A stretch of DNA of 64,000 bases, taken from the NCBI RefSeq assembly GCF_000426665.1, contig NZ_AUFU01000011.1:1-64000 (forward strand), given 5' to 3'. This stretch comes from Centipeda artemidis DSM 19719 (GTDB lineage: Bacteria > Bacillota > Negativicutes > Selenomonadales > Selenomonadaceae). Positions 1 to 64,000 of the stretch are shown piece by piece; positions within the stretch are counted from its first letter, which is position 1, and each line of letters begins with the position of its first letter. Below the pieces are notes generated by a model. That model was not told the DNA's origin. It did no database searches and saw only the letters and a list, made by a program, of their open reading frames with translations. Both the position numbers and the translations under genes were made by a program.

Positions 1-180
1 CATTCGGTATTAGCATTCCTTTCGGAATGTTGTCCCCATCCTATCGGCAGGTTGTCTACGTGTTACTCACCCGTTTGCCACTAAGCTCATAAAAGCAAGC
101 TTTCATTCGCTCCGTTCGACTTGCATGTGTTAAGCACGCCGCCAGCGTTCGTCCTGAGCCAGGATCAAACTCTCCGTAAA
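1..180 (-). rRNA. 16S ribosomal RNA, 5' end (partial)
   Basis: Read on the minus strand, the first bases are the conserved 5' end of 16S rRNA: the AGAGTTTGATCCTGGCTCAG box at about 173-154, then GACGAACGCTGGCGGC and the V1 region. The gene runs off the left edge, so only about 180 nt are present. The mature 5' end is placed by analogy at about position 180. It is the start of an rRNA operon transcribed leftward, divergent from the ClpX-like gene. The V1 sequence looks Negativicutes-like (Selenomonas type), which is an impression and not a database match. Confidence 0.97.
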
Positions 181-362
181 AGAAGAGCCTCACTAGACTC
201 ATTAATGTCATTCTGTAAAAGAATTGTTTTCGTTGACCTAATTATCAACGATGTTGCATCTGGCTTCGGTTAGATTATCTCTAACCTCTCTGCATTGTGT
301 AGTTTTCAGGGTACATCTTGTGCGCCTCGAGAGCCTCTAGCCTTCATCAGCGCGACTGTCAT

Positions 363-391
363 AATATAACATAATCCCCGCGAAGCGTCAA
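363..391 (-). promoter_or_regulatory. rRNA operon promoter
   Basis: On the minus strand TTGACG (391-386) is followed after 17 bases by TATATT (368-363), a near-consensus sigma-70 promoter upstream of the 16S gene. This gives a leader of about 175 nt. The leader contains a 7-bp hairpin (268-274 pairing with 280-286) and a CCTGAAAACTACACAATG-like stretch common in Firmicute rRNA leaders. Confidence 0.8.
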
Positions 392-553
392 GCCCTTTTC
401 CACGTTTTTCTAGACAAATTCGCAGGATTATTTTCCTTTCCATATAATATAAAATCATCTCTCCACCCGTCTTTTGCTTGCGCTCCCTGCATTCCTATGG
501 TATCCTATGGTAGATTTTATCAAGGTTCCCTTTAATTTTCGAAAGGATACATA

Positions 554-1855
554 ATGTCAAAGAATCCGGTCAAACACCAATGCAGCTTTTGCAAACGCAT
601 CGTTGATGTGCGTGACCAATACGATATGCCGATTTACGATCCGAACACGGGCTTTGCCATCTGCCGGGACTGCGTACGCGAGATCAACCATTTCCTCGAC
701 GAACATGATCAGGCCGTCTCGTCCGAGGAGCACAGCTCGTTCCGCGCGCAGCTGGACGACGTGCTGCAAAAGACGCGCCCGCACCTCATCAAGGACTATC
801 TCGACACCTATATCATCAATCAGGATCACGCGAAAAAAATCCTTGCGGTGGCGGTCTACAACCACTACAAGCGCATGAAGTACGGCTATGAAGCCGCCAA
901 GGAGGAGCAGGAGTCAACGGAGATCGAAAAGTCCAATGTCATCATGCTCGGTCCTTCGGGCTGCGGCAAGACCGCCCTTCTCTCGCATCTCTCGAAACTC
1001 CTCGACGTCCCCTTTGCCGTGACGGACGCCTCAAGCCTCACCGAGGCGGGTTTTGTCGGCGCGGATGTCGAGGTCGCCGTGCGCAACCTCTACTATGCGG
1101 CGGACAAGGACATCGAAAAAGCGGAGCACGGCATCATCTATCTCGACGAGTTCGACAAAATCGCACGCAAATCGGGCGCGAACAACTCCATCACGGCAGA
1201 CCCGGGGCACGAGGGTGTCCAGCAGGCGCTGCTCAAGATGCTCGAGGGCAGCGTCGTGGAGTTCACGGCGCGCGGTCAGCGCAAGCATCCCGAAGCGCCG
1301 ACCATCAAGGTCGATACGAAGAACATCCTCTTCATCGTCGGCGGCGCGTTCGTCGGCATCGAGAAAATCATCGCCAAGCGTCTGCGCAAGAACAGCGCCG
1401 CCATTGGATTTGGCGCGGAGGTGCGCGGCAAGGAGACGGAAAAGGAATTTGACACGCTGATTCATCAGGTCAGCCCCGAGGATCTCATGGAGTACGGCAT
1501 CATCCCGGAGATCATCGGACGCCTGCCCGTCATCTGCACGCTCGAGACGCTGGACGAGGACGCGCTCCTGCGCATCCTCACCGAGCCGATCAACGCCCCC
1601 GTACGGCAGTATGAAAAGCTGCTCGCGATGGACGGCGTGGAGCTGGTCTTTACCGAGGACGCCCTGCGCGCCGTGGCAAAAAAGGCGATTGCGCGCAAAA
1701 CGGGCGCACGCAGTCTCAAGGGCATCATCGAAGAGGTCATGCTCGACGTGATGTTCGACATCCCGCGCGAGACCGCCCCGCGCCGCGTCACCGTCACGAA
1801 GGAATGCATCACGGACGGCGCGCTCCCCATTATCGAGGTCGCCGAAGCGGGCTAA
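554..1855 (+). CDS. clpX: ClpX-type ATP-dependent unfoldase
   Basis: 433 aa AAA+ protein matching ClpX, the ATPase that unfolds substrates for ClpP in the cytoplasm. An N-terminal zinc-binding domain has C10-x2-C13 and C37-x2-C40. Walker A is GPSGCGKT (133-140) and Walker B IIYLDEFDK (194-202). The first pore loop reads GFVG where ClpX usually has GYVG; an RKH loop is at 243-245, an IGF-like loop follows near 286, and a GARSLKG sensor II region lies near the C-terminus. The zinc domain spacing (23 residues between the Cys pairs) is longer than in standard ClpX, and no clpP, tig or lon gene is adjacent, so this may be a second, divergent ClpX. The RBS GAAAGGA lies 5' of the ATG and a strong terminator follows. 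Confidence 0.88.
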   Translation: MSKNPVKHQCSFCKRIVDVRDQYDMPIYDPNTGFAICRDCVREINHFLDEHDQAVSSEEHSSFRAQLDDVLQKTRPHLIKDYLDTYIINQDHAKKILAVAVYNHYKRMKYGYEAAKEEQESTEIEKSNVIMLGPSGCGKTALLSHLSKLLDVPFAVTDASSLTEAGFVGADVEVAVRNLYYAADKDIEKAEHGIIYLDEFDKIARKSGANNSITADPGHEGVQQALLKMLEGSVVEFTARGQRKHPEAPTIKVDTKNILFIVGGAFVGIEKIIAKRLRKNSAAIGFGAEVRGKETEKEFDTLIHQVSPEDLMEYGIIPEIIGRLPVICTLETLDEDALLRILTEPINAPVRQYEKLLAMDGVELVFTEDALRAVAKKAIARKTGARSLKGIIEEVMLDVMFDIPRETAPRRVTVTKECITDGALPIIEVAEAG

Positions 1856-1866
1856 GATAGGCAATC

Positions 1867-1915
1867 AAAAAGAGAACCGGTGCACACAATGTTGTGTAAC
1901 GGTTCTCTTTTATTG
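1867..1915 (+). terminator. Intrinsic terminator of the clpX-like gene
   Basis: An 11-bp arm AAAGAGAACCG (1869-1879) pairs with CGGTTCTCTTT (1900-1910) and is followed by a short T-rich run. The loop itself contains ACACAA/TTGTGT. Confidence 0.85.
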
Positions 1916-1929
1916 TTGGTATTTGGTTG

Positions 1930-1982
1930 ATATGCCGCCCCCGTAGGGGCGTGCCCTATGACGATATACGGCGGCGTAACGT
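1930..1982 (-). repeat. GC-rich palindromic repeat, family P copy 1
   Basis: On the minus strand this reads ACGCCGCC ... GGGCACG ... CCCCTACGGGGGCGGC, the same plan as the copies at 9005-9063 and 9124-9182. The outer arms ACGCCGCC and GGCGGC(GT) are complementary. It is more diverged than the other two. Confidence 0.6.
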
Positions 1983-2033
1983 ATCGATGAGATCGGACTG
2001 CGCGAAAAACCCGCGCATAAAACCGTATAGTAA

Positions 2034-2157
2034 GTGACGCGGAAGTTTGGATGCAGAGCAAGGAATGAGAAAAACACAAGCGCAGGCGTAGTTAAAGACC
2101 TACGTCAAGCGCAGTGTTTTTCGATATGACGCAACTATGCGCCAAAATCCTGCGCCC
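2034..2157 (+). repeat. 124-bp structured repeat, family R copy 1
   Basis: First of a tandem pair with the copy at 2174. Family layout: outer arm of type GTGACGCGG, an inner arm (here GAAAAACAC pairing with GTGTTTTTC), a central hairpin GGCGTAG/CTACGTC, then the closing outer arm. In this copy the closing outer arm has decayed to CCTGCGCCCGAC. The left flank is AGTAA. Confidence 0.85.
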
Positions 2158-2173
2158 GACTACCGCAACCTAA

Positions 2174-2297
2174 GTGACGCGGAAGTTTGGATGCAGAGCA
2201 AGGAACAAGAAAAATTCAAGGGAAGGCGTAGATGAAGCCTACGTCGACCGCAGAATTTTTCGCAGTGACACAGCTATGCGCCAAAATCCCGCGTCAC
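2174..2297 (+). repeat. 124-bp structured repeat, family R copy 2
   Basis: Complete copy. Outer arms are GTGACGCGG (2174-2182) and CCGCGTCAC (2289-2297). The inner helix is GAAAAATTC (2209-2217) with GAATTTTTC (2253-2261), and the central hairpin is GGCGTAG (2225-2231) with CTACGTC (2239-2245). It abuts the 3' end of the leftward transaldolase gene, so it would form part of that mRNA's 3' end. Confidence 0.9.
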
Positions 2298-2307
2298 GCG
2301 TCACGCC

Positions 2308-2961
2308 TTATCCGAAGACAGCTTCATAGTCCTTCCTGAACTTCTCAATCCCCTGATCCGTGAGCGGATGATGCGTCATCTGCTCAAGCACCTTGTACGG
2401 CACGGTCGCGATGTCCGCCCCCGCCAGCGCGCAGTCGATCACATGGATCGGATGGCGCACGCTCGCCGCGATGATCTCCGTTTTGATGTCGTGCAGTCCG
2501 AAGATGTCTGCGATGCTGCGAATGAGATCGATGCCCGGCACGGAAATATCGTCGAGCCGCCCGAGGAACGGCGACACATAGGTCGCCCCCGCGCGCGCCG
2601 CGAGCAGCGCCTGCCCCGCGCTGAAGACGAGCGTCACATTCGTCTTGATATTCTCTGCCGCGAGCTGCTTCACCGCCTTCAGCCCCTCGACCGTCATGGG
2701 GATCTTCACGACCATATTCGGATGAATCGCCGCGATCTCGCGCCCCTCCGCGACCATGCCCGCCGCGTCCGTCGTCGTTGCCTTCACCTCACCGCTGATC
2801 GCGCCGTCCACGATGGAGGCGATCTCGGCGATCACCTCCTTGAAGTCGCGCCCCTCCTTCGCGATCAGCGACGGGTTCGTCGTCACCCCGCAAATGACGC
2901 CCATATCGTTCGCCGCGCGAATCTCCTCCACCTTTGCCGTGTCAATAAAAAACTTCATCAT
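2308..2961 (-). CDS. tal: Transaldolase (TalC/MipB family)
   Basis: 217 aa, the usual size of the small transaldolase / fructose-6-phosphate aldolase family, a TIM barrel acting in the non-oxidative pentose phosphate pathway. The Schiff-base lysine is K86 in VVKIPMT. Two positions that separate the subfamilies can be read: E58 (SGEVKAT) and F132 (YVSPFLGR). Fructose-6-phosphate aldolase has Gln and Tyr at the corresponding places, so transaldolase activity is the better call. Two adjacent ATG codons exist; the second (2958) would give 216 aa. The RBS is AAAGGAGG. It is transcribed divergently from the SAP-domain gene and ends against the R repeats. Confidence 0.9.
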
Positions 2962-2992
2962 TGTTCCTCCTTTACCGGCTCAAATTACATGT

Positions 2993-3021
2993 ATTATATC
3001 ATTGATTTGGAATTTTCCAAA
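2993..3021 (-). promoter_or_regulatory. tal promoter with overlapping palindrome
   Basis: On the minus strand TTGGAA (3020-3015) is followed after 16 bases by TATAAT (2998-2993). The palindrome TTTGGAATTTTCCAAA (3006-3021) covers the -35 element and could be an operator. The regulator is not known. Confidence 0.6.
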
Positions 3022-3046
3022 ATAAATATGCGGTACACCGTCGCAG

Positions 3047-3072
3047 TTTTTGTCAGTTATAACTGACAAAAA
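3047..3072. promoter_or_regulatory. Perfect 26-bp palindrome, probable operator
   Basis: TTTTTGTCAGTTA is followed directly by TAACTGACAAAAA, a perfect 13+13 palindrome centred at 3059/3060 in the divergent tal / SAP-protein spacer. A half-like second site TTTGTCACTTATAA lies at about 3089-3102, nearer the rightward gene. The arrangement suggests a dimeric repressor or activator site. Confidence 0.65.
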
Positions 3073-3147
3073 TATATTTTCCTCCTTGTTTGTCACTTAT
3101 AAATGTACTAGAATAAATGTCGCATATCCGTAAAGGAGGTGAGAGCC

Positions 3148-3756
3148 TTGGAAAAGCGCCCTCATTTTGAAGATATTGCATCCTACAGCGAGTTCAGCCG
3201 GTATTATTGGTACCGCGCGGAGCTCACCGCACTGTGCAAACGGCTCGGCATCCGCCACACGGGAACGAAGGCGGAGCTGAACGGGTATATCGAGGCATAT
3301 TTTAACGGCCGGCTGATTCGCCCGCAAAAAGAATCCCGCAAAAGAGGCACCCGTGAGATTTCGCTCGACTGTCCGCTGCTCGCATGCAATTTTGCGTTCA
3401 ACGCAGCGTTTCGGGCATACTTTTCCGAGGTAACAGGCGTCCGAAATTTCAAATTCAATGCCGATATGGCGGCGGCATGGCGCAAGGTGAAGCGCACACG
3501 GGACAGCTCGTTCACGGTGCGGGATTTGCTGGCGCTGTATTACCGCGAGTCAGACTATGCGAAATATGACAACAAGGCTTGTGAATGGAACCGCTTTCTC
3601 AAGGATTTCTGCGCCGACCCGCAAAGCAGGATTTACAAGCACCGTCTCAAAGCCGCCGCGGCGCTGTGGGCGATCGTAAAAAAATCCACGCTGCCGAAGG
3701 TCTACCGCCCCGCGCTTTTGGAGCAGAACCGTGCACTGCTTGAGATGTATCTGTGA
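3148..3756 (+). CDS. SAP-domain protein (DUF6434-like)
   Basis: About 202 aa when started at TTG 3148, which sits 8 nt after AAAGGAGG (3132-3139); an upstream in-frame GTG at 3139 overlaps that RBS and is less likely. Residues about 20-56 (YRAELTALCKRLGIRHTGTKAELNGYIEAYF) fit a SAP helix-extended-loop-helix motif, which usually binds nucleic acid. The rest is a basic, aromatic-rich region resembling the DUF6434 family found with SAP. Its role is unknown. The gene is divergent from tal behind a 26-bp palindrome, so it may be the regulated or regulating partner. Confidence 0.7.
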   Translation: MEKRPHFEDIASYSEFSRYYWYRAELTALCKRLGIRHTGTKAELNGYIEAYFNGRLIRPQKESRKRGTREISLDCPLLACNFAFNAAFRAYFSEVTGVRNFKFNADMAAAWRKVKRTRDSSFTVRDLLALYYRESDYAKYDNKACEWNRFLKDFCADPQSRIYKHRLKAAAALWAIVKKSTLPKVYRPALLEQNRALLEMYL

Positions 3757-3779
3757 CAAGAACAGTGCATCATCCCATG

Positions 3780-4088
3780 TCAAAGGATCTCGGCAATGTT
3801 CCTACGACTGTAGAGAATCCGCCGCACTTCCATGGTATCGCCGACGACGACATAGAACACGATGTACCCGCGCACATAGATTGGATAATACGGCAGTGCG
3901 CGCTCCCTCGTCGAAGGATACGGAGCAGCCGCCTCCGGCATATGCAGACGTTTTCGGACGGCAGATTCTACGTCGTCAATGAGCCGAGCCGCCGCCTGCG
4001 GATTTCTAAGTTCATCGGCAATATAGCAGACAATCTCATTCAGGTCTTTACTAAACAGCGGGAGGTATGTGAGCTTATAGTCCTTCAT
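3780..4088 (-). CDS. RelE/ParE-family toxin
   Basis: 102 aa from the ATG at 4088 (MKDYKLTYLPLF). It has the RelE/ParE fold pattern: an N-terminal beta strand, two helices (SKDLNEIVCYIADELRNPQAAARLIDDVESAV), then strands PYYPIYVRGYIVFYVVVGDTMEVRRILYSRRNI, with the C-terminal RRILYSRR typical of the group. The start codon lies inside the end of the antitoxin gene (14-nt overlap), the usual coupled order antitoxin then toxin. The family cleaves mRNA or poisons gyrase; which applies here cannot be told from the sequence. Confidence 0.85.
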   Translation of the reverse strand: MKDYKLTYLPLFSKDLNEIVCYIADELRNPQAAARLIDDVESAVRKRLHMPEAAAPYPSTRERALPYYPIYVRGYIVFYVVVGDTMEVRRILYSRRNIAEIL

Positions 4089-4341
4089 CAACGATGCCCC
4101 GCGCGGCACGAAATACCTCGTCATGCGAGAGACGCGCGGCGTCCGCTCTTGCCGCGGCATCCGCTTCATCGAGTTTTGTCTCTACGTCCTCGGTGAGTGC
4201 TTCATATTGTTTGAGACTCATCAGAACCATTGTGCCGTATCCGTTCTTGGTGAGGAACACGGGGCTTCCGCTGTGCAGGACAACTTCCTCCACTTCCGGA
4301 AATTTATTTCTCAGGTCTGATACCGGACGAATTGCAATCAT
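4075..4341 (-). CDS. Phd/YefM-type antitoxin
   Basis: 88 aa. The N-terminus MIAIRPVSDLRNKFPEVEEVV and VFLTKNGYGTMVLMSLKQYE match the Phd/YefM DNA-binding antitoxin fold; the C-terminal acidic, Ala-rich half would bind the toxin. RBS AAAGGAGGA; an upstream TTGCTT-N17-TAAAGT is a plausible promoter on the minus strand. Antitoxins of this family normally repress their own operon. Confidence 0.85.
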   Translation of the reverse strand: MIAIRPVSDLRNKFPEVEEVVLHSGSPVFLTKNGYGTMVLMSLKQYEALTEDVETKLDEADAAARADAARLSHDEVFRAARGIVDEGL

Positions 4342-4394
4342 AAGAGCGTCCTCCTTTTTATCGTTACTTTATCACAATTTTATCCCCAAAGCAA

Positions 4395-4433
4395 CAAAAA
4401 GCACACCTCCGATTGATCGGAAGCGTGCTTTTT
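4395..4433. terminator. Bidirectional terminator after nrdD
   Basis: A hairpin AAGCACACCTCCGATTGATC pairing with the GATCGGAAGCGTGCTT side, with A and T runs outside both arms. It terminates the leftward nrdD transcript shortly after the stop at 4452 and could also work in the other direction. Confidence 0.8.
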
Positions 4434-4451
4434 TGATTGCCTAATATACTC

Positions 4452-6716
4452 TTAGTCCTTCATGCGCGGCACGGTCATAGTGCCGAAGGATTTTTCCTTA
4501 CGGTGGCAGTGCGGGCATTCGTTTTCGATGAGGCCCGTGTAGCCGCAGACGGGATCGCGGTCGACGGGGTGATTGATGGAGAAGTAGCCCATGTTGGCGT
4601 CGTGCATGGCGCGGACGACTTTTTCGAAGGCTTTGACGTTCTTCGAGGGGTCGCCGTCCATCTCGATGTAGGCGATGTGTCCAGCGTTCTCAAGCTCGTG
4701 ATACGGGGCTTCGATGCGGATCTTGTCGTACGCGCTGATGTCGTAGTAGACGGGGACGTGGCTGGAGTTCGTCATGTAGCCGCGGTCGGTAACGCCGGGG
4801 ATGATGCCGTACGTCTTTTTGTTCGCGCGCTGGAACTGTCCCGCTGTGCTCTCGGCGGGCGTGCCGAACGTCGACCAGTTGCGGGTCTCCGCCTTCGTAT
4901 AGGCGTCGGTGCGCTCGCGCATGTGACGCACGATCTTGAGCCCGAGTTCCTGCGCTTCTTCGCTCTCGCCGTGGTGCTTGCCGATGAGCGCGACAAGGCA
5001 CTCGGCGAGCCCGCAGAAGCCGATGGAGAACGACGCGTGCCTGAGAACTCCCTTGATGGAGTCGACCTGGCTGAGCTTTTCGCTGCCCATCCAAACGCCC
5101 TGCCCCATGAGGAACGGGTAGTTGTAGACGTGCTTTTCCTCGATGACCTTCAGGCGGTCGAGGAGGTAGTCATGGCAGAGCTCGATGTAGTAATCGTACA
5201 GCTCCCAAAATTTATTCAGGTCGCCCTTCGCTTCGAGCGCGAGCTTCGGCAGGTTGATGGTCGTAAAGGAGAAGTTTCCGCGGCTGCCCGACTGCTCGGG
5301 GCCGTTGACGTTGCCCATGACGCGCGTGCGGCATCCCATCGTCGCGACGCAGCTGTTGTAGTCGCCGGGCTTGTAATACTGGAGGTTGTACGGCGCGTCG
5401 ATGTTGACGTAGTTCGGGAAAAGGCGGCGCGCGCTGACGCGGCACGACTCGATAAAGAGGTCGTAGTTCGGATCCTCGGGGTTGTAGTTGACGCCCGCCT
5501 TGAGCTGAAACACGGAGATGGGGAAAATGGCGGTCTCGCCGTTGCCGAGTCCCTGCCAGATCGCGCTGAGCACTTCACGGATGACGAGACGTCCCTCGGG
5601 CGAGGTGTCGAGCCCGTAGTTGATGGAGCTGAAAGGCACCTGCGCGCCCGCGCGCGAGTGGAGCGTGTTGAAATTGTGGATGAGCGCCTCCATCGCCTGA
5701 TGCGTCTCCTCCTCGACGCTCTCACACGCGAGACGGTAGATCGTCGCGGCGTCGGCGTCGAGCTCGCCCGCGACGGGCGTCTCGAATGCGTTCCGATAAA
5801 CGACGTCGAGCGCGCGCCGCAGCTCTCTGACGGAACTTTGTCCGAGGTCGCTCTCGGCATCCTCAGCGTAGACGCAGACGGCGAAGTCCAGCTCTGCGCG
5901 CAGCGCTTTTTTGAACGCGTCGTGCGTGAAATGTCCGTGTCCGAGACGATAGAGGAGCGCTTTCCACGCCTCCTCAACGATCGCCTTGCGGAAGGATTTT
6001 TTCACGCCGTCCGCCATCGCAAAGTCGAACGCGTTGATGCTCTGTCCGCCGAACATGTCGTTCTGATTCGACTGGATCGCGATGCAGGCAAGGCTCGCGT
6101 ACGCGCGGATGGAGTTCGGCTCGCGCAGGAAGCCGTGTCCGGTAGAGAAGCCGCCGCGGAAGAGTTTCAGGAGGTCGATCTGGCAGCAGTTGAACGTGAT
6201 GAGCGAGAAGTCCTTGTCGTGGATGTGGATGAAGTTCTCGCGGTCGGCGTCGGCATACCGCTCCTCGAGGACGTAGTTGTCGACGAAGTGTTTTGCGCCC
6301 TCCGCGCCGAGCTTTAACATGATGCCCATCGACGCGTCGGTGTTGATGTTCGCATTGTCGCGCTTCAGATCGGAATCCACGGCGTCCGCGAAGAAGATGT
6401 CGCGGTAGCTCGCCATGAGGTGTTTTTGTGCCATGCGGCGCTGCGCGTGGCGCTGGCGGTAGGTGATGTAGCGGCGCGCGATGTCGTAGAATCCGTGCGC
6501 GAGGAGCTGTTTCTCGACGAGATCCTGAATCTCCTCGACGGAGATCTCCGCGCGGCTCTCAAACGCCGCCTCCACCGCCGCCGTCACGTTCTCGATCTCG
6601 AGCGCGGTCATCGGGTGCGCGTACTCCTTGCTCGCCGCCGCGATCGCGTTGAGGATCTTCGCGCGGTCGTAGGGGACGCTGTGCCCCGCGCGCTTCGTTA
6701 CCGTTGTCACTGCCAT
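4452..6716 (-). CDS. nrdD: Anaerobic ribonucleoside-triphosphate reductase (class III)
   Basis: 754 aa. An N-terminal ATP-cone allosteric domain (about 1-95) is followed by the NrdD catalytic barrel (FNCCQIDLLKLFRGGF, GGQSINAFDFAMADG, RGNFSFTTINLPKLA). It reduces NTPs to dNTPs without oxygen, using a glycyl radical made by NrdG. The C-terminus reads INHPVDRDPVCGYTGLIENECPHC..., the zinc-site region, and then stops after VPRMKD. In the relatives I know, a further segment RRITGYLVG carrying the radical glycine follows. It is absent here, and a terminator begins just after the stop. No nrdG is adjacent. RBS AAAGGAG. Expression is probably under NrdR, whose boxes lie upstream. Confidence 0.9.
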   Translation of the reverse strand: MAVTTVTKRAGHSVPYDRAKILNAIAAASKEYAHPMTALEIENVTAAVEAAFESRAEISVEEIQDLVEKQLLAHGFYDIARRYITYRQRHAQRRMAQKHLMASYRDIFFADAVDSDLKRDNANINTDASMGIMLKLGAEGAKHFVDNYVLEERYADADRENFIHIHDKDFSLITFNCCQIDLLKLFRGGFSTGHGFLREPNSIRAYASLACIAIQSNQNDMFGGQSINAFDFAMADGVKKSFRKAIVEEAWKALLYRLGHGHFTHDAFKKALRAELDFAVCVYAEDAESDLGQSSVRELRRALDVVYRNAFETPVAGELDADAATIYRLACESVEEETHQAMEALIHNFNTLHSRAGAQVPFSSINYGLDTSPEGRLVIREVLSAIWQGLGNGETAIFPISVFQLKAGVNYNPEDPNYDLFIESCRVSARRLFPNYVNIDAPYNLQYYKPGDYNSCVATMGCRTRVMGNVNGPEQSGSRGNFSFTTINLPKLALEAKGDLNKFWELYDYYIELCHDYLLDRLKVIEEKHVYNYPFLMGQGVWMGSEKLSQVDSIKGVLRHASFSIGFCGLAECLVALIGKHHGESEEAQELGLKIVRHMRERTDAYTKAETRNWSTFGTPAESTAGQFQRANKKTYGIIPGVTDRGYMTNSSHVPVYYDISAYDKIRIEAPYHELENAGHIAYIEMDGDPSKNVKAFEKVVRAMHDANMGYFSINHPVDRDPVCGYTGLIENECPHCHRKEKSFGTMTVPRMKD

Positions 6717-6743
6717 GAACTTTTCTCCTTTGAATTTGAAAAT

Positions 6744-6790
6744 ACACTATATCTTGTGGTTTTCGATTTTTGATGTGGAATATATTGTAA
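6744..6790 (-). promoter_or_regulatory. Two NrdR boxes over the nrdD promoter
   Basis: Box 1 ACACTATATCTTGTGG (6744-6759) and box 2 GTGGAATATATTGTAA (6775-6790) each have the central ATAT of NrdR sites and are exactly 31 bp apart, three helical turns, as known NrdR box pairs are. Box 2 overlaps the -10 TACAAT (6789-6784) of a TTGCCT-N17-TACAAT promoter whose -35 is at 6812-6807. Repression of nrdD by ATP/dATP-loaded NrdR follows from knowledge of the family. Confidence 0.8.
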
Positions 6791-6827
6791 CAGAGCCACG
6801 AAAGAAAGGCAAGAATTTTTTAGGTTT

Positions 6828-6855
6828 TTGACATCGCTTCATTTTCTGTTATACT
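6828..6855 (+). promoter_or_regulatory. Promoter of the beta-helix acyltransferase gene
   Basis: TTGACA (6828-6833), 16-base spacer, TATACT (6850-6855), reading rightward, divergent from nrdD. Confidence 0.65.
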
Positions 6856-6885
6856 CTAAACTATAGAAAGATTGGAGGGGCGCCC

Positions 6886-7941
6886 ATGGGACTGAATTTT
6901 AAGGTGCAATTCGTAAATCATGACGCGGCGGTTCGAACACTGCGCACGAACGACGGTCAAAATTCTGTCCTCATGACGTTCGGTCCCGGCTCATACCTCA
7001 TGAGCGGCACGATCGTATACGGCGTCGGCGAGCGGCATGTGCTTGTCGGGCGGTACTCCTCTCTGGCAGACGGTTTGACGTTTAACATCGGGCAGAATCA
7101 CAACCTTCATAATATCACGACGTATCCTTTTGAAAATCTGCGCTGTCTCAAAACAGGCGACCACCAAAACCATGCCGCCGCCGTCAACCGCGGGCAAATC
7201 ATCATCGGCAGCGACGTGTGGATCGGCGATAACGTGTGCCTGATGGGCGGCGTGCGCATCGGCAACGGCGCGGTCATCGGCGCAAACGCGGTCGTGGCAA
7301 AGGACATCCCGCCCTATGCGGTCGCCGTCGGCAACCCGGCGCGCGTCATCAAATACCGCTTTGATGAGGAGACGATTCGCCGCCTGCAAAAGATCAAGTG
7401 GTGGAACTGGTCGGCGGAAAAAATCGAAACACACCGCGCCTTCCTCGAGGGCGGCGACATGGAGGGATTTCTCGCCGCCTGCGAGCGCGCATACACACCG
7501 CCGTCCGCGGACGAGGACGCGGATATCGCCGCGACCGTCCGCGCGCTTCGGGCGGAGCAATACACGATATATTATTTTATCCCGGATTTCAGCGCGGACG
7601 ATGCCGTTTGGCGTTATGCAGTCGAATCTTACATTACCTCGTACCGCGCACGGGATAAGGCGGCGCTCATTCTCGCCGTCGCGCAGGACGCGGATGCAAA
7701 GGCGCCGCTCGCAGCGATCGCCGCGCGGCTCACCGACTGCGGAGACGACGCGCCCCTCATTTTCACCCATACGCCCGCGCAGGGGCGGGAGTTCTCCCCC
7801 GCAATCCTCGCGGCGTCGGACGTACTCATCACGACGAAGGAGGACGTCTCCTCGCGCGCCGCAGACGACGCCGCGGACGCGGGGCTCACGATCCGCTACG
7901 GGCTCGATCCCGCCGTGCTGATCTTCCCGCCGCTTTCCTAA
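6886..7941 (+). CDS. Left-handed beta-helix acyltransferase with extra C-terminal domain
   Basis: 351 aa. Residues about 30-160 are hexapeptide repeats of the xenobiotic/CatB-type O-acyltransferase fold ([57 protein letters not shown]), with the [10 protein letters not shown] ending typical of the family. It probably moves an acetyl or other acyl group from CoA to a sugar or small molecule. The C-terminal 150 residues are a separate alpha/beta domain ([22 protein letters not shown] ... [30 protein letters not shown]) that I do not recognise. It recurs in the paralogue at 41628-42671. RBS TTGGAGGG. Possible role in surface glycan decoration. Confidence 0.8.
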
Positions 7942-7988
7942 ATGCGCGCGAAACGCCGCACATCCATATATAAAGAAAGGCTCACATC

Positions 7989-9002
7989 ATGACCGACACA
8001 CAAGCAGCACAGGATTCCCGCCGCAAGATCATCCTCAGCGGCATTCAGCCGACCGGCACATTCACCCTCGGGAACTATCTCGGCGCGGTGAAGAACTGGC
8101 GGCATCTGCAGGAGTCCTATGACTGCTATTATTTTGTCGCCGATCTCCACGCGCTGACCGTCTACAACGAACCGGAGAAACGCCGCCGGCAGAGCCGCGA
8201 GGCGTTCGCCCTCCTGCTCGCGTGCGGTCTCGATCCGAAGGAAAGTCTCGTCTTTATCCAGAGCCACGTCCCCGCGCACGCGCAGATGGGATGGATGCTC
8301 TCGTGTCTCAGCCCGTTCGGCGACCTGACGCGCATGACGCAGTTCAAGGACAAATCCGCGAAGCACCCCGAGGACATCAACGCGGGACTCTTCACCTATC
8401 CCGCGCTCATGGCGGGCGACATCCTGCTCTACCGAGCGGATTACGTCCCCGTCGGCGCGGATCAAAAGCAGCACCTCGAGTTCACGCGCGACGTCGCGGA
8501 GCGGTTCAACCGCGTCTACGGCGAGGTGTTCCGCCTGCCCGAGGGCTATTATCCGAAGGAGGGCGCGCGCGTCAAGAGCCTGCAGGAGCCAACGGCGAAG
8601 ATGAGCAAATCCGACACGAACGCAAAGGCGACGATCTACATCCTCGACGACGAAAAAACGATTTTGAAAAAATTCCGATCCGCCGTCACGGACAGCGAGT
8701 CGGAGGTCGCGTTCCGTGAAGGCAAAGACGGCGTCAACAACCTCATGACCATTTACGCCGCCGTCACAGGGAAAAATATGGACGAGATCACAGCGGAGTT
8801 CGCCGGGAAGGGGTACGGCGACTTCAAGACCGCCGTCGGCACGGTTGTCGCCAACGAGCTGCGCCCCATCCGGGAAAAATACGCAGAGCTCCTCGCAGAT
8901 AAAGAATATCTCGACGCCGCCATCCGCGAGGGCGCGGAGCGCGCCTCTGCGATCGCCGAGCGAACGCTCGCGAAGGCAAAGCGAAAGATGGGACTGGCAT
9001 AA
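7989..9002 (+). CDS. trpS: Tryptophanyl-tRNA synthetase
   Basis: 337 aa, normal for bacterial TrpRS. It charges tRNA-Trp with tryptophan in the cytoplasm. The class I signatures are present: the HIGH-equivalent in SGIQPTGTFTLGNYLGA near the N-terminus and KMSKS in AKMSKSDTN. GADQKQHLEFTRDVAERFN is also diagnostic. It follows the acyltransferase by 47 bp with RBS AAGAAAGG, so the two are probably co-transcribed. No terminator is obvious; P-family palindromes follow directly. Confidence 0.97.
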   Translation: MTDTQAAQDSRRKIILSGIQPTGTFTLGNYLGAVKNWRHLQESYDCYYFVADLHALTVYNEPEKRRRQSREAFALLLACGLDPKESLVFIQSHVPAHAQMGWMLSCLSPFGDLTRMTQFKDKSAKHPEDINAGLFTYPALMAGDILLYRADYVPVGADQKQHLEFTRDVAERFNRVYGEVFRLPEGYYPKEGARVKSLQEPTAKMSKSDTNAKATIYILDDEKTILKKFRSAVTDSESEVAFREGKDGVNNLMTIYAAVTGKNMDEITAEFAGKGYGDFKTAVGTVVANELRPIREKYAELLADKEYLDAAIREGAERASAIAERTLAKAKRKMGLA

Positions 9003-9004
9003 AG

Positions 9005-9063
9005 TTACGCCGCCATAGCGAGATACAGGACACGGCACGCCGTGCCCCTACGAGGGCGGCATA
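9005..9063 (+). repeat. GC-rich palindromic repeat, family P copy 2
   Basis: Starts GTTACGCCGCC, has a central self-complementary GGCACGCCGTGCC and ends GGGCGGC. It lies immediately after the trpS stop codon and is nearly identical to copy 3. Confidence 0.75.
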
Positions 9064-9123
9064 AGTTGCTACGCTTTCCTTCGATGATGATCACGACGTA
9101 TCGATGCCGAGGTTGCTTTTTTG

Positions 9124-9182
9124 TTACGCCGCCATAGCGAGATACAGGGCACGGCACGCCGTGCCCCTACGGAGGCGGCGTG
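9124..9182 (+). repeat. GC-rich palindromic repeat, family P copy 3
   Basis: Same sequence plan as copy 2: GTTACGCCGCC, a central GGGCACGGCACGCCGTGCCC hairpin, GGCGGCGT. The 60 bases between copies 2 and 3 hold no recognised feature. Confidence 0.75.
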
Positions 9183-9209
9183 GATTGCAAATGTGTCCCA
9201 CGATGTCGC

Positions 9210-9438
9210 AGGAACGCCGCTCATCAGGTGTATCGCCGTTTCGTGGTGTGCGGCGAACGGGTGTCTTATCGACGCTGCGAAGCATTTACCCGAAGGGCGG
9301 CGCGACTTGTTGCCCATTGATTTGGGGATGTGTTAGACCGCCGCTTTGCAGTCCAAAGGACTGTGCGGCGGCATGATCTATATAACGATACGATACTGCC
9401 GCGACGTTTGCGCAGCAGCGAGAAAGATCCCCTGAGCC
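9210..9438 (+). repeat. Long structured repeat, family L copy 1
   Basis: About 230 bp matching the element at 20170-20385 and, more distantly, 35195-35395. Shared blocks are CATCAGGTGTATCGCCG, GCGGCGAACGGG, AGCATTTACCCG and GATGTGTTAGA, and a long hairpin in which CCGCCGC (9338-9344) pairs with GCGGCGG (9365-9371) and GCAGTCC (9348-9354) with GGACTGT (9358-9364). It sits just upstream of the phosphonate genes. No ORF in it looks real. Confidence 0.7.
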
Positions 9439-9498
9439 GCGCATAACACCTACGCCCCCGAACCGGAGAAAACCGCGCCGCACAAAGGAGACAACCGG

Positions 9499-10218
9499 AT
9501 GAACAAAATCCATCAAATAAAACGCGCCCTCATCCTTGCCGCAGGGCGCGGCACACGGCTCGCGCCGCTCACGGACGACCGTCCAAAGCCGATGGTCGAG
9601 GTCTGCGGACGTCCGATCATCACGACCATCCTTGACGCGCTTAAGGCGGCGAGGATTTCGTCGATTACCATTGTACGAGGGTATCGCGGCGCGGCGTTCG
9701 ACAAGCTCACAGACCAATACGAAGGGATTTCATTTCTAGACAATCCCGACTGGGAGACGTCAAACAACATCTCCTCTGTCACACTGGCGGGGGCACAGGG
9801 ACTGCTTGAGGACACCTACGTCGTCGAGGGGGATCTGTACCTCGCAAATCCTGCCGTCATAACGCCCACACAGGAGCGCTCGAACTACATCGCGTTCCCC
9901 GTGGAGGAGACGGACGACTGGCGGTTTGCCGTCGATGCGCAGGGACGCATCACGGAGATCGGCGTCGGCGGGCGGGACTGCCATCAGATGCTCGGACTCT
10001 CGTACTGGACCGCGGAGGACGGCGCACGTCTCGCCCGCTGCGCGGCGACGCTCTACAGGGAGGAGCGTTACCGCGGGCTCTACTGGGACGAGATCGCGCT
10101 CAAATACTATGCGGAGGACTTTCACATCTACGTCCGCCCGTGCACGCGCGCGGACGTGTGGGAGATCGACACCGCAGAGGAGCTCAGGGATTTGGAAAGG
10201 GACATGAATTGCCAATGA
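9499..10218 (+). CDS. pntC: Phosphonoalkane (2-AEP) cytidylyltransferase, LicC/PntC-like
   Basis: 239 aa nucleotidyltransferase. The signature ALILAAGRGTRLAPLTDDRPKPMVEVCGRPII is at residues 10-41; VVEGDLYL (about 105-112) supplies the metal-binding Asp. It resembles LicC-type CTP:phosphocholine cytidylyltransferases. Because the next gene is PEP mutase, a role as CTP:2-aminoethylphosphonate cytidylyltransferase (PntC), activating AEP as CMP-AEP for attachment to a glycan or lipid, is the best inference. RBS AAAGGAG. Its stop overlaps the next start (ATGA), so the two are translationally coupled. CTP:phosphocholine use is possible but no choline genes are nearby. Confidence 0.8.
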   Translation: MNKIHQIKRALILAAGRGTRLAPLTDDRPKPMVEVCGRPIITTILDALKAARISSITIVRGYRGAAFDKLTDQYEGISFLDNPDWETSNNISSVTLAGAQGLLEDTYVVEGDLYLANPAVITPTQERSNYIAFPVEETDDWRFAVDAQGRITEIGVGGRDCHQMLGLSYWTAEDGARLARCAATLYREERYRGLYWDEIALKYYAEDFHIYVRPCTRADVWEIDTAEELRDLERDMNCQ

Positions 10219-11510
10219 AAACCGTATATACATGCTTTTGCACAGACATCATCCACGACGGACACCGGAACATCCTGCGCGAGGCGGCAAAACTCGGCCG
10301 CGTCGTCGTCGGCGTGCTCTCCGATCCCGAGATGCTGCGCTACAACAGATTCCCCACGCGCACGCTTGCCGAGCGCATGGAGATGCTGCGCGCAGAGGAT
10401 CTCGTCGACGAAGTGATCGTGCAGGAGCATATTTTTTATGACGAAATCCTCGAAAAACTCCGCCCCGACTACGTCATCCACGGGCGCAACTGGGCGCAGG
10501 GACCCGAGTCCGCGCTGCGCAGCAACGTGCTCGCGTGTCTACAGCGGCTCGGCGGGCAGCTCGTCGAGCCGCCCTACACCTACAGCGACGAGGTCACTGA
10601 GATCGACCGCCGGATGCGCGAGCACCTCGCCATGCCCGAGCGGCGCCGCAGCCGTCTGCGCCGCCTGCTCGACATCATCCCCATCGTCAAGACCATCGAG
10701 GTGCACAACGGTCTCACGGGACTTATCGCGGAAAAGACGGTCGTTGAAAATGACGGCGGACTCGATCAGTTCGACGCCATGTGGATCTCGAGCCTGTGCG
10801 ACTCGACGGCGCGCGGCAAACCCGACATCGAGCTCGTCGATTTCTCCGACCGCATCCAGACCATCAACGAGGTCATGGACGTCACCACGAAGCCCGTCAT
10901 CCTCGACATGGACACGGGCGGCACGGCGGAGCATTTCGCCTACAACGTCCGCACGCTCGAGCGCATCGGCGTCTCCGCCGTCATCGTCGAGGACAAGACG
11001 GGGGCAAAACGCAACTCCCTCTTTGGCACGGAGGTCGCGCAGACGCAGGACACGATCGAGAATTTTTCCGAGAAGATCGCCGCGGGGAAAAAGGCGCTGC
11101 GCACCGACGAATTTATGATCATCGCGCGCATCGAAAGCCTGATCCTCGAAAAGGGGCAGGAGGATGCCCTCAGGCGCGCCGACGCCTATGTCGCGGCAGG
11201 CGCGGACGGCATCATGATCCACTCGCGCGCAAAGACACCGGGCGAAGTGCTCGCGTTCTGCGACGCGTTCCACGCATCGCACCCGGACATTCCCATCGTC
11301 GCCGTCCCCTCGTCCTACAACACCATCACCGAGGCGGAGCTGGCGGCGCACGGCGTGCGCATCGTCATCTACGCGAACCAGCTCACGCGCAGCGCGTTTC
11401 CCGCCATGGAGGCGACCGCGCGCTCCATCCTCGTCCATCACCGCGCGCATGAGGCGGATCAGAACCTCATGCCCATCAAGGACATCATCCGTCTCATTGA
11501 AATTATGTGA
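10215..11510 (+). CDS. pepM: Cytidylyltransferase / phosphoenolpyruvate mutase fusion
   Basis: 431 aa, two domains. Residues 1-135 form a cytidylyltransferase-like Rossmann domain with HDGH at 14-17 (the HxGH motif). Residues about 150-431 are PEP mutase: the family signature EDK-x5-NS appears as EDKTGAKRNS (259-268), with DMDTGG upstream. PEP mutase rearranges PEP to phosphonopyruvate, the committed C-P bond forming step. The fusion order is that of Fom1, the bifunctional enzyme of fosfomycin synthesis. With the separate LicC-like gene just upstream, this locus encodes two cytidylyltransferase domains. The ATG at 10215 is inside the upstream stop. Confidence 0.93.
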   Translation: MKTVYTCFCTDIIHDGHRNILREAAKLGRVVVGVLSDPEMLRYNRFPTRTLAERMEMLRAEDLVDEVIVQEHIFYDEILEKLRPDYVIHGRNWAQGPESALRSNVLACLQRLGGQLVEPPYTYSDEVTEIDRRMREHLAMPERRRSRLRRLLDIIPIVKTIEVHNGLTGLIAEKTVVENDGGLDQFDAMWISSLCDSTARGKPDIELVDFSDRIQTINEVMDVTTKPVILDMDTGGTAEHFAYNVRTLERIGVSAVIVEDKTGAKRNSLFGTEVAQTQDTIENFSEKIAAGKKALRTDEFMIIARIESLILEKGQEDALRRADAYVAAGADGIMIHSRAKTPGEVLAFCDAFHASHPDIPIVAVPSSYNTITEAELAAHGVRIVIYANQLTRSAFPAMEATARSILVHHRAHEADQNLMPIKDIIRLIEIM

Positions 11511-11518
11511 GGTGCCGC

Positions 11519-12226
11519 ATGAAAAATCAATGGCGCGCCGTATGGAACCGGCGCACCTCCTCGAACGACCGACTGACAGGGCGCTGGCAGGACGTTCTGC
11601 TCGAGCTCAAACGCGCAAACGGCTACGACGTCATGGAGGGCGGTCTGCCGCTCGAGACCTTCATCGGTCAAGATAAACAAATGCGGGAGCTCCTGCACCT
11701 TAGCCCCGGGAAAAGCGTCTTTGAGGTCGGGTGCGGCGCGGGCGCAAATCTCTACCTCATGCAGCGGGACAGTATTATGGTTGGTGGAATGGACTATTCG
11801 CCCCCCCTCGTGGACACCGCACGTACGGTGCTCCCGGATGCGCTCGAGCTGTCCTGCGGCGAGGCGGACAAGCTGTCGACAGAGCGGACATATGACGCCG
11901 TATTTTCCGCCGGCGTCTTTTCCTATTTCACAGGCACGGACTATGCCCGGCGCGTCCTCACCCGAATGCTCGAAAAATCACGCGGCGCGCTCGGACTCCT
12001 CGAGGTGCATGACATCGAAAAGGAGGACGCCTATCACGCATTCCGCCGCGCCTCTATCCCGGACTATGACGAACGTTATAAGGGGCTCGATAAGCTCTTT
12101 TATCCCCGCGCGTTCTTCGAGGACTTTGCGCGGAAGCACGATCTCACCGTCACGTTCCCGACCGTCGATATGCCGGGCTACTGGAACACTCCGTTCATCT
12201 TCAACTGCTTTATGTATCGGAAGTGA
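11519..12226 (+). CDS. Class I SAM-dependent methyltransferase
   Basis: 235 aa. Motif I is VFEVGCGAGANLYLMQ at about 63-78, with a following acidic strand VGGMDYSPPLVDTAR and YDAVFSAGVFSYF as the post-I/motif II region. The substrate is not evident. Its place between PEP mutase and the AEP transaminase suggests methylation of a phosphonate intermediate or of the final glycan, which is inference. The start is ATG 11519 with RBS GAGGTG (11509-11514) overlapping the end of pepM; an in-frame GTG at 11507 is less likely. Confidence 0.8.
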   Translation: MKNQWRAVWNRRTSSNDRLTGRWQDVLLELKRANGYDVMEGGLPLETFIGQDKQMRELLHLSPGKSVFEVGCGAGANLYLMQRDSIMVGGMDYSPPLVDTARTVLPDALELSCGEADKLSTERTYDAVFSAGVFSYFTGTDYARRVLTRMLEKSRGALGLLEVHDIEKEDAYHAFRRASIPDYDERYKGLDKLFYPRAFFEDFARKHDLTVTFPTVDMPGYWNTPFIFNCFMYRK

Positions 12227-12229
12227 CTT

Positions 12230-13336
12230 ATGAACATCAAACGAAACATCCTGCTCAATCCGGGTCCCGCGACCACGACCGACACGGTAAAGGCGGCGCA
12301 GCTCGTCCCCGACATCTGCCCGCGTGAGCGGGAATTCGGCGATCTGATGCGCACGTTCGGGGGCGACCTCCTGCGCATCGTGCATGTGACGCCCGAAGAA
12401 TGGGCGACCGTCCTCTTTTGCGGGTCGGGCACGATCGCCATGGACGCCTGCGTCTCCTCGCTCGTTCCCGCGGACGGCAAGCTCCTCATCGTGAACAACG
12501 GCGTATACTCCGCCCGCGCCGCGGAGATGGCGCGCGCCTACGGCGTACTGCACATCGACCTCACCTTCCCGATCGACGGACTGCCCGATCTCGCGGTGAT
12601 AGAGGACACGCTGAAAAAGCATCCCGAGATCACCGCCGTCTACACGACGCATCAGGAGACCGGCACGGGGATTCTCAATCCCGTGCGAGAGATCGGCGCG
12701 CTCGCCCACGCGCACGGCGCGATCTGCATCGCCGACACCATATCGACATTCGCCATGATCCCCATCGATGCGGAGGAGATAAACGTCGACGTGTGCATGT
12801 CGTCCGCGCAAAAGGGCATCCAAGGCATGACGGGGCTGTCCTTCGTCCTCGCGCGCAAATCCGTGCTCGACGCGGCGGTGCACTATCCCGTGCGGTCCTA
12901 CTATACGAACCTCATCATGCAGTACGAGGGATTTGAACGGACGGGCGAGATGCGCTTCACCCCGCCCGTACAGGTTGTCTATGCGGCAAAGCGCGCGCTC
13001 GCGGAGTATTTCGCCGAGGGCGAAACCAAGAAGTGGGCGCGCCACACGCGCGTGATTGACGCCATTCATGAGGGACTCGCGTCGCTCGGACTAGAAGAGG
13101 CGATCCCCCGCGAGATACAATCGGGACTCGTCGTCGCCGTGCGCTACCCGGACGATCCGCATTTTGACTTTGCGCGCGTGCATGATTACTGCTATGAGCG
13201 CGGATTCACCATCTACCCCGGCAAGATGCAAACGGCAAAGACGTTCCGCCTCTGCGCACTCGGAGCGATCGATGCGCCAGATATTGGGGCGTTTTTCCGT
13301 GTATTTGAAGACGTGATGCGGGATTTTCGCGCATAG
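12230..13336 (+). CDS. phnW: 2-aminoethylphosphonate transaminase
   Basis: 368 aa class V PLP aminotransferase. ILLNPGPATTTDTV at the N-terminus, D169 in CIADTISTF and the Schiff-base lysine K195 in SSAQKGIQG fit PhnW-type enzymes. In a biosynthetic cluster it would run from phosphonoacetaldehyde to 2-aminoethylphosphonate. It starts 3 bp after the methyltransferase. The last eight codons, encoding VMRDFRA and the TAG stop, lie inside an R-family repeat (13313-13436), so the repeat has supplied or replaced the natural C-terminus. Confidence 0.88.
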   Translation: MNIKRNILLNPGPATTTDTVKAAQLVPDICPREREFGDLMRTFGGDLLRIVHVTPEEWATVLFCGSGTIAMDACVSSLVPADGKLLIVNNGVYSARAAEMARAYGVLHIDLTFPIDGLPDLAVIEDTLKKHPEITAVYTTHQETGTGILNPVREIGALAHAHGAICIADTISTFAMIPIDAEEINVDVCMSSAQKGIQGMTGLSFVLARKSVLDAAVHYPVRSYYTNLIMQYEGFERTGEMRFTPPVQVVYAAKRALAEYFAEGETKKWARHTRVIDAIHEGLASLGLEEAIPREIQSGLVVAVRYPDDPHFDFARVHDYCYERGFTIYPGKMQTAKTFRLCALGAIDAPDIGAFFRVFEDVMRDFRA

Positions 13337-13436
13337 CTGTGTCACTGCGAAAAATTCTGCGGTCGACGTAGGTTTCATCTACGCCTTCCCTTGAATTTTT
13401 CTTGTTCCTTGCTCTGCATCGAAACTTCCGCATCAC
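13313..13436 (-). repeat. 124-bp structured repeat, family R copy 3
   Basis: Complete copy in the opposite orientation. Outer arms are CCGCATCAC (13428-13436) and GTGATGCGG (13313-13321). Compared with copy 2, the changed base pair is compensated on both arms. The inner helix is GAAAAATTC/GAATTTTTC. Its right-hand arm overlaps the 3' end and stop codon of the transaminase gene. Confidence 0.9.
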
Positions 13437-13454
13437 TTACTGTACGGTTTTATA

Positions 13455-13500
13455 CGCGGGATCTTCGCGCATAGCTGTTTCCCTTCATCGCGGGAAACAG
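13455..13500 (-). repeat. Truncated R-family fragment plus hairpin
   Basis: CGCGGGATCTTCGCGCATAGCTGT repeats the end of copy 3, then the sequence departs into CTGTTTCCC ... GGGAAACAG, a 9-bp hairpin at about 13476-13500. The rest of the spacer to 13573 is the leader of the next gene. Confidence 0.55.
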
Positions 13501-13573
13501 ATACGATTCACGCGCGCATATCGATAGAAGCCGTATGAGAGACGCCCGCATCACGCTAAGAAAGGACACGCCC

Positions 13574-15676
13574 ATGCAGGACGACTTCACCACATTTTGG
13601 AACAACAACGCCCGTGCGCGTGCCCTCTTTGACGATCTTCTCGCACGCTGTGAACGCTCCGCCTACGACAACGATTATCTCGCCGTGCTCGATGATTACG
13701 AAAAGGAATCGCCGGATCACCCGCATCTCTACATCTTTGCCGCGCGCTACATGCTCGCACACGGCGACGCCGTGGCTGCCGCCGACTACAGTGAACGCGC
13801 TTTCCTCCTGCGCCCCTCGAATCACGCCGTGTGGGACGTACTCGCGCGCGCATATACCGCTCTTGGACGCTATGACGATGCCCTCGTTATGCAGGGCTAC
13901 GCCGAAAATCTCTACCGCGTCCCCATCTCGCTGAACATTCCGCCCGCCGCACTGACGCCCGCCGCGCTCGATCGGCTCTCCGTCGCGCTCGGCGTCGCGA
14001 GCTACGCGCCCTTTGCCATCTGCCGTATGAGCTACAGTCCTGCGCGCGGTCTATCGGGGCAGGACGGGCTGTTCGCGCGGGAGTTTTTGCCCGTCTCGCC
14101 GCACATCTCTCCCTCGTACTATGTCGGCGTCTATGCCGAGCAGGAACCGCGCATGAGCAAATCATGGCTGATCGATACCGTGCGGCGCACGCCCGGCGCG
14201 GCGGCACATGCGGGCGGCGACTTCACGTTCGACATCATGCGCGGCACGCCCGCGCGCGGCAAAACGGAGATCGACCCGCAGGGCGCGGAAATCGTTCTGC
14301 CCGTCATCGGCACGGCGGACGATCAAAAGATCCGCTTCGAGACGCGCACGCTCGACAATACGACATGGCTGAACCCGGGCGCGCCGAATTTCTTCCGTCT
14401 CTCCGCGCGCACCGCGATTTCCTCCGACCGCGACTACATCGTCGGGACGCCCGTCCGGATCGGTCACGATCCGTCGCGCCGGCGGCTCGTGCTGAACATC
14501 CTCGTAGACGCGCTCGCGTGGTCGATCGTGCGTGAGCGGTTCAGAGAGGAAATGCCGAACGCGCATGATTTTTTCGGCAAAGGGCTGATCTTTGACAATC
14601 ATTTTTCGGTGGCAGAGTACACCTATCCGTCGCTCGCGACCATCGAGACGGGCATGTATCCGCATCACAGCGGTCTCGTCAGCGGCAGTGTCGCGATCGA
14701 GCTGCGCCCCGACTGCATCACGCTCTCGGAGCGGATGAAGGAACGCGGTTATGCGACGTCGAATCTCTTGGGAGAAGGCGTCGGCATCTACAACGGCGTG
14801 ACGCGCGGCTATGACCGCCTGATCGTGACGCCCTACCGTCTACATGCCCATGACGGTGTGGAGCGCGCGATCCGCCTGCTTGAGGGGATGGGCGATGCGG
14901 ATCACTTCATTTTCCTGCATACGACGAATATACATGCGGAGGCGTCCGAGTTTTTTCAGTTCTCCTCATCGGTGCAGCAGCGTCTCTCCCTCGTGGATCG
15001 GCTCTCTGCGCCCGACGAGCGCGTGCCGAGTCCCTACCTCGTGCCGAATGCGCTCAGTAAGGCGGCATTTTGGCAGGGCGTGCGCGATATGGATCGCGCG
15101 CTCGGCACGCTGTTTTCCTACCTCGAACGGCACTATGCTCCCGACGACTACATCGTAAATCTCTACTCCGACCACGGCGTCTCGATCTTCAACGAATGCG
15201 AGGACATTGCAAATCCCGCGATGACGCACGCGGCGTGGATGATGCGCGGTGCCGGCGTGCCGGAGGGCGTGCGCGCGGATGAGCTGACGAGCGCGGTTGA
15301 CATCTACCGGGCGCTCGGCGCGCTCTGCGATTTCCCCGTCGACGCGTATGTGGACGGGGTTTTGCCAAAAATATTTGGCGGCACGGGGCGCGAGATTGCG
15401 TTCAGCAATTCGCTCTTCCCGACGAAAGCGTATTATCTCGCGGCGCGCAGTGAGACGCATACCTTGCGGCTCATGGTTGCAGATGCGGTCGAGCAGGACG
15501 GCACGGTCGACCTCTCGCGCGCAGAGGTAAAAATCTATCCGCGCGATCACGAGGGCGAAGCGGCATATGCCGTTGACAGCGCGGAGCTGCGGGCATTCTT
15601 TTACCCGCGCGTGAGAGAATTTTTGCGCGGAATAGATAATAATGGTGAGATTTTCCCCTCCCCACAGTCTACATAA
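13574..15676 (+). CDS. TPR / alkaline-phosphatase-superfamily protein A1
   Basis: About 700 aa from ATG 13574 (RBS AGAAAGGA). Residues about 45-115 look like TPR repeats. A middle linker follows, then a sulfatase/nucleotide-pyrophosphatase-like fold: metal Asp D312 (LNILVDALAW), candidate nucleophile T350 (AEYTYPSLATIETGMYPHHSG), D533-H534 (YSDHG) and H552 (THAAWMM). The motif that reads MDxH in the three paralogues is TNIH here (N452), so one metal ligand is replaced. There is no signal peptide or membrane segment, so it is cytoplasmic. Context suggests handling of phosphonate or phospho-sugar esters; the substrate is unknown. This copy may be catalytically weak or altered. Confidence 0.75.
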   Translation: MQDDFTTFWNNNARARALFDDLLARCERSAYDNDYLAVLDDYEKESPDHPHLYIFAARYMLAHGDAVAAADYSERAFLLRPSNHAVWDVLARAYTALGRYDDALVMQGYAENLYRVPISLNIPPAALTPAALDRLSVALGVASYAPFAICRMSYSPARGLSGQDGLFAREFLPVSPHISPSYYVGVYAEQEPRMSKSWLIDTVRRTPGAAAHAGGDFTFDIMRGTPARGKTEIDPQGAEIVLPVIGTADDQKIRFETRTLDNTTWLNPGAPNFFRLSARTAISSDRDYIVGTPVRIGHDPSRRRLVLNILVDALAWSIVRERFREEMPNAHDFFGKGLIFDNHFSVAEYTYPSLATIETGMYPHHSGLVSGSVAIELRPDCITLSERMKERGYATSNLLGEGVGIYNGVTRGYDRLIVTPYRLHAHDGVERAIRLLEGMGDADHFIFLHTTNIHAEASEFFQFSSSVQQRLSLVDRLSAPDERVPSPYLVPNALSKAAFWQGVRDMDRALGTLFSYLERHYAPDDYIVNLYSDHGVSIFNECEDIANPAMTHAAWMMRGAGVPEGVRADELTSAVDIYRALGALCDFPVDAYVDGVLPKIFGGTGREIAFSNSLFPTKAYYLAARSETHTLRLMVADAVEQDGTVDLSRAEVKIYPRDHEGEAAYAVDSAELRAFFYPRVREFLRGIDNNGEIFPSPQST

Positions 15677-15691
15677 AAAGGGAGCATTGCT

Positions 15692-17809
15692 ATGCAGGAC
15701 GGATTCACCATATTTTGGCAAAACAACAACCGCGCGCGGGCCCTCTTCGACGATCTCGTCGCGCGCATACATCGGAATGCCTACGACGACGACTACCTCG
15801 CCGTGCTGGACGCGTACCAAGCGGAATCACCGGACAGTGCGCATTTCTACATCCTCGCGGCGCACTACCTGACGGCACACGGCGCATATGAGTCGGCGCT
15901 CCCGCTCGCCGAGCGCGCCTATCGCCTGCGCCCGGTCGGCTATGCGGTGTGGAATCTCCTTACCGAGATCTACGAGCATCTAGGCCGTCCGCTTGACGCG
16001 CTCACGATGCGCGGCTATAGTTACGGTATTTACAAGACGCCCGAACCGCGCATCGATGATCTGCCGCCGGAGCTCCTCCATGAGGGACTGAATCGGCTCT
16101 CCGTCGCGATGAGCGAGGGCAAGGTCGCCCCCGTCCTCACCTGCCGCGCCGTCATAGAGGACGGGCAGCTCTCCTTCCGAGACGATCTCTTCGTCGGCGA
16201 GGAACTACCGCTCACGATGCCCGAAGGCAGCGCGCGGTTTTGGGTCGGCTGCTATGGCGAGAACCGCTTTCTCTCGGAAAAGGGCTTCATGCTCGAAGAA
16301 CTCCGCCGGAGCGCGCGGTTCAAAAACTGCGGACATCACGATTTTGTCCTCGATCTGCAAAAGGCGCGCGAGGTGCGCGGCACGACAGAGATCGATGTGC
16401 CGGAGGGACGCGAAGCGCTCATTGCGATCGCCGGCACGGAGCTGTCACAGGAATTATCGTTTCAAACGGAAACCGTCGACGATCATACCTATCTCGGCAA
16501 GTGGGCGTTCAGCTATTTCCGGCTCAGCGAAAAGACGACGCTGCATGTGGACGAATCCGCCCCCTATGTCCTCGGCACGCCCATCCTTCTCGGACACAGC
16601 CCGCGCCGCAAAAAACTCGTGCTGAACATTCTCGTGGACGGTCTCTCGTGGCCGGTCATGCGCACGCGGTTCACGGAATATATGCCGCGCATCGCGGAGT
16701 TTTTCTCGCGCGGCGTCATCTTTGACGATCATTTTTCCACCTCGGAGTTCACCTACCCCGCGCTCGCCGCCATCGAGACGGGGCGTTATCCGACGCATAC
16801 GCAGGTGTTCAGCGAAGAGGACAGTCACGAGCTGCCGCTCGATATGACGACGCTCTCGGAGTGCATGAAGGATCTCGGCTATTACTGCGCCGCCCCGATG
16901 GCGAGCGGCTACTCCATGTACTGCGGGGCGATGCGCGGCTACGACCGCATCGTCGCGACCTCGTGGGATCTGCCTGCCTTTGACGGCGCGGAGCGCACGA
17001 TCCGCCATCTCGAAGCCTTTGGCGAGACAGATCAATTCCTCTTCCTGCATGTGATGGATGTGCACCCTTACGCTGCAAAAGGGTTCAAATTCGCCACATC
17101 GGTGGAGACGCGCCTGCCTCTGGCGCGGCGTCTCCTCGGCGCACAGGGTACGGAGGCGAGCGTGCGCCTGCCGAATTTTGAAATCTACCGCGCGCAGTTC
17201 CTGGAGGGAGCGCGATATGTCGACCGCAGTGTCGGCGTCCTGCTCGACTACATCCGGACGCACTACGACGAGGACGAATACATCGTGAATCTCTACTCGG
17301 ATCACGGCGTCTCGATCTTTAGTCCAAACGCGGACGGCGCCGTTGACATCATGGGGCCCTACTCCACGGGCGCGTCATGGATGATGCGCGGTGCGGGCGT
17401 CCCTGCGGCGGGCGTCGCCCATGAGCTGACGAGCAGTGTGGACATATACGCTGCCCTCGGGCATCTGTGCGGCTTTCCCGTCGCCCCCGATGTCGACAGC
17501 AATCTCCCCGCGGTGTTCGGCGGACGGGAACGGGAGGCGGTCTACAGCATCTCCCGCTATCCCGGGCAGACGCTCAAGGTCGCCGTGCGGTCAAAGACGC
17601 ATACGCTGCGTCTTGAGACAGACGAAGTCGTAGCAAAAGACGGGACGGTCGATCTCGGCGGGGCATATCCCGACATCTTCCCGCGCGCCCATGAGGCGGA
17701 GCCGGGGTACGCCGTTGACAGCGCGGAGCTGAGGGCGTTCTTTTATCCGCGGGCAAGAACCTTCTTACGAGAGGTTGCAAACAACGGCGAGTATTTCCCA
17801 CATCCGTAA
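15692..17809 (+). CDS. TPR / alkaline-phosphatase-superfamily protein B1
   Basis: 705 aa paralogue of the preceding gene, 15 bp after it. It has the same order: TPR-like N-terminus (MQDGFTIFWQNNNRARALFDDL), linker, then the phosphatase-fold domain with LNILVDGLSW, SEFTYPALAAIETGRYP (Thr nucleophile), LHVMDVHPY, YSDHG. The A-type THAAWMM becomes STGASWMMRG, so the last metal-binding His is missing while MDVH is intact. It is most similar to the fourth paralogue (20534-22660), sharing the C-terminal PGQT-KLAVRSKTH and a NGE-FP ending. No signal peptide. Confidence 0.75.
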   Translation: MQDGFTIFWQNNNRARALFDDLVARIHRNAYDDDYLAVLDAYQAESPDSAHFYILAAHYLTAHGAYESALPLAERAYRLRPVGYAVWNLLTEIYEHLGRPLDALTMRGYSYGIYKTPEPRIDDLPPELLHEGLNRLSVAMSEGKVAPVLTCRAVIEDGQLSFRDDLFVGEELPLTMPEGSARFWVGCYGENRFLSEKGFMLEELRRSARFKNCGHHDFVLDLQKAREVRGTTEIDVPEGREALIAIAGTELSQELSFQTETVDDHTYLGKWAFSYFRLSEKTTLHVDESAPYVLGTPILLGHSPRRKKLVLNILVDGLSWPVMRTRFTEYMPRIAEFFSRGVIFDDHFSTSEFTYPALAAIETGRYPTHTQVFSEEDSHELPLDMTTLSECMKDLGYYCAAPMASGYSMYCGAMRGYDRIVATSWDLPAFDGAERTIRHLEAFGETDQFLFLHVMDVHPYAAKGFKFATSVETRLPLARRLLGAQGTEASVRLPNFEIYRAQFLEGARYVDRSVGVLLDYIRTHYDEDEYIVNLYSDHGVSIFSPNADGAVDIMGPYSTGASWMMRGAGVPAAGVAHELTSSVDIYAALGHLCGFPVAPDVDSNLPAVFGGREREAVYSISRYPGQTLKVAVRSKTHTLRLETDEVVAKDGTVDLGGAYPDIFPRAHEAEPGYAVDSAELRAFFYPRARTFLREVANNGEYFPHP

Positions 17810-17864
17810 CCATGGTGTAAAGACAAGACCTGCACCCTGCAACCGATAGAAAGGCAGTCTTCCT

Positions 17865-19967
17865 ATGCAGAACGATCTCGCAACATTTTGGCGGCGCAGC
17901 GAGCGCGCGCACGATCTGTTTTACGATCTGCGCGACCGATCGGAGCGCGGCGCCTACGATGAGGAATATCTCGCGCAGCTCGCCGCGTACCGTGCGGCGG
18001 GTGGAAACGAGGTGCACGCGGATATCTTTGCCGCGCTCTATCTGCTCGCCGCGGGAGATGCCGAAAATGCCGCCGTCTGCGGGGATCGCGCGTTTCGCCG
18101 TCGGTCGGTGAGCCATGTCGTTTGGGGTATCCTCGCGTGTGCCTATGAGGGGCTGGGACGGTATACGGACGCGCTCGTGATGCAGGCGTACGCGGAGAAT
18201 CTGTTCGGCACGCCGATGCGCCTGACGCTCCCGCCCGCCGCCCTGACGGACGCCCTGCTCGATCGCCTCACTGTCGCGATGGGCAAGGCGAACTATGCGC
18301 CGTTCACGCTCCGGCGCATGTCTTACGACGCAGAAAAGGGGCTGACGGATCGCGCCTCCTGCTTTGCGGGCGAATTTCTGCCGATCGCGCCGCACATCAC
18401 GCCGCCCTACTACGTCGGAGTCTACACGGAGCAGGAGCTGCGCGGGAATAAGGCGTGGCTGCTCAGTCTCATCCGTGATGATGAAAATATCAGCGTCTTT
18501 GGCGCAGGCGATTTTAACTTCGACATCATGCGCGCCGAGCGCGCCCCCGGCAGGGCGGTCATTTCCCCTGCGGAAGGGGAGCAGACAGTTGTCCCGATCC
18601 TCGGGATGCATCCGGCGCAGCCTGTGCATGTCAAGGCGGCAGATGTAGATGCAGAGACGTACCTCTCGCCTGCGACGCCGAGCTTTTTCCGGCTCGACAA
18701 GGAGACGACGTTCTCCTCCGAACACGCCTTCGTCGTCGGCACGCCGATCCGCATCGGCCACGCGCCGCACCGCCGCCGTCTCGTGCTGAATATCTTCGTC
18801 GATGCGCTCCCATGGGCGGTACTGCGCGACCGATTTGAAGAACTCATGCCAAATACCTCCCGTTTTTTCAGCGAGGGGGTGATTTTCGACCGGCATTATT
18901 CGACGGCGGAGTATACATACCCGTCCTTTGCTTCCATCGAGACAGGCATGTATGCGCACCACAGTCAGATTTTCAATGAAAAGATCGCCGTGGAGCTCCC
19001 GCCCGACTACATCACGCTCTCGGAGCGTATGAAGTCGCTCGGCTACGCTACGGCGTCGCTCATGACCGACGGCAACGGCATCTATAACGGGACGATGCGC
19101 GGCTACGACCGGCTCATCATGACGCCTTACCGCATGTTTGCCTACGAGGCGGCAGAGCGCACTGTCCGTCATCTGGACGGTCTGCGTGACGCCGATCACT
19201 TCATCCTGCTCCACCTCATGGATGCGCACCCATGGTCGGAAGCAAGCATGCAACCGTCGACACCGACGCAGACGGGACTTTCGCTCAGGGAACGTCTCTC
19301 CGGGACAAAAAGCAATACGCCGAGCCCCTATCTCGGCGCGACGCCGCTGAACAAGGAGGCGTGCCTCCAAGGAATCCGCAGTACGGATCGCGCGCTCGGG
19401 ATGCTCTTTTCCTACCTAGCGGAGCATTACACGCCCGACGAGTACCTCGTAACGCTCTACTCCGATCACGGTGCATCGGTATTCCGTGACAATGAGACGG
19501 TGGTCGAGCCGCATATGACGCATGCGGCATGGATGATGCGCGGCGTAGGGGTTCCGTGCAGCGTTCATACGGACGAGGTAGTGAGCGGGGTGGACATTTA
19601 CCCGACGCTCGGCGCGCTCTGCGGCTTCCCCGTGGATGAATATGTGGACGGGGTACTTCCGAAAATATTCGGCGGCACGGGTCGCGAGATCGCATTCAGC
19701 AATTCGCTCTTCCCGACGAAGGCATATTATCTCGCGGCGCGTGCGCCGGAGTATTCGATGCGCGTGACGGTAAACAGCGCGGTGGAGGTCGACGGCACGG
19801 CGGATATTGCAGAGGCGCAGGTGCAGTTCTACCCGAGCGCACACGAGGGCGATGAGGCATATGCTATTGACAGCGAAGAACTGCGCGCATTCTTTTATCC
19901 GCGGGTGCGGGAGTTTATGAGGGGGATAGATAATAATGGCGAAATCTTCCCCTTCCCGAGGGCGTGA
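17865..19967 (+). CDS. TPR / alkaline-phosphatase-superfamily protein A2
   Basis: 700 aa, closest to A1; the stretch GGTGREIAFSNSLFPTKAYY is identical in both and their DNA there is nearly identical. This copy keeps every candidate ligand: Asp in LNIFVDALPW, Thr in AEYTYPSFASIETGMY, MDAH in LHLMDAHPW, YSDHG and THAAWMM. It is therefore the most likely active A-type enzyme. RBS AGAAAGG. Its TGA stop (19965-19967) lies inside the outer arm GTGACACGG of R-family copy 4. No signal peptide or membrane helix is seen. Confidence 0.75.
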   Translation: MQNDLATFWRRSERAHDLFYDLRDRSERGAYDEEYLAQLAAYRAAGGNEVHADIFAALYLLAAGDAENAAVCGDRAFRRRSVSHVVWGILACAYEGLGRYTDALVMQAYAENLFGTPMRLTLPPAALTDALLDRLTVAMGKANYAPFTLRRMSYDAEKGLTDRASCFAGEFLPIAPHITPPYYVGVYTEQELRGNKAWLLSLIRDDENISVFGAGDFNFDIMRAERAPGRAVISPAEGEQTVVPILGMHPAQPVHVKAADVDAETYLSPATPSFFRLDKETTFSSEHAFVVGTPIRIGHAPHRRRLVLNIFVDALPWAVLRDRFEELMPNTSRFFSEGVIFDRHYSTAEYTYPSFASIETGMYAHHSQIFNEKIAVELPPDYITLSERMKSLGYATASLMTDGNGIYNGTMRGYDRLIMTPYRMFAYEAAERTVRHLDGLRDADHFILLHLMDAHPWSEASMQPSTPTQTGLSLRERLSGTKSNTPSPYLGATPLNKEACLQGIRSTDRALGMLFSYLAEHYTPDEYLVTLYSDHGASVFRDNETVVEPHMTHAAWMMRGVGVPCSVHTDEVVSGVDIYPTLGALCGFPVDEYVDGVLPKIFGGTGREIAFSNSLFPTKAYYLAARAPEYSMRVTVNSAVEVDGTADIAEAQVQFYPSAHEGDEAYAIDSEELRAFFYPRVREFMRGIDNNGEIFPFPRA

Positions 19968-20087
19968 CACGGGATTTGGGCGCATAGCTGTGTCATATCG
20001 AAAAACACTGCGCTTGACGTAGCTCTTAACTATGCCGGCGCTTGTGTTTTTCTCATTCCTTGCTCTGCATCCAAACTTCCGTGTCAC
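19964..20087 (-). repeat. 124-bp structured repeat, family R copy 4
   Basis: Outer arms GTGACACGG (19964-19972) and CCGTGTCAC (20079-20087) are again exactly complementary although both differ from copy 2. The inner helix is GAAAAACAC/GTGTTTTTC. The first arm contains the stop codon of the upstream gene. A decayed fragment (GACGGGATTTTCGCGCAT) follows at about 20105-20122. Confidence 0.9.
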
Positions 20088-20169
20088 TCAGGTTACGGGC
20101 TAAGACGGGATTTTCGCGCATCGCCGGGTCATTTTCATGCGGCGGTGCGCTACGCCGTCGGAACGTCTC

Positions 20170-20385
20170 GCATCAGGTGTATCGCCGTGTAGTGAGCTGC
20201 GGCGAACGGGTATCTTATCGAAGCTGCGGAGCATTTACCCGTAGGGCGGCGCGGCTCGTTGCCCGTTGATGAGGGGATGTGTTAGAGCGCCGCTTTGCAG
20301 TCCGAAGGACTGTGCGGCGGAACGAACGAGATAATGATACATACCTGCCGCGTCGTTTGCTAAGCAGCGAGAAAGATACCCTGAG
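20170..20385 (+). repeat. Long structured repeat, family L copy 2
   Basis: Matches copy 1 at most positions over about 215 bp, including CATCAGGTGTATCGCCG, GAGCATTTACCCG and GGGGATGTGTTAGA. Its hairpin around 20287-20320 has CGCCGC/GCGGCG outer and GCAGTCC/GGACTGT inner pairs. It separates the A1-B1-A2 block from B2. Confidence 0.7.
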
Positions 20386-20427
20386 ACGCACACAAATCCT
20401 ACGTTTCCCCAAACACTTTCATATCGC

Positions 20428-20500
20428 GCGGCGTTTGCCGCAGCGATTTTTAAGCCCCGCTTTTTCGAGAGGGTAAATGCCAAGCGGCTCCGATAACTTT
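20428..20500 (-). repeat. Family K repeat copy 1
   Basis: GCGGCGTTTGCCGCAGCGAT, then TTTTAAGCCCCGCTTTTT and GTAAATGCCAAGCGGC. On the minus strand this corresponds to the copy at 35052-35120. GCGGC...GCCGC arms could pair. Confidence 0.65.
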
Positions 20501-20533
20501 TCCCTCCGCGTCACGCCTAGAAAGGACACGCCC

Positions 20534-22660
20534 ATGCAAGACGATTTCAATATTTTTTGGCAGAACAACGACTGCGCGCTTGCGCTGTTCGACGATCTTG
20601 TCGCACGCATGGAGCGCGGCGCCTATGACGACGATTACCTCGCGCTCCTGGGCGCCTATCAGGAGGAACGCCCGGACACGGCGCATTTTTACATCTTTGC
20701 GGCGCGGTACCTCGCGGGACACGGCAGATACGACGCCACGCTCCCGCTCGCCGAGCGCGCCTATCGCCTGCGCCCGGTGAACTACGAGGTGTGGAAGCTC
20801 CTCGCGGAAATTTACAGGCACGTCGGCAGATACCTCGACGCCATGACCATGCAGGGCTACGGATATAGCATATACGAGGAGATCAAGCCGCAGATCGAAC
20901 TCCCGTCGCCGGAACTGCTCCCCGAGGCGCTCGATCGGCTCGCCGTCGCGCTCGGTCCCGGCAACTATGCTCCGCTCGCGCCGCACCGCCCGTTCTATCA
21001 TGACGGCGCATTGACGTTCCGCCGCGATGTGTTCGTCGGCGAGATGCTCCCGCTCACGATGCCCGAGGGGAGCGACCGGTTCTATGTCGGATGCTACACG
21101 GAAAATTGTTTTCTCTCGGAAAAGGGCGAGATACTCGCGCAGTATCGTCACGACAATCTCTTCGCTCAATGTTGGCATCATGACTTCGTATTCGATTTCC
21201 AAAAAGCCCGCATGGCACAGGGCAGCGTTCATATCGAGGTGCCGGAGGGGCGCGAAATCATTCTGCCCGTCGCCGGCGCGCACACATGGCACGAATGCCG
21301 CATCGAGACCGCCGCGGATGCGGAGGACGTTCTCCTCGGCAAATGGGCGTTCAGCAATTACCGCCTCAGCGAGAGCGCGACGCTCACCGCAAGCGAGCCC
21401 TTTGCCGTCGGGACGCCCATCCTCCTCGGGCACGATCCGCGCCGCAAAAAACTCGTGTTGAACATCCTCGTCGACGGGCTGTCATGGGCGGCGGCACGGA
21501 TGCGCTTCCCTCACTGTATGCCGCGCATCGCGGAGTTCTTCTCACGCGGCGTCATCTTTGATCAAAATTTCTCCACGTCCGAGCACACGCACCCCGCGCT
21601 CCCCGCGATCGAGACGGGGCGCTATCCGCAGCGCATCCATATCTTCAACGAAAAGGACAGTCACGAACTGCCGCTCGATATACCGACGCTCTCGGAGCAG
21701 ATGAAGGAGCTCGGCTACTACTGCGCAGCCCCGATGGCGAGCGGATTCGGCGTCTACAACGGCGTGATGCGCGGCTACGACCGCATCGTCTCGACCTCGT
21801 GGCGTCTGCCCTCCTACGAGGGCGTCGACCGCACGATCCGGCAGATCGAGGCGTTCGACGAGACGGATCAATTTCTCCTGCTGCATGTGATGGACGTCCA
21901 CCCGTGGGACGGTAAGGATTTTAAGTTCGATCCCACGGTCGAGGCGCATCTGCCGCTCAAAGACCGCAGTGTCGCGCCGGGCAAGGAGCGCACCGCGAGC
22001 GTCCGCCTGCCGCCGACGAAGGTCTACCAAGAGGATTTTTGGGCGAATCTGAGGAATGCGGATCGCTCGATCGGCGCGCTGCTCGCGTACATCGCCGACC
22101 GCTACGACGAGGACGAATATATCGTAAATCTCTACAGCGACCACGGGCTTCCCTGTTTTAGCGCGGAAGATCTCAGTACCTGTCTTGATCTCGCGCGCGA
22201 GATGCAGACGAGCGCGACGTGGATGATGCGCGGGGCGGGCGTGCCGCAGGGCATTGTCGCGGATGAAATGACGAGCATCGTCGATATTTACCCCACCCTC
22301 GGACATCTCTGCGGATTCCCCATGCCGGCGGACATCAACGGGAACCTGCCCGCGGTCTTCGGCGGAAAGGAGCGCGACGTCGTTTACAGTGCGCTGACAT
22401 TCCCCGGGCAGACGTTCAAGCTCGCCGTGCGGTCAAAGACGCACGCGTTTCGTCTCGAGACGCAGGACACGGCGGACGAGGACGGCACGGTGGATTTTCG
22501 CATCGCGCGTACGGGCATCTACCCGCGCGGGCATGAATGGGAGGACGGGTACGAGGCGGACAGCGCGGAGCTGCGCGCGTTCTTCTACCCGCGTGCGCGG
22601 GCGTTTGTGGAGGGATTTGCGAGTAATGGAGAGCTTTTTCCCTCAATGAAGAAGACGTGA
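20534..22660 (+). CDS. TPR / alkaline-phosphatase-superfamily protein B2
   Basis: About 708 aa from ATG 20534. The leader from TCACGC through AGAAAGGACACGCCC to the start codon is almost the same as that of A1. B-type: LNILVDGLSW, SEHTHPALPAIETGRYP (Thr retained), LHVMDVHPW, YSDHG, and TSATWMMRG in place of THAAWMM. The A1-B1 and A2-B2 similarities show that an A-B pair was duplicated, after which repeats invaded the A2-B2 gap. Its TGA stop (22658-22660) is inside an R-family arm GTGACGCGG. Function as for the other three: cytoplasmic phosphatase-fold enzyme of unknown substrate. Confidence 0.75.
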   Translation: MQDDFNIFWQNNDCALALFDDLVARMERGAYDDDYLALLGAYQEERPDTAHFYIFAARYLAGHGRYDATLPLAERAYRLRPVNYEVWKLLAEIYRHVGRYLDAMTMQGYGYSIYEEIKPQIELPSPELLPEALDRLAVALGPGNYAPLAPHRPFYHDGALTFRRDVFVGEMLPLTMPEGSDRFYVGCYTENCFLSEKGEILAQYRHDNLFAQCWHHDFVFDFQKARMAQGSVHIEVPEGREIILPVAGAHTWHECRIETAADAEDVLLGKWAFSNYRLSESATLTASEPFAVGTPILLGHDPRRKKLVLNILVDGLSWAAARMRFPHCMPRIAEFFSRGVIFDQNFSTSEHTHPALPAIETGRYPQRIHIFNEKDSHELPLDIPTLSEQMKELGYYCAAPMASGFGVYNGVMRGYDRIVSTSWRLPSYEGVDRTIRQIEAFDETDQFLLLHVMDVHPWDGKDFKFDPTVEAHLPLKDRSVAPGKERTASVRLPPTKVYQEDFWANLRNADRSIGALLAYIADRYDEDEYIVNLYSDHGLPCFSAEDLSTCLDLAREMQTSATWMMRGAGVPQGIVADEMTSIVDIYPTLGHLCGFPMPADINGNLPAVFGGKERDVVYSALTFPGQTFKLAVRSKTHAFRLETQDTADEDGTVDFRIARTGIYPRGHEWEDGYEADSAELRAFFYPRARAFVEGFASNGELFPSMKKT

Positions 22661-22692
22661 CGCGGGATTTTCGCGCATAGCGGTGTCACCGT
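22657..22692 (-). repeat. Truncated R-family repeat, copy 5
   Basis: GTGACGCGGGATTTTCGCGC and following bases repeat one end of the family and then diverge after GGTGTCACC. The arm contains the stop codon of the upstream gene, as in copy 4. Confidence 0.7.
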
Positions 22693-22725
22693 CGTTGCGC
22701 CGTTATCCTTCGTACCGCGCGTCTT

Positions 22726-22785
22726 TTTCCGCAGCAATTAAGCCCCTCTGTTTTCGCATGGCAAATGCCAAGCGGCTCCGGCAAC
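22726..22785 (-). repeat. Family K repeat copy 2
   Basis: GCAGCAATTAAGCCCCTCTG and GGCAAATGCCAAGCGGCTCC match the copy at 20428-20500. Confidence 0.6.
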
Positions 22786-22827
22786 TTCCCCCCCTGCATC
22801 ACTCTTCAAGAGAAAGGGACATCAACC

Positions 22828-23940
22828 ATGGACGTCAAAGATTTTGTCAACATCCTCGGGGCAGATTTCTTCGCCGGCGTGCCGGACTCAAAGCTCCGGC
22901 CGCTTGTCGATTACCTCGTAGAGAGCTACGGCAGCAATAATGCATCCCACGTGATCGCTGCGAACGAGGGAAACGCTGCGGCGCTCGCGGCGGGCTATCA
23001 TCTCGCAACGGGAAAAACGCCTGTCGTTTATCTCCAGAACAGCGGGCTGGGGAACATCGTCAATCCCCTGCTCTCGCTCCTCGACCGCGCGGTCTACGGC
23101 ATCCCGTGCATCTTCGTCATCGGCTGGCGCGGTGAGCCTGGACTGCACGACGAGCCGCAGCATCTCCTGCAGGGGCGGCTCACCGAGCCGCTCCTCGATA
23201 CGATGGGTGTAACGACACGCATCCTCACGCGGGAGACGACGCCCGCAGAGCTCGCGCGCATGATGGAGGAGGTACGCCCTCATCTCGCGGCGGGCGGACA
23301 GGCAGCATTCCTTGTCCGCGAAGGCGCGCTCACGTATCCAAAGCAGAAATATGAAAACCTCTTTCCCATGCGCCGTGAAGATGCCGTCGCCGAAATCCTC
23401 AATGCTGCAGAAGACGCCGTTATCGTCGCGACAACGGGCAAGACGGGACGCGAGCTCTTCGAGCTGCGTGAGGCGCGCGGCGAGGGTCATGCCCGTGACT
23501 TCCTCACCGTCGGCTCGATGGGACATGCAAGCGCCATTGCCCTCGGCCTCGCCCTTCACCGCCCGCAGCGGCGCGTCATCTGTATCGACGGCGACGGCGC
23601 GGCGCTGATGCATATGGGGGCAATGGCGACCATTGGCGCCATCGCGCCTGAGAATCTTGTCCACATCCTCCTCAACAATGAGGCACACGAATCCGTCGGC
23701 GGCGCGCCGACAGTCGCAGACTCAATGAACTTCCTCCACATCGCCGAAGCCGTCGGCTACCGGCGCGTCCGCAGTGCCGATGATCCCGGCTCGCTCCGCC
23801 GTGCGCTGCAGGATATTCAGGAACACAGGAAACTCACCTTCCTTGAGGTGCGCATCGCCATCGGATCACGCAGCGATCTCGGACGCCCTACAACGACGCC
23901 CGCAGAAAATAAAGCGGCACTAATGCAGACACTGCACTGA
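22828..23940 (+). CDS. ppd: Phosphonopyruvate decarboxylase
   Basis: 370 aa from ATG 22828 (RBS AGAAAGGGA). ThDP enzyme: the N-terminal PYR half holds ASHVIAANEGNAAALAAGYH with the cofactor-activating Glu; the C-terminal half has the ThDP motif GDGAALMHMGAMATIG ... LNNEAHESVGG. The length and the paired SVGGAPT motif fit phosphonopyruvate decarboxylase, which converts phosphonopyruvate to phosphonoacetaldehyde and so pulls the unfavourable PEP mutase reaction. It closes the phosphonate island about 11 kb after pepM. The sulfopyruvate decarboxylase family is related, but pepM in the same cluster settles the call. Confidence 0.92.
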   Translation: MDVKDFVNILGADFFAGVPDSKLRPLVDYLVESYGSNNASHVIAANEGNAAALAAGYHLATGKTPVVYLQNSGLGNIVNPLLSLLDRAVYGIPCIFVIGWRGEPGLHDEPQHLLQGRLTEPLLDTMGVTTRILTRETTPAELARMMEEVRPHLAAGGQAAFLVREGALTYPKQKYENLFPMRREDAVAEILNAAEDAVIVATTGKTGRELFELREARGEGHARDFLTVGSMGHASAIALGLALHRPQRRVICIDGDGAALMHMGAMATIGAIAPENLVHILLNNEAHESVGGAPTVADSMNFLHIAEAVGYRRVRSADDPGSLRRALQDIQEHRKLTFLEVRIAIGSRSDLGRPTTTPAENKAALMQTLH

Positions 23941-23952
23941 TACCGTATATAC

Positions 23953-24000
23953 AATAACAGGGCGACAGCACTTTATTCGTGCTGTCGCCCTGTTATTTTT
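23953..24000 (+). terminator. Intrinsic terminator of the phosphonate island
   Basis: A perfect 19-bp stem: AATAACAGGGCGACAGCAC (23953-23971) with its complement at 23979-23997, loop TTTATTC, then a T run. Confidence 0.92.
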
Positions 24001-24022
24001 ATTGAAGATAGCTAATCCGCGG

Positions 24023-26596
24023 TTAGAATCCCCAGCGGATGCCGGCATCCACGCGCCAGTCGGTCTTGATATCGCCGCCGAAGGTTTTTTCAAAATCACC
24101 GTAGACACTGCACTTATCACTGAGCTTCAGCGTCCCGCCGATCTGTGCGCCGACCCAGGTATCCTTGAACTCCTGCGATGCACGGTTGGTATTGACGCTG
24201 TCCGAGAACGTTGTCTTCATGTCCCCGGAGAACTCATGATAGAGCGAGAGCTTTGCGAACACCGTACTGCGTGCCGTCTCCTGCCCGACGCCGATGCCGA
24301 TGCGGCCGATGAGACTGTTCATCGCGCCCTGCCGGATACTGAGGGCGTTCGCCGCGCCGTTGAGGCTTGCCTTATAGTCGACACCGTTCAGATGTGTGTA
24401 GATCAGCTCGGCCTGCGGCTCGATAAAGCTGCCGCCCTTGTACTTGATACGTTTTCCATACTCCGCAGAGAGCGTTTCCGCCCATGTATGGCAGTCGCCG
24501 CGCACGATGTCTCCGCTCGTATTATAAACACTGTATTCCGTGCCGAGTCTGCCGACCTTTGCGATGAGATCAACATAGTCGCCGCTTTTTCCCGTCCACG
24601 TGCCGTAGATGCCGAGGTTTCCCTCTTTGCTCTTTCCGCTGCCGTTTGCAAATCCGGCGCTGCCCTTCATATAGCTTGCCGCAAGGCCGACGCGCCACTG
24701 CGGAGATACCTGCCGGTCATGACCGACCTGCACCGTATGATAGTTCATATGGAAGTTCGTATTGTCCTTATCGCTGCTAGTCTTTCCGCGGTAAAAACGC
24801 ACCCACGTCCCCGTCTGCTCCGGCGATAGGCGCAAATCGCCCATGCGCTTCATGAGGTCGTTGGCTTCCGCACGAAATGCCATTGCAGAGGCTGCCATCG
24901 CAGATTTTGCGCTGCTCATGATGAGTGTTTCTTTTGGCCCGTAAGTGATGCGGTTTTCATCCGGAACCGCTGCACCGAGCATCGCCTGTCCCGTTGCGTC
25001 GTCATAGGACAACATGCGCCGCGCCCATGGCGTAATCGCGCCTTCGGCGATCTCCGCCTTGCCCGTGATGTTCTTCTCGCCGCTCTTATACCCTTCGTAG
25101 TAGAATTTATGTGCGAGCGATTCGAGCGCTTCTTTATATTTCGATGTATCGAGCCCGTTGCCGGAGGTGCGCAGGGTGACACCGCTGCCTGCGGCGGCAT
25201 TTTTAACGACAAAATCTCCGCCGACAAGCGTCGTGGCATCCGGCGCCGTGCGGTCATAGCAGACATTGGTAAATCCATCATAGTGGTTGATCGTGATGGA
25301 GCGCGCATCCTTTTGGAAGATCCTGCCCGCATGGTCGGCATCCACACCGCCATGGAGCGAGCGCAGCTTACTGCCGGTAAATGTCGTTCCCATCATCGCG
25401 CCCCATGAAGCATTGTGCCATGCTGCACCGTTCTGCAGATAAAGATTGAATCCGGAAGCTTCTCGAATCGCCTTCTTATCCGGTTCGGTTGCGCCCGTTT
25501 TCCCTTTCTCTTTATAGTGATCCAGCACGATGCCCTTCATGACAGAATCCGCTGTCGTCAGTCCCAGATTGATCCGTGTCGGCGTGTTGCCAAATGTGGT
25601 AGCCGTTCCCTCTCTGTCAATAAGCCCGACATTGCCGTAAATCTCCGTTTTTCGGCTGCCCACACCGATGACATTGCCGTCCTTGTCGAGCTTTACATTC
25701 ATATTGACGGTCGCTTCTTCGGCATTGAGTGCAAAATGCGGGATATTATGATCTCTGTTGATATTAATCTTCCCGCCGCCGCCAATCGTCACCGTAGAGC
25801 GCGTTCCGGCACGAACACCTGTCCCATCCGATTCGATATCCACATCTCCCGTGACGAGAACATTGCCGCCCGGCGTATCGCCGTCATAGTTGAGCATCGC
25901 AGAGATGCCGCTGACATAGTAGTGAGACAGAAAACTGGCTCCCGACTGCTCCGGCACCCGCACACGAATCGTTGCGTTGCCGTTGATGACTACATGACCA
26001 TGGTTCAGCGTTCCGATGCCGCAGGTCACAGCAGGATCTATATCCCCATCTCCTGTGGGGGCCTTCCAATACTTGCTGGCAATATTGACTTCTACATCGC
26101 CGTTCACACGCACGGTCTTATGATTAGAAGAACCGGAAATGATGCCGTAGGAGTCTTCTGCATGCGGACGAGAGGTACGGTCAACGTTGACAATCACCTT
26201 TTTTGCTGTGATATTTACATTATGGAGATTTGCGTAGTAGTTCGGGTCAGCTTTATAACCGCGTCCTCGGTAACTCTGAATGCCAAGGTTCTCCTTTGAA
26301 TTGAGCGTAAGCGTCACGCCGGGTGCATTGACATTGACATCTGCGCCATTTCCCGTAATAGATTTTGTATTCAGCGCGCTGTCTTTTGTAAATGTGTAGG
26401 TCTTTGTGGCTGAGTCCCAGACATGATGTCTGGCAAAGTCACTCTGTAATGTCGTCGTTGGCTTTCCATCAATTTGTCCTTTATTGAATACCGTTGTTGT
26501 CTGCTCTTCCGCCGATGCCGTTCCGCACGCACTAACCCCCATCAGCGCCATAAGTACCAGTGCCGTAAGTCTCCGCTCTCTTTTTTCGAATTTCAC
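24023..26596 (-). CDS. Autotransporter with C-terminal beta-barrel
   Basis: About 857 aa if started at GTG 26596, which has RBS GGGAGG and leads straight into a signal peptide (KFEKRERRLTALVLMALMGVSACGTASA). The long passenger (about 35-580) is Gly/Asn/Val-rich with many short beta strands, as in beta-helix passengers. The last 270 residues, from TGTWVRFYRG to the terminal WRVDAGIRWGF, are the autotransporter barrel ending in Phe. The passenger would be exposed at or released from the outer membrane. No adhesion or protease motif is recognised. The mRNA leader carries a cobalamin riboswitch and terminator. Confidence 0.87.
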   Translation of the reverse strand: MKFEKRERRLTALVLMALMGVSACGTASAEEQTTTVFNKGQIDGKPTTTLQSDFARHHVWDSATKTYTFTKDSALNTKSITGNGADVNVNAPGVTLTLNSKENLGIQSYRGRGYKADPNYYANLHNVNITAKKVIVNVDRTSRPHAEDSYGIISGSSNHKTVRVNGDVEVNIASKYWKAPTGDGDIDPAVTCGIGTLNHGHVVINGNATIRVRVPEQSGASFLSHYYVSGISAMLNYDGDTPGGNVLVTGDVDIESDGTGVRAGTRSTVTIGGGGKININRDHNIPHFALNAEEATVNMNVKLDKDGNVIGVGSRKTEIYGNVGLIDREGTATTFGNTPTRINLGLTTADSVMKGIVLDHYKEKGKTGATEPDKKAIREASGFNLYLQNGAAWHNASWGAMMGTTFTGSKLRSLHGGVDADHAGRIFQKDARSITINHYDGFTNVCYDRTAPDATTLVGGDFVVKNAAAGSGVTLRTSGNGLDTSKYKEALESLAHKFYYEGYKSGEKNITGKAEIAEGAITPWARRMLSYDDATGQAMLGAAVPDENRITYGPKETLIMSSAKSAMAASAMAFRAEANDLMKRMGDLRLSPEQTGTWVRFYRGKTSSDKDNTNFHMNYHTVQVGHDRQVSPQWRVGLAASYMKGSAGFANGSGKSKEGNLGIYGTWTGKSGDYVDLIAKVGRLGTEYSVYNTSGDIVRGDCHTWAETLSAEYGKRIKYKGGSFIEPQAELIYTHLNGVDYKASLNGAANALSIRQGAMNSLIGRIGIGVGQETARSTVFAKLSLYHEFSGDMKTTFSDSVNTNRASQEFKDTWVGAQIGGTLKLSDKCSVYGDFEKTFGGDIKTDWRVDAGIRWGF

Positions 26597-26703
26597 GTTT
26601 TTTCTTCCTCCCGAACAATCAATACTCTGTGAAAAAATGCACATGCGTTCTTGTTAATATTTCGTCTTTTCCTCCTCTCCGAACGTATCCCCGGCGAGCG
26701 ATA

Positions 26704-26733
26704 TAAAAAAACCTCTGCCCAAAGAGGCAGAAG
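26704..26733 (-). terminator. Terminator between cobalamin riboswitch and autotransporter
   Basis: On the minus strand CTTCTGCC ... GGCAGAGG forms an 8-bp stem followed by seven Ts. It lies about 75 nt after the riboswitch and 108 nt before the autotransporter start, as an attenuator would. Confidence 0.85.
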
Positions 26734-26807
26734 CATATGAATGGCACGACAATACAGCCGTATATGAATCTCCTCCCTGTCGCTCGCAGGTGGTAACGGT
26801 GACCTCT

Positions 26808-26958
26808 GAACAGGCAGGTCTTCTGACTCCAAATCATCGTGCGTCTGCGTCTTCCCGGGGGATGCCCAGTGACTATATGCAGCTGCACTCCTTGATACAG
26901 CGGCGGGACCGTGTCGGATTTGCACTGACTTCCCTATGAATCCTTACGGAACCTGTTC
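26808..26958 (-). promoter_or_regulatory. Cobalamin riboswitch
   Basis: On the minus strand the sequence has the conserved cobalamin-aptamer blocks in order: AACAGGTTCC, ATAGGGAAGTC, GTGCAAATCCGACACGGTCC, the B12 box CGCCGCTGTATC, GCATCCCCCGGGAAGACG, and AGTCAGAAGACCTGCCTG. Outer helix P1 is GAACAGG (26958-26952) with CCTGTTC (26814-26808). A hairpin AGGT/ACCT with loop CACCGTTACC lies just downstream and may be the P13 kissing partner. The first gene downstream is the autotransporter. Confidence 0.92.
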
Positions 26959-26988
26959 GTTTATGTGCTTTTGTGAATTTCAGGCGAC

Positions 26989-27017
26989 ATTATATCATTG
27001 TTTTACGATAGAATCAA
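26989..27017 (-). promoter_or_regulatory. Promoter of the riboswitch/autotransporter transcript
   Basis: TTGATT (27017-27012), 17-base spacer, TATAAT (26994-26989), about 30 bases upstream of the aptamer. Confidence 0.8.
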
Positions 27018-27084
27018 TATATGGGACAATATTTTATTGAAAAAATCATGAATACTATTCATAACCTCAATTTGTCATAAGTAT

Positions 27085-27115
27085 AAAAAATTCCCCTACA
27101 TTAAATGCAGGGGAA
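27085..27115 (-). terminator. metY terminator
   Basis: TTCCCCT (minus strand) pairs with AGGGGAA across 27091-27115, followed by a T run on the minus strand (27090-27085), 43 bases after the metY stop. Confidence 0.85.
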
Positions 27116-27157
27116 TCAAATATTTACTTCACATAGTTCAGTGACGAATCGAATGCC

Positions 27158-28447
27158 TCACACAGCATCGAGCGCCGCGCTGACATCCGCGAGGAGGTCG
27201 TCGATGTGCTCAATGCCGACGGAGAGCCGCACGGTGCCGGCGTTGATGCCGGATGCCGCGAGCTCCTCCGCGCTCATCTGCGAGTGCGTCGTGGTCGCGG
27301 GGTGGATGACGAGCGACTTCACATCCGCGACGTTCGCGAGGATGGAGAACAGCTCGAGTTTATCGATGAAGCGGTACGCCTCTTCTTGTCCCCCCTTGAT
27401 GTCAAAGGTAAAGATGGAGATGCCGCCGTGCGGGAAGTACCGCTCGTAGAGGGCATGATCCGGATGCGAGGGCAGCGCGGGGTGGTTGACCTTCGTGACC
27501 TTCGGGTGTTTGCTGAGGAAGTCGACGAGCTTCAACGCGTTCTCCGTGTGACGCTCCACGCGCAGGGAGAGCGTCTCGAGGCCGTGGATGAAGTGGAATG
27601 CGTGCGTCGGCGAGATGGTCGCGCCCGTGTCGCGCAGAATGAGCGCGCGGAGGTAGACGATGAAGGCGATCGCGCCGAGCGCATCGGCAAAGCTCAGCCC
27701 GTGGTAGCTCGCGTTCGGCTCGGTGATGTGCGGGAACCGTCCCGACGCCTTCCAGTCGAACCTGCCGCTGTCGACGATGACGCCGCCGAGCGCCGCGCCG
27801 TGTCCGCCGATGAACTTTGTCGCCGAATGCACAACGATATCCGCGCCGTGCTCGATGGGGCGCAGGAGGTACGGCGTCGCGAACGTGTTGTCGATGACGA
27901 CGGGGATGCCATTCTTATGCGCGATCTCGGCGATCGCCTCGATGTCGACGAGATCGGCGTTCGGATTGCCGACGGTCTCGATGTAGACGCATTTCGTATT
28001 CGGACGGATCGCCGCCTCATACGCCGCCGCGCCGCCTTTCGGATCGACAAAGGTGACGTCGATGCCCCACTCCTTGACCGTGTGCTTCAGGAGGTTGAAC
28101 GAGCCGCCGTAGATGGTCTGCTGGGAGACGATATGGTCTCCCGCGTGAGCGAGCCCCTGGATCGTCGCCGTGACCGCCGCCGCCCCCGAGGCAAAGGCGA
28201 GCGCCGCCGCACCGCCCTCGAGCGCCGCGATGCGTTTTTCGAAGACATCCTGCGTGGGGTTCATGAGCCGCCCGTAGATGTTGCCGGGATCGCGCAGGGC
28301 GAACCGATCCGCCGCATGCTGCGCATCGCGGAACACATAGGAGGTCGTCTGATAGATCGGAACAGCGCGCGCGTCCGTGACGGGATCCGGCTGCTCCTGC
28401 CCGACACGAACCTGGAGGGTTTCGAAACGGTACTTCTTGTCACTCAT
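27158..28447 (-). CDS. metY: O-acetylhomoserine sulfhydrylase
   Basis: 429 aa Cys/Met-metabolism PLP enzyme. ETVGNPNADLVDIEAIAEIAH, VIDNTFATPYLLRPIEHGADIVVHSATKFIGGHG (Schiff-base Lys in SATKF) and the HPATTTHSQMS near the C-terminus are typical of MetY. It makes homocysteine from O-acetylhomoserine and sulfide (direct sulfhydrylation). The length above 420 aa favours MetY over MetB/MetC. RBS GGAAAGGGG; strong promoter upstream; monocistronic with its own terminator. Confidence 0.93.
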   Translation of the reverse strand: MSDKKYRFETLQVRVGQEQPDPVTDARAVPIYQTTSYVFRDAQHAADRFALRDPGNIYGRLMNPTQDVFEKRIAALEGGAAALAFASGAAAVTATIQGLAHAGDHIVSQQTIYGGSFNLLKHTVKEWGIDVTFVDPKGGAAAYEAAIRPNTKCVYIETVGNPNADLVDIEAIAEIAHKNGIPVVIDNTFATPYLLRPIEHGADIVVHSATKFIGGHGAALGGVIVDSGRFDWKASGRFPHITEPNASYHGLSFADALGAIAFIVYLRALILRDTGATISPTHAFHFIHGLETLSLRVERHTENALKLVDFLSKHPKVTKVNHPALPSHPDHALYERYFPHGGISIFTFDIKGGQEEAYRFIDKLELFSILANVADVKSLVIHPATTTHSQMSAEELAASGINAGTVRLSVGIEHIDDLLADVSAALDAV

Positions 28448-28504
28448 GAGGGGGTTCCCCTTTCCTTTGTAGAGACCCTATTTCATACTTAATAGATATG
28501 TTAT

Positions 28505-28533
28505 ATTATACTCCTGTGATATTACGTTGTCAA
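28505..28533 (-). promoter_or_regulatory. metY promoter
   Basis: TTGACA (28533-28528), 17-base spacer, TATAAT (28510-28505), both consensus. No T-box or SAM riboswitch is visible in the 57-nt leader. Confidence 0.85.
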
Positions 28534-28559
28534 CATGAAAAACAGTGTATTGCGCGGGG

Positions 28560-28650
28560 CTTATATCGCCGCTCGACATCCGCCTTGCGAAAAAGTGGGG
28601 CTTAAAAATCGCTGCGGCGGACGCCCGGGCGGCACGCAAGGCGCATGGGA
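28560..28650 (+). repeat. Family K repeat copy 3
   Basis: CGCCGCTCGACATCCGCCTT, GCGAAAAAGTGGGGCTTAAA and AATCGCTGCGGCGGACGC parallel the copy at 35052. The following 150 bases (28651-28800) contain nothing I recognise. Confidence 0.65.
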
Positions 28651-28835
28651 AGCAAACCGTAAATTATGGCAAAAGGAATCTTTGCAGTGCGGATTTCGAG
28701 CAAGATACAGCACAGTAAACCGACGATTTACCCCATCCGGCAGTGTTCCCCCGCCGCAGCATCCATTCATCAGAGACTTGGGGCGTACCTCGCATAGCGG
28801 CGAAGTAAAAATCATTCTCTATTTAATAATTACTA

Positions 28836-28864
28836 TTGACAAATAGTAGATAGACGGGTATAAT
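28836..28864 (+). promoter_or_regulatory. dps promoter
   Basis: TTGACA (28836-28841), 17-base spacer, TATAAT (28859-28864). The -35 sits in TTTAATAATTACTATT, an AT-rich imperfect palindrome that could be a PerR/Fur-type site; this is only a suggestion. Confidence 0.8.
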
Positions 28865-28940
28865 GACACATGTAACGAGATAGAAAACAGATATGAATGT
28901 ATCTGCATATATTCTATTATTGGGAAAAGGAGATTTTATT

Positions 28941-29381
28941 ATGAACAAGGAACTTACGAAATCCGTCAATGCTTATATCGCCAACATCGGCGTCGGCTAC
29001 ATCAAGCTGCACAACCTCCACTGGAACGTGGTCGGCTCGCAGTTCAAAGCAGTACACGAATACCTCGAGTCGCTCTACGATTCATTCGCAGACGTCCTCG
29101 ACGAGGCTGCCGAGATCCTCAAGATGTGCGGTGAGCAGCCGGTCGCGAGCCTGAAGGGCTACCTCGAGCTGGCAACCATCAGCGAGCTGCCGGATGGCTC
29201 CGTGGAGCAGAAGAAGGCACTCCAGATTACGCTCGCTGACCTCGAGCTCCTGCGCGACCAGGCGGCTGCGGTGCGCGCCCTTGCGGACAAGGACGATGTG
29301 TTCGGCGTCGCGAACCTCATGGAGGATCACATCGCGAACTACGCAAAGCAGATCTGGTTCCTCCGCTCGATGCTTGCGTAA
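28941..29381 (+). CDS. dps: Dps-family DNA-binding ferritin
   Basis: 146 aa from ATG 28941 (RBS AAAGGAG). The ferroxidase motif KLHNLHWNVVGSQFKAVHEYLESLYDSFADVLDEAAE (about 22-58) is clear; the protein forms a 12-mer that stores iron with peroxide and protects DNA. A monocistronic unit between its own promoter and terminator. Confidence 0.95.
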   Translation: MNKELTKSVNAYIANIGVGYIKLHNLHWNVVGSQFKAVHEYLESLYDSFADVLDEAAEILKMCGEQPVASLKGYLELATISELPDGSVEQKKALQITLADLELLRDQAAAVRALADKDDVFGVANLMEDHIANYAKQIWFLRSMLA

Positions 29382-29412
29382 ATCAATATAGTTCATGGGT
29401 AAAATTGCATAG

Positions 29413-29453
29413 AAAAGAGACCTGCTGCACGTATGTGCTGCAGGTCTCTTTTT
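29413..29453. terminator. dps terminator (bidirectional)
   Basis: AAAGAGACCTGC(TGCAC) pairs with the complementary GTGCTGCAGGTCTCTTT arm and is flanked by A and T runs, so it can serve dps and the convergent gene at 29509. Confidence 0.9.
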
Positions 29454-29508
29454 GTATGCAAGGGACTTCCGGTTACGCTGATATAAATACCTTATCCGTC
29501 CGATATTA

Positions 29509-30180
29509 TTACTTCCCGGGCTCCCCGGTTGTCCAGGCCTGGACGTCTTCCAATGCTTCCCGCACACGCGCTCCGAGTCCCGGCACATCCTCCGGATAGT
29601 CAAATTCCACCGCCCATATCACGGGAGCCTTGACGATATAGAGAATATCCGTATGCATCTTTATCCCATTCATCATATCCGTGACCGTGTAAAGCCGGCT
29701 CCCGTCGCCGACTGTGGGAAAATCGACACGCCGGGGCATCGTTTTGCCGGCATCCCGCGAAGCCTTCTCCAGCCGCGTGTCAATGTACTCCGTTTCCGCA
29801 CCGCGCATAACACGATTGTAGAACTCTTCCTTCATCTCTGTGCAGGAAATAAAGAGACGCAAGGGATCTTTACGCCCCGTGGTGAGGAAGGTCGTCACGC
29901 GTTCCATTGCGTCACGGTTGTATGCGGGGACGGGGATATCTTTCTTTTCTACAGGCTCAAAGAGGAGCGTTGAGACAAAACCGACCGCATAGTTCCCCGC
30001 ATCGACGCGTATAATCTGTCCTGTAGGATTGCCCGGGTTGATTTTTCCAATGATTTTTCCGCTTTCTTTTTCGACAAGCACCCCATCCCCGCGATCGACT
30101 GCGATCAGCGGTGCGGCAAACGCAGCGGATGTGCTCATAAGAACTGCAAAGAAGATCGTGAGGAAATGAATGTGCCGCAT
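29509..30180 (-). CDS. Exported protein of unknown function
   Basis: 223 aa. A clear signal peptide (MRHIHFLTIFFAVLMSTSAAFA) precedes a mature part with PLIAVDRGDGVLVEKESGKIIGKI and a middle rich in charged helices; no known domain is recognised. The pattern resembles small periplasmic proteins common in Selenomonadaceae. RBS GGAGGGG. It lies alone and converges on dps. Confidence 0.6.
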   Translation of the reverse strand: MRHIHFLTIFFAVLMSTSAAFAAPLIAVDRGDGVLVEKESGKIIGKINPGNPTGQIIRVDAGNYAVGFVSTLLFEPVEKKDIPVPAYNRDAMERVTTFLTTGRKDPLRLFISCTEMKEEFYNRVMRGAETEYIDTRLEKASRDAGKTMPRRVDFPTVGDGSRLYTVTDMMNGIKMHTDILYIVKAPVIWAVEFDYPEDVPGLGARVREALEDVQAWTTGEPGK

Positions 30181-30370
30181 AACAGCCCCTCCTAAACGTC
30201 CATCATATATTTATTGATTTATTTATTATATTTTATTCCTTTTTATATTTATTTATTCGAATTTATTTTTATCGACTTAATCCCGGACATTACAGCCCTC
30301 AAAATCCCCAAATATAGGATATGGAAAATGGATTCCCGCCCACTGTTTTATAAGGAATCGCCGATTGATT
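30181..30370. other. AT-rich spacer
   Basis: Very AT-rich between 30205 and 30275 (repeated TTTATT blocks); probably the promoter region of the leftward exported protein. No further gene or terminator is seen. It ends at the left inverted repeat of the insertion sequence. Confidence 0.5.
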
Positions 30371-31620
30371 TAAGGAAACGCTGATAAAACACGGATAACA
30401 AGGCTTGCGTTATCCACAGGCATCAGTTCTACAGTTTCCCATGCAAAAAGTGGAAAAGCATGCCCATATCTCTTTCTTTCCTTCCCCGAACCTCCCGTTT
30501 GAACGGGATTTTCGAGAAAAAGGGCACACTTATCCCGTTGTCATGCAAAACTCTCTCTGCCTTCCCGCCCGCAGACACATAACGAAATTCGCCGACGCAA
30601 AGAGCAGATAGTATTGCAGAAGGTTCTTCCTGAGTCCGCGATACCTTGTCTTACCCGCATGAAACAGACGCTTCACAATGAGAAAAGGATGCTCCACCTT
30701 GCTGCGAACCGAGGCTTTCGCATGCTCGATCTGCCTGTCCCAATTCGTCCCTTTGTATTCTTTCGTCATGCGGTTCTGCGAGGGTCTTTGGGCAATGCGG
30801 CAGTCCACGTCTGAAAGCTCGGACCTCTCTCGGATTTCCGTGCGTTTTTCCACACCGAGATACCCCGAATCCCCATAGACCGTATGATCATCTTCGCGGA
30901 TCAGCGCATGGGTTTGGGTAATGTCGTGCACGTTGGCGGCGGTCGCTGTGATCGTATGGACGTATCCTGTTCCGGCATCCGCACCGGAATGGATCTTCAT
31001 GCCGAAGTACCACTGATTCCCCTTCTTCGTGGAGTGCATCTCAGGGTCACGGGACTTTGTCGCGTTCTTGGTCGAACTCGGTGCATGAATGATGGTTGCA
31101 TCAACAATCGTGCCGCCGTGCATGATGAGTCCAGACGCGTCTAGGCGTTGTTTCACATCATCGAAAATCTTGCGGGCGATGTCGTGCTTTTCCAGCAGAT
31201 GCCGAAAATGCAGAAGTGTCGTGGCATCGGGTGTCTGTTCTGTGGAAAAGTCAATCCGCAGAAAGTGTTTCATGGCATAGCTGTCGTAAATTGCATCTTC
31301 GATTCCCTCATCGGAAAGACCGAACCAGTTCTGCATAAGGTACATACGCAGCATGGTTTCTAGGGGGATCAGTTTTCTGCCGCGCTCTTTCTGGACATAG
31401 TACGGCGCGATGAGTGCCATCCATTCGTTCCAAGGAATGATGGATTCCATGGCTTGCAGAAAGGCTTCACGCCGTGTTGTTCTCTTGCGGTTTGCGTACT
31501 CCATGTCGGTAAAGGTTTGCTGCACCATGATGTTGCCTCTCTCGTCGTGTTGCTGTTTTCCTCTATTGTAATATTTCGGAGCTCAATCGTGCAACAAAAG
31601 AATTTTTCAGTGTTTCCTTA
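30371..31620 (-). mobile_element. IS5-like insertion sequence
   Basis: About 1.25 kb bounded by imperfect inverted repeats TAAGGAAACGCTGATAAAAC (30371-30390) and, on the other strand, TAAGGAAACACTGAAAAATT (31620-31601). The outermost TA on each side may be a 2-bp target duplication. One transposase gene fills most of it, so the copy looks complete. Confidence 0.85.
30530..31528 (-). CDS. IS5-family DDE transposase
   Basis: 332 aa. IIPWNEWMALIAPYY and RMYLMQNWFGLSDEGIEDAIYDSYAMKHFLRID match the N-terminal IS5 transposase domain; GGTIVDATIIHAPSS (first Asp), YGDSGYLG (second Asp) and RSKVEHPFLIVKRLF (Glu) give the DDE triad. The frame is intact, so the element may still be active. Confidence 0.93.
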   Translation of the reverse strand: MVQQTFTDMEYANRKRTTRREAFLQAMESIIPWNEWMALIAPYYVQKERGRKLIPLETMLRMYLMQNWFGLSDEGIEDAIYDSYAMKHFLRIDFSTEQTPDATTLLHFRHLLEKHDIARKIFDDVKQRLDASGLIMHGGTIVDATIIHAPSSTKNATKSRDPEMHSTKKGNQWYFGMKIHSGADAGTGYVHTITATAANVHDITQTHALIREDDHTVYGDSGYLGVEKRTEIRERSELSDVDCRIAQRPSQNRMTKEYKGTNWDRQIEHAKASVRSKVEHPFLIVKRLFHAGKTRYRGLRKNLLQYYLLFASANFVMCLRAGRQREFCMTTG

Positions 31621-31736
31621 GAAGTAAGTCTTAAAAAACTCGAACGCCCATCGAATCCGTTTCCCATCCATGTGCGGTATGATCTCACTGTAACGGGAAG
31701 AGATCATGGTCTGCCGACAAAAAGGATGTGATTCAT

Positions 31737-32023
31737 ATGATGACAACGAACATGATGAAGAGAACCGCGATTGCCGCCCTAATCGGTGCCATGGGCTATG
31801 GCGTGGCGGGCGTTGCCGAGGTCTCCGCAAGTGCGCCCCGCGCAGATCAGCGCGTGACACCCGCGGCATTCGAGCGTCTTGACGGGCGTACGGATGTGCA
31901 GCAGCTCGCATGGGGGGAAAACGCAAGTCCCGCAAAGGCGGCAAGAAGTATTCACAGGGCAGCGTCAATACAGCGATTATTGCCGGTGCCGTCATTGGCG
32001 CGATCATCGCAAAGAATACGTGA
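31737..32023 (+). pseudogene. Small exported glycine-zipper-like protein, frameshifted in a G tract
   Basis: ATG 31737 follows RBS AAAGGATG. A signal peptide (MMKRTAIAALIGAMGYGVAGVAEVSA) is followed by about 28 residues ending QQLAWG. At a six-G run (31912-31917) the plausible frame is lost. With seven Gs the reading would continue KRKSRKGGKKYSQGSVNTAI and then a Gly/Ala/Ile hydrophobic tail to TGA 32021-32023, a typical small protein end. As written, the frame runs on to 32084 with unlikely sequence. This is a recent indel, phase variation or a sequencing error. Confidence 0.6.
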
Positions 32024-32123
32024 GAATCTCCTGCCGCGCAGCGTCCTTTCCGATGGAGAGGACGCTTTTCTTGTGCATATATGATATAATGATCGTGATT
32101 ACATGGATATGGAGGAACCGATC

Positions 32124-32633
32124 ATGCACAAGGCAATCGTTGTCGTGGATATGCAGAATGACTTTATTGACGGGGCGCTCGGAACACCCGAGGCACAGGA
32201 GATGCTGCCGCGCCTCGTGGCGAAGCTCACAGGAGAGCAGGGGACAGCATTCATTTTCACCATGGACACGCACGGCGCAGACTACCTCGCGACCCAGGAG
32301 GGGCAGAAGCTACCTGTCGAACACTGCATCCGTGGCACGGTGGGCTGGCAGATCGCGGAGCCATTGCAGCCGTTTGTCCGAGAGGCGGCAGCCGTCGTCG
32401 AAAAACCCACCTTCGGTGCAACGAACCTCCCTGCCATCCTCGCGGACTACGACGAAATCGAGTTCGTTGGCCTGTGCACCGACATCTGCGTCATCTCCAA
32501 CGCCCTCATCGCGAAGGCGTTTCATCCCGAGAAACGCATCAGCGTCGATGCCTCCTGCTGTGCGGGCGTCACCCCCGAGAGCCACAGGAACGCTCTCGCC
32601 GCGATGCGGATGTGTCAGGTGGAGGTGCACTGA
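32124..32633 (+). CDS. Cysteine hydrolase of the nicotinamidase/isochorismatase family
   Basis: 169 aa from ATG 32124 (RBS TGGAGGA). VVVDMQNDFIDGAL carries the catalytic Asp, VEKPTFGATNL the Lys region and GLCTDICVISNAL the nucleophilic Cys. TMDTHGADYL and LPVEHCIRGTVGWQ resemble nicotinamidase metal and substrate regions, so deamidation of nicotinamide for NAD salvage is plausible, but the superfamily is broad. Confidence 0.82.
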   Translation: MHKAIVVVDMQNDFIDGALGTPEAQEMLPRLVAKLTGEQGTAFIFTMDTHGADYLATQEGQKLPVEHCIRGTVGWQIAEPLQPFVREAAAVVEKPTFGATNLPAILADYDEIEFVGLCTDICVISNALIAKAFHPEKRISVDASCCAGVTPESHRNALAAMRMCQVEVH

Positions 32634-32643
32634 GTGAGATTTT

Positions 32644-32697
32644 TGAAGGGACTTTTGCACGAAGTTTTTATCTGTGTGCAATAGTCCCTTCTGTTTT
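32644..32697 (+). terminator. Terminator after the cysteine hydrolase gene
   Basis: GAAGGGAC and TTGCAC pair with GTGCAA and GTCCCTTC across a 15-base loop, then a T-rich run. Confidence 0.8.
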
Positions 32698-32739
32698 ATT
32701 TCAGAATTTATGTTATAATAGGTTGAAAATTTTGATATA

Positions 32740-32799
32740 GGGATCACTGATAAAATGAAGTCCGTCAAGATGGCGCGGCTGAATTTATCAGTGCTTCCC
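32740..32799. mobile_element. 60-bp MITE-like element
   Basis: Terminal inverted repeats GGGATCACTGATAAA (32740-32754) and, on the other strand, GGGAAGCACTGATAAA (32799-32784) enclose about 30 bases. The ends resemble those of the IS at 30371-31620 (GGAAACRCTGATAAA), so it may be moved by a related transposase. Confidence 0.65.
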
Positions 32800-32802
32800 T
32801 AA

Positions 32803-32926
32803 GTGACGCGGAAGTTTCGATGCATAGCGAGGCATGAGGAAAAACCAAGCGAAGGCGTAGTGTGAAACCTACGTCGACGAAGCATTCGACGAAAATGACG
32901 ACGCTAGGCGCGAAAATCCCGCCTTA
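32803..32926 (+). repeat. 124-bp structured repeat, family R copy 6
   Basis: Subtype with GCATAGCGAGG and ACGCTAGGCGCG. Outer arm GTGACGCGG at 32803-32811; the closing arm is decayed (CCCGCCTTA). First of a tandem pair. Confidence 0.8.
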
Positions 32927-32941
32927 TTTATCGTAAAGTAA

Positions 32942-33065
32942 GTGACGTGCAAGCTTGGATGCAGAACAAGGAACGAGAAAAATACAAGGGAAGGCGTAGA
33001 CAAAGCCTACGTCGACCGCCGTATTTTTCGCAGTGACACAGTTATGCGCCAAGATCGCACGTCAC
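32942..33065 (+). repeat. 124-bp structured repeat, family R copy 7
   Basis: Outer arms GTGACGTGC (32942-32950) and GCACGTCAC (33057-33065); inner helix GAAAAATAC/GTATTTTTC. Both helices differ from copy 2 but keep pairing. It ends 4 bases before the stop codon of the leftward YitT gene. Confidence 0.9.
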
Positions 33066-33069
33066 GCCT

Positions 33070-33951
33070 CTAGTGGATGGCTTTCTTCTTGAACCGCCCC
33101 CCTACGATGTCGTGAACCGCATTAATCGTGACAAATGCCTTCTCATCCTTATCCAGCACGATTTCCTTGAGTTTATCGAGCTCCAGACGCGTGACGACGC
33201 AGTAGAGGACTTCCTTCGCCTCGCCCGTGTAACCGCCCGCGCCGTGCAGGAGGGTGACGCCGCGCCCGAGGCGTTCGTTGAGGGCGGCGGTCATCTCCTC
33301 GTGCTCGTTCGTGACGATCATGACGGCGTAGGACTCGTCGAGCCCCTTGAGCACGACGTCAATCATCTTTGCAATGACGAAGTATGCAAAGAGCGAGTAC
33401 ATAGCTTTATCCCAACCATACAACAGCCCTGCAGAACTCAGGATAAAGAGGTTGATGAACATGACGACCTCGCCGACGGAGAACTGCGTCCGCGCATCGA
33501 GGATGATGGCGACGATCTCCGTGCCGTCGAACGAGCCGCCCGTACGCATGACGATGCCGACCCCGAGCCCCGTCACGACGCCCCCGAAGATCGCGGCGAG
33601 GAACGGATCGCTCGTCACCGGCGGGACGGAATGCAGAACGCCCGTCCACACGGAGAGCATGACGATGGCAAAGATCGTCGAGAGCGCAAAACTCTTGCCG
33701 ATTTGCTTGTACCCCATGTAGATGAACGGGATATTGTAGATGACGAGGAACGTGCCGAGCGTCATGCCCGTGATGGTGTGCGACATGATCGAAAGTCCCA
33801 CGACGCCGCCGTCGATGACGTTGTTCGGAATGAGGAACAGCTCGAGCCCCGCCGCGGTGATGAGCGCGCCGATGATGAGCATCAGCATTTTTTTCACATA
33901 AAAGAGCGTACCGTGCTTCGGCTTGCCGGCGTGCGTATTTTGTGCAGTCAT
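33070..33951 (-). CDS. YitT-family membrane protein
   Basis: 293 aa from ATG 33951 (RBS GGGAGGA). Five to six hydrophobic helices (MLMLIIGALITAAGLELFLI, GTFLVIYNIPFIYMGY, the GGVVTGLGVGIVMRTGGSFDGTE loop) precede a soluble C-terminal DUF2179 domain (SYAVMIVTNEHEEMTAALNERLGRGVTLLHGAGGYTGE). Family function is unsettled; transport has been proposed. Divergent from fruK. Confidence 0.87.
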   Translation of the reverse strand: MTAQNTHAGKPKHGTLFYVKKMLMLIIGALITAAGLELFLIPNNVIDGGVVGLSIMSHTITGMTLGTFLVIYNIPFIYMGYKQIGKSFALSTIFAIVMLSVWTGVLHSVPPVTSDPFLAAIFGGVVTGLGVGIVMRTGGSFDGTEIVAIILDARTQFSVGEVVMFINLFILSSAGLLYGWDKAMYSLFAYFVIAKMIDVVLKGLDESYAVMIVTNEHEEMTAALNERLGRGVTLLHGAGGYTGEAKEVLYCVVTRLELDKLKEIVLDKDEKAFVTINAVHDIVGGRFKKKAIH

Positions 33952-34125
33952 AAATCCTCCCGGATAATTTATTTTCTCATATATTATAGAGGAAAGAAAA
34001 ACTTCAGGCAAGAGCGCGAAGATGAAAATGGTTTTCTTGACTTTGCCCCTGCCCCGATATATCATAGCTGTATAAGGGGAATGTTAATTTTATCACGAAA
34101 CCATCGTATGGGAGGGGGATAATAT

Positions 34126-35037
34126 ATGATCTACACCGTCACGTTCAACCCGTCGATCGACTACATCGTACGGCTGGAACGATTCGCGCCGGGGGAAATC
34201 AACCGCGTGAACTACGAGCAGATCCTGCCGGGAGGCAAGGGGATCAATGTCTCCATCGTGCTGAAAAATCTCGGGCACGAGAGTACGGCGCTCGGCTTTA
34301 CCGCAGGATTCACCGGGACGGCGATGCGGGAGATGCTCGCGTCGTTCGGGGTTGCGGAGGACTTCGTTCCGCTGGACGAGGGCTTTTCCCGCATCAATGT
34401 GAAGATCAAGGCGGAGGAGGAAAGTGAAATCAATGGGCAGGGTCCTGTCATTACAGAAGATGCACAGCGTGCATTATTTGACAGGCTTGATCGCCTCAAA
34501 AGCGGCGATACGCTCGTCCTCGCCGGCTCGATCCCGAACACACTGCCGGACGATATGTACGAGCGCATCATGGAGCATCTATCGGGGCGCGGCATCCGCA
34601 TCGTCGTGGACGCGACGAAGAACCTCCTGCGCCGCGTGCTGAAGTACCGTCCCTTCCTCATCAAGCCGAACAATCACGAACTCGGTGAGATGTTCGGCGT
34701 CGTTCTCAAAACGGACGACGAGATCGTCGCGCACGCAAAAAAGCTCCAAGAAGAGGGCGCGGAGAACGTGCTCATCTCGATGGCGGGCGACGGCGCAATC
34801 CTCCTCACGCGCGAGGGCGTGTTCTACCGCTCCGCCGCGCCGAAAGGGACGCTCGTCAACTCCGTCGGCGCGGGCGACTCGATGGTCGCGGGCTTCCTCG
34901 CGGGCTTGATGGAGTCGGACGGCGACTATGCGCGTGCGTTCTACATGGGCGTTGCGACAGGCTCCGCGTCGGCGTTCTCGGAAAACCTCGCGACGCGGGA
35001 TGAGGCGTTGGAGCTGCTGAAAACGATCACCGTGTGA
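34126..35037 (+). CDS. fruK: 1-phosphofructokinase
   Basis: 303 aa PfkB-family sugar kinase. MIYTVTFNPSIDYIV and LPGGKGINVSIVLKNLG at the N-terminus and VNSVGAGDSMVAGFLAG (catalytic Asp in GAGDS) near the C-terminus are diagnostic. It phosphorylates fructose 1-phosphate, the product of the fructose PTS encoded just downstream, to fructose 1,6-bisphosphate. RBS GGAGGGGG. The fruK-fruA gap, usually short, is stretched to 570 bp by repeats. No fruR is adjacent. Confidence 0.92.
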   Translation: MIYTVTFNPSIDYIVRLERFAPGEINRVNYEQILPGGKGINVSIVLKNLGHESTALGFTAGFTGTAMREMLASFGVAEDFVPLDEGFSRINVKIKAEEESEINGQGPVITEDAQRALFDRLDRLKSGDTLVLAGSIPNTLPDDMYERIMEHLSGRGIRIVVDATKNLLRRVLKYRPFLIKPNNHELGEMFGVVLKTDDEIVAHAKKLQEEGAENVLISMAGDGAILLTREGVFYRSAAPKGTLVNSVGAGDSMVAGFLAGLMESDGDYARAFYMGVATGSASAFSENLATRDEALELLKTITV

Positions 35038-35051
35038 TAAAAAGTTCTGTT

Positions 35052-35120
35052 CCGTCGCCGCTTGGCATTTGCCTTGCGAAAAAAGCAGGGCTTAAAAATC
35101 GCTGCGGCAAACGCCGCGCG
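35052..35120 (+). repeat. Family K repeat copy 4
   Basis: CCGCTTGGCATTTGCCTTGC, GAAAAAAGCAGGGCTTAAAA and ATCGCTGCGGCAAACGCC; the reverse complement of the copy at 20428-20500. Confidence 0.7.
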
Positions 35121-35194
35121 GCACGCATTAGGCGGTACGTTTTTTGCGCCCACGATGATGGGGGCGCATAGCTTCACGGCAGTTTGTATCATGC

Positions 35195-35395
35195 GGCGAA
35201 GGGCGTCCGGTCGCCGCCGCGGAGCATTTACCCCGCAAGGGGCGGCGCGGCATGTATTCCCACCGGGTTTTGACATGTGAGACCGACGCTTTGCAGCCTC
35301 GCCGCGCAGCGGCGTAAGGGCTGTGCGTCGGAATCGGCTTTATGACGCACGCGGTCTGCCGCGTCGTTTGCGCAGCGGCAAGACGGATGCCCTAA
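35195..35395 (+). repeat. Long structured repeat, family L copy 3 (diverged)
   Basis: Keeps GCGGCGAAGGGCG, GGAGCATTTACCCC, GGGCGGCGCGGC, ACATGTGAGACCG and TGCCGCGTCGTTTGCGCAGC. Its hairpin arms are CCGACGC (35283-35289) with GCGTCGG (35325-35331), a change from CCGCCGC/GCGGCGG in copy 1 that preserves pairing, with an extra GCCGC/GCGGC inner hairpin. Confidence 0.65.
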
Positions 35396-35463
35396 GCCGC
35401 CATAAAAATATTGAAATACAGACCGATGAGAAAATCTCGTGATTCTTAAACGACTAACCCGGT

Positions 35464-35587
35464 GTGAGGCAGAAGTTTGGATGCATAGCTAGGAACAAGG
35501 AGGGCGCAAGGGCAGGCGTAGATGAAACCTACGTCAACCGCTGCGCCCGACAAAGTGACACCGCTAGGCGCCAAAATCCTGCCTCAC
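35464..35587 (+). repeat. 124-bp structured repeat, family R copy 8
   Basis: Outer arms GTGAGGCAG (35464-35472) and CTGCCTCAC (35579-35587); the inner helix is AGGGCGC with GCGCCC. These are the most diverged arms of the family and still complementary. It ends 7 bases before the fruA RBS. Confidence 0.9.
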
Positions 35588-35608
35588 AGTCTCAAAGGAG
35601 GTTTCATT

Positions 35609-37513
35609 TTGACTATTAACGATCTGCTCAAACCCGAGAGCATCGCCCTCGGCATCACCCCGCCCGCCTCAAAGGAGGCAGCCATCCGCCTGCTCGCGGA
35701 CTACATGGAAAAGGGCGGCAATCTCAGCAATAAAAACCAGTACGTCAAAGACGTGCTCATACGCGAAGAGAGCGGCACAACGGGGCTCGGCGACGGCATC
35801 GCGACACCCCACGCCAAGAGCGCGGGCGTGCGTACGGCGGGGCTCGCCGCGATGACCGTTCCGGACGGCATGGACTTTGCCGCGATGGACGGCAACCCGA
35901 GCCGCCTTTTCTTCATGATCGCAGCGCCCGATGCGGCGAACGACGAACATCTCGCGATCCTCTCGAAGCTCGCGACGATGATCATGGATCCCGACTTCAA
36001 GGAAGCGCTCATCGCCGCAAAGACGGTCGAAGAGTTCCGCAAACTCGTCGACGATAAGGAAAACGACCGCTTCGTCGCGCCCTCCGCCGCAGAGGAGCCC
36101 GCAGCCGCCGCCCCCAAAGCCGACCACATCCAGATCCTCGCCGTCACTGCCTGCCCGACGGGGATCGCACATACCTTCATGGCGGCGGAGAGCATCGAAC
36201 AGCACGCGAAAAAGCGCGGTCTCACCGTCAAGGTTGAGACGAACGGCTCGGCAGGCGTGAAGAACGTCCTCACGGACGCGGAGATTGCCGCCGCCGACGG
36301 CATCATCGTCGCGGCGGACAAGCAGGTCGCCATGTCCCGTTTCAACGGGCGGCGCGTCGTCATCACGAAGGTCGCGGACGGCATCAACAAGGCGGACGAG
36401 CTCATCGACCGCGCGCTCTCCGGGAACGCGCCCGTCTATCACGCCTCCGGCGCAGACGAGACCGAGGGCGCGGACAATGTCGAGGATGAGAGCCTCGCGC
36501 GCCAGATCTACAAGCACCTCATGAATGGCGTCTCGCATATGCTCCCGTTTGTTATCGGCGGCGGCATTCTCATCGCGCTCGCCTTCCTCTTTGACGATTA
36601 CAACAGCATCGACCCCGCCAATTTTGGATCGAACACGCCGCTCGCGAAGTTCTTTAAGGACGTCGGCGGCGCGTCGTTCGGGTTTATGCTCCCCGTCCTT
36701 GCGGGATTCATCGGCATGTCGATCGCCGACCGCCCGGGACTTGCCGTCGGATTCGTCGGCGGCGCGCTCGCAGGATCGACGGGCACCGGTTTCCTCGGCG
36801 CCCTGCTCGCGGGCTTTGTCAGCGGCTACACGGTCAACTTCCTCAAGAAAGTCTTTGCATCGCTACCCGCCTCGCTCGACGGCATCAAGCCCATCCTGCT
36901 CTATCCGTTCTTCGGCATCCTCATCATGGGGTTCATCTCGCTCTTCATCATCGCCCCGCCGGTCTCCGCGATCAATCAGTGGCTGATTGCGACCCTCGGC
37001 GGCATGGATCCCTCGGCGCGCGTCTTGATGGGCGCTGTGGTCGGCGGCATGATGGCGATCGATATGGGCGGTCCCATCAACAAGGCGGCATACGTCACGG
37101 GCACGGGGCTCCTCGCCTCGGGCGAATTCCACGTCATGGCGGCGGTCATGGCGGGCGGCATGGTGCCCCCGCTTGCGATCGCACTCTGCACGACGTTCTT
37201 CAAAAACCGCTTTACCGAAAGCCAACGAAAGGCGGGTCTCACGAACTATGTCATGGGACTCTCGTTCATCACGGAGGGCGCGATCCCGTTTGCCGCCGCC
37301 GATCCCGTGCGCGTCATTCCCTCCATGGTCGTCGGTTCGGCACTGGCGGGTGCGCTCACCATGGTCTTTGACTGCACACTGCGCGCCCCGCACGGCGGCA
37401 TCTTCGTCGTGCCGACCATCGGCAACCCGCTGATGTACCTCCTCAGCATCGCCGTCGGCTCCGTTGGGGGCGCACTTCTCCTCGCCCTGCTCAAAAAGAA
37501 AATTGATGCGTAA
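35609..37513 (+). CDS. fruA: Fructose PTS transporter EIIABC
   Basis: About 634 aa if started at TTG 35609, which lies 7 nt after AAAGGAGG; the frame is open further upstream only because it runs through a repeat. Domains in order: IIA with phospho-His H68 (GIATPHAKS), IIB with phospho-Cys C182 (VTACPTGIAHTFMAAES), then IIC (about 300-634) with eight or more membrane helices and the FVGGALAGSTGTGFLGALLAGF segment. It imports fructose as fructose 1-phosphate, the substrate of FruK. A terminator follows. Confidence 0.93.
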   Translation: MTINDLLKPESIALGITPPASKEAAIRLLADYMEKGGNLSNKNQYVKDVLIREESGTTGLGDGIATPHAKSAGVRTAGLAAMTVPDGMDFAAMDGNPSRLFFMIAAPDAANDEHLAILSKLATMIMDPDFKEALIAAKTVEEFRKLVDDKENDRFVAPSAAEEPAAAAPKADHIQILAVTACPTGIAHTFMAAESIEQHAKKRGLTVKVETNGSAGVKNVLTDAEIAAADGIIVAADKQVAMSRFNGRRVVITKVADGINKADELIDRALSGNAPVYHASGADETEGADNVEDESLARQIYKHLMNGVSHMLPFVIGGGILIALAFLFDDYNSIDPANFGSNTPLAKFFKDVGGASFGFMLPVLAGFIGMSIADRPGLAVGFVGGALAGSTGTGFLGALLAGFVSGYTVNFLKKVFASLPASLDGIKPILLYPFFGILIMGFISLFIIAPPVSAINQWLIATLGGMDPSARVLMGAVVGGMMAIDMGGPINKAAYVTGTGLLASGEFHVMAAVMAGGMVPPLAIALCTTFFKNRFTESQRKAGLTNYVMGLSFITEGAIPFAAADPVRVIPSMVVGSALAGALTMVFDCTLRAPHGGIFVVPTIGNPLMYLLSIAVGSVGGALLLALLKKKIDA

Positions 37514-37530
37514 AAATCGTTTCGAAAGAT

Positions 37531-37580
37531 AATACAAAAACGACCATGACACAGCATGTGTGTCATGGTCGTTTTGTATT
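37531..37580. terminator. Bidirectional terminator between fruA and the AGCS gene
   Basis: AATACAAAAACGACCATGAC pairs with its complement on the other side of a short AGCAT loop; A and T runs flank both sides. It serves two convergent genes. Confidence 0.92.
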
Positions 37581-37589
37581 GAAAGTTTT

Positions 37590-39026
37590 TCAGTGTTTCT
37601 CCGCGTGGAACTCTTCGCCGCTCCACGCCTCGATGCCGCGGCGATCGGGGAGGACGGCGGGGTCGAATATCGGATTTTTCCCGGCGGCTTTTTGCGCGAG
37701 ATAGTCGCGAAGCGCGATGCGCGCATACGGGGCGAGCCGCAGGATGGCGTAGAGGTTCGTCAGGCAGATCATCGCCATGAAGAGATCGGCGAGGTTCCAC
37801 ACGAGCCCGAGCGCCGCGATGCAGCCGAAGAACACCATCGCGACGACGGCGAGCCGATAGAAGAAGAGCGTCGTTTTCGTATTTTTTCCAAAGAAATGGA
37901 TGTTGATTTCGCCGTAGTAATAATTGCCCACGACGGAACTAAAGGCAAAGAGGAAGATGAGCACGGCGAGCAACGCCGACGCGCCAACGCCAAAGACGCT
38001 CGCGAGCGAGTCCTGCGCGAGCGCGATGCCCGTCACGCTGTCGTCGCCGATGCGGTACTGCCCTGTGAGCAGCACGATGAACGCGGTCGCAGAGCAGACG
38101 ACCCATGTGTCTACATAGACGCCGAACGCCTGCACGAGTCCCTGCTTTGCAGGATGCGTGACATTCGCCGTCGCCGCTGCGTTCGGGATCGAGCCTTCAC
38201 CCGCCTCGTTGGAGAAGAGCCCGCGGCGGATGCCCGTCAGGATGACCGTGCCGATGCCGCCGCCGACCGCCGCCTGCGGACTGAACGCGTCGTGCAGGAT
38301 GAGCGCGAACATGCTCGGCACGGCGTCAATATGCATGACGACGATCACGAGTGCGATGAGGAGGTAAAGCCCCGCCATAAAGGGAACAAGCAGCGTCGTA
38401 AAGCTCGCGATGCGGTGAATCCCGCCGAAGATGAACGCTGCTGAGAGTGCCGCAAGAATGCCGCCCATGACCCATGTGTCGATGCCGAATGCCTTATCCA
38501 TCGAGAGCGCGATCGTATTCGCCTGCACGGAGACATAGATGAGACCGAACGTCACGGAGATGAGTACGGCAAACAGCTTTGCAACAGCCGGCTGTCCGAG
38601 AGCATTTTGAATGTAATATGCCGGCCCCCCGTGAAAGAGTCCATGCCCGCGCGGGATTTTATAAATCTGCGCGAGTGTGCTCTCGACGAATCCCGTCGCC
38701 GTCCCAATGAAGGCGATGACCCACATCCAAAAGACAGCGCCGGGTCCGCCCGTCACGATCGCGATCGCTACGCCCGCGATGTTGCCGACGCCGACGCGCG
38801 AGGCGGTGCTGACGCAAAACGCCTGAAACGACGAGATCGCCTTGCGTCCGCTCGGTCGGCGCCCCAGATCGCCCGCGAGCAGGCGCACCATCTCCGGCAG
38901 CGCGCGCAGCTGCACCACGCCCGTCGAGAGTGTGAACCACAGCCCCGATCCTACGAGCACAACGATGATGATATACGTCCATAGAAAGTTGTTGACCGCA
39001 TCCACGGCGGCATTCAGCATGTCCAT
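37590..39026 (-). CDS. Sodium:alanine/glycine symporter (AGCS family)
   Basis: About 478 aa from ATG 39026 (RBS GAAAGGGTG); an in-frame ATG 18 nt upstream overlaps that RBS. About ten membrane helices. Family signatures: SSFQAFCVSTASRVGVGNIAGVAIAI, GGPGAVFWMWVIAFIGTATGFVESTLAQIYK, GIRRGLFSNEAGEGSIPNAAATA. It imports alanine or glycine with sodium. Single-gene unit convergent with fruA. Confidence 0.93.
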   Translation of the reverse strand: MDMLNAAVDAVNNFLWTYIIIVVLVGSGLWFTLSTGVVQLRALPEMVRLLAGDLGRRPSGRKAISSFQAFCVSTASRVGVGNIAGVAIAIVTGGPGAVFWMWVIAFIGTATGFVESTLAQIYKIPRGHGLFHGGPAYYIQNALGQPAVAKLFAVLISVTFGLIYVSVQANTIALSMDKAFGIDTWVMGGILAALSAAFIFGGIHRIASFTTLLVPFMAGLYLLIALVIVVMHIDAVPSMFALILHDAFSPQAAVGGGIGTVILTGIRRGLFSNEAGEGSIPNAAATANVTHPAKQGLVQAFGVYVDTWVVCSATAFIVLLTGQYRIGDDSVTGIALAQDSLASVFGVGASALLAVLIFLFAFSSVVGNYYYGEINIHFFGKNTKTTLFFYRLAVVAMVFFGCIAALGLVWNLADLFMAMICLTNLYAILRLAPYARIALRDYLAQKAAGKNPIFDPAVLPDRRGIEAWSGEEFHAEKH

Positions 39027-39138
39027 CGAGTCACCCTTTCTCATACAATAGCATTCATCTTAATAGAAAGGGGCGTATTTTGTCAAATTGCATTTCTGTA
39101 TTCTTTTGTGCACATGGAAATTATTTTTATTGTATCTA

Positions 39139-39200
39139 TTGACGTTCTATATTGTGTGTGTTATACTCCATTTTGTAATCAAGATGATTTCAAAAATCAT
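39139..39200 (+). promoter_or_regulatory. Promoter and downstream palindrome
   Basis: TTGACG (39139-39144), 17-base spacer, TATACT (39162-39167). Just after the expected start, ATGATTTCAAAAATCAT (39184-39200) is a 7-bp palindrome that may be an operator. Confidence 0.7.
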
Positions 39201-39227
39201 AAACGTTTTGAGATGGGGGTACATCAT

Positions 39228-39857
39228 ATGAAAATTGCAGTTGTTGCATCGAACGGCAAGGCATCGCAGCTGATCATCAAAGAGCTGCTCTCGCGCGGGC
39301 ACGAGGTCACGGGATTTGCGCGCAGCGCGAACCGGAGCGCGGTGAAGAATTTCGTGCAAAAGGATATTTTGGAACTCACGAAGGAGGATCTCGCGGGATT
39401 TGACGCCGTGGTGGACGGATTCGGCGCGTATACGCCCGACACACTGCCGCTGCACACGAAGACGAGCCAGCATCTTGCCGATCTCGTCGCGGGAACGGAT
39501 ACGCGGCTCTACATCGTCGGCGGAGCCGGCTCGCTCTACGTCGATGCAGCGCACAAGACGCAGCTCCTCGATACGCCCGACTTCCCGGCAGAGTTTTATC
39601 CGCTCGCAAAGGCGCAGACGGAGGAACTCGCGGCGCTGCGTTCGCGCAAGGACGCACACTGGATCTTCGTCAGCCCCGCGGCGGACTTCGCAGAGGACGG
39701 CGTGCGCACGGGGAAATATAAACTGGGCGGCGAGGAGCTGACGCTGAGCAGCGCGGGCGAGAGCGTCATCAGCTACGCGGACTACGCCGTCGGCATGGCG
39801 GATCTCATCGAGAAAAACGACCTCTCAGGGGTGCGCGTCTCGCTCGTAGAGACGTAA
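39228..39857 (+). CDS. NAD(P)-binding (NmrA/SDR-like) protein
   Basis: 209 aa from ATG 39228. KIAVVASNGKASQLIIKELLSRGHEVTGFARS is a Rossmann beta-alpha-beta with a variant glycine pattern (ASNGKAS); LYIVGGAGSLYVD and HWIFVSPAADFAEDG fit the atypical short-chain YwnB/NmrA-like group. Probably an NAD(P)H-dependent reductase or redox sensor; substrate unknown. Confidence 0.75.
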   Translation: MKIAVVASNGKASQLIIKELLSRGHEVTGFARSANRSAVKNFVQKDILELTKEDLAGFDAVVDGFGAYTPDTLPLHTKTSQHLADLVAGTDTRLYIVGGAGSLYVDAAHKTQLLDTPDFPAEFYPLAKAQTEELAALRSRKDAHWIFVSPAADFAEDGVRTGKYKLGGEELTLSSAGESVISYADYAVGMADLIEKNDLSGVRVSLVET

Positions 39858-39964
39858 AGATCGGAGATCGATCGCGAGAAGTCGTAACGACATCACGTCA
39901 AATGCGATGTTGTTGCGGCTTTTTTATACTTTTGTTCACTCTGTTGAGAGGAAAAGGTGCCCTC

Positions 39965-40747
39965 ATGTCCCTTTCACACATCCGTGCGCTCAATGAAATG
40001 CTGCTCGAACTCCTGCCGGAATCCAGCGCGCAGGCGGCACAGTTTGACGCGGGGGAGGCGGAGCAGCGGCGGCTCCTGCGTGCGCTGATGAACGTGTGTC
40101 CGCCGATGCCGCTCTCCGATGATTTTTTACATCTGCAAGACGCGCTCCTCGCATCCGAACGTGAGGAACGCGGAACGGTGGACGCCGCGGCGCTCCCCGC
40201 CGCGCCGCACGATCCGCGCATCACGCTATGGCAGGGAGACATCACGCGTCTCTCGATTGATGCCATCGTAAACGCCGCGAACAGCGCGCTGCTCGGCTGT
40301 TTCATCCCATGCCACCGCTGCATCGACAACGCGATCCACAGCGCGGCGGGACTGCAATTACGCAATGAATGCGATCGTATCATGCGCGCGCAGGGGCATC
40401 CCGAGGAGACGGGCGGCGCGAAGATCACGGCGGGCTACAATCTGCCCGCGCGCCGTGTCATTCATACGGTCGGTCCCATCGTTGACGGTGCGCTGACCGA
40501 TCGGCACAGAGAACTTCTCGCCTCGTGCTATCGATCCTGCCTTACGCTTGCGGCAAAAAGCGGTTGTAAGAGCATCGCGTTTTGCTGCATCTCGACGGGC
40601 GAATTCCATTTCCCAAATGAAGCGGCGGCAAAGATCGCCGTGCGGGAGGTACGGGACTTCCTCGCCGTGGATACGCGCATTCGGCGCGTTGTGTTCAACG
40701 TGTTCAAGGACGAGGATCGCGTGATTTACGAAAGGCTTTTATCATGA
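39965..40747 (+). CDS. Zinc-type macrodomain protein (ADP-ribosyl hydrolase)
   Basis: 260 aa from ATG 39965 (RBS GAGGAAAAGG). An N-terminal helical extension (1-85) precedes the macro domain: ITLWQGDITRLSIDAIVNAANSALLGCFIPCHRCIDNAIHSAAG, with the HRC and nearby Cys that bind zinc in the Zn-macro class, and GAKITAGYNLPARRVIHTVGP, CCISTGEFHFP. Such proteins remove ADP-ribose from protein side chains. The stop overlaps the start of the SirTM gene by 4 nt, so the two form a write-and-erase pair. Confidence 0.88.
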   Translation: MSLSHIRALNEMLLELLPESSAQAAQFDAGEAEQRRLLRALMNVCPPMPLSDDFLHLQDALLASEREERGTVDAAALPAAPHDPRITLWQGDITRLSIDAIVNAANSALLGCFIPCHRCIDNAIHSAAGLQLRNECDRIMRAQGHPEETGGAKITAGYNLPARRVIHTVGPIVDGALTDRHRELLASCYRSCLTLAAKSGCKSIAFCCISTGEFHFPNEAAAKIAVREVRDFLAVDTRIRRVVFNVFKDEDRVIYERLLS

Positions 40748-41670
40748 TGAAAGAAATCAACGCACTCAAAAAAGCCCTCGCCGATGCCGAGACGATTCTC
40801 ATCGGCGCGGGGGCGGGGCTTTCGACAGCGGCAGGGTACGATTATGCGGGCGCGCGGTTCCTCAAATATTTCTCAGATTTTCACGCCGCATTCGGCATTG
40901 AGGACATCTACAGCGGCGGGTTCTATCCGTTTCCCTCGCGCGAGCTCTATTGGGGCTGGTGGAGCCGCAGCATCTACATCAACCGCTATGTGCCTCTGTC
41001 GGGCGACACCTATGCGCGCCTTCGTTCTCTCGTCCGGGGCAGGGATTATTTCGTGCTGACGACGAATGTTGACCATGCGTTTCGGCGCGCAGGCTTCGAT
41101 AAAAATCGCCTCTTTTACACGCAGGGCGATTTTGGACTCTTTCAAAGCAGCAAGCCGCAGGGCGCATCGGCAGGGAAAACCTATGACAATGAGGAAATCG
41201 TCCGCGCAATGCTGCGCGCGCAGGGATTTTCGTTCGCCGCGGACGGGGCGCTTCTCTTCCCGAAGGACGGGACAGTTCGCATGGAGATTCCCACGGAGTT
41301 GATCCCACATTGTATAGACGACGGCAGGGAAATGACTACTAATTTGCGTGTAGACAGCTCCTTTGTCGAGGATGCCGGCTGGCACGCGGCGGCGCGCCGC
41401 TATGAGGACTTCCTCGCGCATACGGCGGGGAAAAAGACGCTTCTCCTTGAGCTCGGCGTCGGGATGAATACGCCCGGCATCATCAAGATTCCATTTTGGC
41501 AGATGACGGCGGAGCGCGCGGACGTTACCCTTGCGACTGTGAATCTCGGCGCGCCCTATGTCCCGTCCGAGATTCGCGCGCGGAGCATCGTGATCGACGC
41601 GGATATTGACGAGGTGCTGTGTGCTGCCTATACCTGCGGGAAGAGCAGTTCACGCGGATCGAGTCCGTAG
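40744..41670 (+). CDS. Class M sirtuin (SirTM), protein ADP-ribosyltransferase
   Basis: 308 aa. The NAD pocket is ILIGAGAGLSTAAGYDYAG; LTTNVDHAFRRAGF and YTQGDFGLFQ replace the usual sirtuin catalytic HG segment with QG, the hallmark of SirTM. The zinc loop reads HCIDDGREMTTNLRVD, so the second Cys of the usual CxxC is lost. SirTM enzymes ADP-ribosylate a lipoylated GcvH-like carrier in Staphylococcus and Streptococcus. Here no gcvH-like or lplA gene follows, only a convergent gene whose end overlaps by 43 bp. Confidence 0.85.
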   Translation: MMKEINALKKALADAETILIGAGAGLSTAAGYDYAGARFLKYFSDFHAAFGIEDIYSGGFYPFPSRELYWGWWSRSIYINRYVPLSGDTYARLRSLVRGRDYFVLTTNVDHAFRRAGFDKNRLFYTQGDFGLFQSSKPQGASAGKTYDNEEIVRAMLRAQGFSFAADGALLFPKDGTVRMEIPTELIPHCIDDGREMTTNLRVDSSFVEDAGWHAAARRYEDFLAHTAGKKTLLLELGVGMNTPGIIKIPFWQMTAERADVTLATVNLGAPYVPSEIRARSIVIDADIDEVLCAAYTCGKSSSRGSSP

Positions 41671-42671
41671 CGCACGACAAGCCCGGCATTTGCCGCCGCA
41701 TCAACGGCAGCGGAGCAGCTGCCCTCGCGCGTCGTGATATAGATGTCTGCGGCCTCCAGCACGGCGGGGGAGAACTGCGATCCGCCCCCGGTCGTATGCA
41801 TATAAAGATGCGGCGCCGCATCGCCGAGCTCATCGAGGCGCGCCTGCACCGATGCGAAAAATTCGGGATGCGCGTCTCCCTCCGGTACGGCAATCATGAG
41901 GAGCACGGAATCCGCCGCGGTATAGGCGGAGAGATACGTTCCGATGAGACGCGGCCAAACGGCGTGCTGCTCGGGCGCATCGAAATCCGGGATAAAATAA
42001 TAGCGCAGAACCCCCTCTGCGCCTTTTGCAAGCATCGCCGCGACGGTCTCGTCGGGCGGTGTTTTTTGCTGTACGCCCGGATCAAAGCGATCGAGGAACC
42101 CCTTCATATCGTGATTGAAGAGGGGGATGTACTCCTTCACTTTTTCATGCGGCCAGTGCCACCACCGGATGCGCAGGAGACGCGCGATCGTCTCCTCGTC
42201 GAACCGATAGCGGATCACCCGCGCAGGATTGCCGCCGACGATTGCATAGGGCGGGACGTCCTTCGTCACAACCGCCCCCGCCCCGACGACGGCACCGCTC
42301 CCGATACGCACTCCACCGAGGAGCAGCGCGTCCGAGCCGACCCACACGTCACTGCCGATGATCAACTGATTGCGATTAACCACCGCGGAGCCGGGATTGA
42401 TATTCGTAAGTTCCGCCGCATCATCGCCCGTGAGCATATGCTCCGGGAACATCGTCAGGCATCGATAGTCGTGGTTGCCCGCAATGGAAAATTTCAGGCG
42501 ATGCGCAAGCGCCGTATAGCGCCCGATGAGGATGTGGCAGTCCATGCTCGCGGCGTCAAGCGTTCCGCCCACGAGATACGACATTGCACCGAACGTAACC
42601 AGCGGTGTTTTCGAATTTGGGGAAAGGATTTTACACTCGTTGGGCGCGAAATCCATTAACGTGAAATCCAT
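41628..42671 (-). CDS. Left-handed beta-helix acyltransferase with extra C-terminal domain (paralogue)
   Basis: 347 aa from ATG 42671, 8 nt after RBS GGAAGG. The hexapeptide region LIIGSDVWVGSDALLLGGVRIGSGAVVGAGAVVTKDVPPYAIVGGNPARVIRYRFDE (about 100-160) is near identical in plan to the 6886-7941 protein, and the same unrecognised C-terminal domain follows (RYYFIPDFDAPEQHAVW ... LYMHTTGGGSQFSPAVLEAADIYITTREG, ending YGLDPRELLFP as [11 protein letters not shown] in the other). Probably an O-acetyltransferase for a surface sugar. It converges on SirTM. Confidence 0.82.
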   Translation of the reverse strand: MDFTLMDFAPNECKILSPNSKTPLVTFGAMSYLVGGTLDAASMDCHILIGRYTALAHRLKFSIAGNHDYRCLTMFPEHMLTGDDAAELTNINPGSAVVNRNQLIIGSDVWVGSDALLLGGVRIGSGAVVGAGAVVTKDVPPYAIVGGNPARVIRYRFDEETIARLLRIRWWHWPHEKVKEYIPLFNHDMKGFLDRFDPGVQQKTPPDETVAAMLAKGAEGVLRYYFIPDFDAPEQHAVWPRLIGTYLSAYTAADSVLLMIAVPEGDAHPEFFASVQARLDELGDAAPHLYMHTTGGGSQFSPAVLEAADIYITTREGSCSAAVDAAANAGLVVRYGLDPRELLFPQV

Positions 42672-42847
42672 GTGCATCGCCTTCCTTATAATTTCTGATA
42701 TCCGCATCATATCATAAATCAGATGCCCCCGCCATATTGCGCAGAGATTCATTCGCCCGCGCGTGAAAAATATGCTATAATCGCCGTATCAGAACGGTAT
42801 ATTTTACCGCCGTCCGCGGCGGAATATAGATCTTGGAGGTATATGTG

Positions 42848-44176
42848 ATGAACTGTGAAGAATATCTCGCGCGCGCCCCGTCGCTCCGTCCCATTGCGCG
42901 GCAGGAGGAAGCCGTCTGGATCAATCCGCGTCTCGTCCCGTACGACGTGACGAAGGGCGTCTCGGAGCTTGTCGTCTCGGACGCGGACATCGCGGACGCC
43001 GCCGCCCGGCTCAAGCGATTCGCCGCGTTCTTTCGCCGCGCGTTCCCGGAGACGGCGGAAACGAATGGCATCATCGAGTCGCCGCTGCGCCTCCTGCCGC
43101 ATTTGCAGAAGAAACTTGCGGAGACATACGGCGCCAAGATCCCCGGCAAACTTTACCTCAAGATGGACAGCCACCTCGCCGTCGCGGGATCGATCAAGGC
43201 GCGCGGCGGCATTTACGAGGTGCTCAAGCACGCAGAAACGCTCGCAATTGATGCAGGACTTATCACCCCGGACGACGACTACGGCAAATTTGCCGAAATG
43301 AAGGAGTTCTTTTCAAAATACATGGTGCAGGTCGGCTCGACGGGCAACCTCGCGCTCTCGATCGGCATCGTGAGCGCCGCCCTCGGCTTCCGTGTCCGTG
43401 TGCATATGTCCGCCGATGCGAAGCAATGGAAGAAAGACCTCCTGCGCGCGAAGGGCGTCGAGGTCATCGAGTATGACGACGACTTCGCACGCGCTGTGCT
43501 CGAGGGACGCCGTGCCTCGGAAGCGGATCCCATGAGCTATTTCGTGGACGACGAGCGATCGCGCGACCTCTTCATGGGATATACAGTCGCGGGGGCACGT
43601 CTCCAAAAGCAGCTCGAGGAAATGAATATCCCCGTCGATGCCGATCATCCGCTCATCGTCTACATCCCCGCGGGCATCGGCGGCTCGCCGGGCGGCGTCT
43701 CCTATGGACTCCGCCGCATCTACGGCGACGATGTGCACGCGTTCTTCGTCGAGCCGGCGACCTGCCCCTCCGTCCTCCTCGGCATGGCGACGCAGGCGTT
43801 CGAAGGCGTGAATGTCCACGACTTTGGCATCTCGGGACGCACCGAGGCGGACGGGCTCGCCGTGCCGTGTCCCTCGGGCTTCGTCACGCGCCTCATGACG
43901 AATCAGGTCGCGGGCATCTTCACCGCCATCGACGCGAAACTCTATGATTATCTGCGCCTTCTCGACGCGAGCGAGGGCGTCCGCATCGAGCCGTCGAGCT
44001 GCGCCGCATTTGTCGGGCCTCTGAACCTCCTTCGCCTGCCGGACGCCGCGGCATACTGCAAGGCGCACGACCTCACCCCCGCGCGCCTTGCAAACGCGAC
44101 ACAGATCGCATGGGCGACGGGCGGCGGCTTCGTCCCCGAAGAGATGTGGACGGAGTACCTCGCGACGTATCAGTAA
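42848..44176 (+). CDS. dsdA: D-serine ammonia-lyase
   Basis: 442 aa from ATG 42848 (RBS TTGGAGG). PLP lysine in AGSIKARGGIYEV; VQVGSTGNLALSIGIVSAALGF and PAGIGGSPGGVSYGLRR match the phosphate-binding loops of DsdA. It converts D-serine to pyruvate and ammonia, detoxifying D-serine and feeding carbon metabolism. TATAAT at about 42775 may be its -10. No dsdC or dsdX is adjacent. Confidence 0.93.
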   Translation: MNCEEYLARAPSLRPIARQEEAVWINPRLVPYDVTKGVSELVVSDADIADAAARLKRFAAFFRRAFPETAETNGIIESPLRLLPHLQKKLAETYGAKIPGKLYLKMDSHLAVAGSIKARGGIYEVLKHAETLAIDAGLITPDDDYGKFAEMKEFFSKYMVQVGSTGNLALSIGIVSAALGFRVRVHMSADAKQWKKDLLRAKGVEVIEYDDDFARAVLEGRRASEADPMSYFVDDERSRDLFMGYTVAGARLQKQLEEMNIPVDADHPLIVYIPAGIGGSPGGVSYGLRRIYGDDVHAFFVEPATCPSVLLGMATQAFEGVNVHDFGISGRTEADGLAVPCPSGFVTRLMTNQVAGIFTAIDAKLYDYLRLLDASEGVRIEPSSCAAFVGPLNLLRLPDAAAYCKAHDLTPARLANATQIAWATGGGFVPEEMWTEYLATYQ

Positions 44177-44205
44177 GAGAAACCATATACACCCCATATA
44201 CAAAT

Positions 44206-44255
44206 CAGGGCTTTTGATCAGCACAATGCATTGCCGATTAGAAAGCCCTGTTTTT
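44206..44255 (+). terminator. dsdA terminator
   Basis: CAGGGCTTT (44206-44214) pairs with AAAGCCCTG (44242-44250), followed by five Ts. Confidence 0.8.
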
Positions 44256-44418
44256 ATATTTTTTGATCGTAAGTGCCCCCGATGACACCACTCGCATACG
44301 CTTCAACTTGAATTTTATGTTTTGCTGTGTTATTATCACAAAAGTATAACATAGGAATCGGGCGCATGTTTTGCCCCGGCATAATAGCTTCACGTTATGC
44401 AGAAAGGTTCTGAAAGCA

Positions 44419-46083
44419 ATGTCCATTCGCGTCAAACTCCTCTCCATTCTCATCACGCTCTTTGTCTTCATCGTTGCGCTCGTTGGATTCAACTTCCACA
44501 CGTTCGACCAGCTCAAGGGCGACTCGCCGATGGTGAACGCCTCCGGCTCGCTGCGCATGAAGGCGTATCAGCTCTCGTGGCTCTCCGCGCGTCTTGTCTC
44601 GGCGGACGGCGCGGACGCCGATACGATCCGAAAAAATATTGAGGAATTTATCGCCCAGTACGACAAGATCCTCAAGGGGCTCGATGCGGGTGATCCTGCG
44701 CTGAACCTCACGAAAACGGACGACCCCGCCGCACGCGCGCAGCTCGACGCGATAAAACCGCGCTGGGAAGCCTATCGCGCGCAGGTCACCGCCGTGATGA
44801 ACGCGGACAGCCTCGAGGCGCGCGCAGCGGCGGACGCCAAGGTCGCCGCCTCCGTCGCGGACTACGTTGCCGAGGTCAATAAGCTCGTCGGGGCGTACGA
44901 CGCCGCAAGTCAGGAAAAGGTCGCCGCCTCCAAGACCGTACAGGAGATCGTCATCCTGCTTGCCCTCATCATCGTGGGCGGCGCATTCTTCGTCATTTTC
45001 ACACAGATTCTGCGCCCGCTCGCCATGCTGACGCACTCTTTTGCGGATATCGCAGAGGGGGACGGCGATCTCACACAGCGGATGCACGCCGAGCGCGACG
45101 ATGAGATCGGGCAGATCGTGCAGTATTTCAACAAATTTGTCGCGAATTTACAGGCCATCATGCGCGGCGCACAGGACGCCGCCGAGCAGGTCTCCGCACT
45201 CTCGACGAACCTCTCGCAGGCGAGCAGCGAAAGCAGCCGTGCCGTCGAACATGTCGCGCACATCATTACGGATGTCGCGGGCGACGCGAACGCACAGAAT
45301 GCAGACATGCAGGGGCTTGCCGACCGGGTCACTGCGATTGCGGGCAACATGGCGCAGATGCTCGACTATGCGCAGCATTCGTCCGAACTCTCGGTCGGAT
45401 CGAAGGAGAACGCGGAAGCGGGACGTACGAACGTCAGCAATGTCTCGGCGCAGACGGATCGCCTGCGCGGCATCGTTGACGAGATGAACGAAAATGTCCG
45501 GACGCTCACCCAATACGCCGAGGACATCAACCAGATCGTCGACATCATCAAGGAACTCTCCGGGCAGACCAACCTCCTCGCCCTCAACGCCGCCATCGAG
45601 GCCGCACGCGCGGGAGAGTCGGGACGCGGCTTTGCCGTCGTCGCCGAAGAGGTGCGCAAACTCGCCGAGAACTCCGGCAATGCCGCCGATGAGGTGACAA
45701 AAAAAATCGCCGACATCCGCGGTCAGGTCACGCAGACACGCACGGCAAACGACACGCTCGTGCGCGAGCTTGATGAGATCATCGCCGTCGTGAAAGGGCT
45801 CACGGGCGCTCTTGACACCATCTTGGAGAGCTCGCGCGCCAGTGCCGACGCCGTTGCCGAGATCAGTGCGCTCAGCCGCTCGACTTCGTCCGATACAAAG
45901 GACATGGAGACAACGACACAGGGCGTTGCAAAGAGCGCCACGCATATCGCGAGTCTCTCCGAGGACTCCGCCGCCGCCATCGAGCAGCAAACCGCTTCCA
46001 TCGAAGAGTTCACCGCCACTGCCGAAAACCTCGCGCAGCTCGCAGCGAACCTTGAGGGGCTCGTCGGCAAGTTCAAGGTATGA
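44419..46083 (+). CDS. Methyl-accepting chemotaxis protein with PilJ/NarX-type sensor
   Basis: 554 aa from ATG 44419. Membrane helix about 7-25; periplasmic four-helix sensor with [21 protein letters not shown], which resembles the P-box of NarX/NarQ and PilJ-type sensors; second helix about 175-197; HAMP; and a cytoplasmic signalling domain whose hairpin tip is [48 protein letters not shown]. It signals to CheA/CheW. The P-box makes nitrate or nitrite a possible ligand, but this is inference. No che genes are adjacent. Confidence 0.88.
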
Positions 46084-46106
46084 TATTGCAATCCCCGACA
46101 CATAGA

Positions 46107-46141
46107 AAAGAGCGCAGGCAGCAATGCCCGCGCTCTTTTTT
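46107..46141. terminator. Terminator after the PilJ-type receptor
   Basis: AAAGAGCGC (46107-46115) pairs with GCGCTCTTT (46130-46138), followed by Ts; also positioned to serve the convergent MATE gene. Confidence 0.85.
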
Positions 46142-46162
46142 ATGGCGGAACAGGTTCCCGTC

Positions 46163-47569
46163 TCAGAGCTCTTTGGTCAGCCAAATGCCTTTGCCGATGC
46201 GGTACTCTGTCAAGAGCATCTTGAGCACCTCGTCGATCAGGAGCGCGCCCCATATCCCATAGAGCCCCATCCCGAGGGGAAAAGCTAAAACATATGCGAT
46301 GCAGGAACGCAGAATCGCGCTGACAAAGAGCGAATACTGCGCGATGAAGCGGTTGTCCCCCGCCCTGCGCAGCGTCCCCGCGAGCACCTGCGCCTGCGTC
46401 TGCGGCACGATGAGAACGGCTACAATGGCGAGGATGCCCGCGCCGAGCGCGGCGGCATCCGCGTCTGCAATCATTGCGGAAAAAATTGTCCCGCGCAGCA
46501 GCAGGAGCGCGGCGGCGACGACGAGAGAGACGATAAGCCCCGACTTTTGTGCCGCTTTCATATAGAGACGCGCGAGGTCGCGGCGTTTCTCCCCGAGCTT
46601 TCGCCCGGCAAAGGACGCGCTTGCCGTGCTCATTCCTAGCCCGAAATAATAGTAGAGATCCCACAGGATGATGCAGTAGTGGTGCGTCCCGACGGCGACC
46701 GTGCCGAGCTCGGCGATCAGGCGGGCAAAGACGAGCAGCCCCATGCGCTCGAAGATCTGCTCCAAAAAGGAATTCGTGCCGACCGCCAGCACCGGAGTCA
46801 GGGTTTTCCGCTCGAAGGCAAATGTCCCCTGCCCGCGCAGATCGACACCCTCCTGCGGGTGTCGGAGCACTGCATAGAGGAGGACGAGGAAGATCACCGC
46901 TTCCCCGATGATGGTCGCGATCGCCGCGCCCTTGATCTCCATCCGCGGGAAGCCGAACGCGCCGAAGATCAGCACATAGTTCAGGCAGACGTTGACGAGG
47001 TTCCCCGCAACGCTCGCCTGCAGGATGATCTTCGTTTGCCCGATGCCGATCTGTACGGCGGTGAGGATCGCCGACATCGCCTTGAAAAACAGCGCGCCGA
47101 TCAGATATGTGAAGTAGACGAGCGCATAGCCGATATATTCGTCGTTCGCGCCCATGAGCCGCAGAATCTCTTCGCGGTATATATAGCCAAGGCTCGCCAG
47201 CACGGCGTAGACGAGAACGGTCAGCGCCAGCGACTGCTTGATGCAGCTGTTCAGCGAGAGATAGTCGCGCGCGCCCTTTCTGCGTGCAGTGACCGCCGTG
47301 ACCCCCGTGCCGAGCGCCTTTCCGAACATCTGCATGAGCATCTTCGGCTGACTGACGATCCCGATCGCCGCCGCCTGCGCGATGCCGAGGCTCCCGACCA
47401 TGACGAGATCCGCGAGCAGAATGAGGTTGAGAAAGATGCCCTCGAGCGCCGTCGGCCATGCCACACGCCAGTAATCGCGGTACAGCGCCTTTGCCGGCGG
47501 CATATTGCCCTGTTTTTCACCTGCATCCAAATGGGATTCGAGTGCAAAGAACCGTGCGATCGGATTCAT
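46163..47569 (-). CDS. MATE-family efflux protein
   Basis: 468 aa with about twelve membrane helices. WPTALEGIFLNLILLADLVMVGSLGIAQAAAIGI and QVLAGTLRRAGDNRFIA are MATE-like; the two six-helix halves are visible. It exports drugs or metabolites using a sodium or proton gradient. RBS AAGGAG just before ATG 47569. Confidence 0.9.
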   Translation of the reverse strand: MNPIARFFALESHLDAGEKQGNMPPAKALYRDYWRVAWPTALEGIFLNLILLADLVMVGSLGIAQAAAIGIVSQPKMLMQMFGKALGTGVTAVTARRKGARDYLSLNSCIKQSLALTVLVYAVLASLGYIYREEILRLMGANDEYIGYALVYFTYLIGALFFKAMSAILTAVQIGIGQTKIILQASVAGNLVNVCLNYVLIFGAFGFPRMEIKGAAIATIIGEAVIFLVLLYAVLRHPQEGVDLRGQGTFAFERKTLTPVLAVGTNSFLEQIFERMGLLVFARLIAELGTVAVGTHHYCIILWDLYYYFGLGMSTASASFAGRKLGEKRRDLARLYMKAAQKSGLIVSLVVAAALLLLRGTIFSAMIADADAAALGAGILAIVAVLIVPQTQAQVLAGTLRRAGDNRFIAQYSLFVSAILRSCIAYVLAFPLGMGLYGIWGALLIDEVLKMLLTEYRIGKGIWLTKEL

Positions 47570-47600
47570 GTCCCGCTCCTTATACTTCCCTGCGGCAGTC

Positions 47601-47780
47601 TTACTCGCAGGGCGAAATAGGAACCGTCACCGTATGCCCTGCGGCAGTCCGGCAGAATTCTACGTTCATCCGGTACACATCGCGGAACATGCGCTCCGTG
47701 AGGATGTCCTCGACAGCGCCCTCTGCGTACAGCTTCTTTTCGTGCAGGACGACGACCTTATCCGCGGCGGATGCGAGCAG
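47601..47780 (-). pseudogene. C-terminal fragment of a siderophore/cobalamin-type ABC transporter ATPase
   Basis: Only about 59 codons remain: LLASAADKVVVLHEKKLYAEGAVEDILTERMFRDVYRMNVEFC..., the end of a FepC/BtuD-type ATPase after the H-loop. Walker A, the signature motif and Walker B are gone. The reading breaks at about 47780, where a LysR fragment on the other strand begins. Confidence 0.75.
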
Positions 47781-48446
47781 GGACGCTGGCACATCAACGC
47801 AATCGAGACGTTTGACGACCGGCTGGCGATCGGCAATGTGAATTCCGCGCTCGGTAATTTCCTGCTGCCGGTCTACGTCGATTTTATGCTCGCCTATCCC
47901 CGGATTTCGATCCATGCCGCGATCGGGCATTCGTCGGATATTTTGCAGCAGCTCGCGGACGGTCTGATCGACGTCGCGATCAGCTATCGCCTCCCGAAAA
48001 GCAAAAAGATACGCAGCTGGGTCTGCGTCGACGAGGACTTCGTCTTTGTGGTCGGGCGTAAGGATCCCCTGGCGGAATATGAGAGCATCCATGTCAAAGG
48101 GCTCGCGATCACGAACTTGATCATGCAGGATTGGGGCGGGGCATTTTCCGAGTGGTTCCACAGCATCATTCCGGCCAATCGGTTTTCCGGCTGCTATATG
48201 AGCAGCACGCCCGCGCTGATGGCGCTGGTCAAAGAAGGTCTCAGCACGGCGATCGTCACACGATCCACGGCGCAGGCATTTCTCACGGAGGGCTCGGTGC
48301 GGGAGATCCCCCTCATCGGCGACCCGCGGCCGCCGCGCTGGCGCACCTATATGTCGATCGCCGCCAAACAGCTGCACCGGCCGGCAATCGAAAAATGGAT
48401 CGATGTTATGAGGAACAACGGAATACTTTTGGATGCGTGCATTTGA
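47781..48446 (+). pseudogene. LysR-type regulator lacking its DNA-binding domain
   Basis: About 221 codons of the LysR effector-binding domain: RLAIGNVNSALGNFLLPVYVDFMLAYPRISIHAAIGHSSDILQQLADGLIDVAISYR ... LVKEGLSTAIVTRSTA. The N-terminal helix-turn-helix is missing; upstream the frame runs into sequence antisense to the ABC fragment. The gene was therefore joined to unrelated DNA at about 47781. Confidence 0.8.
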
Positions 48447-48503
48447 CGATGAACCGTGCTATACTCACACCATGGGGATCAAGCAACAAAAGGGGGATGC
48501 ACC

Positions 48504-48935
48504 ATGAGCTCGTGGCTTTTCTATGCGCTGCTCTCGGCACTGTGCGCGGCATTCGTCTCCATCTTTGGCAAAGTGGGCGTCGCGGGGCTTGATACAAGCG
48601 CCGCAACGGCGGTGCGCTCCGTCATCATGTCGGTCTTTCTCGTAGGCGTCGTGCTCGCAGAGGGACATGCCGCCGACCTGCCGACGGTCTTTGCCGATAA
48701 AAAGGCGCTTCTCTTCGTCGCGCTCAGCGGCATTGCGGGCGCGCTCTCGTGGCTCTTTTACTTTCTCGCGCTCAAGGACGGCGACGTCACACAAGTCGCC
48801 CCCATCGATAAACTCAGCGTCGTCTTTGCCGTCCTCATCGCCCTGATATTTTTCGGCGAGCACGTCAGCCTCATGCACGGCATCGCCATCGCCCTGATCG
48901 CGGCGGGCGGTCTGATGCTCGCCATTTTTCCATGA
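48504..48935 (+). CDS. EamA-family membrane protein (half-size)
   Basis: 143 aa from ATG 48504 (RBS AAAGGGGGA). Four or five hydrophobic helices; the sequence from SSWLFYALLSALCAAFVSIFGKVGVAG to GDVTQVAPIDKLSVVFAVLIALIFFGE is typical of single-repeat EamA proteins that probably act as dimers. Substrate unknown. A terminator follows at once. Confidence 0.87.
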   Translation: MSSWLFYALLSALCAAFVSIFGKVGVAGLDTSAATAVRSVIMSVFLVGVVLAEGHAADLPTVFADKKALLFVALSGIAGALSWLFYFLALKDGDVTQVAPIDKLSVVFAVLIALIFFGEHVSLMHGIAIALIAAGGLMLAIFP

Positions 48936-48956
48936 GATTTTATACTTAATACATAC

Positions 48957-48981
48957 CGCACCGTATTGGTGCGTTTTTTTT
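48957..48981 (+). terminator. Terminator after the EamA gene
   Basis: CGCACC (48957-48962), loop GTATT, GGTGCG (48968-48973), then eight Ts. Confidence 0.88.
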
Positions 48982-49132
48982 GTACAAAAACAATCCGCAG
49001 CGAAGAATTTAGACATTCTTTTTCCTTTGTTTACGAATTGTTTATACCTCCCTCCTATACTATAACCATCGACAGGGCGAGCACATCCCGCCCGACCGGA
49101 ACAAAGTCATTATCATATAGGAGGAATACATC

Positions 49133-49867
49133 ATGGAAATGGAAAACATCAAAAATGCAGCATCGGGGATCGTCACAAAATCGCGTCTGAAGAAACTGGG
49201 CGCGCTCCTCGTACTCACGGCAGTCGTCACCGGCGGCGCATCGTACTATATGCACGAGCAAAAGATCGCGCACCGCACCGCCGCTGCCGCCGCTCAGACG
49301 GCAATGATGACCGCACAGGCAGAGCGCGAGAACGTCAGCCTCATCTCCGAAGCGGAGGCACGCTCAATCGCCGCAACGGCAGTCGGAAAGGACGAGAGCG
49401 CGCTGACATTCCGCCGCGTGGAACTCACCAATGCCGCTGACCGTGACGAAAAACGCGACAAACATGACAAACGCGATAAACACGACAAGGACAAAAAGCA
49501 TGAAAAGGGAGAAAAACACAAAGAACGCCGTGACCGCGGCGATGTCACCCCCGAAGATTACTTCAAGCTCGCCCTCGCGCAGCGCGATCGCGGCGCAGCC
49601 GCACAGGCGGCAAACGCCCCCGCGCCGCAGCCGGCAGGAGCTCCCGCAGCACCGCCGCAGACCACCCCTGCGGATGCCGCACAGCCGCCTGTCGGCGCAC
49701 CTGCACCAATGCACGGCGCCGCACCCGCCCCGCATATGGCCATGCCCGACGCGCGCCCCGCTTTCCTGCCCGTCTATAACGTCACCTGCACCGACGGCAC
49801 GGTGAAGTACAAAGTCCGCATCGACGCCGCAACCGGCAATGTGCTCTCGAGCCGCGTTGACGACTAA
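49133..49867 (+). CDS. Membrane-anchored PepSY-domain protein
   Basis: 244 aa. A membrane anchor (about 20-38, LGALLVLTAVVTGGASYYM) is followed by an extracytoplasmic part. The PepSY-like fold is split: VSLISEAEARSIAATAVGKDESALTFRRVEL, then a Lys/Asp/His-rich block (about 105-135, repeats of DKHDKRDK), a Pro/Ala-rich stretch (160-205) and finally VYNVTCTDGTVKYKVRIDAATGNVLSSRVDD. PepSY domains inhibit proteases or tune sensors. TTGTTT-N17-TATAAC upstream is a plausible promoter, RBS AGGAGG. Confidence 0.75.
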   Translation: MEMENIKNAASGIVTKSRLKKLGALLVLTAVVTGGASYYMHEQKIAHRTAAAAAQTAMMTAQAERENVSLISEAEARSIAATAVGKDESALTFRRVELTNAADRDEKRDKHDKRDKHDKDKKHEKGEKHKERRDRGDVTPEDYFKLALAQRDRGAAAQAANAPAPQPAGAPAAPPQTTPADAAQPPVGAPAPMHGAAPAPHMAMPDARPAFLPVYNVTCTDGTVKYKVRIDAATGNVLSSRVDD

Positions 49868-49994
49868 TCCCTCGGATACCGAAAATTAAAGAGCAACGCC
49901 GCGATCCCGCAGGCGACCGTCAGGCGCACTGCGGGTATCGTTTTGGGCAAAAAAGTTACATTTCATATGATTAGAATCGAGGGAAGCTTCACAT

Positions 49995-50573
49995 ATGGAC
50001 ATGATTCTTGGGGCGGATACGGCGGCAATCTTTTGGATACAGAACCACCTCGTACACCCGTGGCTCACCCCGTGGATGATCGGCGCCTCGTCGCTCGGCG
50101 ATCTGCACGGACTCGGCATCATTTGGTGCCTCCTCGCAGGAGTGCTTATTTACACCCGCAAATACCGCCGCGTCGGCATCGCCGTCATCCTCGCACTGCT
50201 CTTTTGCCTCGTCGTCGGCGATCTCGCGCTGAAAAACCTCATCATGCGCGCGCGCCCCTGCGTCACATATCCACTTGTCACCGTGCTCGCGGACGGCGGA
50301 CCGACGAATTATTCCTTCCCGTCGGGGCATACCTTCGGCGCATTTGCAATGGCGTCGGTGCTTGCCTGCGGCGTGCGGCGCAGCATCGGCACGGTACTCC
50401 TTGCGCTCGCTGCGCTCATCGGGTTCTCCCGGATGTATCTCTTCGTCCATTACCCGACCGACGTCATCGCCGGCGCCGCGCTCGGCATCTTCTTCGGCGT
50501 CGTCGCGTGGCGGCTTGCCGAGCGCATCCTGCGGAACTTCCCGCCCACGCTGATCTGCCGGTGCAAAAAGTAA
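49995..50573 (+). CDS. PAP2-family membrane phosphatase
   Basis: 192 aa, about five helices. All three acid-phosphatase motifs are visible: KNLIMRARP, SFPSGHTFG, SRMYLFVHYPTDV. Possible undecaprenyl-diphosphate or phosphatidylglycerophosphate phosphatase; the substrate is not decided by sequence. Followed by a terminator. Confidence 0.9.
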   Translation: MDMILGADTAAIFWIQNHLVHPWLTPWMIGASSLGDLHGLGIIWCLLAGVLIYTRKYRRVGIAVILALLFCLVVGDLALKNLIMRARPCVTYPLVTVLADGGPTNYSFPSGHTFGAFAMASVLACGVRRSIGTVLLALAALIGFSRMYLFVHYPTDVIAGAALGIFFGVVAWRLAERILRNFPPTLICRCKK

Positions 50574-50591
50574 ATACGACCTACCACATAC

Positions 50592-50625
50592 AAAAAAGAC
50601 CGCTCGATTGGGAGCGGTCTTTTTA
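50592..50625. terminator. Bidirectional terminator (PAP2 / chemoreceptor)
   Basis: AAAAGACCGCTC pairs with GAGCGGTCTTTT around a 6-base loop, with A and T runs outside. Confidence 0.9.
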
Positions 50626-50662
50626 TCGTAACACAACGATGTGCTAAGGTCGCGCGTCGCTG

Positions 50663-52639
50663 CTAAAACTTAAATTTATTCGTGATATTTTGCAGATCCG
50701 TCGCTAGTGTCGCCAGACTCTGCGATGCGCTTGCGATCTCCTGACTCGATGCGGACTGCGATTCCGAGGAGCTGGAAATATTCTGCATGTGATCCGCCGT
50801 TGTTTTACTGATCTCATTGATATCGTCGACAGCATGAACAATATCCTCGGCTCCCGTCGATATGGTCTGCATGGCGTTGTTGATCTGTGCCATTTGTCCG
50901 TTGATCGTATCGACCATCTTCATGATGCTTTCAAACTGCGCACCGACGTCATGAATCGCAGCTGTGCCTACCTGTACTTCCGATGTGCCGCTCTGCATCG
51001 CAGCGACGGCTTCGGCGGTATCGCGCTGGACGCCGGCGATGCGCTCTTTGATCTGTTCGGAGGCTTCACGGGACTGTTCAGCAAGCTTTCTTACTTCCTC
51101 TGCGACGACTGCAAAGCCGCGTCCGGTCTCTCCCGCGCGTGCCGCTTCGATGGCTGCATTGAGTGCAAGAAGGTTGGTCTGATCGGCGATACCGGAGATC
51201 GTGTCAACAATCTCGCCGATCTGCTTGGAGCTTTCGCCGAGTTTCTCGACGACTTCGGCTGAATGCAGAACGCTCTGCTCGATGCCCGCCATCTTCGCCA
51301 TGGCCTCGTTCATAAGAGCTTCGCCCTTTTGCGCTGCGTCTGCAGTCGCAGCGGAGCCGGCGGCAACCTGTTTCGCATCGTCGGTCATACGGCGAATATC
51401 GCCGGATACGGTTTCGACACCGGCCTTTGCTCCGGAGACGTTCGTAAGCTGCCGTTGTGTACCGCTCGCGACCTCGACAACGGTGGAGGCAACATTTGTT
51501 GCGGATTCGGCCATCTGATGCGCGCCCGCGGTGAGCTCTTCGCTCGCCGCCGCGAGTTGCTCGGCGGTTCCGGCAACTTGCTTGATGAGACCGTTGATAT
51601 TTTTCATCATAGTATTAAAGTTCGATGCAAGCCGACCGAGTTCATCCTTGGAGGTAACGGGGAGATCCGGGAGGTTCAGTTTCCCCTCTGCCAATGCACT
51701 GACATGGTGCATGAGGCGATCGGTCGCCCCCGTGATGGTAGACGCAAAGCGCAGAAGCACGAAAATAATGATGCCGACAAGCACGATACCGATGATGCTC
51801 ATCACGGCGTAGGTCAGTTTGAGGCTGTTCAACTCGGCAAAAGCAATGGATTCCGGTACGGAAACGACGACGATCCAACCGTTTACAGGGACGGTGGCAT
51901 AGGCGATAATCTGCTCCTCACCGTTCTCTTCCATTGTAAAGTAATCGGCTTTCTTTTGCAGCATCTCAGGAAAACGCGCTTTCAGAACCTCATTTTGGTC
52001 GAAGCGCTGCATTTCCTGCCCTTCGGAGGAGGCGAGGATGATACCGCTCGGATCGACGATCTCGGCCTGTCCCTGCCCGTGATATTTGAGATTCTTGATA
52101 TGTTCGGCGAGCGGAGCAAGCGAAATGTCGACGCAGACAACACCCGCGACCGTATTATTTTTATCATTGTATGGAGCGATTGCCGAGACAAGGATCTTTT
52201 TGGTATTGAGGTCTTCATATGCCTTGGTAAATCCCTGTTTTCCAATTGCCTTGGCTTCGTTGTACCACGGGCGTTCGTGTGGATTGACCTGCCCCGTGGC
52301 ATCGCCCGTCGTCCAGCGGATGTACCTGCCGCTTTCCGCACCGTGAATGATGTTAAGCACATCCTTATCGTCTGCGCCGAGACTAAGCATGCTTTGGTCA
52401 AACTGCTCAGGTCTGCCCGCATATTCGGTGAGGAGGTTTGCCGTGGCTTGAGCGATACGCCCTTTTTCGTTCAGCCAGCCGTTCAGCATTTCGCTCTCGA
52501 CGGTCAACGTCGCCTTGATCTCGCCGGAGATGCTATTTTCGAGCGCGCTTTTCGCCTTGAAATAACCGATGCCACAAATCGCAACGACAAGTACCGCCAT
52601 GAGAATTCCCGTCAGCAGAAGTTTTTGTTTGATCCCCAC
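50663..52639 (-). CDS. Methyl-accepting chemotaxis protein with dCache sensor (1)
   Basis: 658 aa starting at GTG 52639 (RBS AAGGAAGGA). Membrane helix about 7-28; a double-Cache extracellular sensor (about 30-275) containing [10 protein letters not shown] and, further on, VCVDISL, which fits the R-W-Y...D amino-acid-binding pattern of dCache receptors; a second helix ([22 protein letters not shown]); HAMP; then a signalling domain with [43 protein letters not shown]. It ends KFKF. Tandem paralogue of the next gene, same orientation. Confidence 0.92.
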
Positions 52640-52815
52640 AATATATTCCTTCCTTCAAAAAATATGGAATCACTCTATCAGAGTCCCCCGACTCTATCGC
52701 GTTCCTTTTTTATTCTATATAATTCTCGCGGGTTAATCAAGCCCTTATGCATATTTAGAGAAAATTTACCGAGATATCTGTGAGAAAATGATTCGAAGCC
52801 ATCGGATATGCGCGC

Positions 52816-52853
52816 AAAAAAAGGCACGGCGGGAAATCCCCGGCATGCCTTTG
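52816..52853 (-). terminator. Terminator of the second dCache receptor
   Basis: On the minus strand AAAGGCATGCCGGGG pairs with CCCGCCGTGCCTTT, then a T run. Confidence 0.85.
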
Positions 52854-52879
52854 CGGAACCAATATTTAATCGAACCCGA

Positions 52880-54853
52880 TTAGAATTTGAACTTATTCGT
52901 GGTATTCTGCAAGTCCGTCGCGAGCATCGCCAAACTCTGCGATGCGCTTGCGATCTCCTGGCTCGAGGCGGACTGCGACTCGGACGAACTGGAGATGCTC
53001 TGCATATGGTCGGCGGTCTGCTCGGTGATTTCGTTGACCATGGTCGCAGATCCGACAATGTCGTCCATGCCTGTCTCGACGGTGTGAATGGCGCTGTTCA
53101 TCTCAGTCATCTGCGTGTTGATCTCATCGACCATACGCATGATGTCCTCGAACTGCGCCCCAACGTCGCGGATGGCAGCGGAACCCGACTGCACCTCGGC
53201 GGTGCCGCTCTGCATGGCGGTAACTGCTTCGGCGGTATCATGCTGGACGACGGAGATGCGCTCTTTGATCTGCTCGGCGGCTTCACGTGCCCCCTCGGCG
53301 AGCTTGCGCACCTCTTCGGCGACGACTGCAAAGCCGCGCCCCGACTCCCCTGCGCGCGCCGCCTCAATAGCGGCGTTGAGGGCGAGGAGGTTGGTCTGCT
53401 CTGCGATGGCAGAGATGGATTCGACGATCTCGCCGATCTGCTTGGAACTCTCGCCGAGTTTTTCGACGACCTCGGCGGATCGCAGGACGCTCTGCTCGAT
53501 GCCGCTCATCTTTGTCATGGCTTCGTTCATGAGGGTTTCGCCCCGGGCGGCAGCATCCGCGGTGGAGGCGGAGCCGGCGGCGACCTTTTCCGCTTTTTCG
53601 CTCATGCGCGTGACGTCGCCCATGACGATACCGATGGTCTTCTTTGCGCCCGCAAGGCTCTCGAGCTGGCGATCCGTACCGCCCGCGACCTCAATGACGG
53701 TGGAGGCGACGGCGGTGGCGGATTCCGCCATCTGCTGCGCGCCTGCGGTGAGCTCTTCGCTTGCGGCGGCGAGCTGCTCGGCGGTTCCGGCAACCTGCTT
53801 GATGAGCGCCTTGATATTTTTGACCATACTGTTGAAGTTCTCAGCAAGGCGCCCGAGCTCATCCTGCGAGACAACAGGCAGATCGGGGAGGTTCAGCTCG
53901 CCCTTTGCGAGCAGTCCGACGTGGTGCATGAGGCGCTCGGTCGCTCCGGTAACGGACGATGCGAAGCGCAGGAGGGCGAAGAGGATGCCCGCAACGAGCA
54001 GAATGCCGATGATGCTCATGACCGTGTAGGTGGTCTTGAGCCCGGCAAGCTGCGCAAAGGCGACGCTCTCGGGAACGGCGATGCTGACGACCCAGCCGGT
54101 CGATGGGACGGTGGCGTACGCGATGATCTGCGACTGCCCGTCTTTTTCCATGATAAAGTAGCCGTTTTTATTTTGCAGCATCTCCGGGAAGCGTACTTTG
54201 AGGACTTCGTTCTCGTCGACCTTGTGCAGTGCCTGCCCTTCGGAGGACGCAATGATCAGCCCGCTCGGGTCGACGACGATGCTCGCTCCGGTACCTTGGT
54301 ATTTGACGGATTTGATGTATTCCGCGAGGGCGTCGAGCGAGATGTCCGAGAGAACGGCGCCGCGGAACGTGCCGTCGATGCTGTAGGGAGCGACGGCGGA
54401 GATGATGGGTTTCTTCGTGGAGTTGTCCACGTAAACGGATGTGAAGAACGGTGCGCTCTTGGTCTTTGCCTCAAGATACCAAGGGCGGTTCAGCGGGTCA
54501 AACTCTCCGGTGATGTTGCCGTCGACCCAGCTGATGAAGCGCCCGTCCTCGGCGCCGTAGGCGAGGTCGATGAGATCTTTATCGCCGGCGGCGAGGCTGA
54601 CGATCTCACGGTTCATGACGACGGGATTGTCGCCCATGGCGGTGAGGAGGTTCGCCAGACTCTCGGTGCGCTGGAGTTTTTTCGAGATCCAGCTGTCGAG
54701 TTTCTCCGATTCAACGTGCAGGAGCGCGTTGATCTCGCCGGAGGTACTCTCCACGAGCGCTTCCTGTGCGCGGTAGTAGCCGATGCCGCAGATCGCAATA
54801 ACGAGCAGCACCATGAGGGTTCCCATGAGAAGCAGTTTTTGCTTGATTCCCAA
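52880..54853 (-). CDS. Methyl-accepting chemotaxis protein with dCache sensor (2)
   Basis: 657 aa from TTG 54853, chosen because it follows AAAAGGAAGGG and gives [13 protein letters not shown] aligned with the start of the neighbouring receptor; longer in-frame starts add unlikely residues. Double-Cache sensor with NRPWYLEAK and [13 protein letters not shown]; signalling tip [26 protein letters not shown] end. The sensor domains are much more diverged than the signalling domains, consistent with duplication followed by ligand change. Confidence 0.9.
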
Positions 54854-55021
54854 AATACATCCCTTCCTTTTCATTTCCATTTCTACACAACAATCGGGTG
54901 CGCCCCACAGCGTACCTGTCCCCGACATTTAATGCTATCCATTTTATATGATTTATATATTTAAATCAATCCCATACTTTAAGAAATTTAACAAATGTCA
55001 TGAGAATTTTATAGAAACAAT

Positions 55022-55063
55022 AAAAAGAACCGTGAAACGAGGAACGTTTCCGGTTCTTTTCGA
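55022..55063. terminator. Orphan terminator-like hairpin
   Basis: AAAAGAACCG pairs with CGGTTCTTTT around an inner GAAACG/CGTTTC stem. No gene reads into it from either side at close range, but it borders the R repeats, as the clpX terminator does. Confidence 0.6.
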
Positions 55064-55089
55064 TCTATGATATTTGATTTTGCAGCCGA

Positions 55090-55199
55090 ATGACACGGAC
55101 GTTTCGATGCATAGCTAGGAATAAAGGCGCAGCCAAAACCTACGTCGACGAAGCGTTCGACGAAAATGACAACGCTAGGCGCGAAAATTCCGTGTCTCC
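55090..55199 (+). repeat. Structured repeat, family R copy 9 (shortened)
   Basis: TGACACGGA and TCCGTGT outer arms remain complementary; an internal deletion makes it about 110 bp. Subtype with GCATAGCTAGG and ACGCTAGGCGCG. First of a tandem pair. Confidence 0.75.
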
Positions 55200-55213
55200 C
55201 CACCGCAACCTAC

Positions 55214-55292
55214 GCGGCGTGCAAGCTTTGATGCATAGCTAGGCATGAGGAGAATCCAAGCGAAGGCGTAGTTAAAGACCTACGTCAAATTC
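55214..55292 (+). repeat. Structured repeat, family R copy 10 (truncated)
   Basis: GGCGTGCAAGCTTTGATGCA, TAGCTAGGCATGAGG and GAAGGCGTAGTTAAAGACCT match the left two thirds of the family. The sequence then departs at CAAATTCAG into the promoter of the next operon. Confidence 0.7.
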
Positions 55293-55410
55293 AGAAAAAA
55301 TTTGCACACTATATCAACTTATGGTAGGATAATGCGGTATATTTTATTGGAAACTGCCGCGGACAGCATGTTGTTCTGCGTTCGACGGCGCGTGTTTTGA
55401 GGAGGAGTTT

Positions 55411-55671
55411 ATGACAACCGAAGAGAGATGTGCGGACGCTATCGCGCGTGAGGCGAGGCGTACCGCAGCAGCAGGTGCTGTGTTCGCGGTGCTGTGGGTG
55501 CTGCTGGGCTTTGGGCTGGCGGATGCGGATATTTGGGTCGCGGGATTCCCGCTCTGGGCGATCACGTCGACAGTCGGCGTGATGGTGGTGGGGGCCCTGC
55601 TCGCGTTCTATCTTGCGCGCACGGCGGAGGATGTGCCCTTTGAGTCGCACGGAGAGGGGGCGCAGCGATGA
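55411..55671 (+). CDS. YhdT-like small membrane protein (DUF997)
   Basis: 86 aa with two membrane helices (AAGAVFAVLWVLLGFGLADADIW and LWAITSTVGVMVVGALLAFYLA). It matches the DUF997/YhdT type that precedes panF in many bacteria, and its stop overlaps the panF start (ATGA). Probably an accessory to the symporter. TTGCAC-N17-TAGGAT at about 55312-55340 is a possible promoter; RBS GAGGAGG. Confidence 0.82.
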   Translation: MTTEERCADAIAREARRTAAAGAVFAVLWVLLGFGLADADIWVAGFPLWAITSTVGVMVVGALLAFYLARTAEDVPFESHGEGAQR

Positions 55672-57113
55672 ATACGCTCTATGTGCTGCTGCCGCTGCTC
55701 TTTTTTATGGTCTTTATGCTCGCGCTCGGCATCTATGTGCGGCGACATGAAGGTGCGGGCGGCTTCCTCTCGGGCTACTTCGTGGGGGGGCAGTCGCTCG
55801 GATCGTTCGTGCTCGCGATGACGATGGTCGCGACGTACAGCTCTGTGAGTTCGTTCGTTGGGGGTCCCGGGATGGCGTACGAGATCGGCTTCGGCTGGAT
55901 CTATATGGCGGTCATTCAGGCGGTGACGATTTTCCTCGTGCTCGGCATTTTCGGGAAAAAGGTGGCGCGCCTTGCCCGCCGCATTCACGCGGTGACGATC
56001 GTGGACATCATCCGGCACCGCTACCGTTCGGACGCGCTCGCGGCGCTGGCGGCATTTGCGATTGTGCTGTTCTTTGCGGCGTCGATGGTGGCGCAGTTCG
56101 TCGGCGGGGCACAGCTCTTTGCGGCGGTAACGGGATACAGCTACGAGCTGGGGCTGATTCTCTTCGGTGTGGTGGTCGTTGTCTATACGTCGATCGGCGG
56201 ATTCCGTGCCGTTGCACTGACGGATACTTGCTGTGCGCTGGTGATGATGGCGGGGATCGTGCTGCTCTTTTACTATGTACTCGATGCAGGGGGGGGGCTT
56301 GCGGCGATCATGGAGACGCTGCGCACGGCGCATCCGGAGATGCTGACGCCGACGTCAGCGGGGCATATGCCGGTGTCGCTCTACATTTCACAGTGGCTGC
56401 TCGTGGGCGCGCTGACGATCGCGCTGCCGCAGTCGGTGGTGCGCTCGATCAGCTATCGGAGCAGCGGTGATATGAACCGGGCGATGATCATCGGGACGAT
56501 CGTGATTTCCTTTATGAACATCGCGGTGAACCTCGTCGGTGTGCTCGGGCGCGGTGTGCTCATGGTTCCGGCAAAGGAACTCGGCGGCGTGGACAGTGTG
56601 ATCCCGCAGCTGATGGCGTCGGTGATGCCGCCCGCGCTGCTCGGTTTTGCGATCATCGGCCCGCTCGCGGCGTCCATCTCAACGATCTCGGGCGTGCTCA
56701 TCGTGGCGTCCTCCGCGGTGGTGAAGGATGTCTATCTCCATCACATGCAAAAACGCGGTCGGTTCGTCCCGGAAAAGACGCTGCGCCGTCTCTCCATGGG
56801 CATTACCGCCGCGCTGGGCATTATTGTGTTCATTCTCGCCATCGCGCCGCCGTCGCTCATCTGGCTCATCAATATGTTCGCGTTCGGTGGGCTTGAGACG
56901 GCGTTTTTCTGGGTGCTTGTCTTTGGTCTTTTTACGACGTGGGCGACGCGCACGGGTGCGCTCTGTGCCATGGGCGGCGGGACGCTCGTCTACTGCGTCG
57001 CGATGGCGGTGGGCTTTCGTCCGCTCGGTCTGCATCCCATCGCCGTCGGCATTACCGTCTCGCTCGCGTTTTTCCTCATCGGGAATATGCTCGAGCGGCG
57101 CACCCAGACTTGA
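55668..57113 (+). CDS. panF: Sodium/pantothenate symporter
   Basis: 481 aa, about thirteen helices of the SSS family. GGFLSGYFVGGQSLGSFVLAMTMVATYSSVSSFVGGPGMAYEIGFGWIYMA and IIGPLAASISTISGVLIVASSAVVKDVY are characteristic. It imports pantothenate, the coenzyme A precursor, with sodium. The pairing with a YhdT-like gene supports panF over other SSS members. Its stop codon overlaps the -35 box of the first antitoxin RNA promoter. Confidence 0.9.
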   Translation: MNTLYVLLPLLFFMVFMLALGIYVRRHEGAGGFLSGYFVGGQSLGSFVLAMTMVATYSSVSSFVGGPGMAYEIGFGWIYMAVIQAVTIFLVLGIFGKKVARLARRIHAVTIVDIIRHRYRSDALAALAAFAIVLFFAASMVAQFVGGAQLFAAVTGYSYELGLILFGVVVVVYTSIGGFRAVALTDTCCALVMMAGIVLLFYYVLDAGGGLAAIMETLRTAHPEMLTPTSAGHMPVSLYISQWLLVGALTIALPQSVVRSISYRSSGDMNRAMIIGTIVISFMNIAVNLVGVLGRGVLMVPAKELGGVDSVIPQLMASVMPPALLGFAIIGPLAASISTISGVLIVASSAVVKDVYLHHMQKRGRFVPEKTLRRLSMGITAALGIIVFILAIAPPSLIWLINMFAFGGLETAFFWVLVFGLFTTWATRTGALCAMGGGTLVYCVAMAVGFRPLGLHPIAVGITVSLAFFLIGNMLERRTQT

Positions 57114-57144
57114 CAATTTGTATTGAGAAACGTATAATGAAGAC

Positions 57145-57240
57145 ACAAAAAGAGTGACAGCCGAGTAGTTCCGTCGGTCACTCCCCAAAATTTTTGTTTC
57201 TTGAAGAAGAGCCGACATGAACCGTGGACGGTTCTTTTTC
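57145..57240 (+). ncRNA. Antisense antitoxin RNA, unit 1
   Basis: Promoter TTGACA (57110-57115), 17 bases, TATAAT (57133-57138). The predicted RNA begins with a GAGTGACAGCCGAG/CGGTCACTC hairpin and ends at terminator GAACCGTGGACGGTTC plus Ts. On the minus strand the same 5' hairpin is followed by Ts and acts as the terminator of the toxin mRNA, so the two RNAs overlap along the whole antitoxin. Confidence 0.8.
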
Positions 57241-57247
57241 TATTTAA

Positions 57248-57331
57248 TCAACGATTAAACAGAGCCGAAACAATGTCGACAATCAGCGTCAGAGCGGCGA
57301 TCGCGAGCGAAAGCTTCTCATACAGCGTCAT
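57248..57331 (-). CDS. Type I toxin peptide, unit 1 (holin-like toxin family)
   Basis: 27 aa: MTLYEKLSLAIAAL then TLIVDIVSALFNR. One hydrophobic helix with a charged end, like the TxpA / putative holin-like toxin peptides that depolarise the membrane. The start follows GGGAGGTG; that SD is paired in CCTCCC-TTT-GGGAGG, which should block translation until opened. Promoter on the minus strand: TTCCGT-N17-TATAAT (-10 at 57386-57381). Confidence 0.82.
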   Translation of the reverse strand: MTLYEKLSLAIAALTLIVDIVSALFNR

Positions 57332-57450
57332 GCGCATCACCTCCCAAAGGGAGGCCGAACCTCGTCTGTCACTTGCAAATATTATAGCGCATAGTTTCGT
57401 AAAACGGAAGTGTGCTTGACATTTTTTGTGTGGAACCGTATAATAATGGC

Positions 57451-57548
57451 ATAAAAAGAGTGACAGCCGAGTGGTACCGTCGGTCACTCCCCAAATTTTT
57501 TAGGATTGAAGAAGAGCCGACATGAACCGCGTGGACGGTTCTTTTTCT
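57451..57548 (+). ncRNA. Antisense antitoxin RNA, unit 2
   Basis: Promoter TTGACA (57416-57421), 17 bases, TATAAT (57439-57444). Same 5' hairpin as unit 1; terminator GAACCG/CGGTTC (57524-57541) followed by Ts. Confidence 0.8.
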
Positions 57549-57554
57549 ATTTAA

Positions 57555-57638
57555 TCAACGATTAAATAGAGCAGATATAATGCTGACAATCAGCGTCAGA
57601 GCAGCGATCGCAAGCGAAAGCACTTCATACAGCGTCAT
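57555..57638 (-). CDS. Type I toxin peptide, unit 2
   Basis: 27 aa: MTLYEVLSLAIAAL then TLIVSIISALFNR. It differs from unit 1 at four residues. Same SD-sequestering CCTCCC-TTT-GGGAGG hairpin and a TTCCAA-N17-TATAAT promoter on the minus strand. Confidence 0.82.
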   Translation of the reverse strand: MTLYEVLSLAIAALTLIVSIISALFNR

Positions 57639-57756
57639 GTGCATCACCTCCCAAAGGGAGGCCGAACCTCGTCTGCCACTTGCAAATATTATAGCACAGA
57701 CTTTCGAATATTGGAAGTACGCTTGACATTTTTTGTGTCGAACCGTATAATAAGAG

Positions 57757-57852
57757 TACAAAAAGAGTGACAGCCGAGTGGTGTCGTCGGTCACTCCCCA
57801 AAATTTTAAGTCTTGAAGAAGAGCCGACACGAACCGTGGACGGTTCTTTTTC
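57757..57852 (+). ncRNA. Antisense antitoxin RNA, unit 3
   Basis: Promoter TTGACA (57723-57728), 17 bases, TATAAT (57746-57751); terminator GAACCGTGGACGGTTC (57831-57846) plus Ts. Confidence 0.8.
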
Positions 57853-57859
57853 TATTGCG

Positions 57860-57943
57860 TCACGGACGCATTAGAATAGATACCATGCTGACAATCAGCG
57901 TCAAAGCGGCGATCGCGAGCGAAAGCACTTCATACAGCGTCAT
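57860..57943 (-). CDS. Type I toxin peptide, unit 3
   Basis: 27 aa: MTLYEVLSLAIAAL then TLIVSMVSILMRP. The C-terminus is altered compared with units 1 and 2 (SILMRP for SALFNR). The SD hairpin here is CCTCCC-ACG-GGAGG, so the loop changed but pairing is kept. Promoter on the minus strand TTCCAA (58020-58015), 17 bases, TATAAT (57997-57992). Confidence 0.8.
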   Translation of the reverse strand: MTLYEVLSLAIAALTLIVSMVSILMRP

Positions 57944-58034
57944 GCGCATCACCTCCCGTGGGAGGCCGAACCTCGTCTGTCACTTATAAGCATTATAGCA
58001 CATATTTTCGCATATTGGAAGTCGCAATTTCCTC

Positions 58035-59312
58035 TTACTTCGTGCATACAAGGGGCACAAAATACGCCTCCGTTCCGGCGATTTCCTCCGGAGAGAAGCG
58101 TGCACCGACCGCCGAGGGTTCGCCAAGCAGTATAAAGCAGGAGAGCGTGAGGTACCCGTCCTTTGTCCCCGAGTCAACGGTATGCCGAAACTGCGGCTGA
58201 CGGATGAAGTCCTGATACATCGCCTTACGGCTCGTGCGGCAGACGATCTCATCATAGTTTTCGACGTATTTTTCAACGGCAGTCCGCGTGTGACCGCCGT
58301 TTTTTTGTACGACACGGACGTTCCGCCCCTCGCGCCCCCAGATCTCCTTGCGGATATACGCGCCGTCCGCGAGTGCGCCGAAGTCGTCCTCGAAATAAGA
58401 CGGCACGAGGTACCGCTCGATGAGCGCGCATTCCTCCGGAGAGAAGAACCGACGCTCCGCGGCGAGGGCATGAACGAGCGCCATAAAGGATTTGTTCTGC
58501 AGGACGATCGCCTCGGGCGGGTTCATCATCGCGAACTTTCCTTCCTTATAAAGATCGAGGAACATCGCGCCGAGCGGCTCGTCCTCATCCGTCTGCTCGT
58601 CGATCAGGATCTCCATCGGATGCAGTCGATAGAGTGCTGCCGTATATTCATCATCAGGCAGCGGAATGCCCTCCGCATCGATCTCCATGTCGTAGAACGA
58701 GAGGAAGCGGATGTCCGCCTGCGGATGCCCCTCCTGCATGAGCCTCTGCAAAAACAGGGTCGTCGCGAGGTCTTCGGGATAGTCGTCAAAACAGGAGAAC
58801 ACGAAGGGCGCGTCCTCATCCGCATCGCCGACGCAGCGTTCCCACACATGCGAGAGAAAGACGCGAAGCTGCGCCGTCGCGCCCGCATTCGGATTGCCTT
58901 TCTCGAAATACTCCGCCGCAACGGCGTTCGCATAGTAGCTCTCGATGATGAAACAGGGCGTGTCCGCGTTGATCTCCACCATGCGGATGCGCCCCGCCTC
59001 GTCGAGCACATAGTCAAACCGCGCGAGCCACGTCGGCAGCCCGAACACATTCGGCGTGCGCAGATAGGGCAGCAGCTCCTCGGGCATGTCCATCGCGCGC
59101 GCAAAGTCGTCGGGCGCATCGCGGAACACCGCCGCCGCTTTGCAAAACACATGAAAAAGCCCCCGTGACGCCGTGCGCAGCTCCTCATAAAAGGAGTCGG
59201 GAAACGCCTGCGCCGTATGTGCGGGGTAGCGATCCGCATAGTCACCGTACTGAATATACGTGAAAATACGAGGATCGAGCCGATCGATATAGGTTGCGGA
59301 TGCACTCATCAT
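58035..59312 (-). CDS. Glutathionylspermidine-synthase-like ATP-grasp enzyme (YgiC/YjfC type)
   Basis: About 425 aa from ATG 59312 (RBS GTGAGGAA). LARFDYVLDEAGRIRMVEINADTPCFIIES, FVFSCFDDYPEDLATTLFLQ, FAMMNPPEAIVLQNKSFMALVHAL and YIRKEIWGREGRNVRVVQ fit the GSP_synth C-terminal ATP-grasp ligase family. The amidase domain of true glutathionylspermidine synthase is absent. These stand-alone enzymes are thought to form amide bonds on peptides or amines. Last gene of a four-gene operon. Confidence 0.85.
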   Translation of the reverse strand: MMSASATYIDRLDPRIFTYIQYGDYADRYPAHTAQAFPDSFYEELRTASRGLFHVFCKAAAVFRDAPDDFARAMDMPEELLPYLRTPNVFGLPTWLARFDYVLDEAGRIRMVEINADTPCFIIESYYANAVAAEYFEKGNPNAGATAQLRVFLSHVWERCVGDADEDAPFVFSCFDDYPEDLATTLFLQRLMQEGHPQADIRFLSFYDMEIDAEGIPLPDDEYTAALYRLHPMEILIDEQTDEDEPLGAMFLDLYKEGKFAMMNPPEAIVLQNKSFMALVHALAAERRFFSPEECALIERYLVPSYFEDDFGALADGAYIRKEIWGREGRNVRVVQKNGGHTRTAVEKYVENYDEIVCRTSRKAMYQDFIRQPQFRHTVDSGTKDGYLTLSCFILLGEPSAVGARFSPEEIAGTEAYFVPLVCTK

Positions 59313-59319
59313 AGATTCC

Positions 59320-59898
59320 TCACGAACCGTGCCCGGACGAGCGCACGCCCGCGCGTCCAAAGCCGGATTTTCGCGTTAGCTGCTTGACATTATCGCTCTT
59401 TTTTCCGTCGTAGTTCGTTCCGCTGCGTCCCCAGTAGCCGCGTCCCGCGCCGCCGTGGTAGTTGGACACCCCCTTGGACACGGGCGGCGGCGCGGGCAGA
59501 GCCTCTAGCGCTCCGTTCGGGCGATAGGTCATCGCACTCACATCCATCGCGCCGCCCGGGTACGCGCTCCCGTGGAACGCAAAATAGTTCGCGGCAATCG
59601 GCGCGAGCAGGCTTGCCGTGCCGTACTCCCAGATCAGATTGCCCGCCTCATCCCGGCGGAACGTCACCACCGTATCGTCGTCATAGAGCGCGGTCTCCGT
59701 GCCGTCGCCGCCGTTCATCAGCGTGAAGCGCCGCCCATAGGCATCCGAGAGCCGCTGCTCGCCCGCGTTCCACGCAGGGTGTACGACCTCGCACAGCTCA
59801 TATATAATGTCGTTGCGATAGTAATACCCCGCACCGAGCGCCGCGACCGATGCGAATACGGCAGCGAGAATTTTTGCCTTTCGTCCTGCATTCTCCAT
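59320..59898 (-). CDS. Membrane-anchored protein, DUF1190/YgiB-like
   Basis: 192 aa. Anchor helix at about 8-26 (KILAAVFASVAALGAGYYY). The mature part has YPGGAMDVSAMTYRPNGALEALPAPPPVSKGVSNYHGGAGRGYWGRSG and the tail TRKSGFGRAGVRSSGHGS. The Ser/Gly-rich tail with RKSGFG recalls the ending of YgiB (DUF1190), whose gene sits beside the GSP-synthase-like ygiC in E. coli; this link is by memory of the family. The tail may be the substrate of the neighbouring ligase. Confidence 0.6.
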   Translation of the reverse strand: MENAGRKAKILAAVFASVAALGAGYYYRNDIIYELCEVVHPAWNAGEQRLSDAYGRRFTLMNGGDGTETALYDDDTVVTFRRDEAGNLIWEYGTASLLAPIAANYFAFHGSAYPGGAMDVSAMTYRPNGALEALPAPPPVSKGVSNYHGGAGRGYWGRSGTNYDGKKSDNVKQLTRKSGFGRAGVRSSGHGS

Positions 59899-59909
59899 GG
59901 CATGCCCCG

Positions 59910-60341
59910 TTAGTGTACCGCGCCGCTGATGACGAGCGAGAGCCCGACAAAAATACCGAAGACGAAGATCCCCGCCGCCGTGTTGCCGCGCATGATCTCG
60001 GCGGACAGCTCATACTTCCGATGCCACACATTGATGATGAAGAACCCGAGGATGAAAAAGACGATGCCGACGCACGCATAGACGACGCTCGCCGTGACGC
60101 CGCTCACGAAATCGAGCGGCACAGCGTCATAGACGGGCGTGACGATGACCGCGCGCAGGATCTCGCCGATGCCGATGAACGAGCCTGCCGAGAGCCACGC
60201 GACCGCGCGGTTGCCGCGCCGAATCTCCTCCGAAAAGTCCCCGGGGATAAAAAAATCAATGACGATGTTCGAGACAATCATCAAGAGAATGCCGAACATG
60301 GCATAAAACACAGACAGCATAAGAACGGACAAATCGATCAT
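59910..60341 (-). CDS. DUF350 membrane protein (YjfL-like)
   Basis: 143 aa from ATG 60341 (RBS GATAGGAG). Four hydrophobic helices in two repeats; NRAVAWLSAGSFIGIGEILRAVIV and NTAAGIFVFGIFVGLSLVISGAV are the paired repeat ends typical of DUF350. Function unknown; in E. coli the homologue yjfL is in an operon with a GSP-synthase-like gene. Confidence 0.82.
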   Translation of the reverse strand: MIDLSVLMLSVFYAMFGILLMIVSNIVIDFFIPGDFSEEIRRGNRAVAWLSAGSFIGIGEILRAVIVTPVYDAVPLDFVSGVTASVVYACVGIVFFILGFFIINVWHRKYELSAEIMRGNTAAGIFVFGIFVGLSLVISGAVH

Positions 60342-60370
60342 AACGAACGCTCCTATCTTCTCCCGGGCTA

Positions 60371-61342
60371 CTACTGCCGCACGACAACGGAACGACCGCG
60401 TACATCTCCTGTACGGACAACCTCCGCATAGCGCGCAAGCGTATAGTTCCGTTTGAGCCGGTTCTGTGCGGACGCATCGTCGACGTAGTGCGGCAGTATG
60501 GCGATGTGCGCCGTCCCCGCAGATGCGGCGGTGATACGCACCTCCTCCGCCTTCGTACGCAGAACGAACGGTAGATCCTCTAGCTCCGGCTCCGTATACC
60601 CATCCATGACGTTCCCGTCCAGTCCCTCGATGAGGTCGAGCGTCGCCGTGCCCGCATCCGTCTGCACCTCGTAGGCACGCGCGCCGCCCTCGGCGGAGAT
60701 TTCCTTGGATGCGTACGGCGCATCCCCGACGCGCTCCTCCGCCGCATAGGGCATCCCCACGAGACGGCGCAGATCGTGCCATGTGCTCATATCGGGCATC
60801 TCGTCGATCATGAAGAAGAAGAACAGCCCCACACCGAGAACGGTAACGCCCTGTGACAGCCCGTTCATGAACCGCTTCTTTAGCGCCGACCACTTCATCG
60901 CGCCGACGCGCGTCTCAGAGACCTCGGGATCGAGTGCGATGTCACTCGGCTGTACGCTGTGTCCCTCGGCAGAATCCTGCTCGCCGCCCTTCCAGCACTC
61001 GATGAAAAAGAGACGCTTCCCGTCCTCATGCCGATATTGGCGGTAGGACGCCGTATCCCCGACGGATGCGTCCGTGTCGCCCCACACGCCCGTGACGATC
61101 TGCTCCCCCTTGTCCCGGAGACCGTAGCCCTGCGGCGCCGTCGACCGATGCACCGTCCGGCTGAGCGTACATGAAAGATTATCCCCCTCGACGGTGAGCC
61201 ATAAACGTTTTTCTTCGCCCTCCGCGGCGAGACCGTATTCCGTCCAGCGGTCATCAGTCTCTTTTTCCTTATATCGGATTTTCTCCACGATTGTGTACGG
61301 TTTTCCCTCGACGAGGATGCCCGTCCAACAGTCAAACTCCAT
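60371..61342 (-). CDS. DUF4178-domain membrane protein
   Basis: 323 aa. Residues 1-150 (YTIVEKIRYKEKETDDRWTEYGLAAEGEEKRLWLTVEGDN ... SYRQYRHEDGKRLFFIECWKGG) match the beta-rich DUF4178 fold; a membrane helix is at about 163-180 (GVTVLGVGLFFFFMIDEM); the C-terminal part is extracytoplasmic or cytoplasmic with no known domain. First gene of the operon, behind a TTGCCA-N17-TATAAT promoter. Confidence 0.75.
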   Translation of the reverse strand: MEFDCWTGILVEGKPYTIVEKIRYKEKETDDRWTEYGLAAEGEEKRLWLTVEGDNLSCTLSRTVHRSTAPQGYGLRDKGEQIVTGVWGDTDASVGDTASYRQYRHEDGKRLFFIECWKGGEQDSAEGHSVQPSDIALDPEVSETRVGAMKWSALKKRFMNGLSQGVTVLGVGLFFFFMIDEMPDMSTWHDLRRLVGMPYAAEERVGDAPYASKEISAEGGARAYEVQTDAGTATLDLIEGLDGNVMDGYTEPELEDLPFVLRTKAEEVRITAASAGTAHIAILPHYVDDASAQNRLKRNYTLARYAEVVRTGDVRGRSVVVRQ

Positions 61343-61376
61343 GAGAACTCCCCTTTCTCATGTAAATATTCACACA

Positions 61377-61405
61377 ATTATATAACAATGCCCAAAAAAT
61401 GGCAA
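61377..61405 (-). promoter_or_regulatory. Promoter of the DUF4178-DUF350-ligase operon
   Basis: TTGCCA (61405-61400), 17 bases, TATAAT (61382-61377), 35 bases upstream of the first gene. Confidence 0.8.
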
Positions 61406-61421
61406 ATACGAATCCCAAACA

Positions 61422-61730
61422 TTATGCAAAGAAAAGCAGCTCCACGAGAAACACCGTCACCGACGCCCCCGCCGCCACGCGAAAGAGACTTGCCCCGTTC
61501 CACGCGAGATAGAGTGAGAACGCGAACGCCGCCGCCCCCGCCGCGGGGATGCGCGTCGTCTCCATGATCGCGGGGAACGTCATCACAGCGAGCGTCACGT
61601 AGGGAACGTAGTAGAGGAACGATCGCACGAACACATTTTTTATCTCCCGCCGCAGGAGAAGTGCAGGCGTCAGGCGGATGGCAATCGTCACGGCGGACAT
61701 CACCGCGATATAGCTCCAAATGTCATGCAT
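61422..61730 (-). CDS. azlD: Branched-chain amino acid exporter subunit AzlD
   Basis: 102 aa from ATG 61730, overlapping azlC by 8 nt. Four helices; AIRLTPALLLRREIKNVFVRSFLYYVPYVTLAVMTFPAI is typical of AzlD. Small partner of AzlC. Confidence 0.9.
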   Translation of the reverse strand: MHDIWSYIAVMSAVTIAIRLTPALLLRREIKNVFVRSFLYYVPYVTLAVMTFPAIMETTRIPAAGAAAFAFSLYLAWNGASLFRVAAGASVTVFLVELLFFA

Positions 61731-62448
61731 CGCCGACCTCCTCCCCGCGCACCGGGAAGAGCGCCGCCCCCGCGCCCGCAATGAGGAGCGTCAGGATGAT
61801 CGTCCGCGTGCCGCCCGAGAGCGCGGAGACGAGCGGCGCATGTGCCGCCGCAAAGGACAGCAGGAAACTCGCGAGCACCAGTCCCCCGATGACGCAGCTC
61901 GTCCGCGCGGGCGGAATCACCACCCAAATGAACATCCCGTACAGCGCGACCGACAGCGCAGAGAGCGCCGCCGCCGGGAGCACGTCCCCCGCCGCCACGC
62001 CGAGCGCCGTGCCGACCGACCACGCGGGCAGAGAGACCGCGAGCGCACCGTAGTTGTAGTACGGCTCTACACATCCGCCGCGCGCAACGGTAATGCCAAA
62101 GATCTCATCCGACACGCCGAGCGTCACCGCGACCCGATGAAGGAGCGGCGTATCGGGCGCGAACCGCTGTGAGAGCGCCGCCGACATCAGCGTGTAGCGG
62201 ATGTTCGCGACGAGCGTCAGCGCCGCGATCTCCGCGAACGGCACATGCGCCGCAATGGAGGTAAATCCCGCGTACTCGCCCGCCGAGGCGAAGTTCAGCC
62301 AGCTCGCCACGAACCCCTGCACGGGACTCAGCCCCGCCGTCCCCGCGAGAATCCCGAGCGTGAACGAGACCACGAAATACCCGAGCGCAATCGGCACCCC
62401 GTCGTGTATCCCCTGCATGAACGCCGCGCGGCGTCCTCCTTCGACCAT
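61723..62448 (-). CDS. azlC: Branched-chain amino acid exporter AzlC
   Basis: About 241 aa from ATG 62448 (RBS AGAAAGG 11 nt upstream). GIHDGVPIALGYFVVSFTLGILAGTAGLSPVQGFVASWLNFASAGEYAG and NIRYTLMSAALSQRF are AzlC signatures. An alternative ATG at 62523 sits directly after the fic stop codon (TAAATG) and would couple translation to fic. Exports branched-chain amino acids or analogues with AzlD. Confidence 0.9.
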   Translation of the reverse strand: MVEGGRRAAFMQGIHDGVPIALGYFVVSFTLGILAGTAGLSPVQGFVASWLNFASAGEYAGFTSIAAHVPFAEIAALTLVANIRYTLMSAALSQRFAPDTPLLHRVAVTLGVSDEIFGITVARGGCVEPYYNYGALAVSLPAWSVGTALGVAAGDVLPAAALSALSVALYGMFIWVVIPPARTSCVIGGLVLASFLLSFAAAHAPLVSALSGGTRTIILTLLIAGAGAALFPVRGEEVGDA

Positions 62449-62523
62449 ACGGACATCGACCTTTCTTTCTTCGGTGCCGCAAGGCGGCAGGTTTACACAT
62501 ATTGATGCACCGACGGGGCGCAT

Positions 62524-63195
62524 TTACGAGAACAGCCGCATCCGCGCACGTTCTTCCTCTATCAGCCGGTTCGCAAAGGCGGCAAAGGCGGGCAGATCTT
62601 CCGTATTGAGACAGCTGATGTAGGCGGGCTTTTGCTCCACGGGAACAACGATGGGCGGGAGCTCGGCGCGCAGACAGGAATACACCATCAATGCACGCCC
62701 CGTGCGGCCGTTGCCGTCCGAGAAGGGATGAATCCGCTCAAAGGCGATGTGCTGCCGGCAGATCGCCTCGATGCGCTCTGCATCGGTCACGGCGCATATC
62801 ATCTGCGTCTCGAGATTGGACGCCCAATCGTGCAGCTGCATTGGCACAAGATAGGGCGGCGTCGGTGTAAAGTCTGCGCCGACAATCATGTTCTGCACCG
62901 TTTTGAATGCGCCGGGCACGCCCTCGATCGCATTCCCGCATAGGATTCCATGAATGCGGCGAACGAACATCACATCAACAGGCGAATGCTCTTTGAGCAT
63001 CTCGAGCAAAACGGGCATGAACCGCTTATAGTTCAACACCTCGTTGAGTTCGCGCACATTCATCGCGCGCGGAATATAGGCGTCGACTAGGACGCTTTTG
63101 GTTTCCCCCTGCGTCAGAGAGTTCCCTTCGATGGCAGTGGAGTGATGTGCCATGCGTACCATGAGGTCGTCTAGATAATCGTCCGGCAGAACCAT
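62524..63195 (-). CDS. fic: Fic-family AMP-transferase
   Basis: 223 aa from ATG 63195 (RBS AAAGGAG). The Fic motif HPFSDGNGRTGR is at 156-167, with all catalytic residues. STAIEGN at 19-25 is the (S/T)xxxE(G/N) inhibitory helix placed N-terminally, making it a class II, self-inhibited Fic protein. It would AMPylate (or de-AMPylate) an unknown target. It has its own promoter (TATAAT near 63222) beside a palindrome TTGTAAATTATACAA (63245-63259). Confidence 0.9.
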   Translation of the reverse strand: MVLPDDYLDDLMVRMAHHSTAIEGNSLTQGETKSVLVDAYIPRAMNVRELNEVLNYKRFMPVLLEMLKEHSPVDVMFVRRIHGILCGNAIEGVPGAFKTVQNMIVGADFTPTPPYLVPMQLHDWASNLETQMICAVTDAERIEAICRQHIAFERIHPFSDGNGRTGRALMVYSCLRAELPPIVVPVEQKPAYISCLNTEDLPAFAAFANRLIEEERARMRLFS

Positions 63196-63260
63196 AGCAA
63201 GAGGCTCCTTTCTTTGTGCTATTATACCAACATGCACGGGCTTTTGTAAATTATACAATC

Positions 63261-63299
63261 AAAAACCACCGCAAAGTATACGCTCTTTACGGTGGTTTT
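63261..63299 (-). terminator. Terminator of the alcohol dehydrogenase gene
   Basis: ACCACCG and CGGTGGT pair around an AAAGAG..CTTT inner stem, with Ts on the minus strand. Confidence 0.85.
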
Positions 63300-63386
63300 G
63301 GTTTTCGAACGGGCTGCGCCTCAACTTTTTCTTTAGAACCACAGGGATAAGCGCGCCGGCTGCCGCACACCCAGCGGCGCCCCGTC

Positions 63387-64000
63387 TCAGTGATTCGCCG
63401 CCGTATAGATTGCCGCCGCGTCCGCCGCGTTCAGCGGGTGGAAGCATCCAAGGCGGATCGTATCGTTTGCCGTCGCTGCGCGCGCCAGTTCCTCAATCGT
63501 CCCTTTGCCCGGCGTGCCGATACCAAGCCCCGCAAGGCTTGTCGGCATCTCGATCGATGTGAAAAACTCCTCCATGTGCCGGATGCCCGCACGCGCACGC
63601 TCTTCGTCCGTCCCCGCATTGACGCCAAAGATCGCAGCGGCAAACTGCGCAAAGCGCGGCGCGTCATATTTATAAACATGCCGTGCCCACGACGGCCAAA
63701 GCGCCGTCAGCGTCGCCCCGTGCGTCGAATCAAACCGCGCCGAGAGCTCATGCCCCAGTTTATGCACGGAGAAATCCTTGCACCGCCCGAGTTCTGTAAA
63801 TCCACTGTGCGACACGCTCCCGCACCACATGAGCTCGCTCATCGCGTCGTAGTCCTTGCGCGAGATGAGCAGGCGCTCCGCACACTCCATCACCGTCCGG
63901 ATCAGCGCCTCTGCCACGCGGTCAGTGAAGACGTTCGCCTCCTTCACATTGGTAAAATACCGCTCCATCGTGTGCATCATGATGTCCGCCGCCCCCGCGG
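63387..64000 (-). CDS. Iron-containing alcohol dehydrogenase, C-terminal part (partial)
   Basis: About 204 codons of the 3' end; the frame is open to the window edge, so the 5' part lies outside. ADIMMHTMERYF, then HKLGHELSARFDSTHGATL with the metal-binding His residues, fit the butanol-dehydrogenase-like (BDH/YqhD) branch of the iron-containing ADHs, which reduce aldehydes with NAD(P)H. Confidence 0.9.
   Translation of the reverse strand, partial: AGAADIMMHTMERYFTNVKEANVFTDRVAEALIRTVMECAERLLISRKDYDAMSELMWCGSVSHSGFTELGRCKDFSVHKLGHELSARFDSTHGATLTALWPSWARHVYKYDAPRFAQFAAAIFGVNAGTDEERARAGIRHMEEFFTSIEMPTSLAGLGIGTPGKGTIEELARAATANDTIRLGCFHPLNAADAAAIYTAANH

Follow-up and report, generated by a model that had tools for sequence, protein, structure and literature searches.

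Tandem alkaline-phosphatase-fold proteins as candidate head-group transferases in a phosphonate biosynthesis island of Centipeda artemidis

The stretch of the Centipeda artemidis DSM 19719 genome analyzed here (64,000 nucleotides, hereafter the window) encodes an island in which genes for production of 2-aminoethylphosphonate (AEP) accompany four tandem paralogues of the alkaline phosphatase (AlkP) superfamily. We tentatively propose, at somewhat under even confidence, that these AlkPs are cytoplasmic head-group transferases that place AEP-type groups from CMP or CDP donors onto protein-bound glycans, with flagellin as the leading acceptor across the family. The pathway genes, a conserved active site and the apparent absence of both LicD and export signals are supported by the sequence.

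The island occupies positions 9499-23940, as originally predicted, and is co-directional, with all genes on the + strand. The first gene encodes a PntC/LicC-like nucleotidyltransferase (NTP_transf_3, PF12804; 9499..10218, +). Its best PDB match is LicC (1jyk, E 4.8e-26) and it is probably a CTP:AEP cytidylyltransferase, the preference for AEP being suggested by gene context and the homology being to LicC only. The stop of this gene is overlapped by the start (10215) of a gene for a PF01467 cytidylyltransferase fused to PEP mutase (Fom1-like; 10215..11510, +). The N-terminal part of the fusion has 5x3d as its best PDB match, and HDGH, read in the translation, fits HxGH, which we take to be the cytidylyltransferase motif. 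The PEP mutase (PepM) part scores 385.8 bits against TIGR02320 (NCBIfam curated cut-off 319.55), and the motif EDKxxxxxNS, as defined in the accessible text of Rice et al. (2019; PMC6697681), is read as EDKTGAKRNS. Two cytidylyltransferases are present, one fused to PepM and one adjacent, as expected of a Pnt cluster.

Also encoded are a class I SAM methyltransferase (PF13649/PF08241; 11519..12226, +), predicted from the outset, and AEP transaminase (12230..13336, +; TIGR03301, 436.8 bits, NCBIfam cut-off 360.8), followed by the four AlkPs and phosphonopyruvate decarboxylase (Ppd; 22828..23940, +; TIGR03297, 465.1 bits, NCBIfam cut-off 312.5). PepM, Ppd and the transaminase, which together define AEP biosynthesis, all exceed curated cut-offs within one cluster, and the predicted route from PEP to CMP-AEP is borne out. 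The methyltransferase probably N-methylates the AEP head group; its relatives have AlkP and a fused nucleotidyltransferase-aminotransferase as neighbours in L053 and L058 (L numbers denote fetched stretches; G000 is the window's genome and other G numbers are genomes of relatives). An intrinsic-terminator-like stem of 19 pairs (23953..23997, +), a consensus match rather than functional evidence, follows the last gene. The left neighbour is a trpS-like gene (7989..9002, +; read from the sequence, with no family test), which also precedes pntC in those loci of the genus that reach that far.

The four paralogues A1 (13574..15676), A2 (15692..17809), A3 (17865..19967) and A4 (20534..22660), all on the + strand, are genuine, as had been claimed. 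They match Sulfatase PF00884 at E 2e-18 to 2e-21 (3e-19 for A1, 2e-21 for A3, 2e-18 for A4) and are the only AlkP copies of this kind found in the genome. Like A1, A3 and A4, A2 combines a TPR-like region, a beta domain and an AlkP fold; these span residues ~13-140 (helical), ~146-300 and ~303-700 of the A2 structure model (pLDDT 93.3). The predicted TPR part held in structure but not in Pfam: the TPR matches of A1-A4 fall below curated cut-offs, although the region is helical in the A2 model and its profile matches TPR proteins in PDB. Modelled alone, the beta domain (~142-308 of A2) showed no clear relative: Foldseek matched nothing at E <= 0.001, and the best VIA Z was 5.0. Structure comparison of A2 using VIA returned Z of 24.6-29.8 among the best 50 matches listed, mostly over residues 303-700. 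Sulfatases, phosphonate monoester hydrolase (PMH) and choline sulfatase were matched, and the membrane AlkPs YejM/PbgA are among the closest folds listed; LtaS and EptA are not among these 50, which excludes nothing. A sliding identity comparison of A1-A4 gave no clear tract of gene conversion.

For residue conservation we used 101 AlkPs from the window and L040-L098, part of the AlkP places found having been fetched. ORFs of <=600 or >=830 aa, those with a best reference score <=250 and those that a simple gene caller missed were excluded; fragments, one 1205-aa form and the G596 homologue are therefore not in this set. Asp316, Glu352, Thr354, His458, Asp537 and His538 are kept in 101/101, A1-A4 included. 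This rules out pseudo-enzymes, and the AlkPs look active. Together with PF00884 and the fold match, the Asp / nucleophile / Asp-His motif places the proteins in the AlkP superfamily. The CxPxR-type motif of sulfatases and PMH is replaced by T-[YH]-P-[AS]-[LF] in A1-A4, and the nucleophile column, Cys or Ser in sulfatases and PMH, is Thr in all 101. Lacking that Cys/Ser, A1-A4 are not sulfatases. In a profile search of PDB, the best non-TPR match is PMH 4upk (E 4e-13), with other sulfatases close behind; D316, T354 and the DHG motif align on the Asp, the Cys of CGPSR and the DHG of 4upk. A single-sequence search ranks choline sulfatase first, not PMH.

No export signal was seen in these 101 proteins, in which 19-residue hydropathy near the N-terminus peaks at 1.01. 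The whole-protein maximum is 1.67; two of the 101 lie just above 1.6, the usual mark for membrane segments, and a membrane-protein control reaches 2.53. The values support the cytoplasmic location originally predicted for the AlkPs, and the membrane anchor and extracytoplasmic catalytic domain of the LtaS/EptA type were not found in the 101.

The claim that the island lacks a LicD-like transferase, a feature associated with Pnt clusters though not strictly defining, can be extended from the cluster to the genome: PF04991 has no match across G000 at E <= 1e-6. At this threshold LicD is absent from 12/13 PepM-bearing genomes of the genus, G000 included. Elsewhere LicD and AlkP do coincide. LicD shares a stretch with AlkP and PepM in L045, L065 and L067, shares one with AlkP in L042, L044, L048 and L053, and occurs somewhere in 12/30 genomes with AlkP and PepM; AlkP therefore need not replace LicD. 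Among 14 fetched PepM stretches without AlkP, LicD occurs in four (L074, L092, L094, L097) and neither is present in ten, some of them short contigs, so an island can manage without both nearby. These two kinds of cluster count against a simple replacement of LicD by AlkP. At least one CDP-alcohol transferase match was found; it lies beside a gene read as psd and is thus probably phosphatidylserine synthase.

The island recurs in 13/14 genomes of the genus (all but G030 have PepM), where AlkP copies number 3-7 and methyltransferases 0-2. In 13/13 the AlkPs are in the PepM island, and arrays complete within a stretch lie between the transaminase and decarboxylase genes. In the 189 genomes of the family, which are also the scope of the order-wide search, 30 have AlkP and PepM, 12 AlkP only (G002 being counted from a match confined to the TPR-like region), 12 PepM only and 135 neither (Fisher p 7e-16, relatedness ignored). 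Outside the genus the corresponding numbers are 17, 11, 12 and 135 (p 3e-9, relatedness ignored). AlkP and PepM lie within ~10 kb on one contig in 26/30 genomes having both. At E <= 1e-40, AlkP homologues occur in 41/380 genomes of the class, all within this family, and in 4/398 genomes of the phylum, of which one belongs to another family. No plasmid-borne relative was matched by tblastn in PLSDB at E 1e-20, and no report of a TPR-AlkP family was found in licensed PMC text.

The AlkP family is not specific to phosphonates, as it also occurs beside phosphocholine-type, CDP-glucose and nucleotidyltransferase-aminotransferase genes. In several relatives AlkP adjoins LicC-like and LicA genes, at times with EamA or LicD too, and the L117 homologue, from another family, adjoins a choline kinase, a LicC-like gene, BCCT and NeuB. 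Genes for activation of head groups or CDP-sugars (LicC/LicA-type, nucleotidyltransferase-aminotransferase, CDP-glucose) were identified in 9/20 AlkP stretches without PepM and, by reading, in two more; in the other nine, three of them cut by contig ends, no activating gene is in view. On an AlkP tree of 55 of the 101 sequences (in which the window, L085 and L087 stand for the genus), context labels change at least 15 times with 'none' as a label and at least 10 times without. Labels were assigned by stretch, and L060, L062 and L068 were labelled AEP though their stretches lack the transaminase. Labels are more clustered than in 200/200 shuffles, which near-copies alone can cause. These contexts and label changes rule out a phosphonate-only role.

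A flagellin gene lies <=20 kb from AlkP in at least 11/28 non-genus AlkP genomes (against ~2.8 expected from a simple estimate; p 5.5e-5), a cut-off picked after the distances were seen; at 10 kb the count is at least 4/28 (G007, G015, G156, G177). Set against PepM genomes without AlkP (at least 1/12), the flagellin count is only suggestive (p 0.07). In G007, G148, G156 and G177, flagellar genes, fliC, glycosyltransferases and AlkP and PepM genes form one run. The island does not lie near flagellin in the window's genus, and the G000 flagellin stretches (L100, L101) lack AlkP. A (methylated) AEP-modified surface glycan had been suggested as a possible product. The neighbourhoods outside the genus shift the possible AlkP acceptor from surface polysaccharide towards protein (flagellin) glycans.

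We infer transfer in preference to hydrolysis, and likewise the CMP-AEP donor, the acceptor and N-methylation. AEP would be made by PEP mutase, decarboxylase and transaminase, probably N-methylated, activated as a CMP ester and passed to the tandem cytoplasmic AlkP-fold enzymes. Judging by the alignment, Asp316, Asp537 and His538 would hold metal while Thr354 attacks the phosphonate P of CMP-AEP and CMP leaves. The TPR-like and variable beta domains would bind an acceptor glycan, and one of its hydroxyls would resolve the phosphonyl-enzyme. For the family as a whole this acceptor would most likely be a glycan already attached to protein, with flagellin as the leading candidate, and tandem copies would vary in the acceptor or head group they prefer. 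We know of no AlkP-superfamily enzyme that uses a CMP or CDP donor. A bolder version, which we consider unlikely, is a new enzyme class: cytoplasmic TPR-AlkPs forming a phosphonyl- or phosphoryl-Thr intermediate from CMP-AEP, CMP-HEP, CDP-choline or CDP-threonine-like donors, with transfer to flagellin or other protein glycans before export, tandem copies that widen the range of acceptors or head groups, and phosphonylated Selenomonadaceae flagella.

The original prediction of a new phosphonyl transferase or a phosphonate-ester hydrolase survives as a pair of alternatives, given the Thr-type active site and the profile match to PMH 4upk, without the tie of the family to phosphonates. The hydrolase is the main rival, and we find it doubtful: the AlkPs would be cytoplasmic phosphonate mono-/diesterases that serve turnover, proofreading or recycling by cleaving CMP-AEP, AEP-sugar or CDP-head-group esters, and an unrecognised enzyme would perform the transfer. 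AlkP-fold enzymes are more often hydrolases, which counts against transfer. The closest solved enzyme is PMH (by profile) or choline sulfatase (by single sequence), both of which share the fold with sulfatases and the AlkPs; in addition, LicD stands beside AlkP in several stretches, and the ten AlkP-less PepM stretches that also lack LicD suggest that other transferases may exist. However, with LicD absent from 12 of the 13 PepM genomes of the genus, hydrolysis needs a separate unknown transferase there, and 3-7 copies are a large number for an enzyme with a clean-up role. Moreover, all 101 have Thr where sulfatases and PMH have Cys/Ser; a Thr nucleophile also occurs in AlkP-fold head-group transferases such as LtaS and EptA.

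Such transferases, and the closeness of the YejM/PbgA folds, lend something to a lipid route, in which a housekeeping CDP-alcohol transferase or other enzyme passes AEP to lipid or envelope polysaccharide and the AlkPs shift phospho- or phosphonoethanolamine from lipid to glycan like EptA and LtaS. We judge this distinctly improbable, as 101 AlkPs without an N-terminal export signal and with hydropathy well below the membrane control would leave outer-leaflet lipid donors out of reach, and the only CDP-alcohol transferase match found (others may have been missed) is probably phosphatidylserine synthase. It is also improbable that the AlkPs serve some other, unrelated modification of the surface and meet PepM, lic and CDP-sugar genes only through shared surface-glycan islands. 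The diverse contexts, the label changes and the nine PepM-less stretches with no head-group gene in view speak for this, whereas the ~10 kb proximity of PepM and AlkP in 26 of 30 genomes, their co-occurrence outside the genus and the label clustering, though near-copies suffice for the last, speak against it.

The tandem AlkP family is thus, on our preferred reading of head-group transfer, the leading candidate for the phosphonate tailoring step in a genome where LicD was not found, and the island offers residues for mutagenesis and a donor for assays. The text available of Rice et al. (2019; PMC6697681) calls the tailoring steps that follow formation of the C-P bond enigmatic, and AlkPs may be the missing step that fixes C-P groups onto the cell surface or flagella. 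If the proposal is true, a cytoplasmic nucleotide-donor branch is added to the AlkP superfamily, and phosphonate on bacterial flagellin gains a genetic route; mass spectrometry (MS) has detected it in C. difficile, where the accessible literature gives no source for it.

PMH and related AlkP-superfamily hydrolases (4upk, 2w8s, choline sulfatase 7pth) have in common with the island AlkPs the fold and the Asp / nucleophile / Asp-His arrangement. The island proteins differ in having Thr for the Cys of CGPSR, fused TPR-like and beta domains, no export signal seen and head-group biosynthesis neighbours. LtaS/EptA-type transferases have the Thr nucleophile in common with them, head-group transfer by the latter being our proposal. 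LtaS and EptA are membrane-anchored and use lipid donors, whereas the island AlkPs have no clear TM segment and lie near CMP/CDP-activating genes. In lic phosphocholine operons, LicC-like, LicA and at times EamA/LicD genes also stand beside AlkP in relatives; in the window, by contrast, AEP rather than phosphocholine is made, and LicD was not found in the genome. Pnt clusters of oral anaerobes with PntC are described, in the portion of Rice et al. (2019; PMC6697681) available, with LicD-like phosphotransferases or glycosyltransferases, and its main text as accessed contains neither 'alkaline phosphatase' nor 'sulfatase'. The island and those clusters are alike in the PepM-nucleotidyltransferase fusion with a second nucleotidyltransferase nearby, the AEP route and a surface-directed logic; unlike them, the island has a tandem AlkP array, and LicD was not found. 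For the C. difficile type A flagellin glycan (cd0241-cd0244), the available text of PMC10714395 gives a model in which a CTP-activated phospho-head group (CDP-threonine), N-methylated, is placed onto GlcNAc of flagellin by a proposed TagF-like transferase, CD0244. AEP was found by MS on C. difficile flagellin glycan, its source unknown, according to the accessible part of PMC8861647, which cites a survey in which PepM was not found in C. difficile. CD0244 is not an AlkP, but the C. difficile system, so far as described in those sources, and our proposal for the island are alike in CTP activation, N-methylation and transfer to a glycan.

The island at 9499-23940 is present as originally predicted, with all genes co-directional, and its PEP mutase (PepM), AEP transaminase and phosphonopyruvate decarboxylase each pass curated cut-offs. 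The expected cytidylyltransferase was identified as the LicC-like first gene of the island (PDB comparison), but there are two such enzymes rather than one, because PepM is fused to an N-terminal PF01467 cytidylyltransferase. The PDB entry closest to this part is 5x3d, a phosphoenolpyruvate phosphomutase entry that we take to be the Fom1 cytidylyltransferase domain. According to PMC6697681, its oral-anaerobe clusters likewise combine one nucleotidyltransferase fused to PepM with another close by. A terminator-like stem of 19 pairs lies 3' of the last gene.

Four genes (A1 13574..15676, A2 15692..17809, A3 17865..19967 and A4 20534..22660, all on the + strand) encode the alkaline-phosphatase-fold (AlkP) paralogues, the sole copies found in a search of this genome; A1, A3 and A4 are 43-62% identical to A2. 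The A2 model (pLDDT 93.3) has a helical TPR-like region, for which Pfam matches fall under curated cut-offs, a beta domain and an AlkP domain. Structural matches of the latter include sulfatases, choline sulfatase, phosphonate monoester hydrolase (PMH) and YejM/PbgA (VIA Z 24.6-29.8 among the best 50). The top non-TPR match of the family profile in the PDB is the PMH 4upk (E 4e-13), aligned with D316 on its Asp, T354 on the Cys of CGPSR and DHG on DHG; with A2 as a single sequence, choline sulfatase ranks first (E 6e-5). Residues D316, E352, T354, H458, D537 and H538 are invariant in 101/101 AlkPs. Among AlkP-fold enzymes, a Thr nucleophile is known from transferases and phosphodiesterases, and formylglycine is the nucleophile of sulfatases and PMH. 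The predicted cytoplasmic location is supported: 0/101 have an N-terminal hydrophobic segment (maximum 1.01), and the whole-protein hydropathy maximum is 1.67 (n=101) versus 2.53 for a membrane-protein control.

Leader-like DNA is repeated within the island, hinting at modular duplication of the AlkP array: 65 nt (77%) at 20450-20514 and 22738-22802, preceding A4 and the decarboxylase gene, and 150 nt (76%) at 13307-13456 and 19958-20107, around the ends of the transaminase gene and A3. Also present in the window is a cobalamin riboswitch (26796-26971, -, 107 bits) about 150 bases upstream of a gene for an autotransporter beta-domain protein (24023-26644, -), for which B12 control would be unusual. 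A macro-domain gene (PF01661) overlaps a gene resembling SirTM-type sirtuins, without Pfam match at 0.001 (39902-41670, +), a possible ADP-ribosylation pair. Hexapeptide-acetyltransferase-like proteins at 6886-7941 (+; the one covered by the family test) and 41628-42752 (-) have extended, seemingly alike C-terminal parts.

The absence of LicD, part of the original prediction, was confirmed genome-wide at E <= 1e-6, and at this threshold LicD was not found in 12/13 PepM-bearing genomes of the genus, this one included. The one CDP-alcohol transferase match here is probably PssA, as the adjoining gene reads as psd; PgsA and further enzymes of this type could have escaped that search. Among 14 fetched PepM stretches without AlkP, LicD occurs in four (L074, L092, L094, L097) and is not found in 10, several of which are short contigs. 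Three stretches (L045, L065, L067) contain PepM, AlkP and LicD.

AlkP (at E <= 1e-20) and PepM each occur in 42/189 family genomes: both in 30, AlkP only in 12, PepM only in 12 and neither in 135 (p 7e-16, kinship ignored). The corresponding counts outside the genus are 17, 11, 12 and 135 (p 3e-9, kinship ignored). Both lie within ~10 kb on one contig in 26/30 genomes (exceptions G123, G150, G173 and G183).

Within the genus, PepM is present in 13/14 genomes and the order trpS-like gene, pntC, cyt-pepM, methyltransferase, phnW, AlkP array, ppd recurs; all 11 named loci found are Selenomonas. Islands encode 3 to 7 AlkPs (7 in G025, L081) and no methyltransferase in one genome, one in seven and two in five. 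G036 (L091) has three full AlkP copies and three fragments, and G032 (L087) an additional copy beyond the trpS-like gene. The genome without PepM, G030, retains one AlkP, perhaps a relic, adjoining the trpS-like gene (L040, G030:C1:651001-671000). A surface-glycan-like locus elsewhere in G030 (L123, G030:C1:2550001-2570000), ~22 kb away from a flagellin gene, has LicD next to two separate genes matching a nucleotidyltransferase-aminotransferase fusion.

Activating nucleotidyltransferases were identified in 9/20 AlkP stretches without PepM (L040-L044, L046-L059, L071): LicC-like genes, most of them accompanied by LicA and some by EamA or LicD (L042, L043, L044, L046, L047, L052), the nucleotidyltransferase-aminotransferase fusion together with a methyltransferase gene (L053, L058), and glucose-1-phosphate cytidylyltransferase with CDP-glucose dehydratase (L055). 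Putative nucleotidyltransferases were read from sequence in L051 and L054. Nine have no activating gene in view (L040, L041 with rfbG only, L050, L056, L057, L059, and L048, L049 and L071, which end at contig ends). Context labels require 15 changes on the AlkP tree versus 25.9 in shuffles (as low in 0/200), a clustering that near-copies by themselves can produce, and 10 changes without the 'none' label. From these varied neighbours and label changes, AlkPs of this family appear to work with several different head groups and to have switched from one to another. Five PepM stretches of AlkP relatives (L045, L064, L066, L070, L072) carry a gene for an Fe-type alcohol dehydrogenase and lack one for AEP transaminase, which suggests hydroxyethylphosphonate head groups; the one dehydrogenase tested is an Fe-ADH, far under the cut-off of a phosphonate-specific model.

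AlkP lies <=20 kb from a flagellin-domain gene in at least 11/28 non-genus genomes (G007, G015, G140, G141, G148, G150, G156, G165, G177, G184, G186), against a simple upper-bound expectation of 2.8 (p 5.5e-5) and at least 1/12 for PepM genomes without AlkP (p 0.07). This cut-off was picked once distances were known; at 10 kb the count is at least 4/28. In G007, G148, G156 and G177 (L118-L121 with L045, L061-L063), a single run comprises flagellar genes (named from sequence), flagellin, GT2-/GT41-type glycosyltransferases (two family-tested, both in L119), AlkPs and PepM genes; in G015 (L046), flagellin and AlkP are adjacent. The AlkP homologue of G596, a genome of another family, lies next to genes for choline kinase, a BCCT transporter and NeuB-type proteins as well as a LicC-like gene (L117). 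Neither flagellin locus of the window's genome (L100, L101) has AlkP; L101 has two glycosyltransferase-like genes, the one tested being GT2.

We propose that the AlkPs are head-group transferases. Thr354 would attack CMP-AEP to give a phosphonyl-enzyme and CMP, and an acceptor hydroxyl would then resolve the intermediate. The sequence itself supports the pathway, the conserved active site, the failure to find LicD and the lack of an export signal. We infer transfer as opposed to hydrolysis, CMP-AEP as donor, the identity of the acceptor, and N-methylation by the island methyltransferase. Flagellin is the leading candidate acceptor for the family as a whole and only a possible one in the window's genome. 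The AEP route with cytidylyl activation is already known; no report of a tandem AlkP array as a tailoring step was found in the literature searched (licensed PMC text only), and the AlkPs would be a new enzyme class if transfer were demonstrated. Phosphonylated surface glycoproteins are proposed for marine bacteria in PMC8931226. A precedent for the proposed transfer is the C. difficile type A flagellin glycan, GlcNAc-phospho-N-methylthreonine, with a CDP-threonine model in PMC10714395; 2-AEP was detected on this glycan by MS, in an organism with no known PepM according to PMC8861647.
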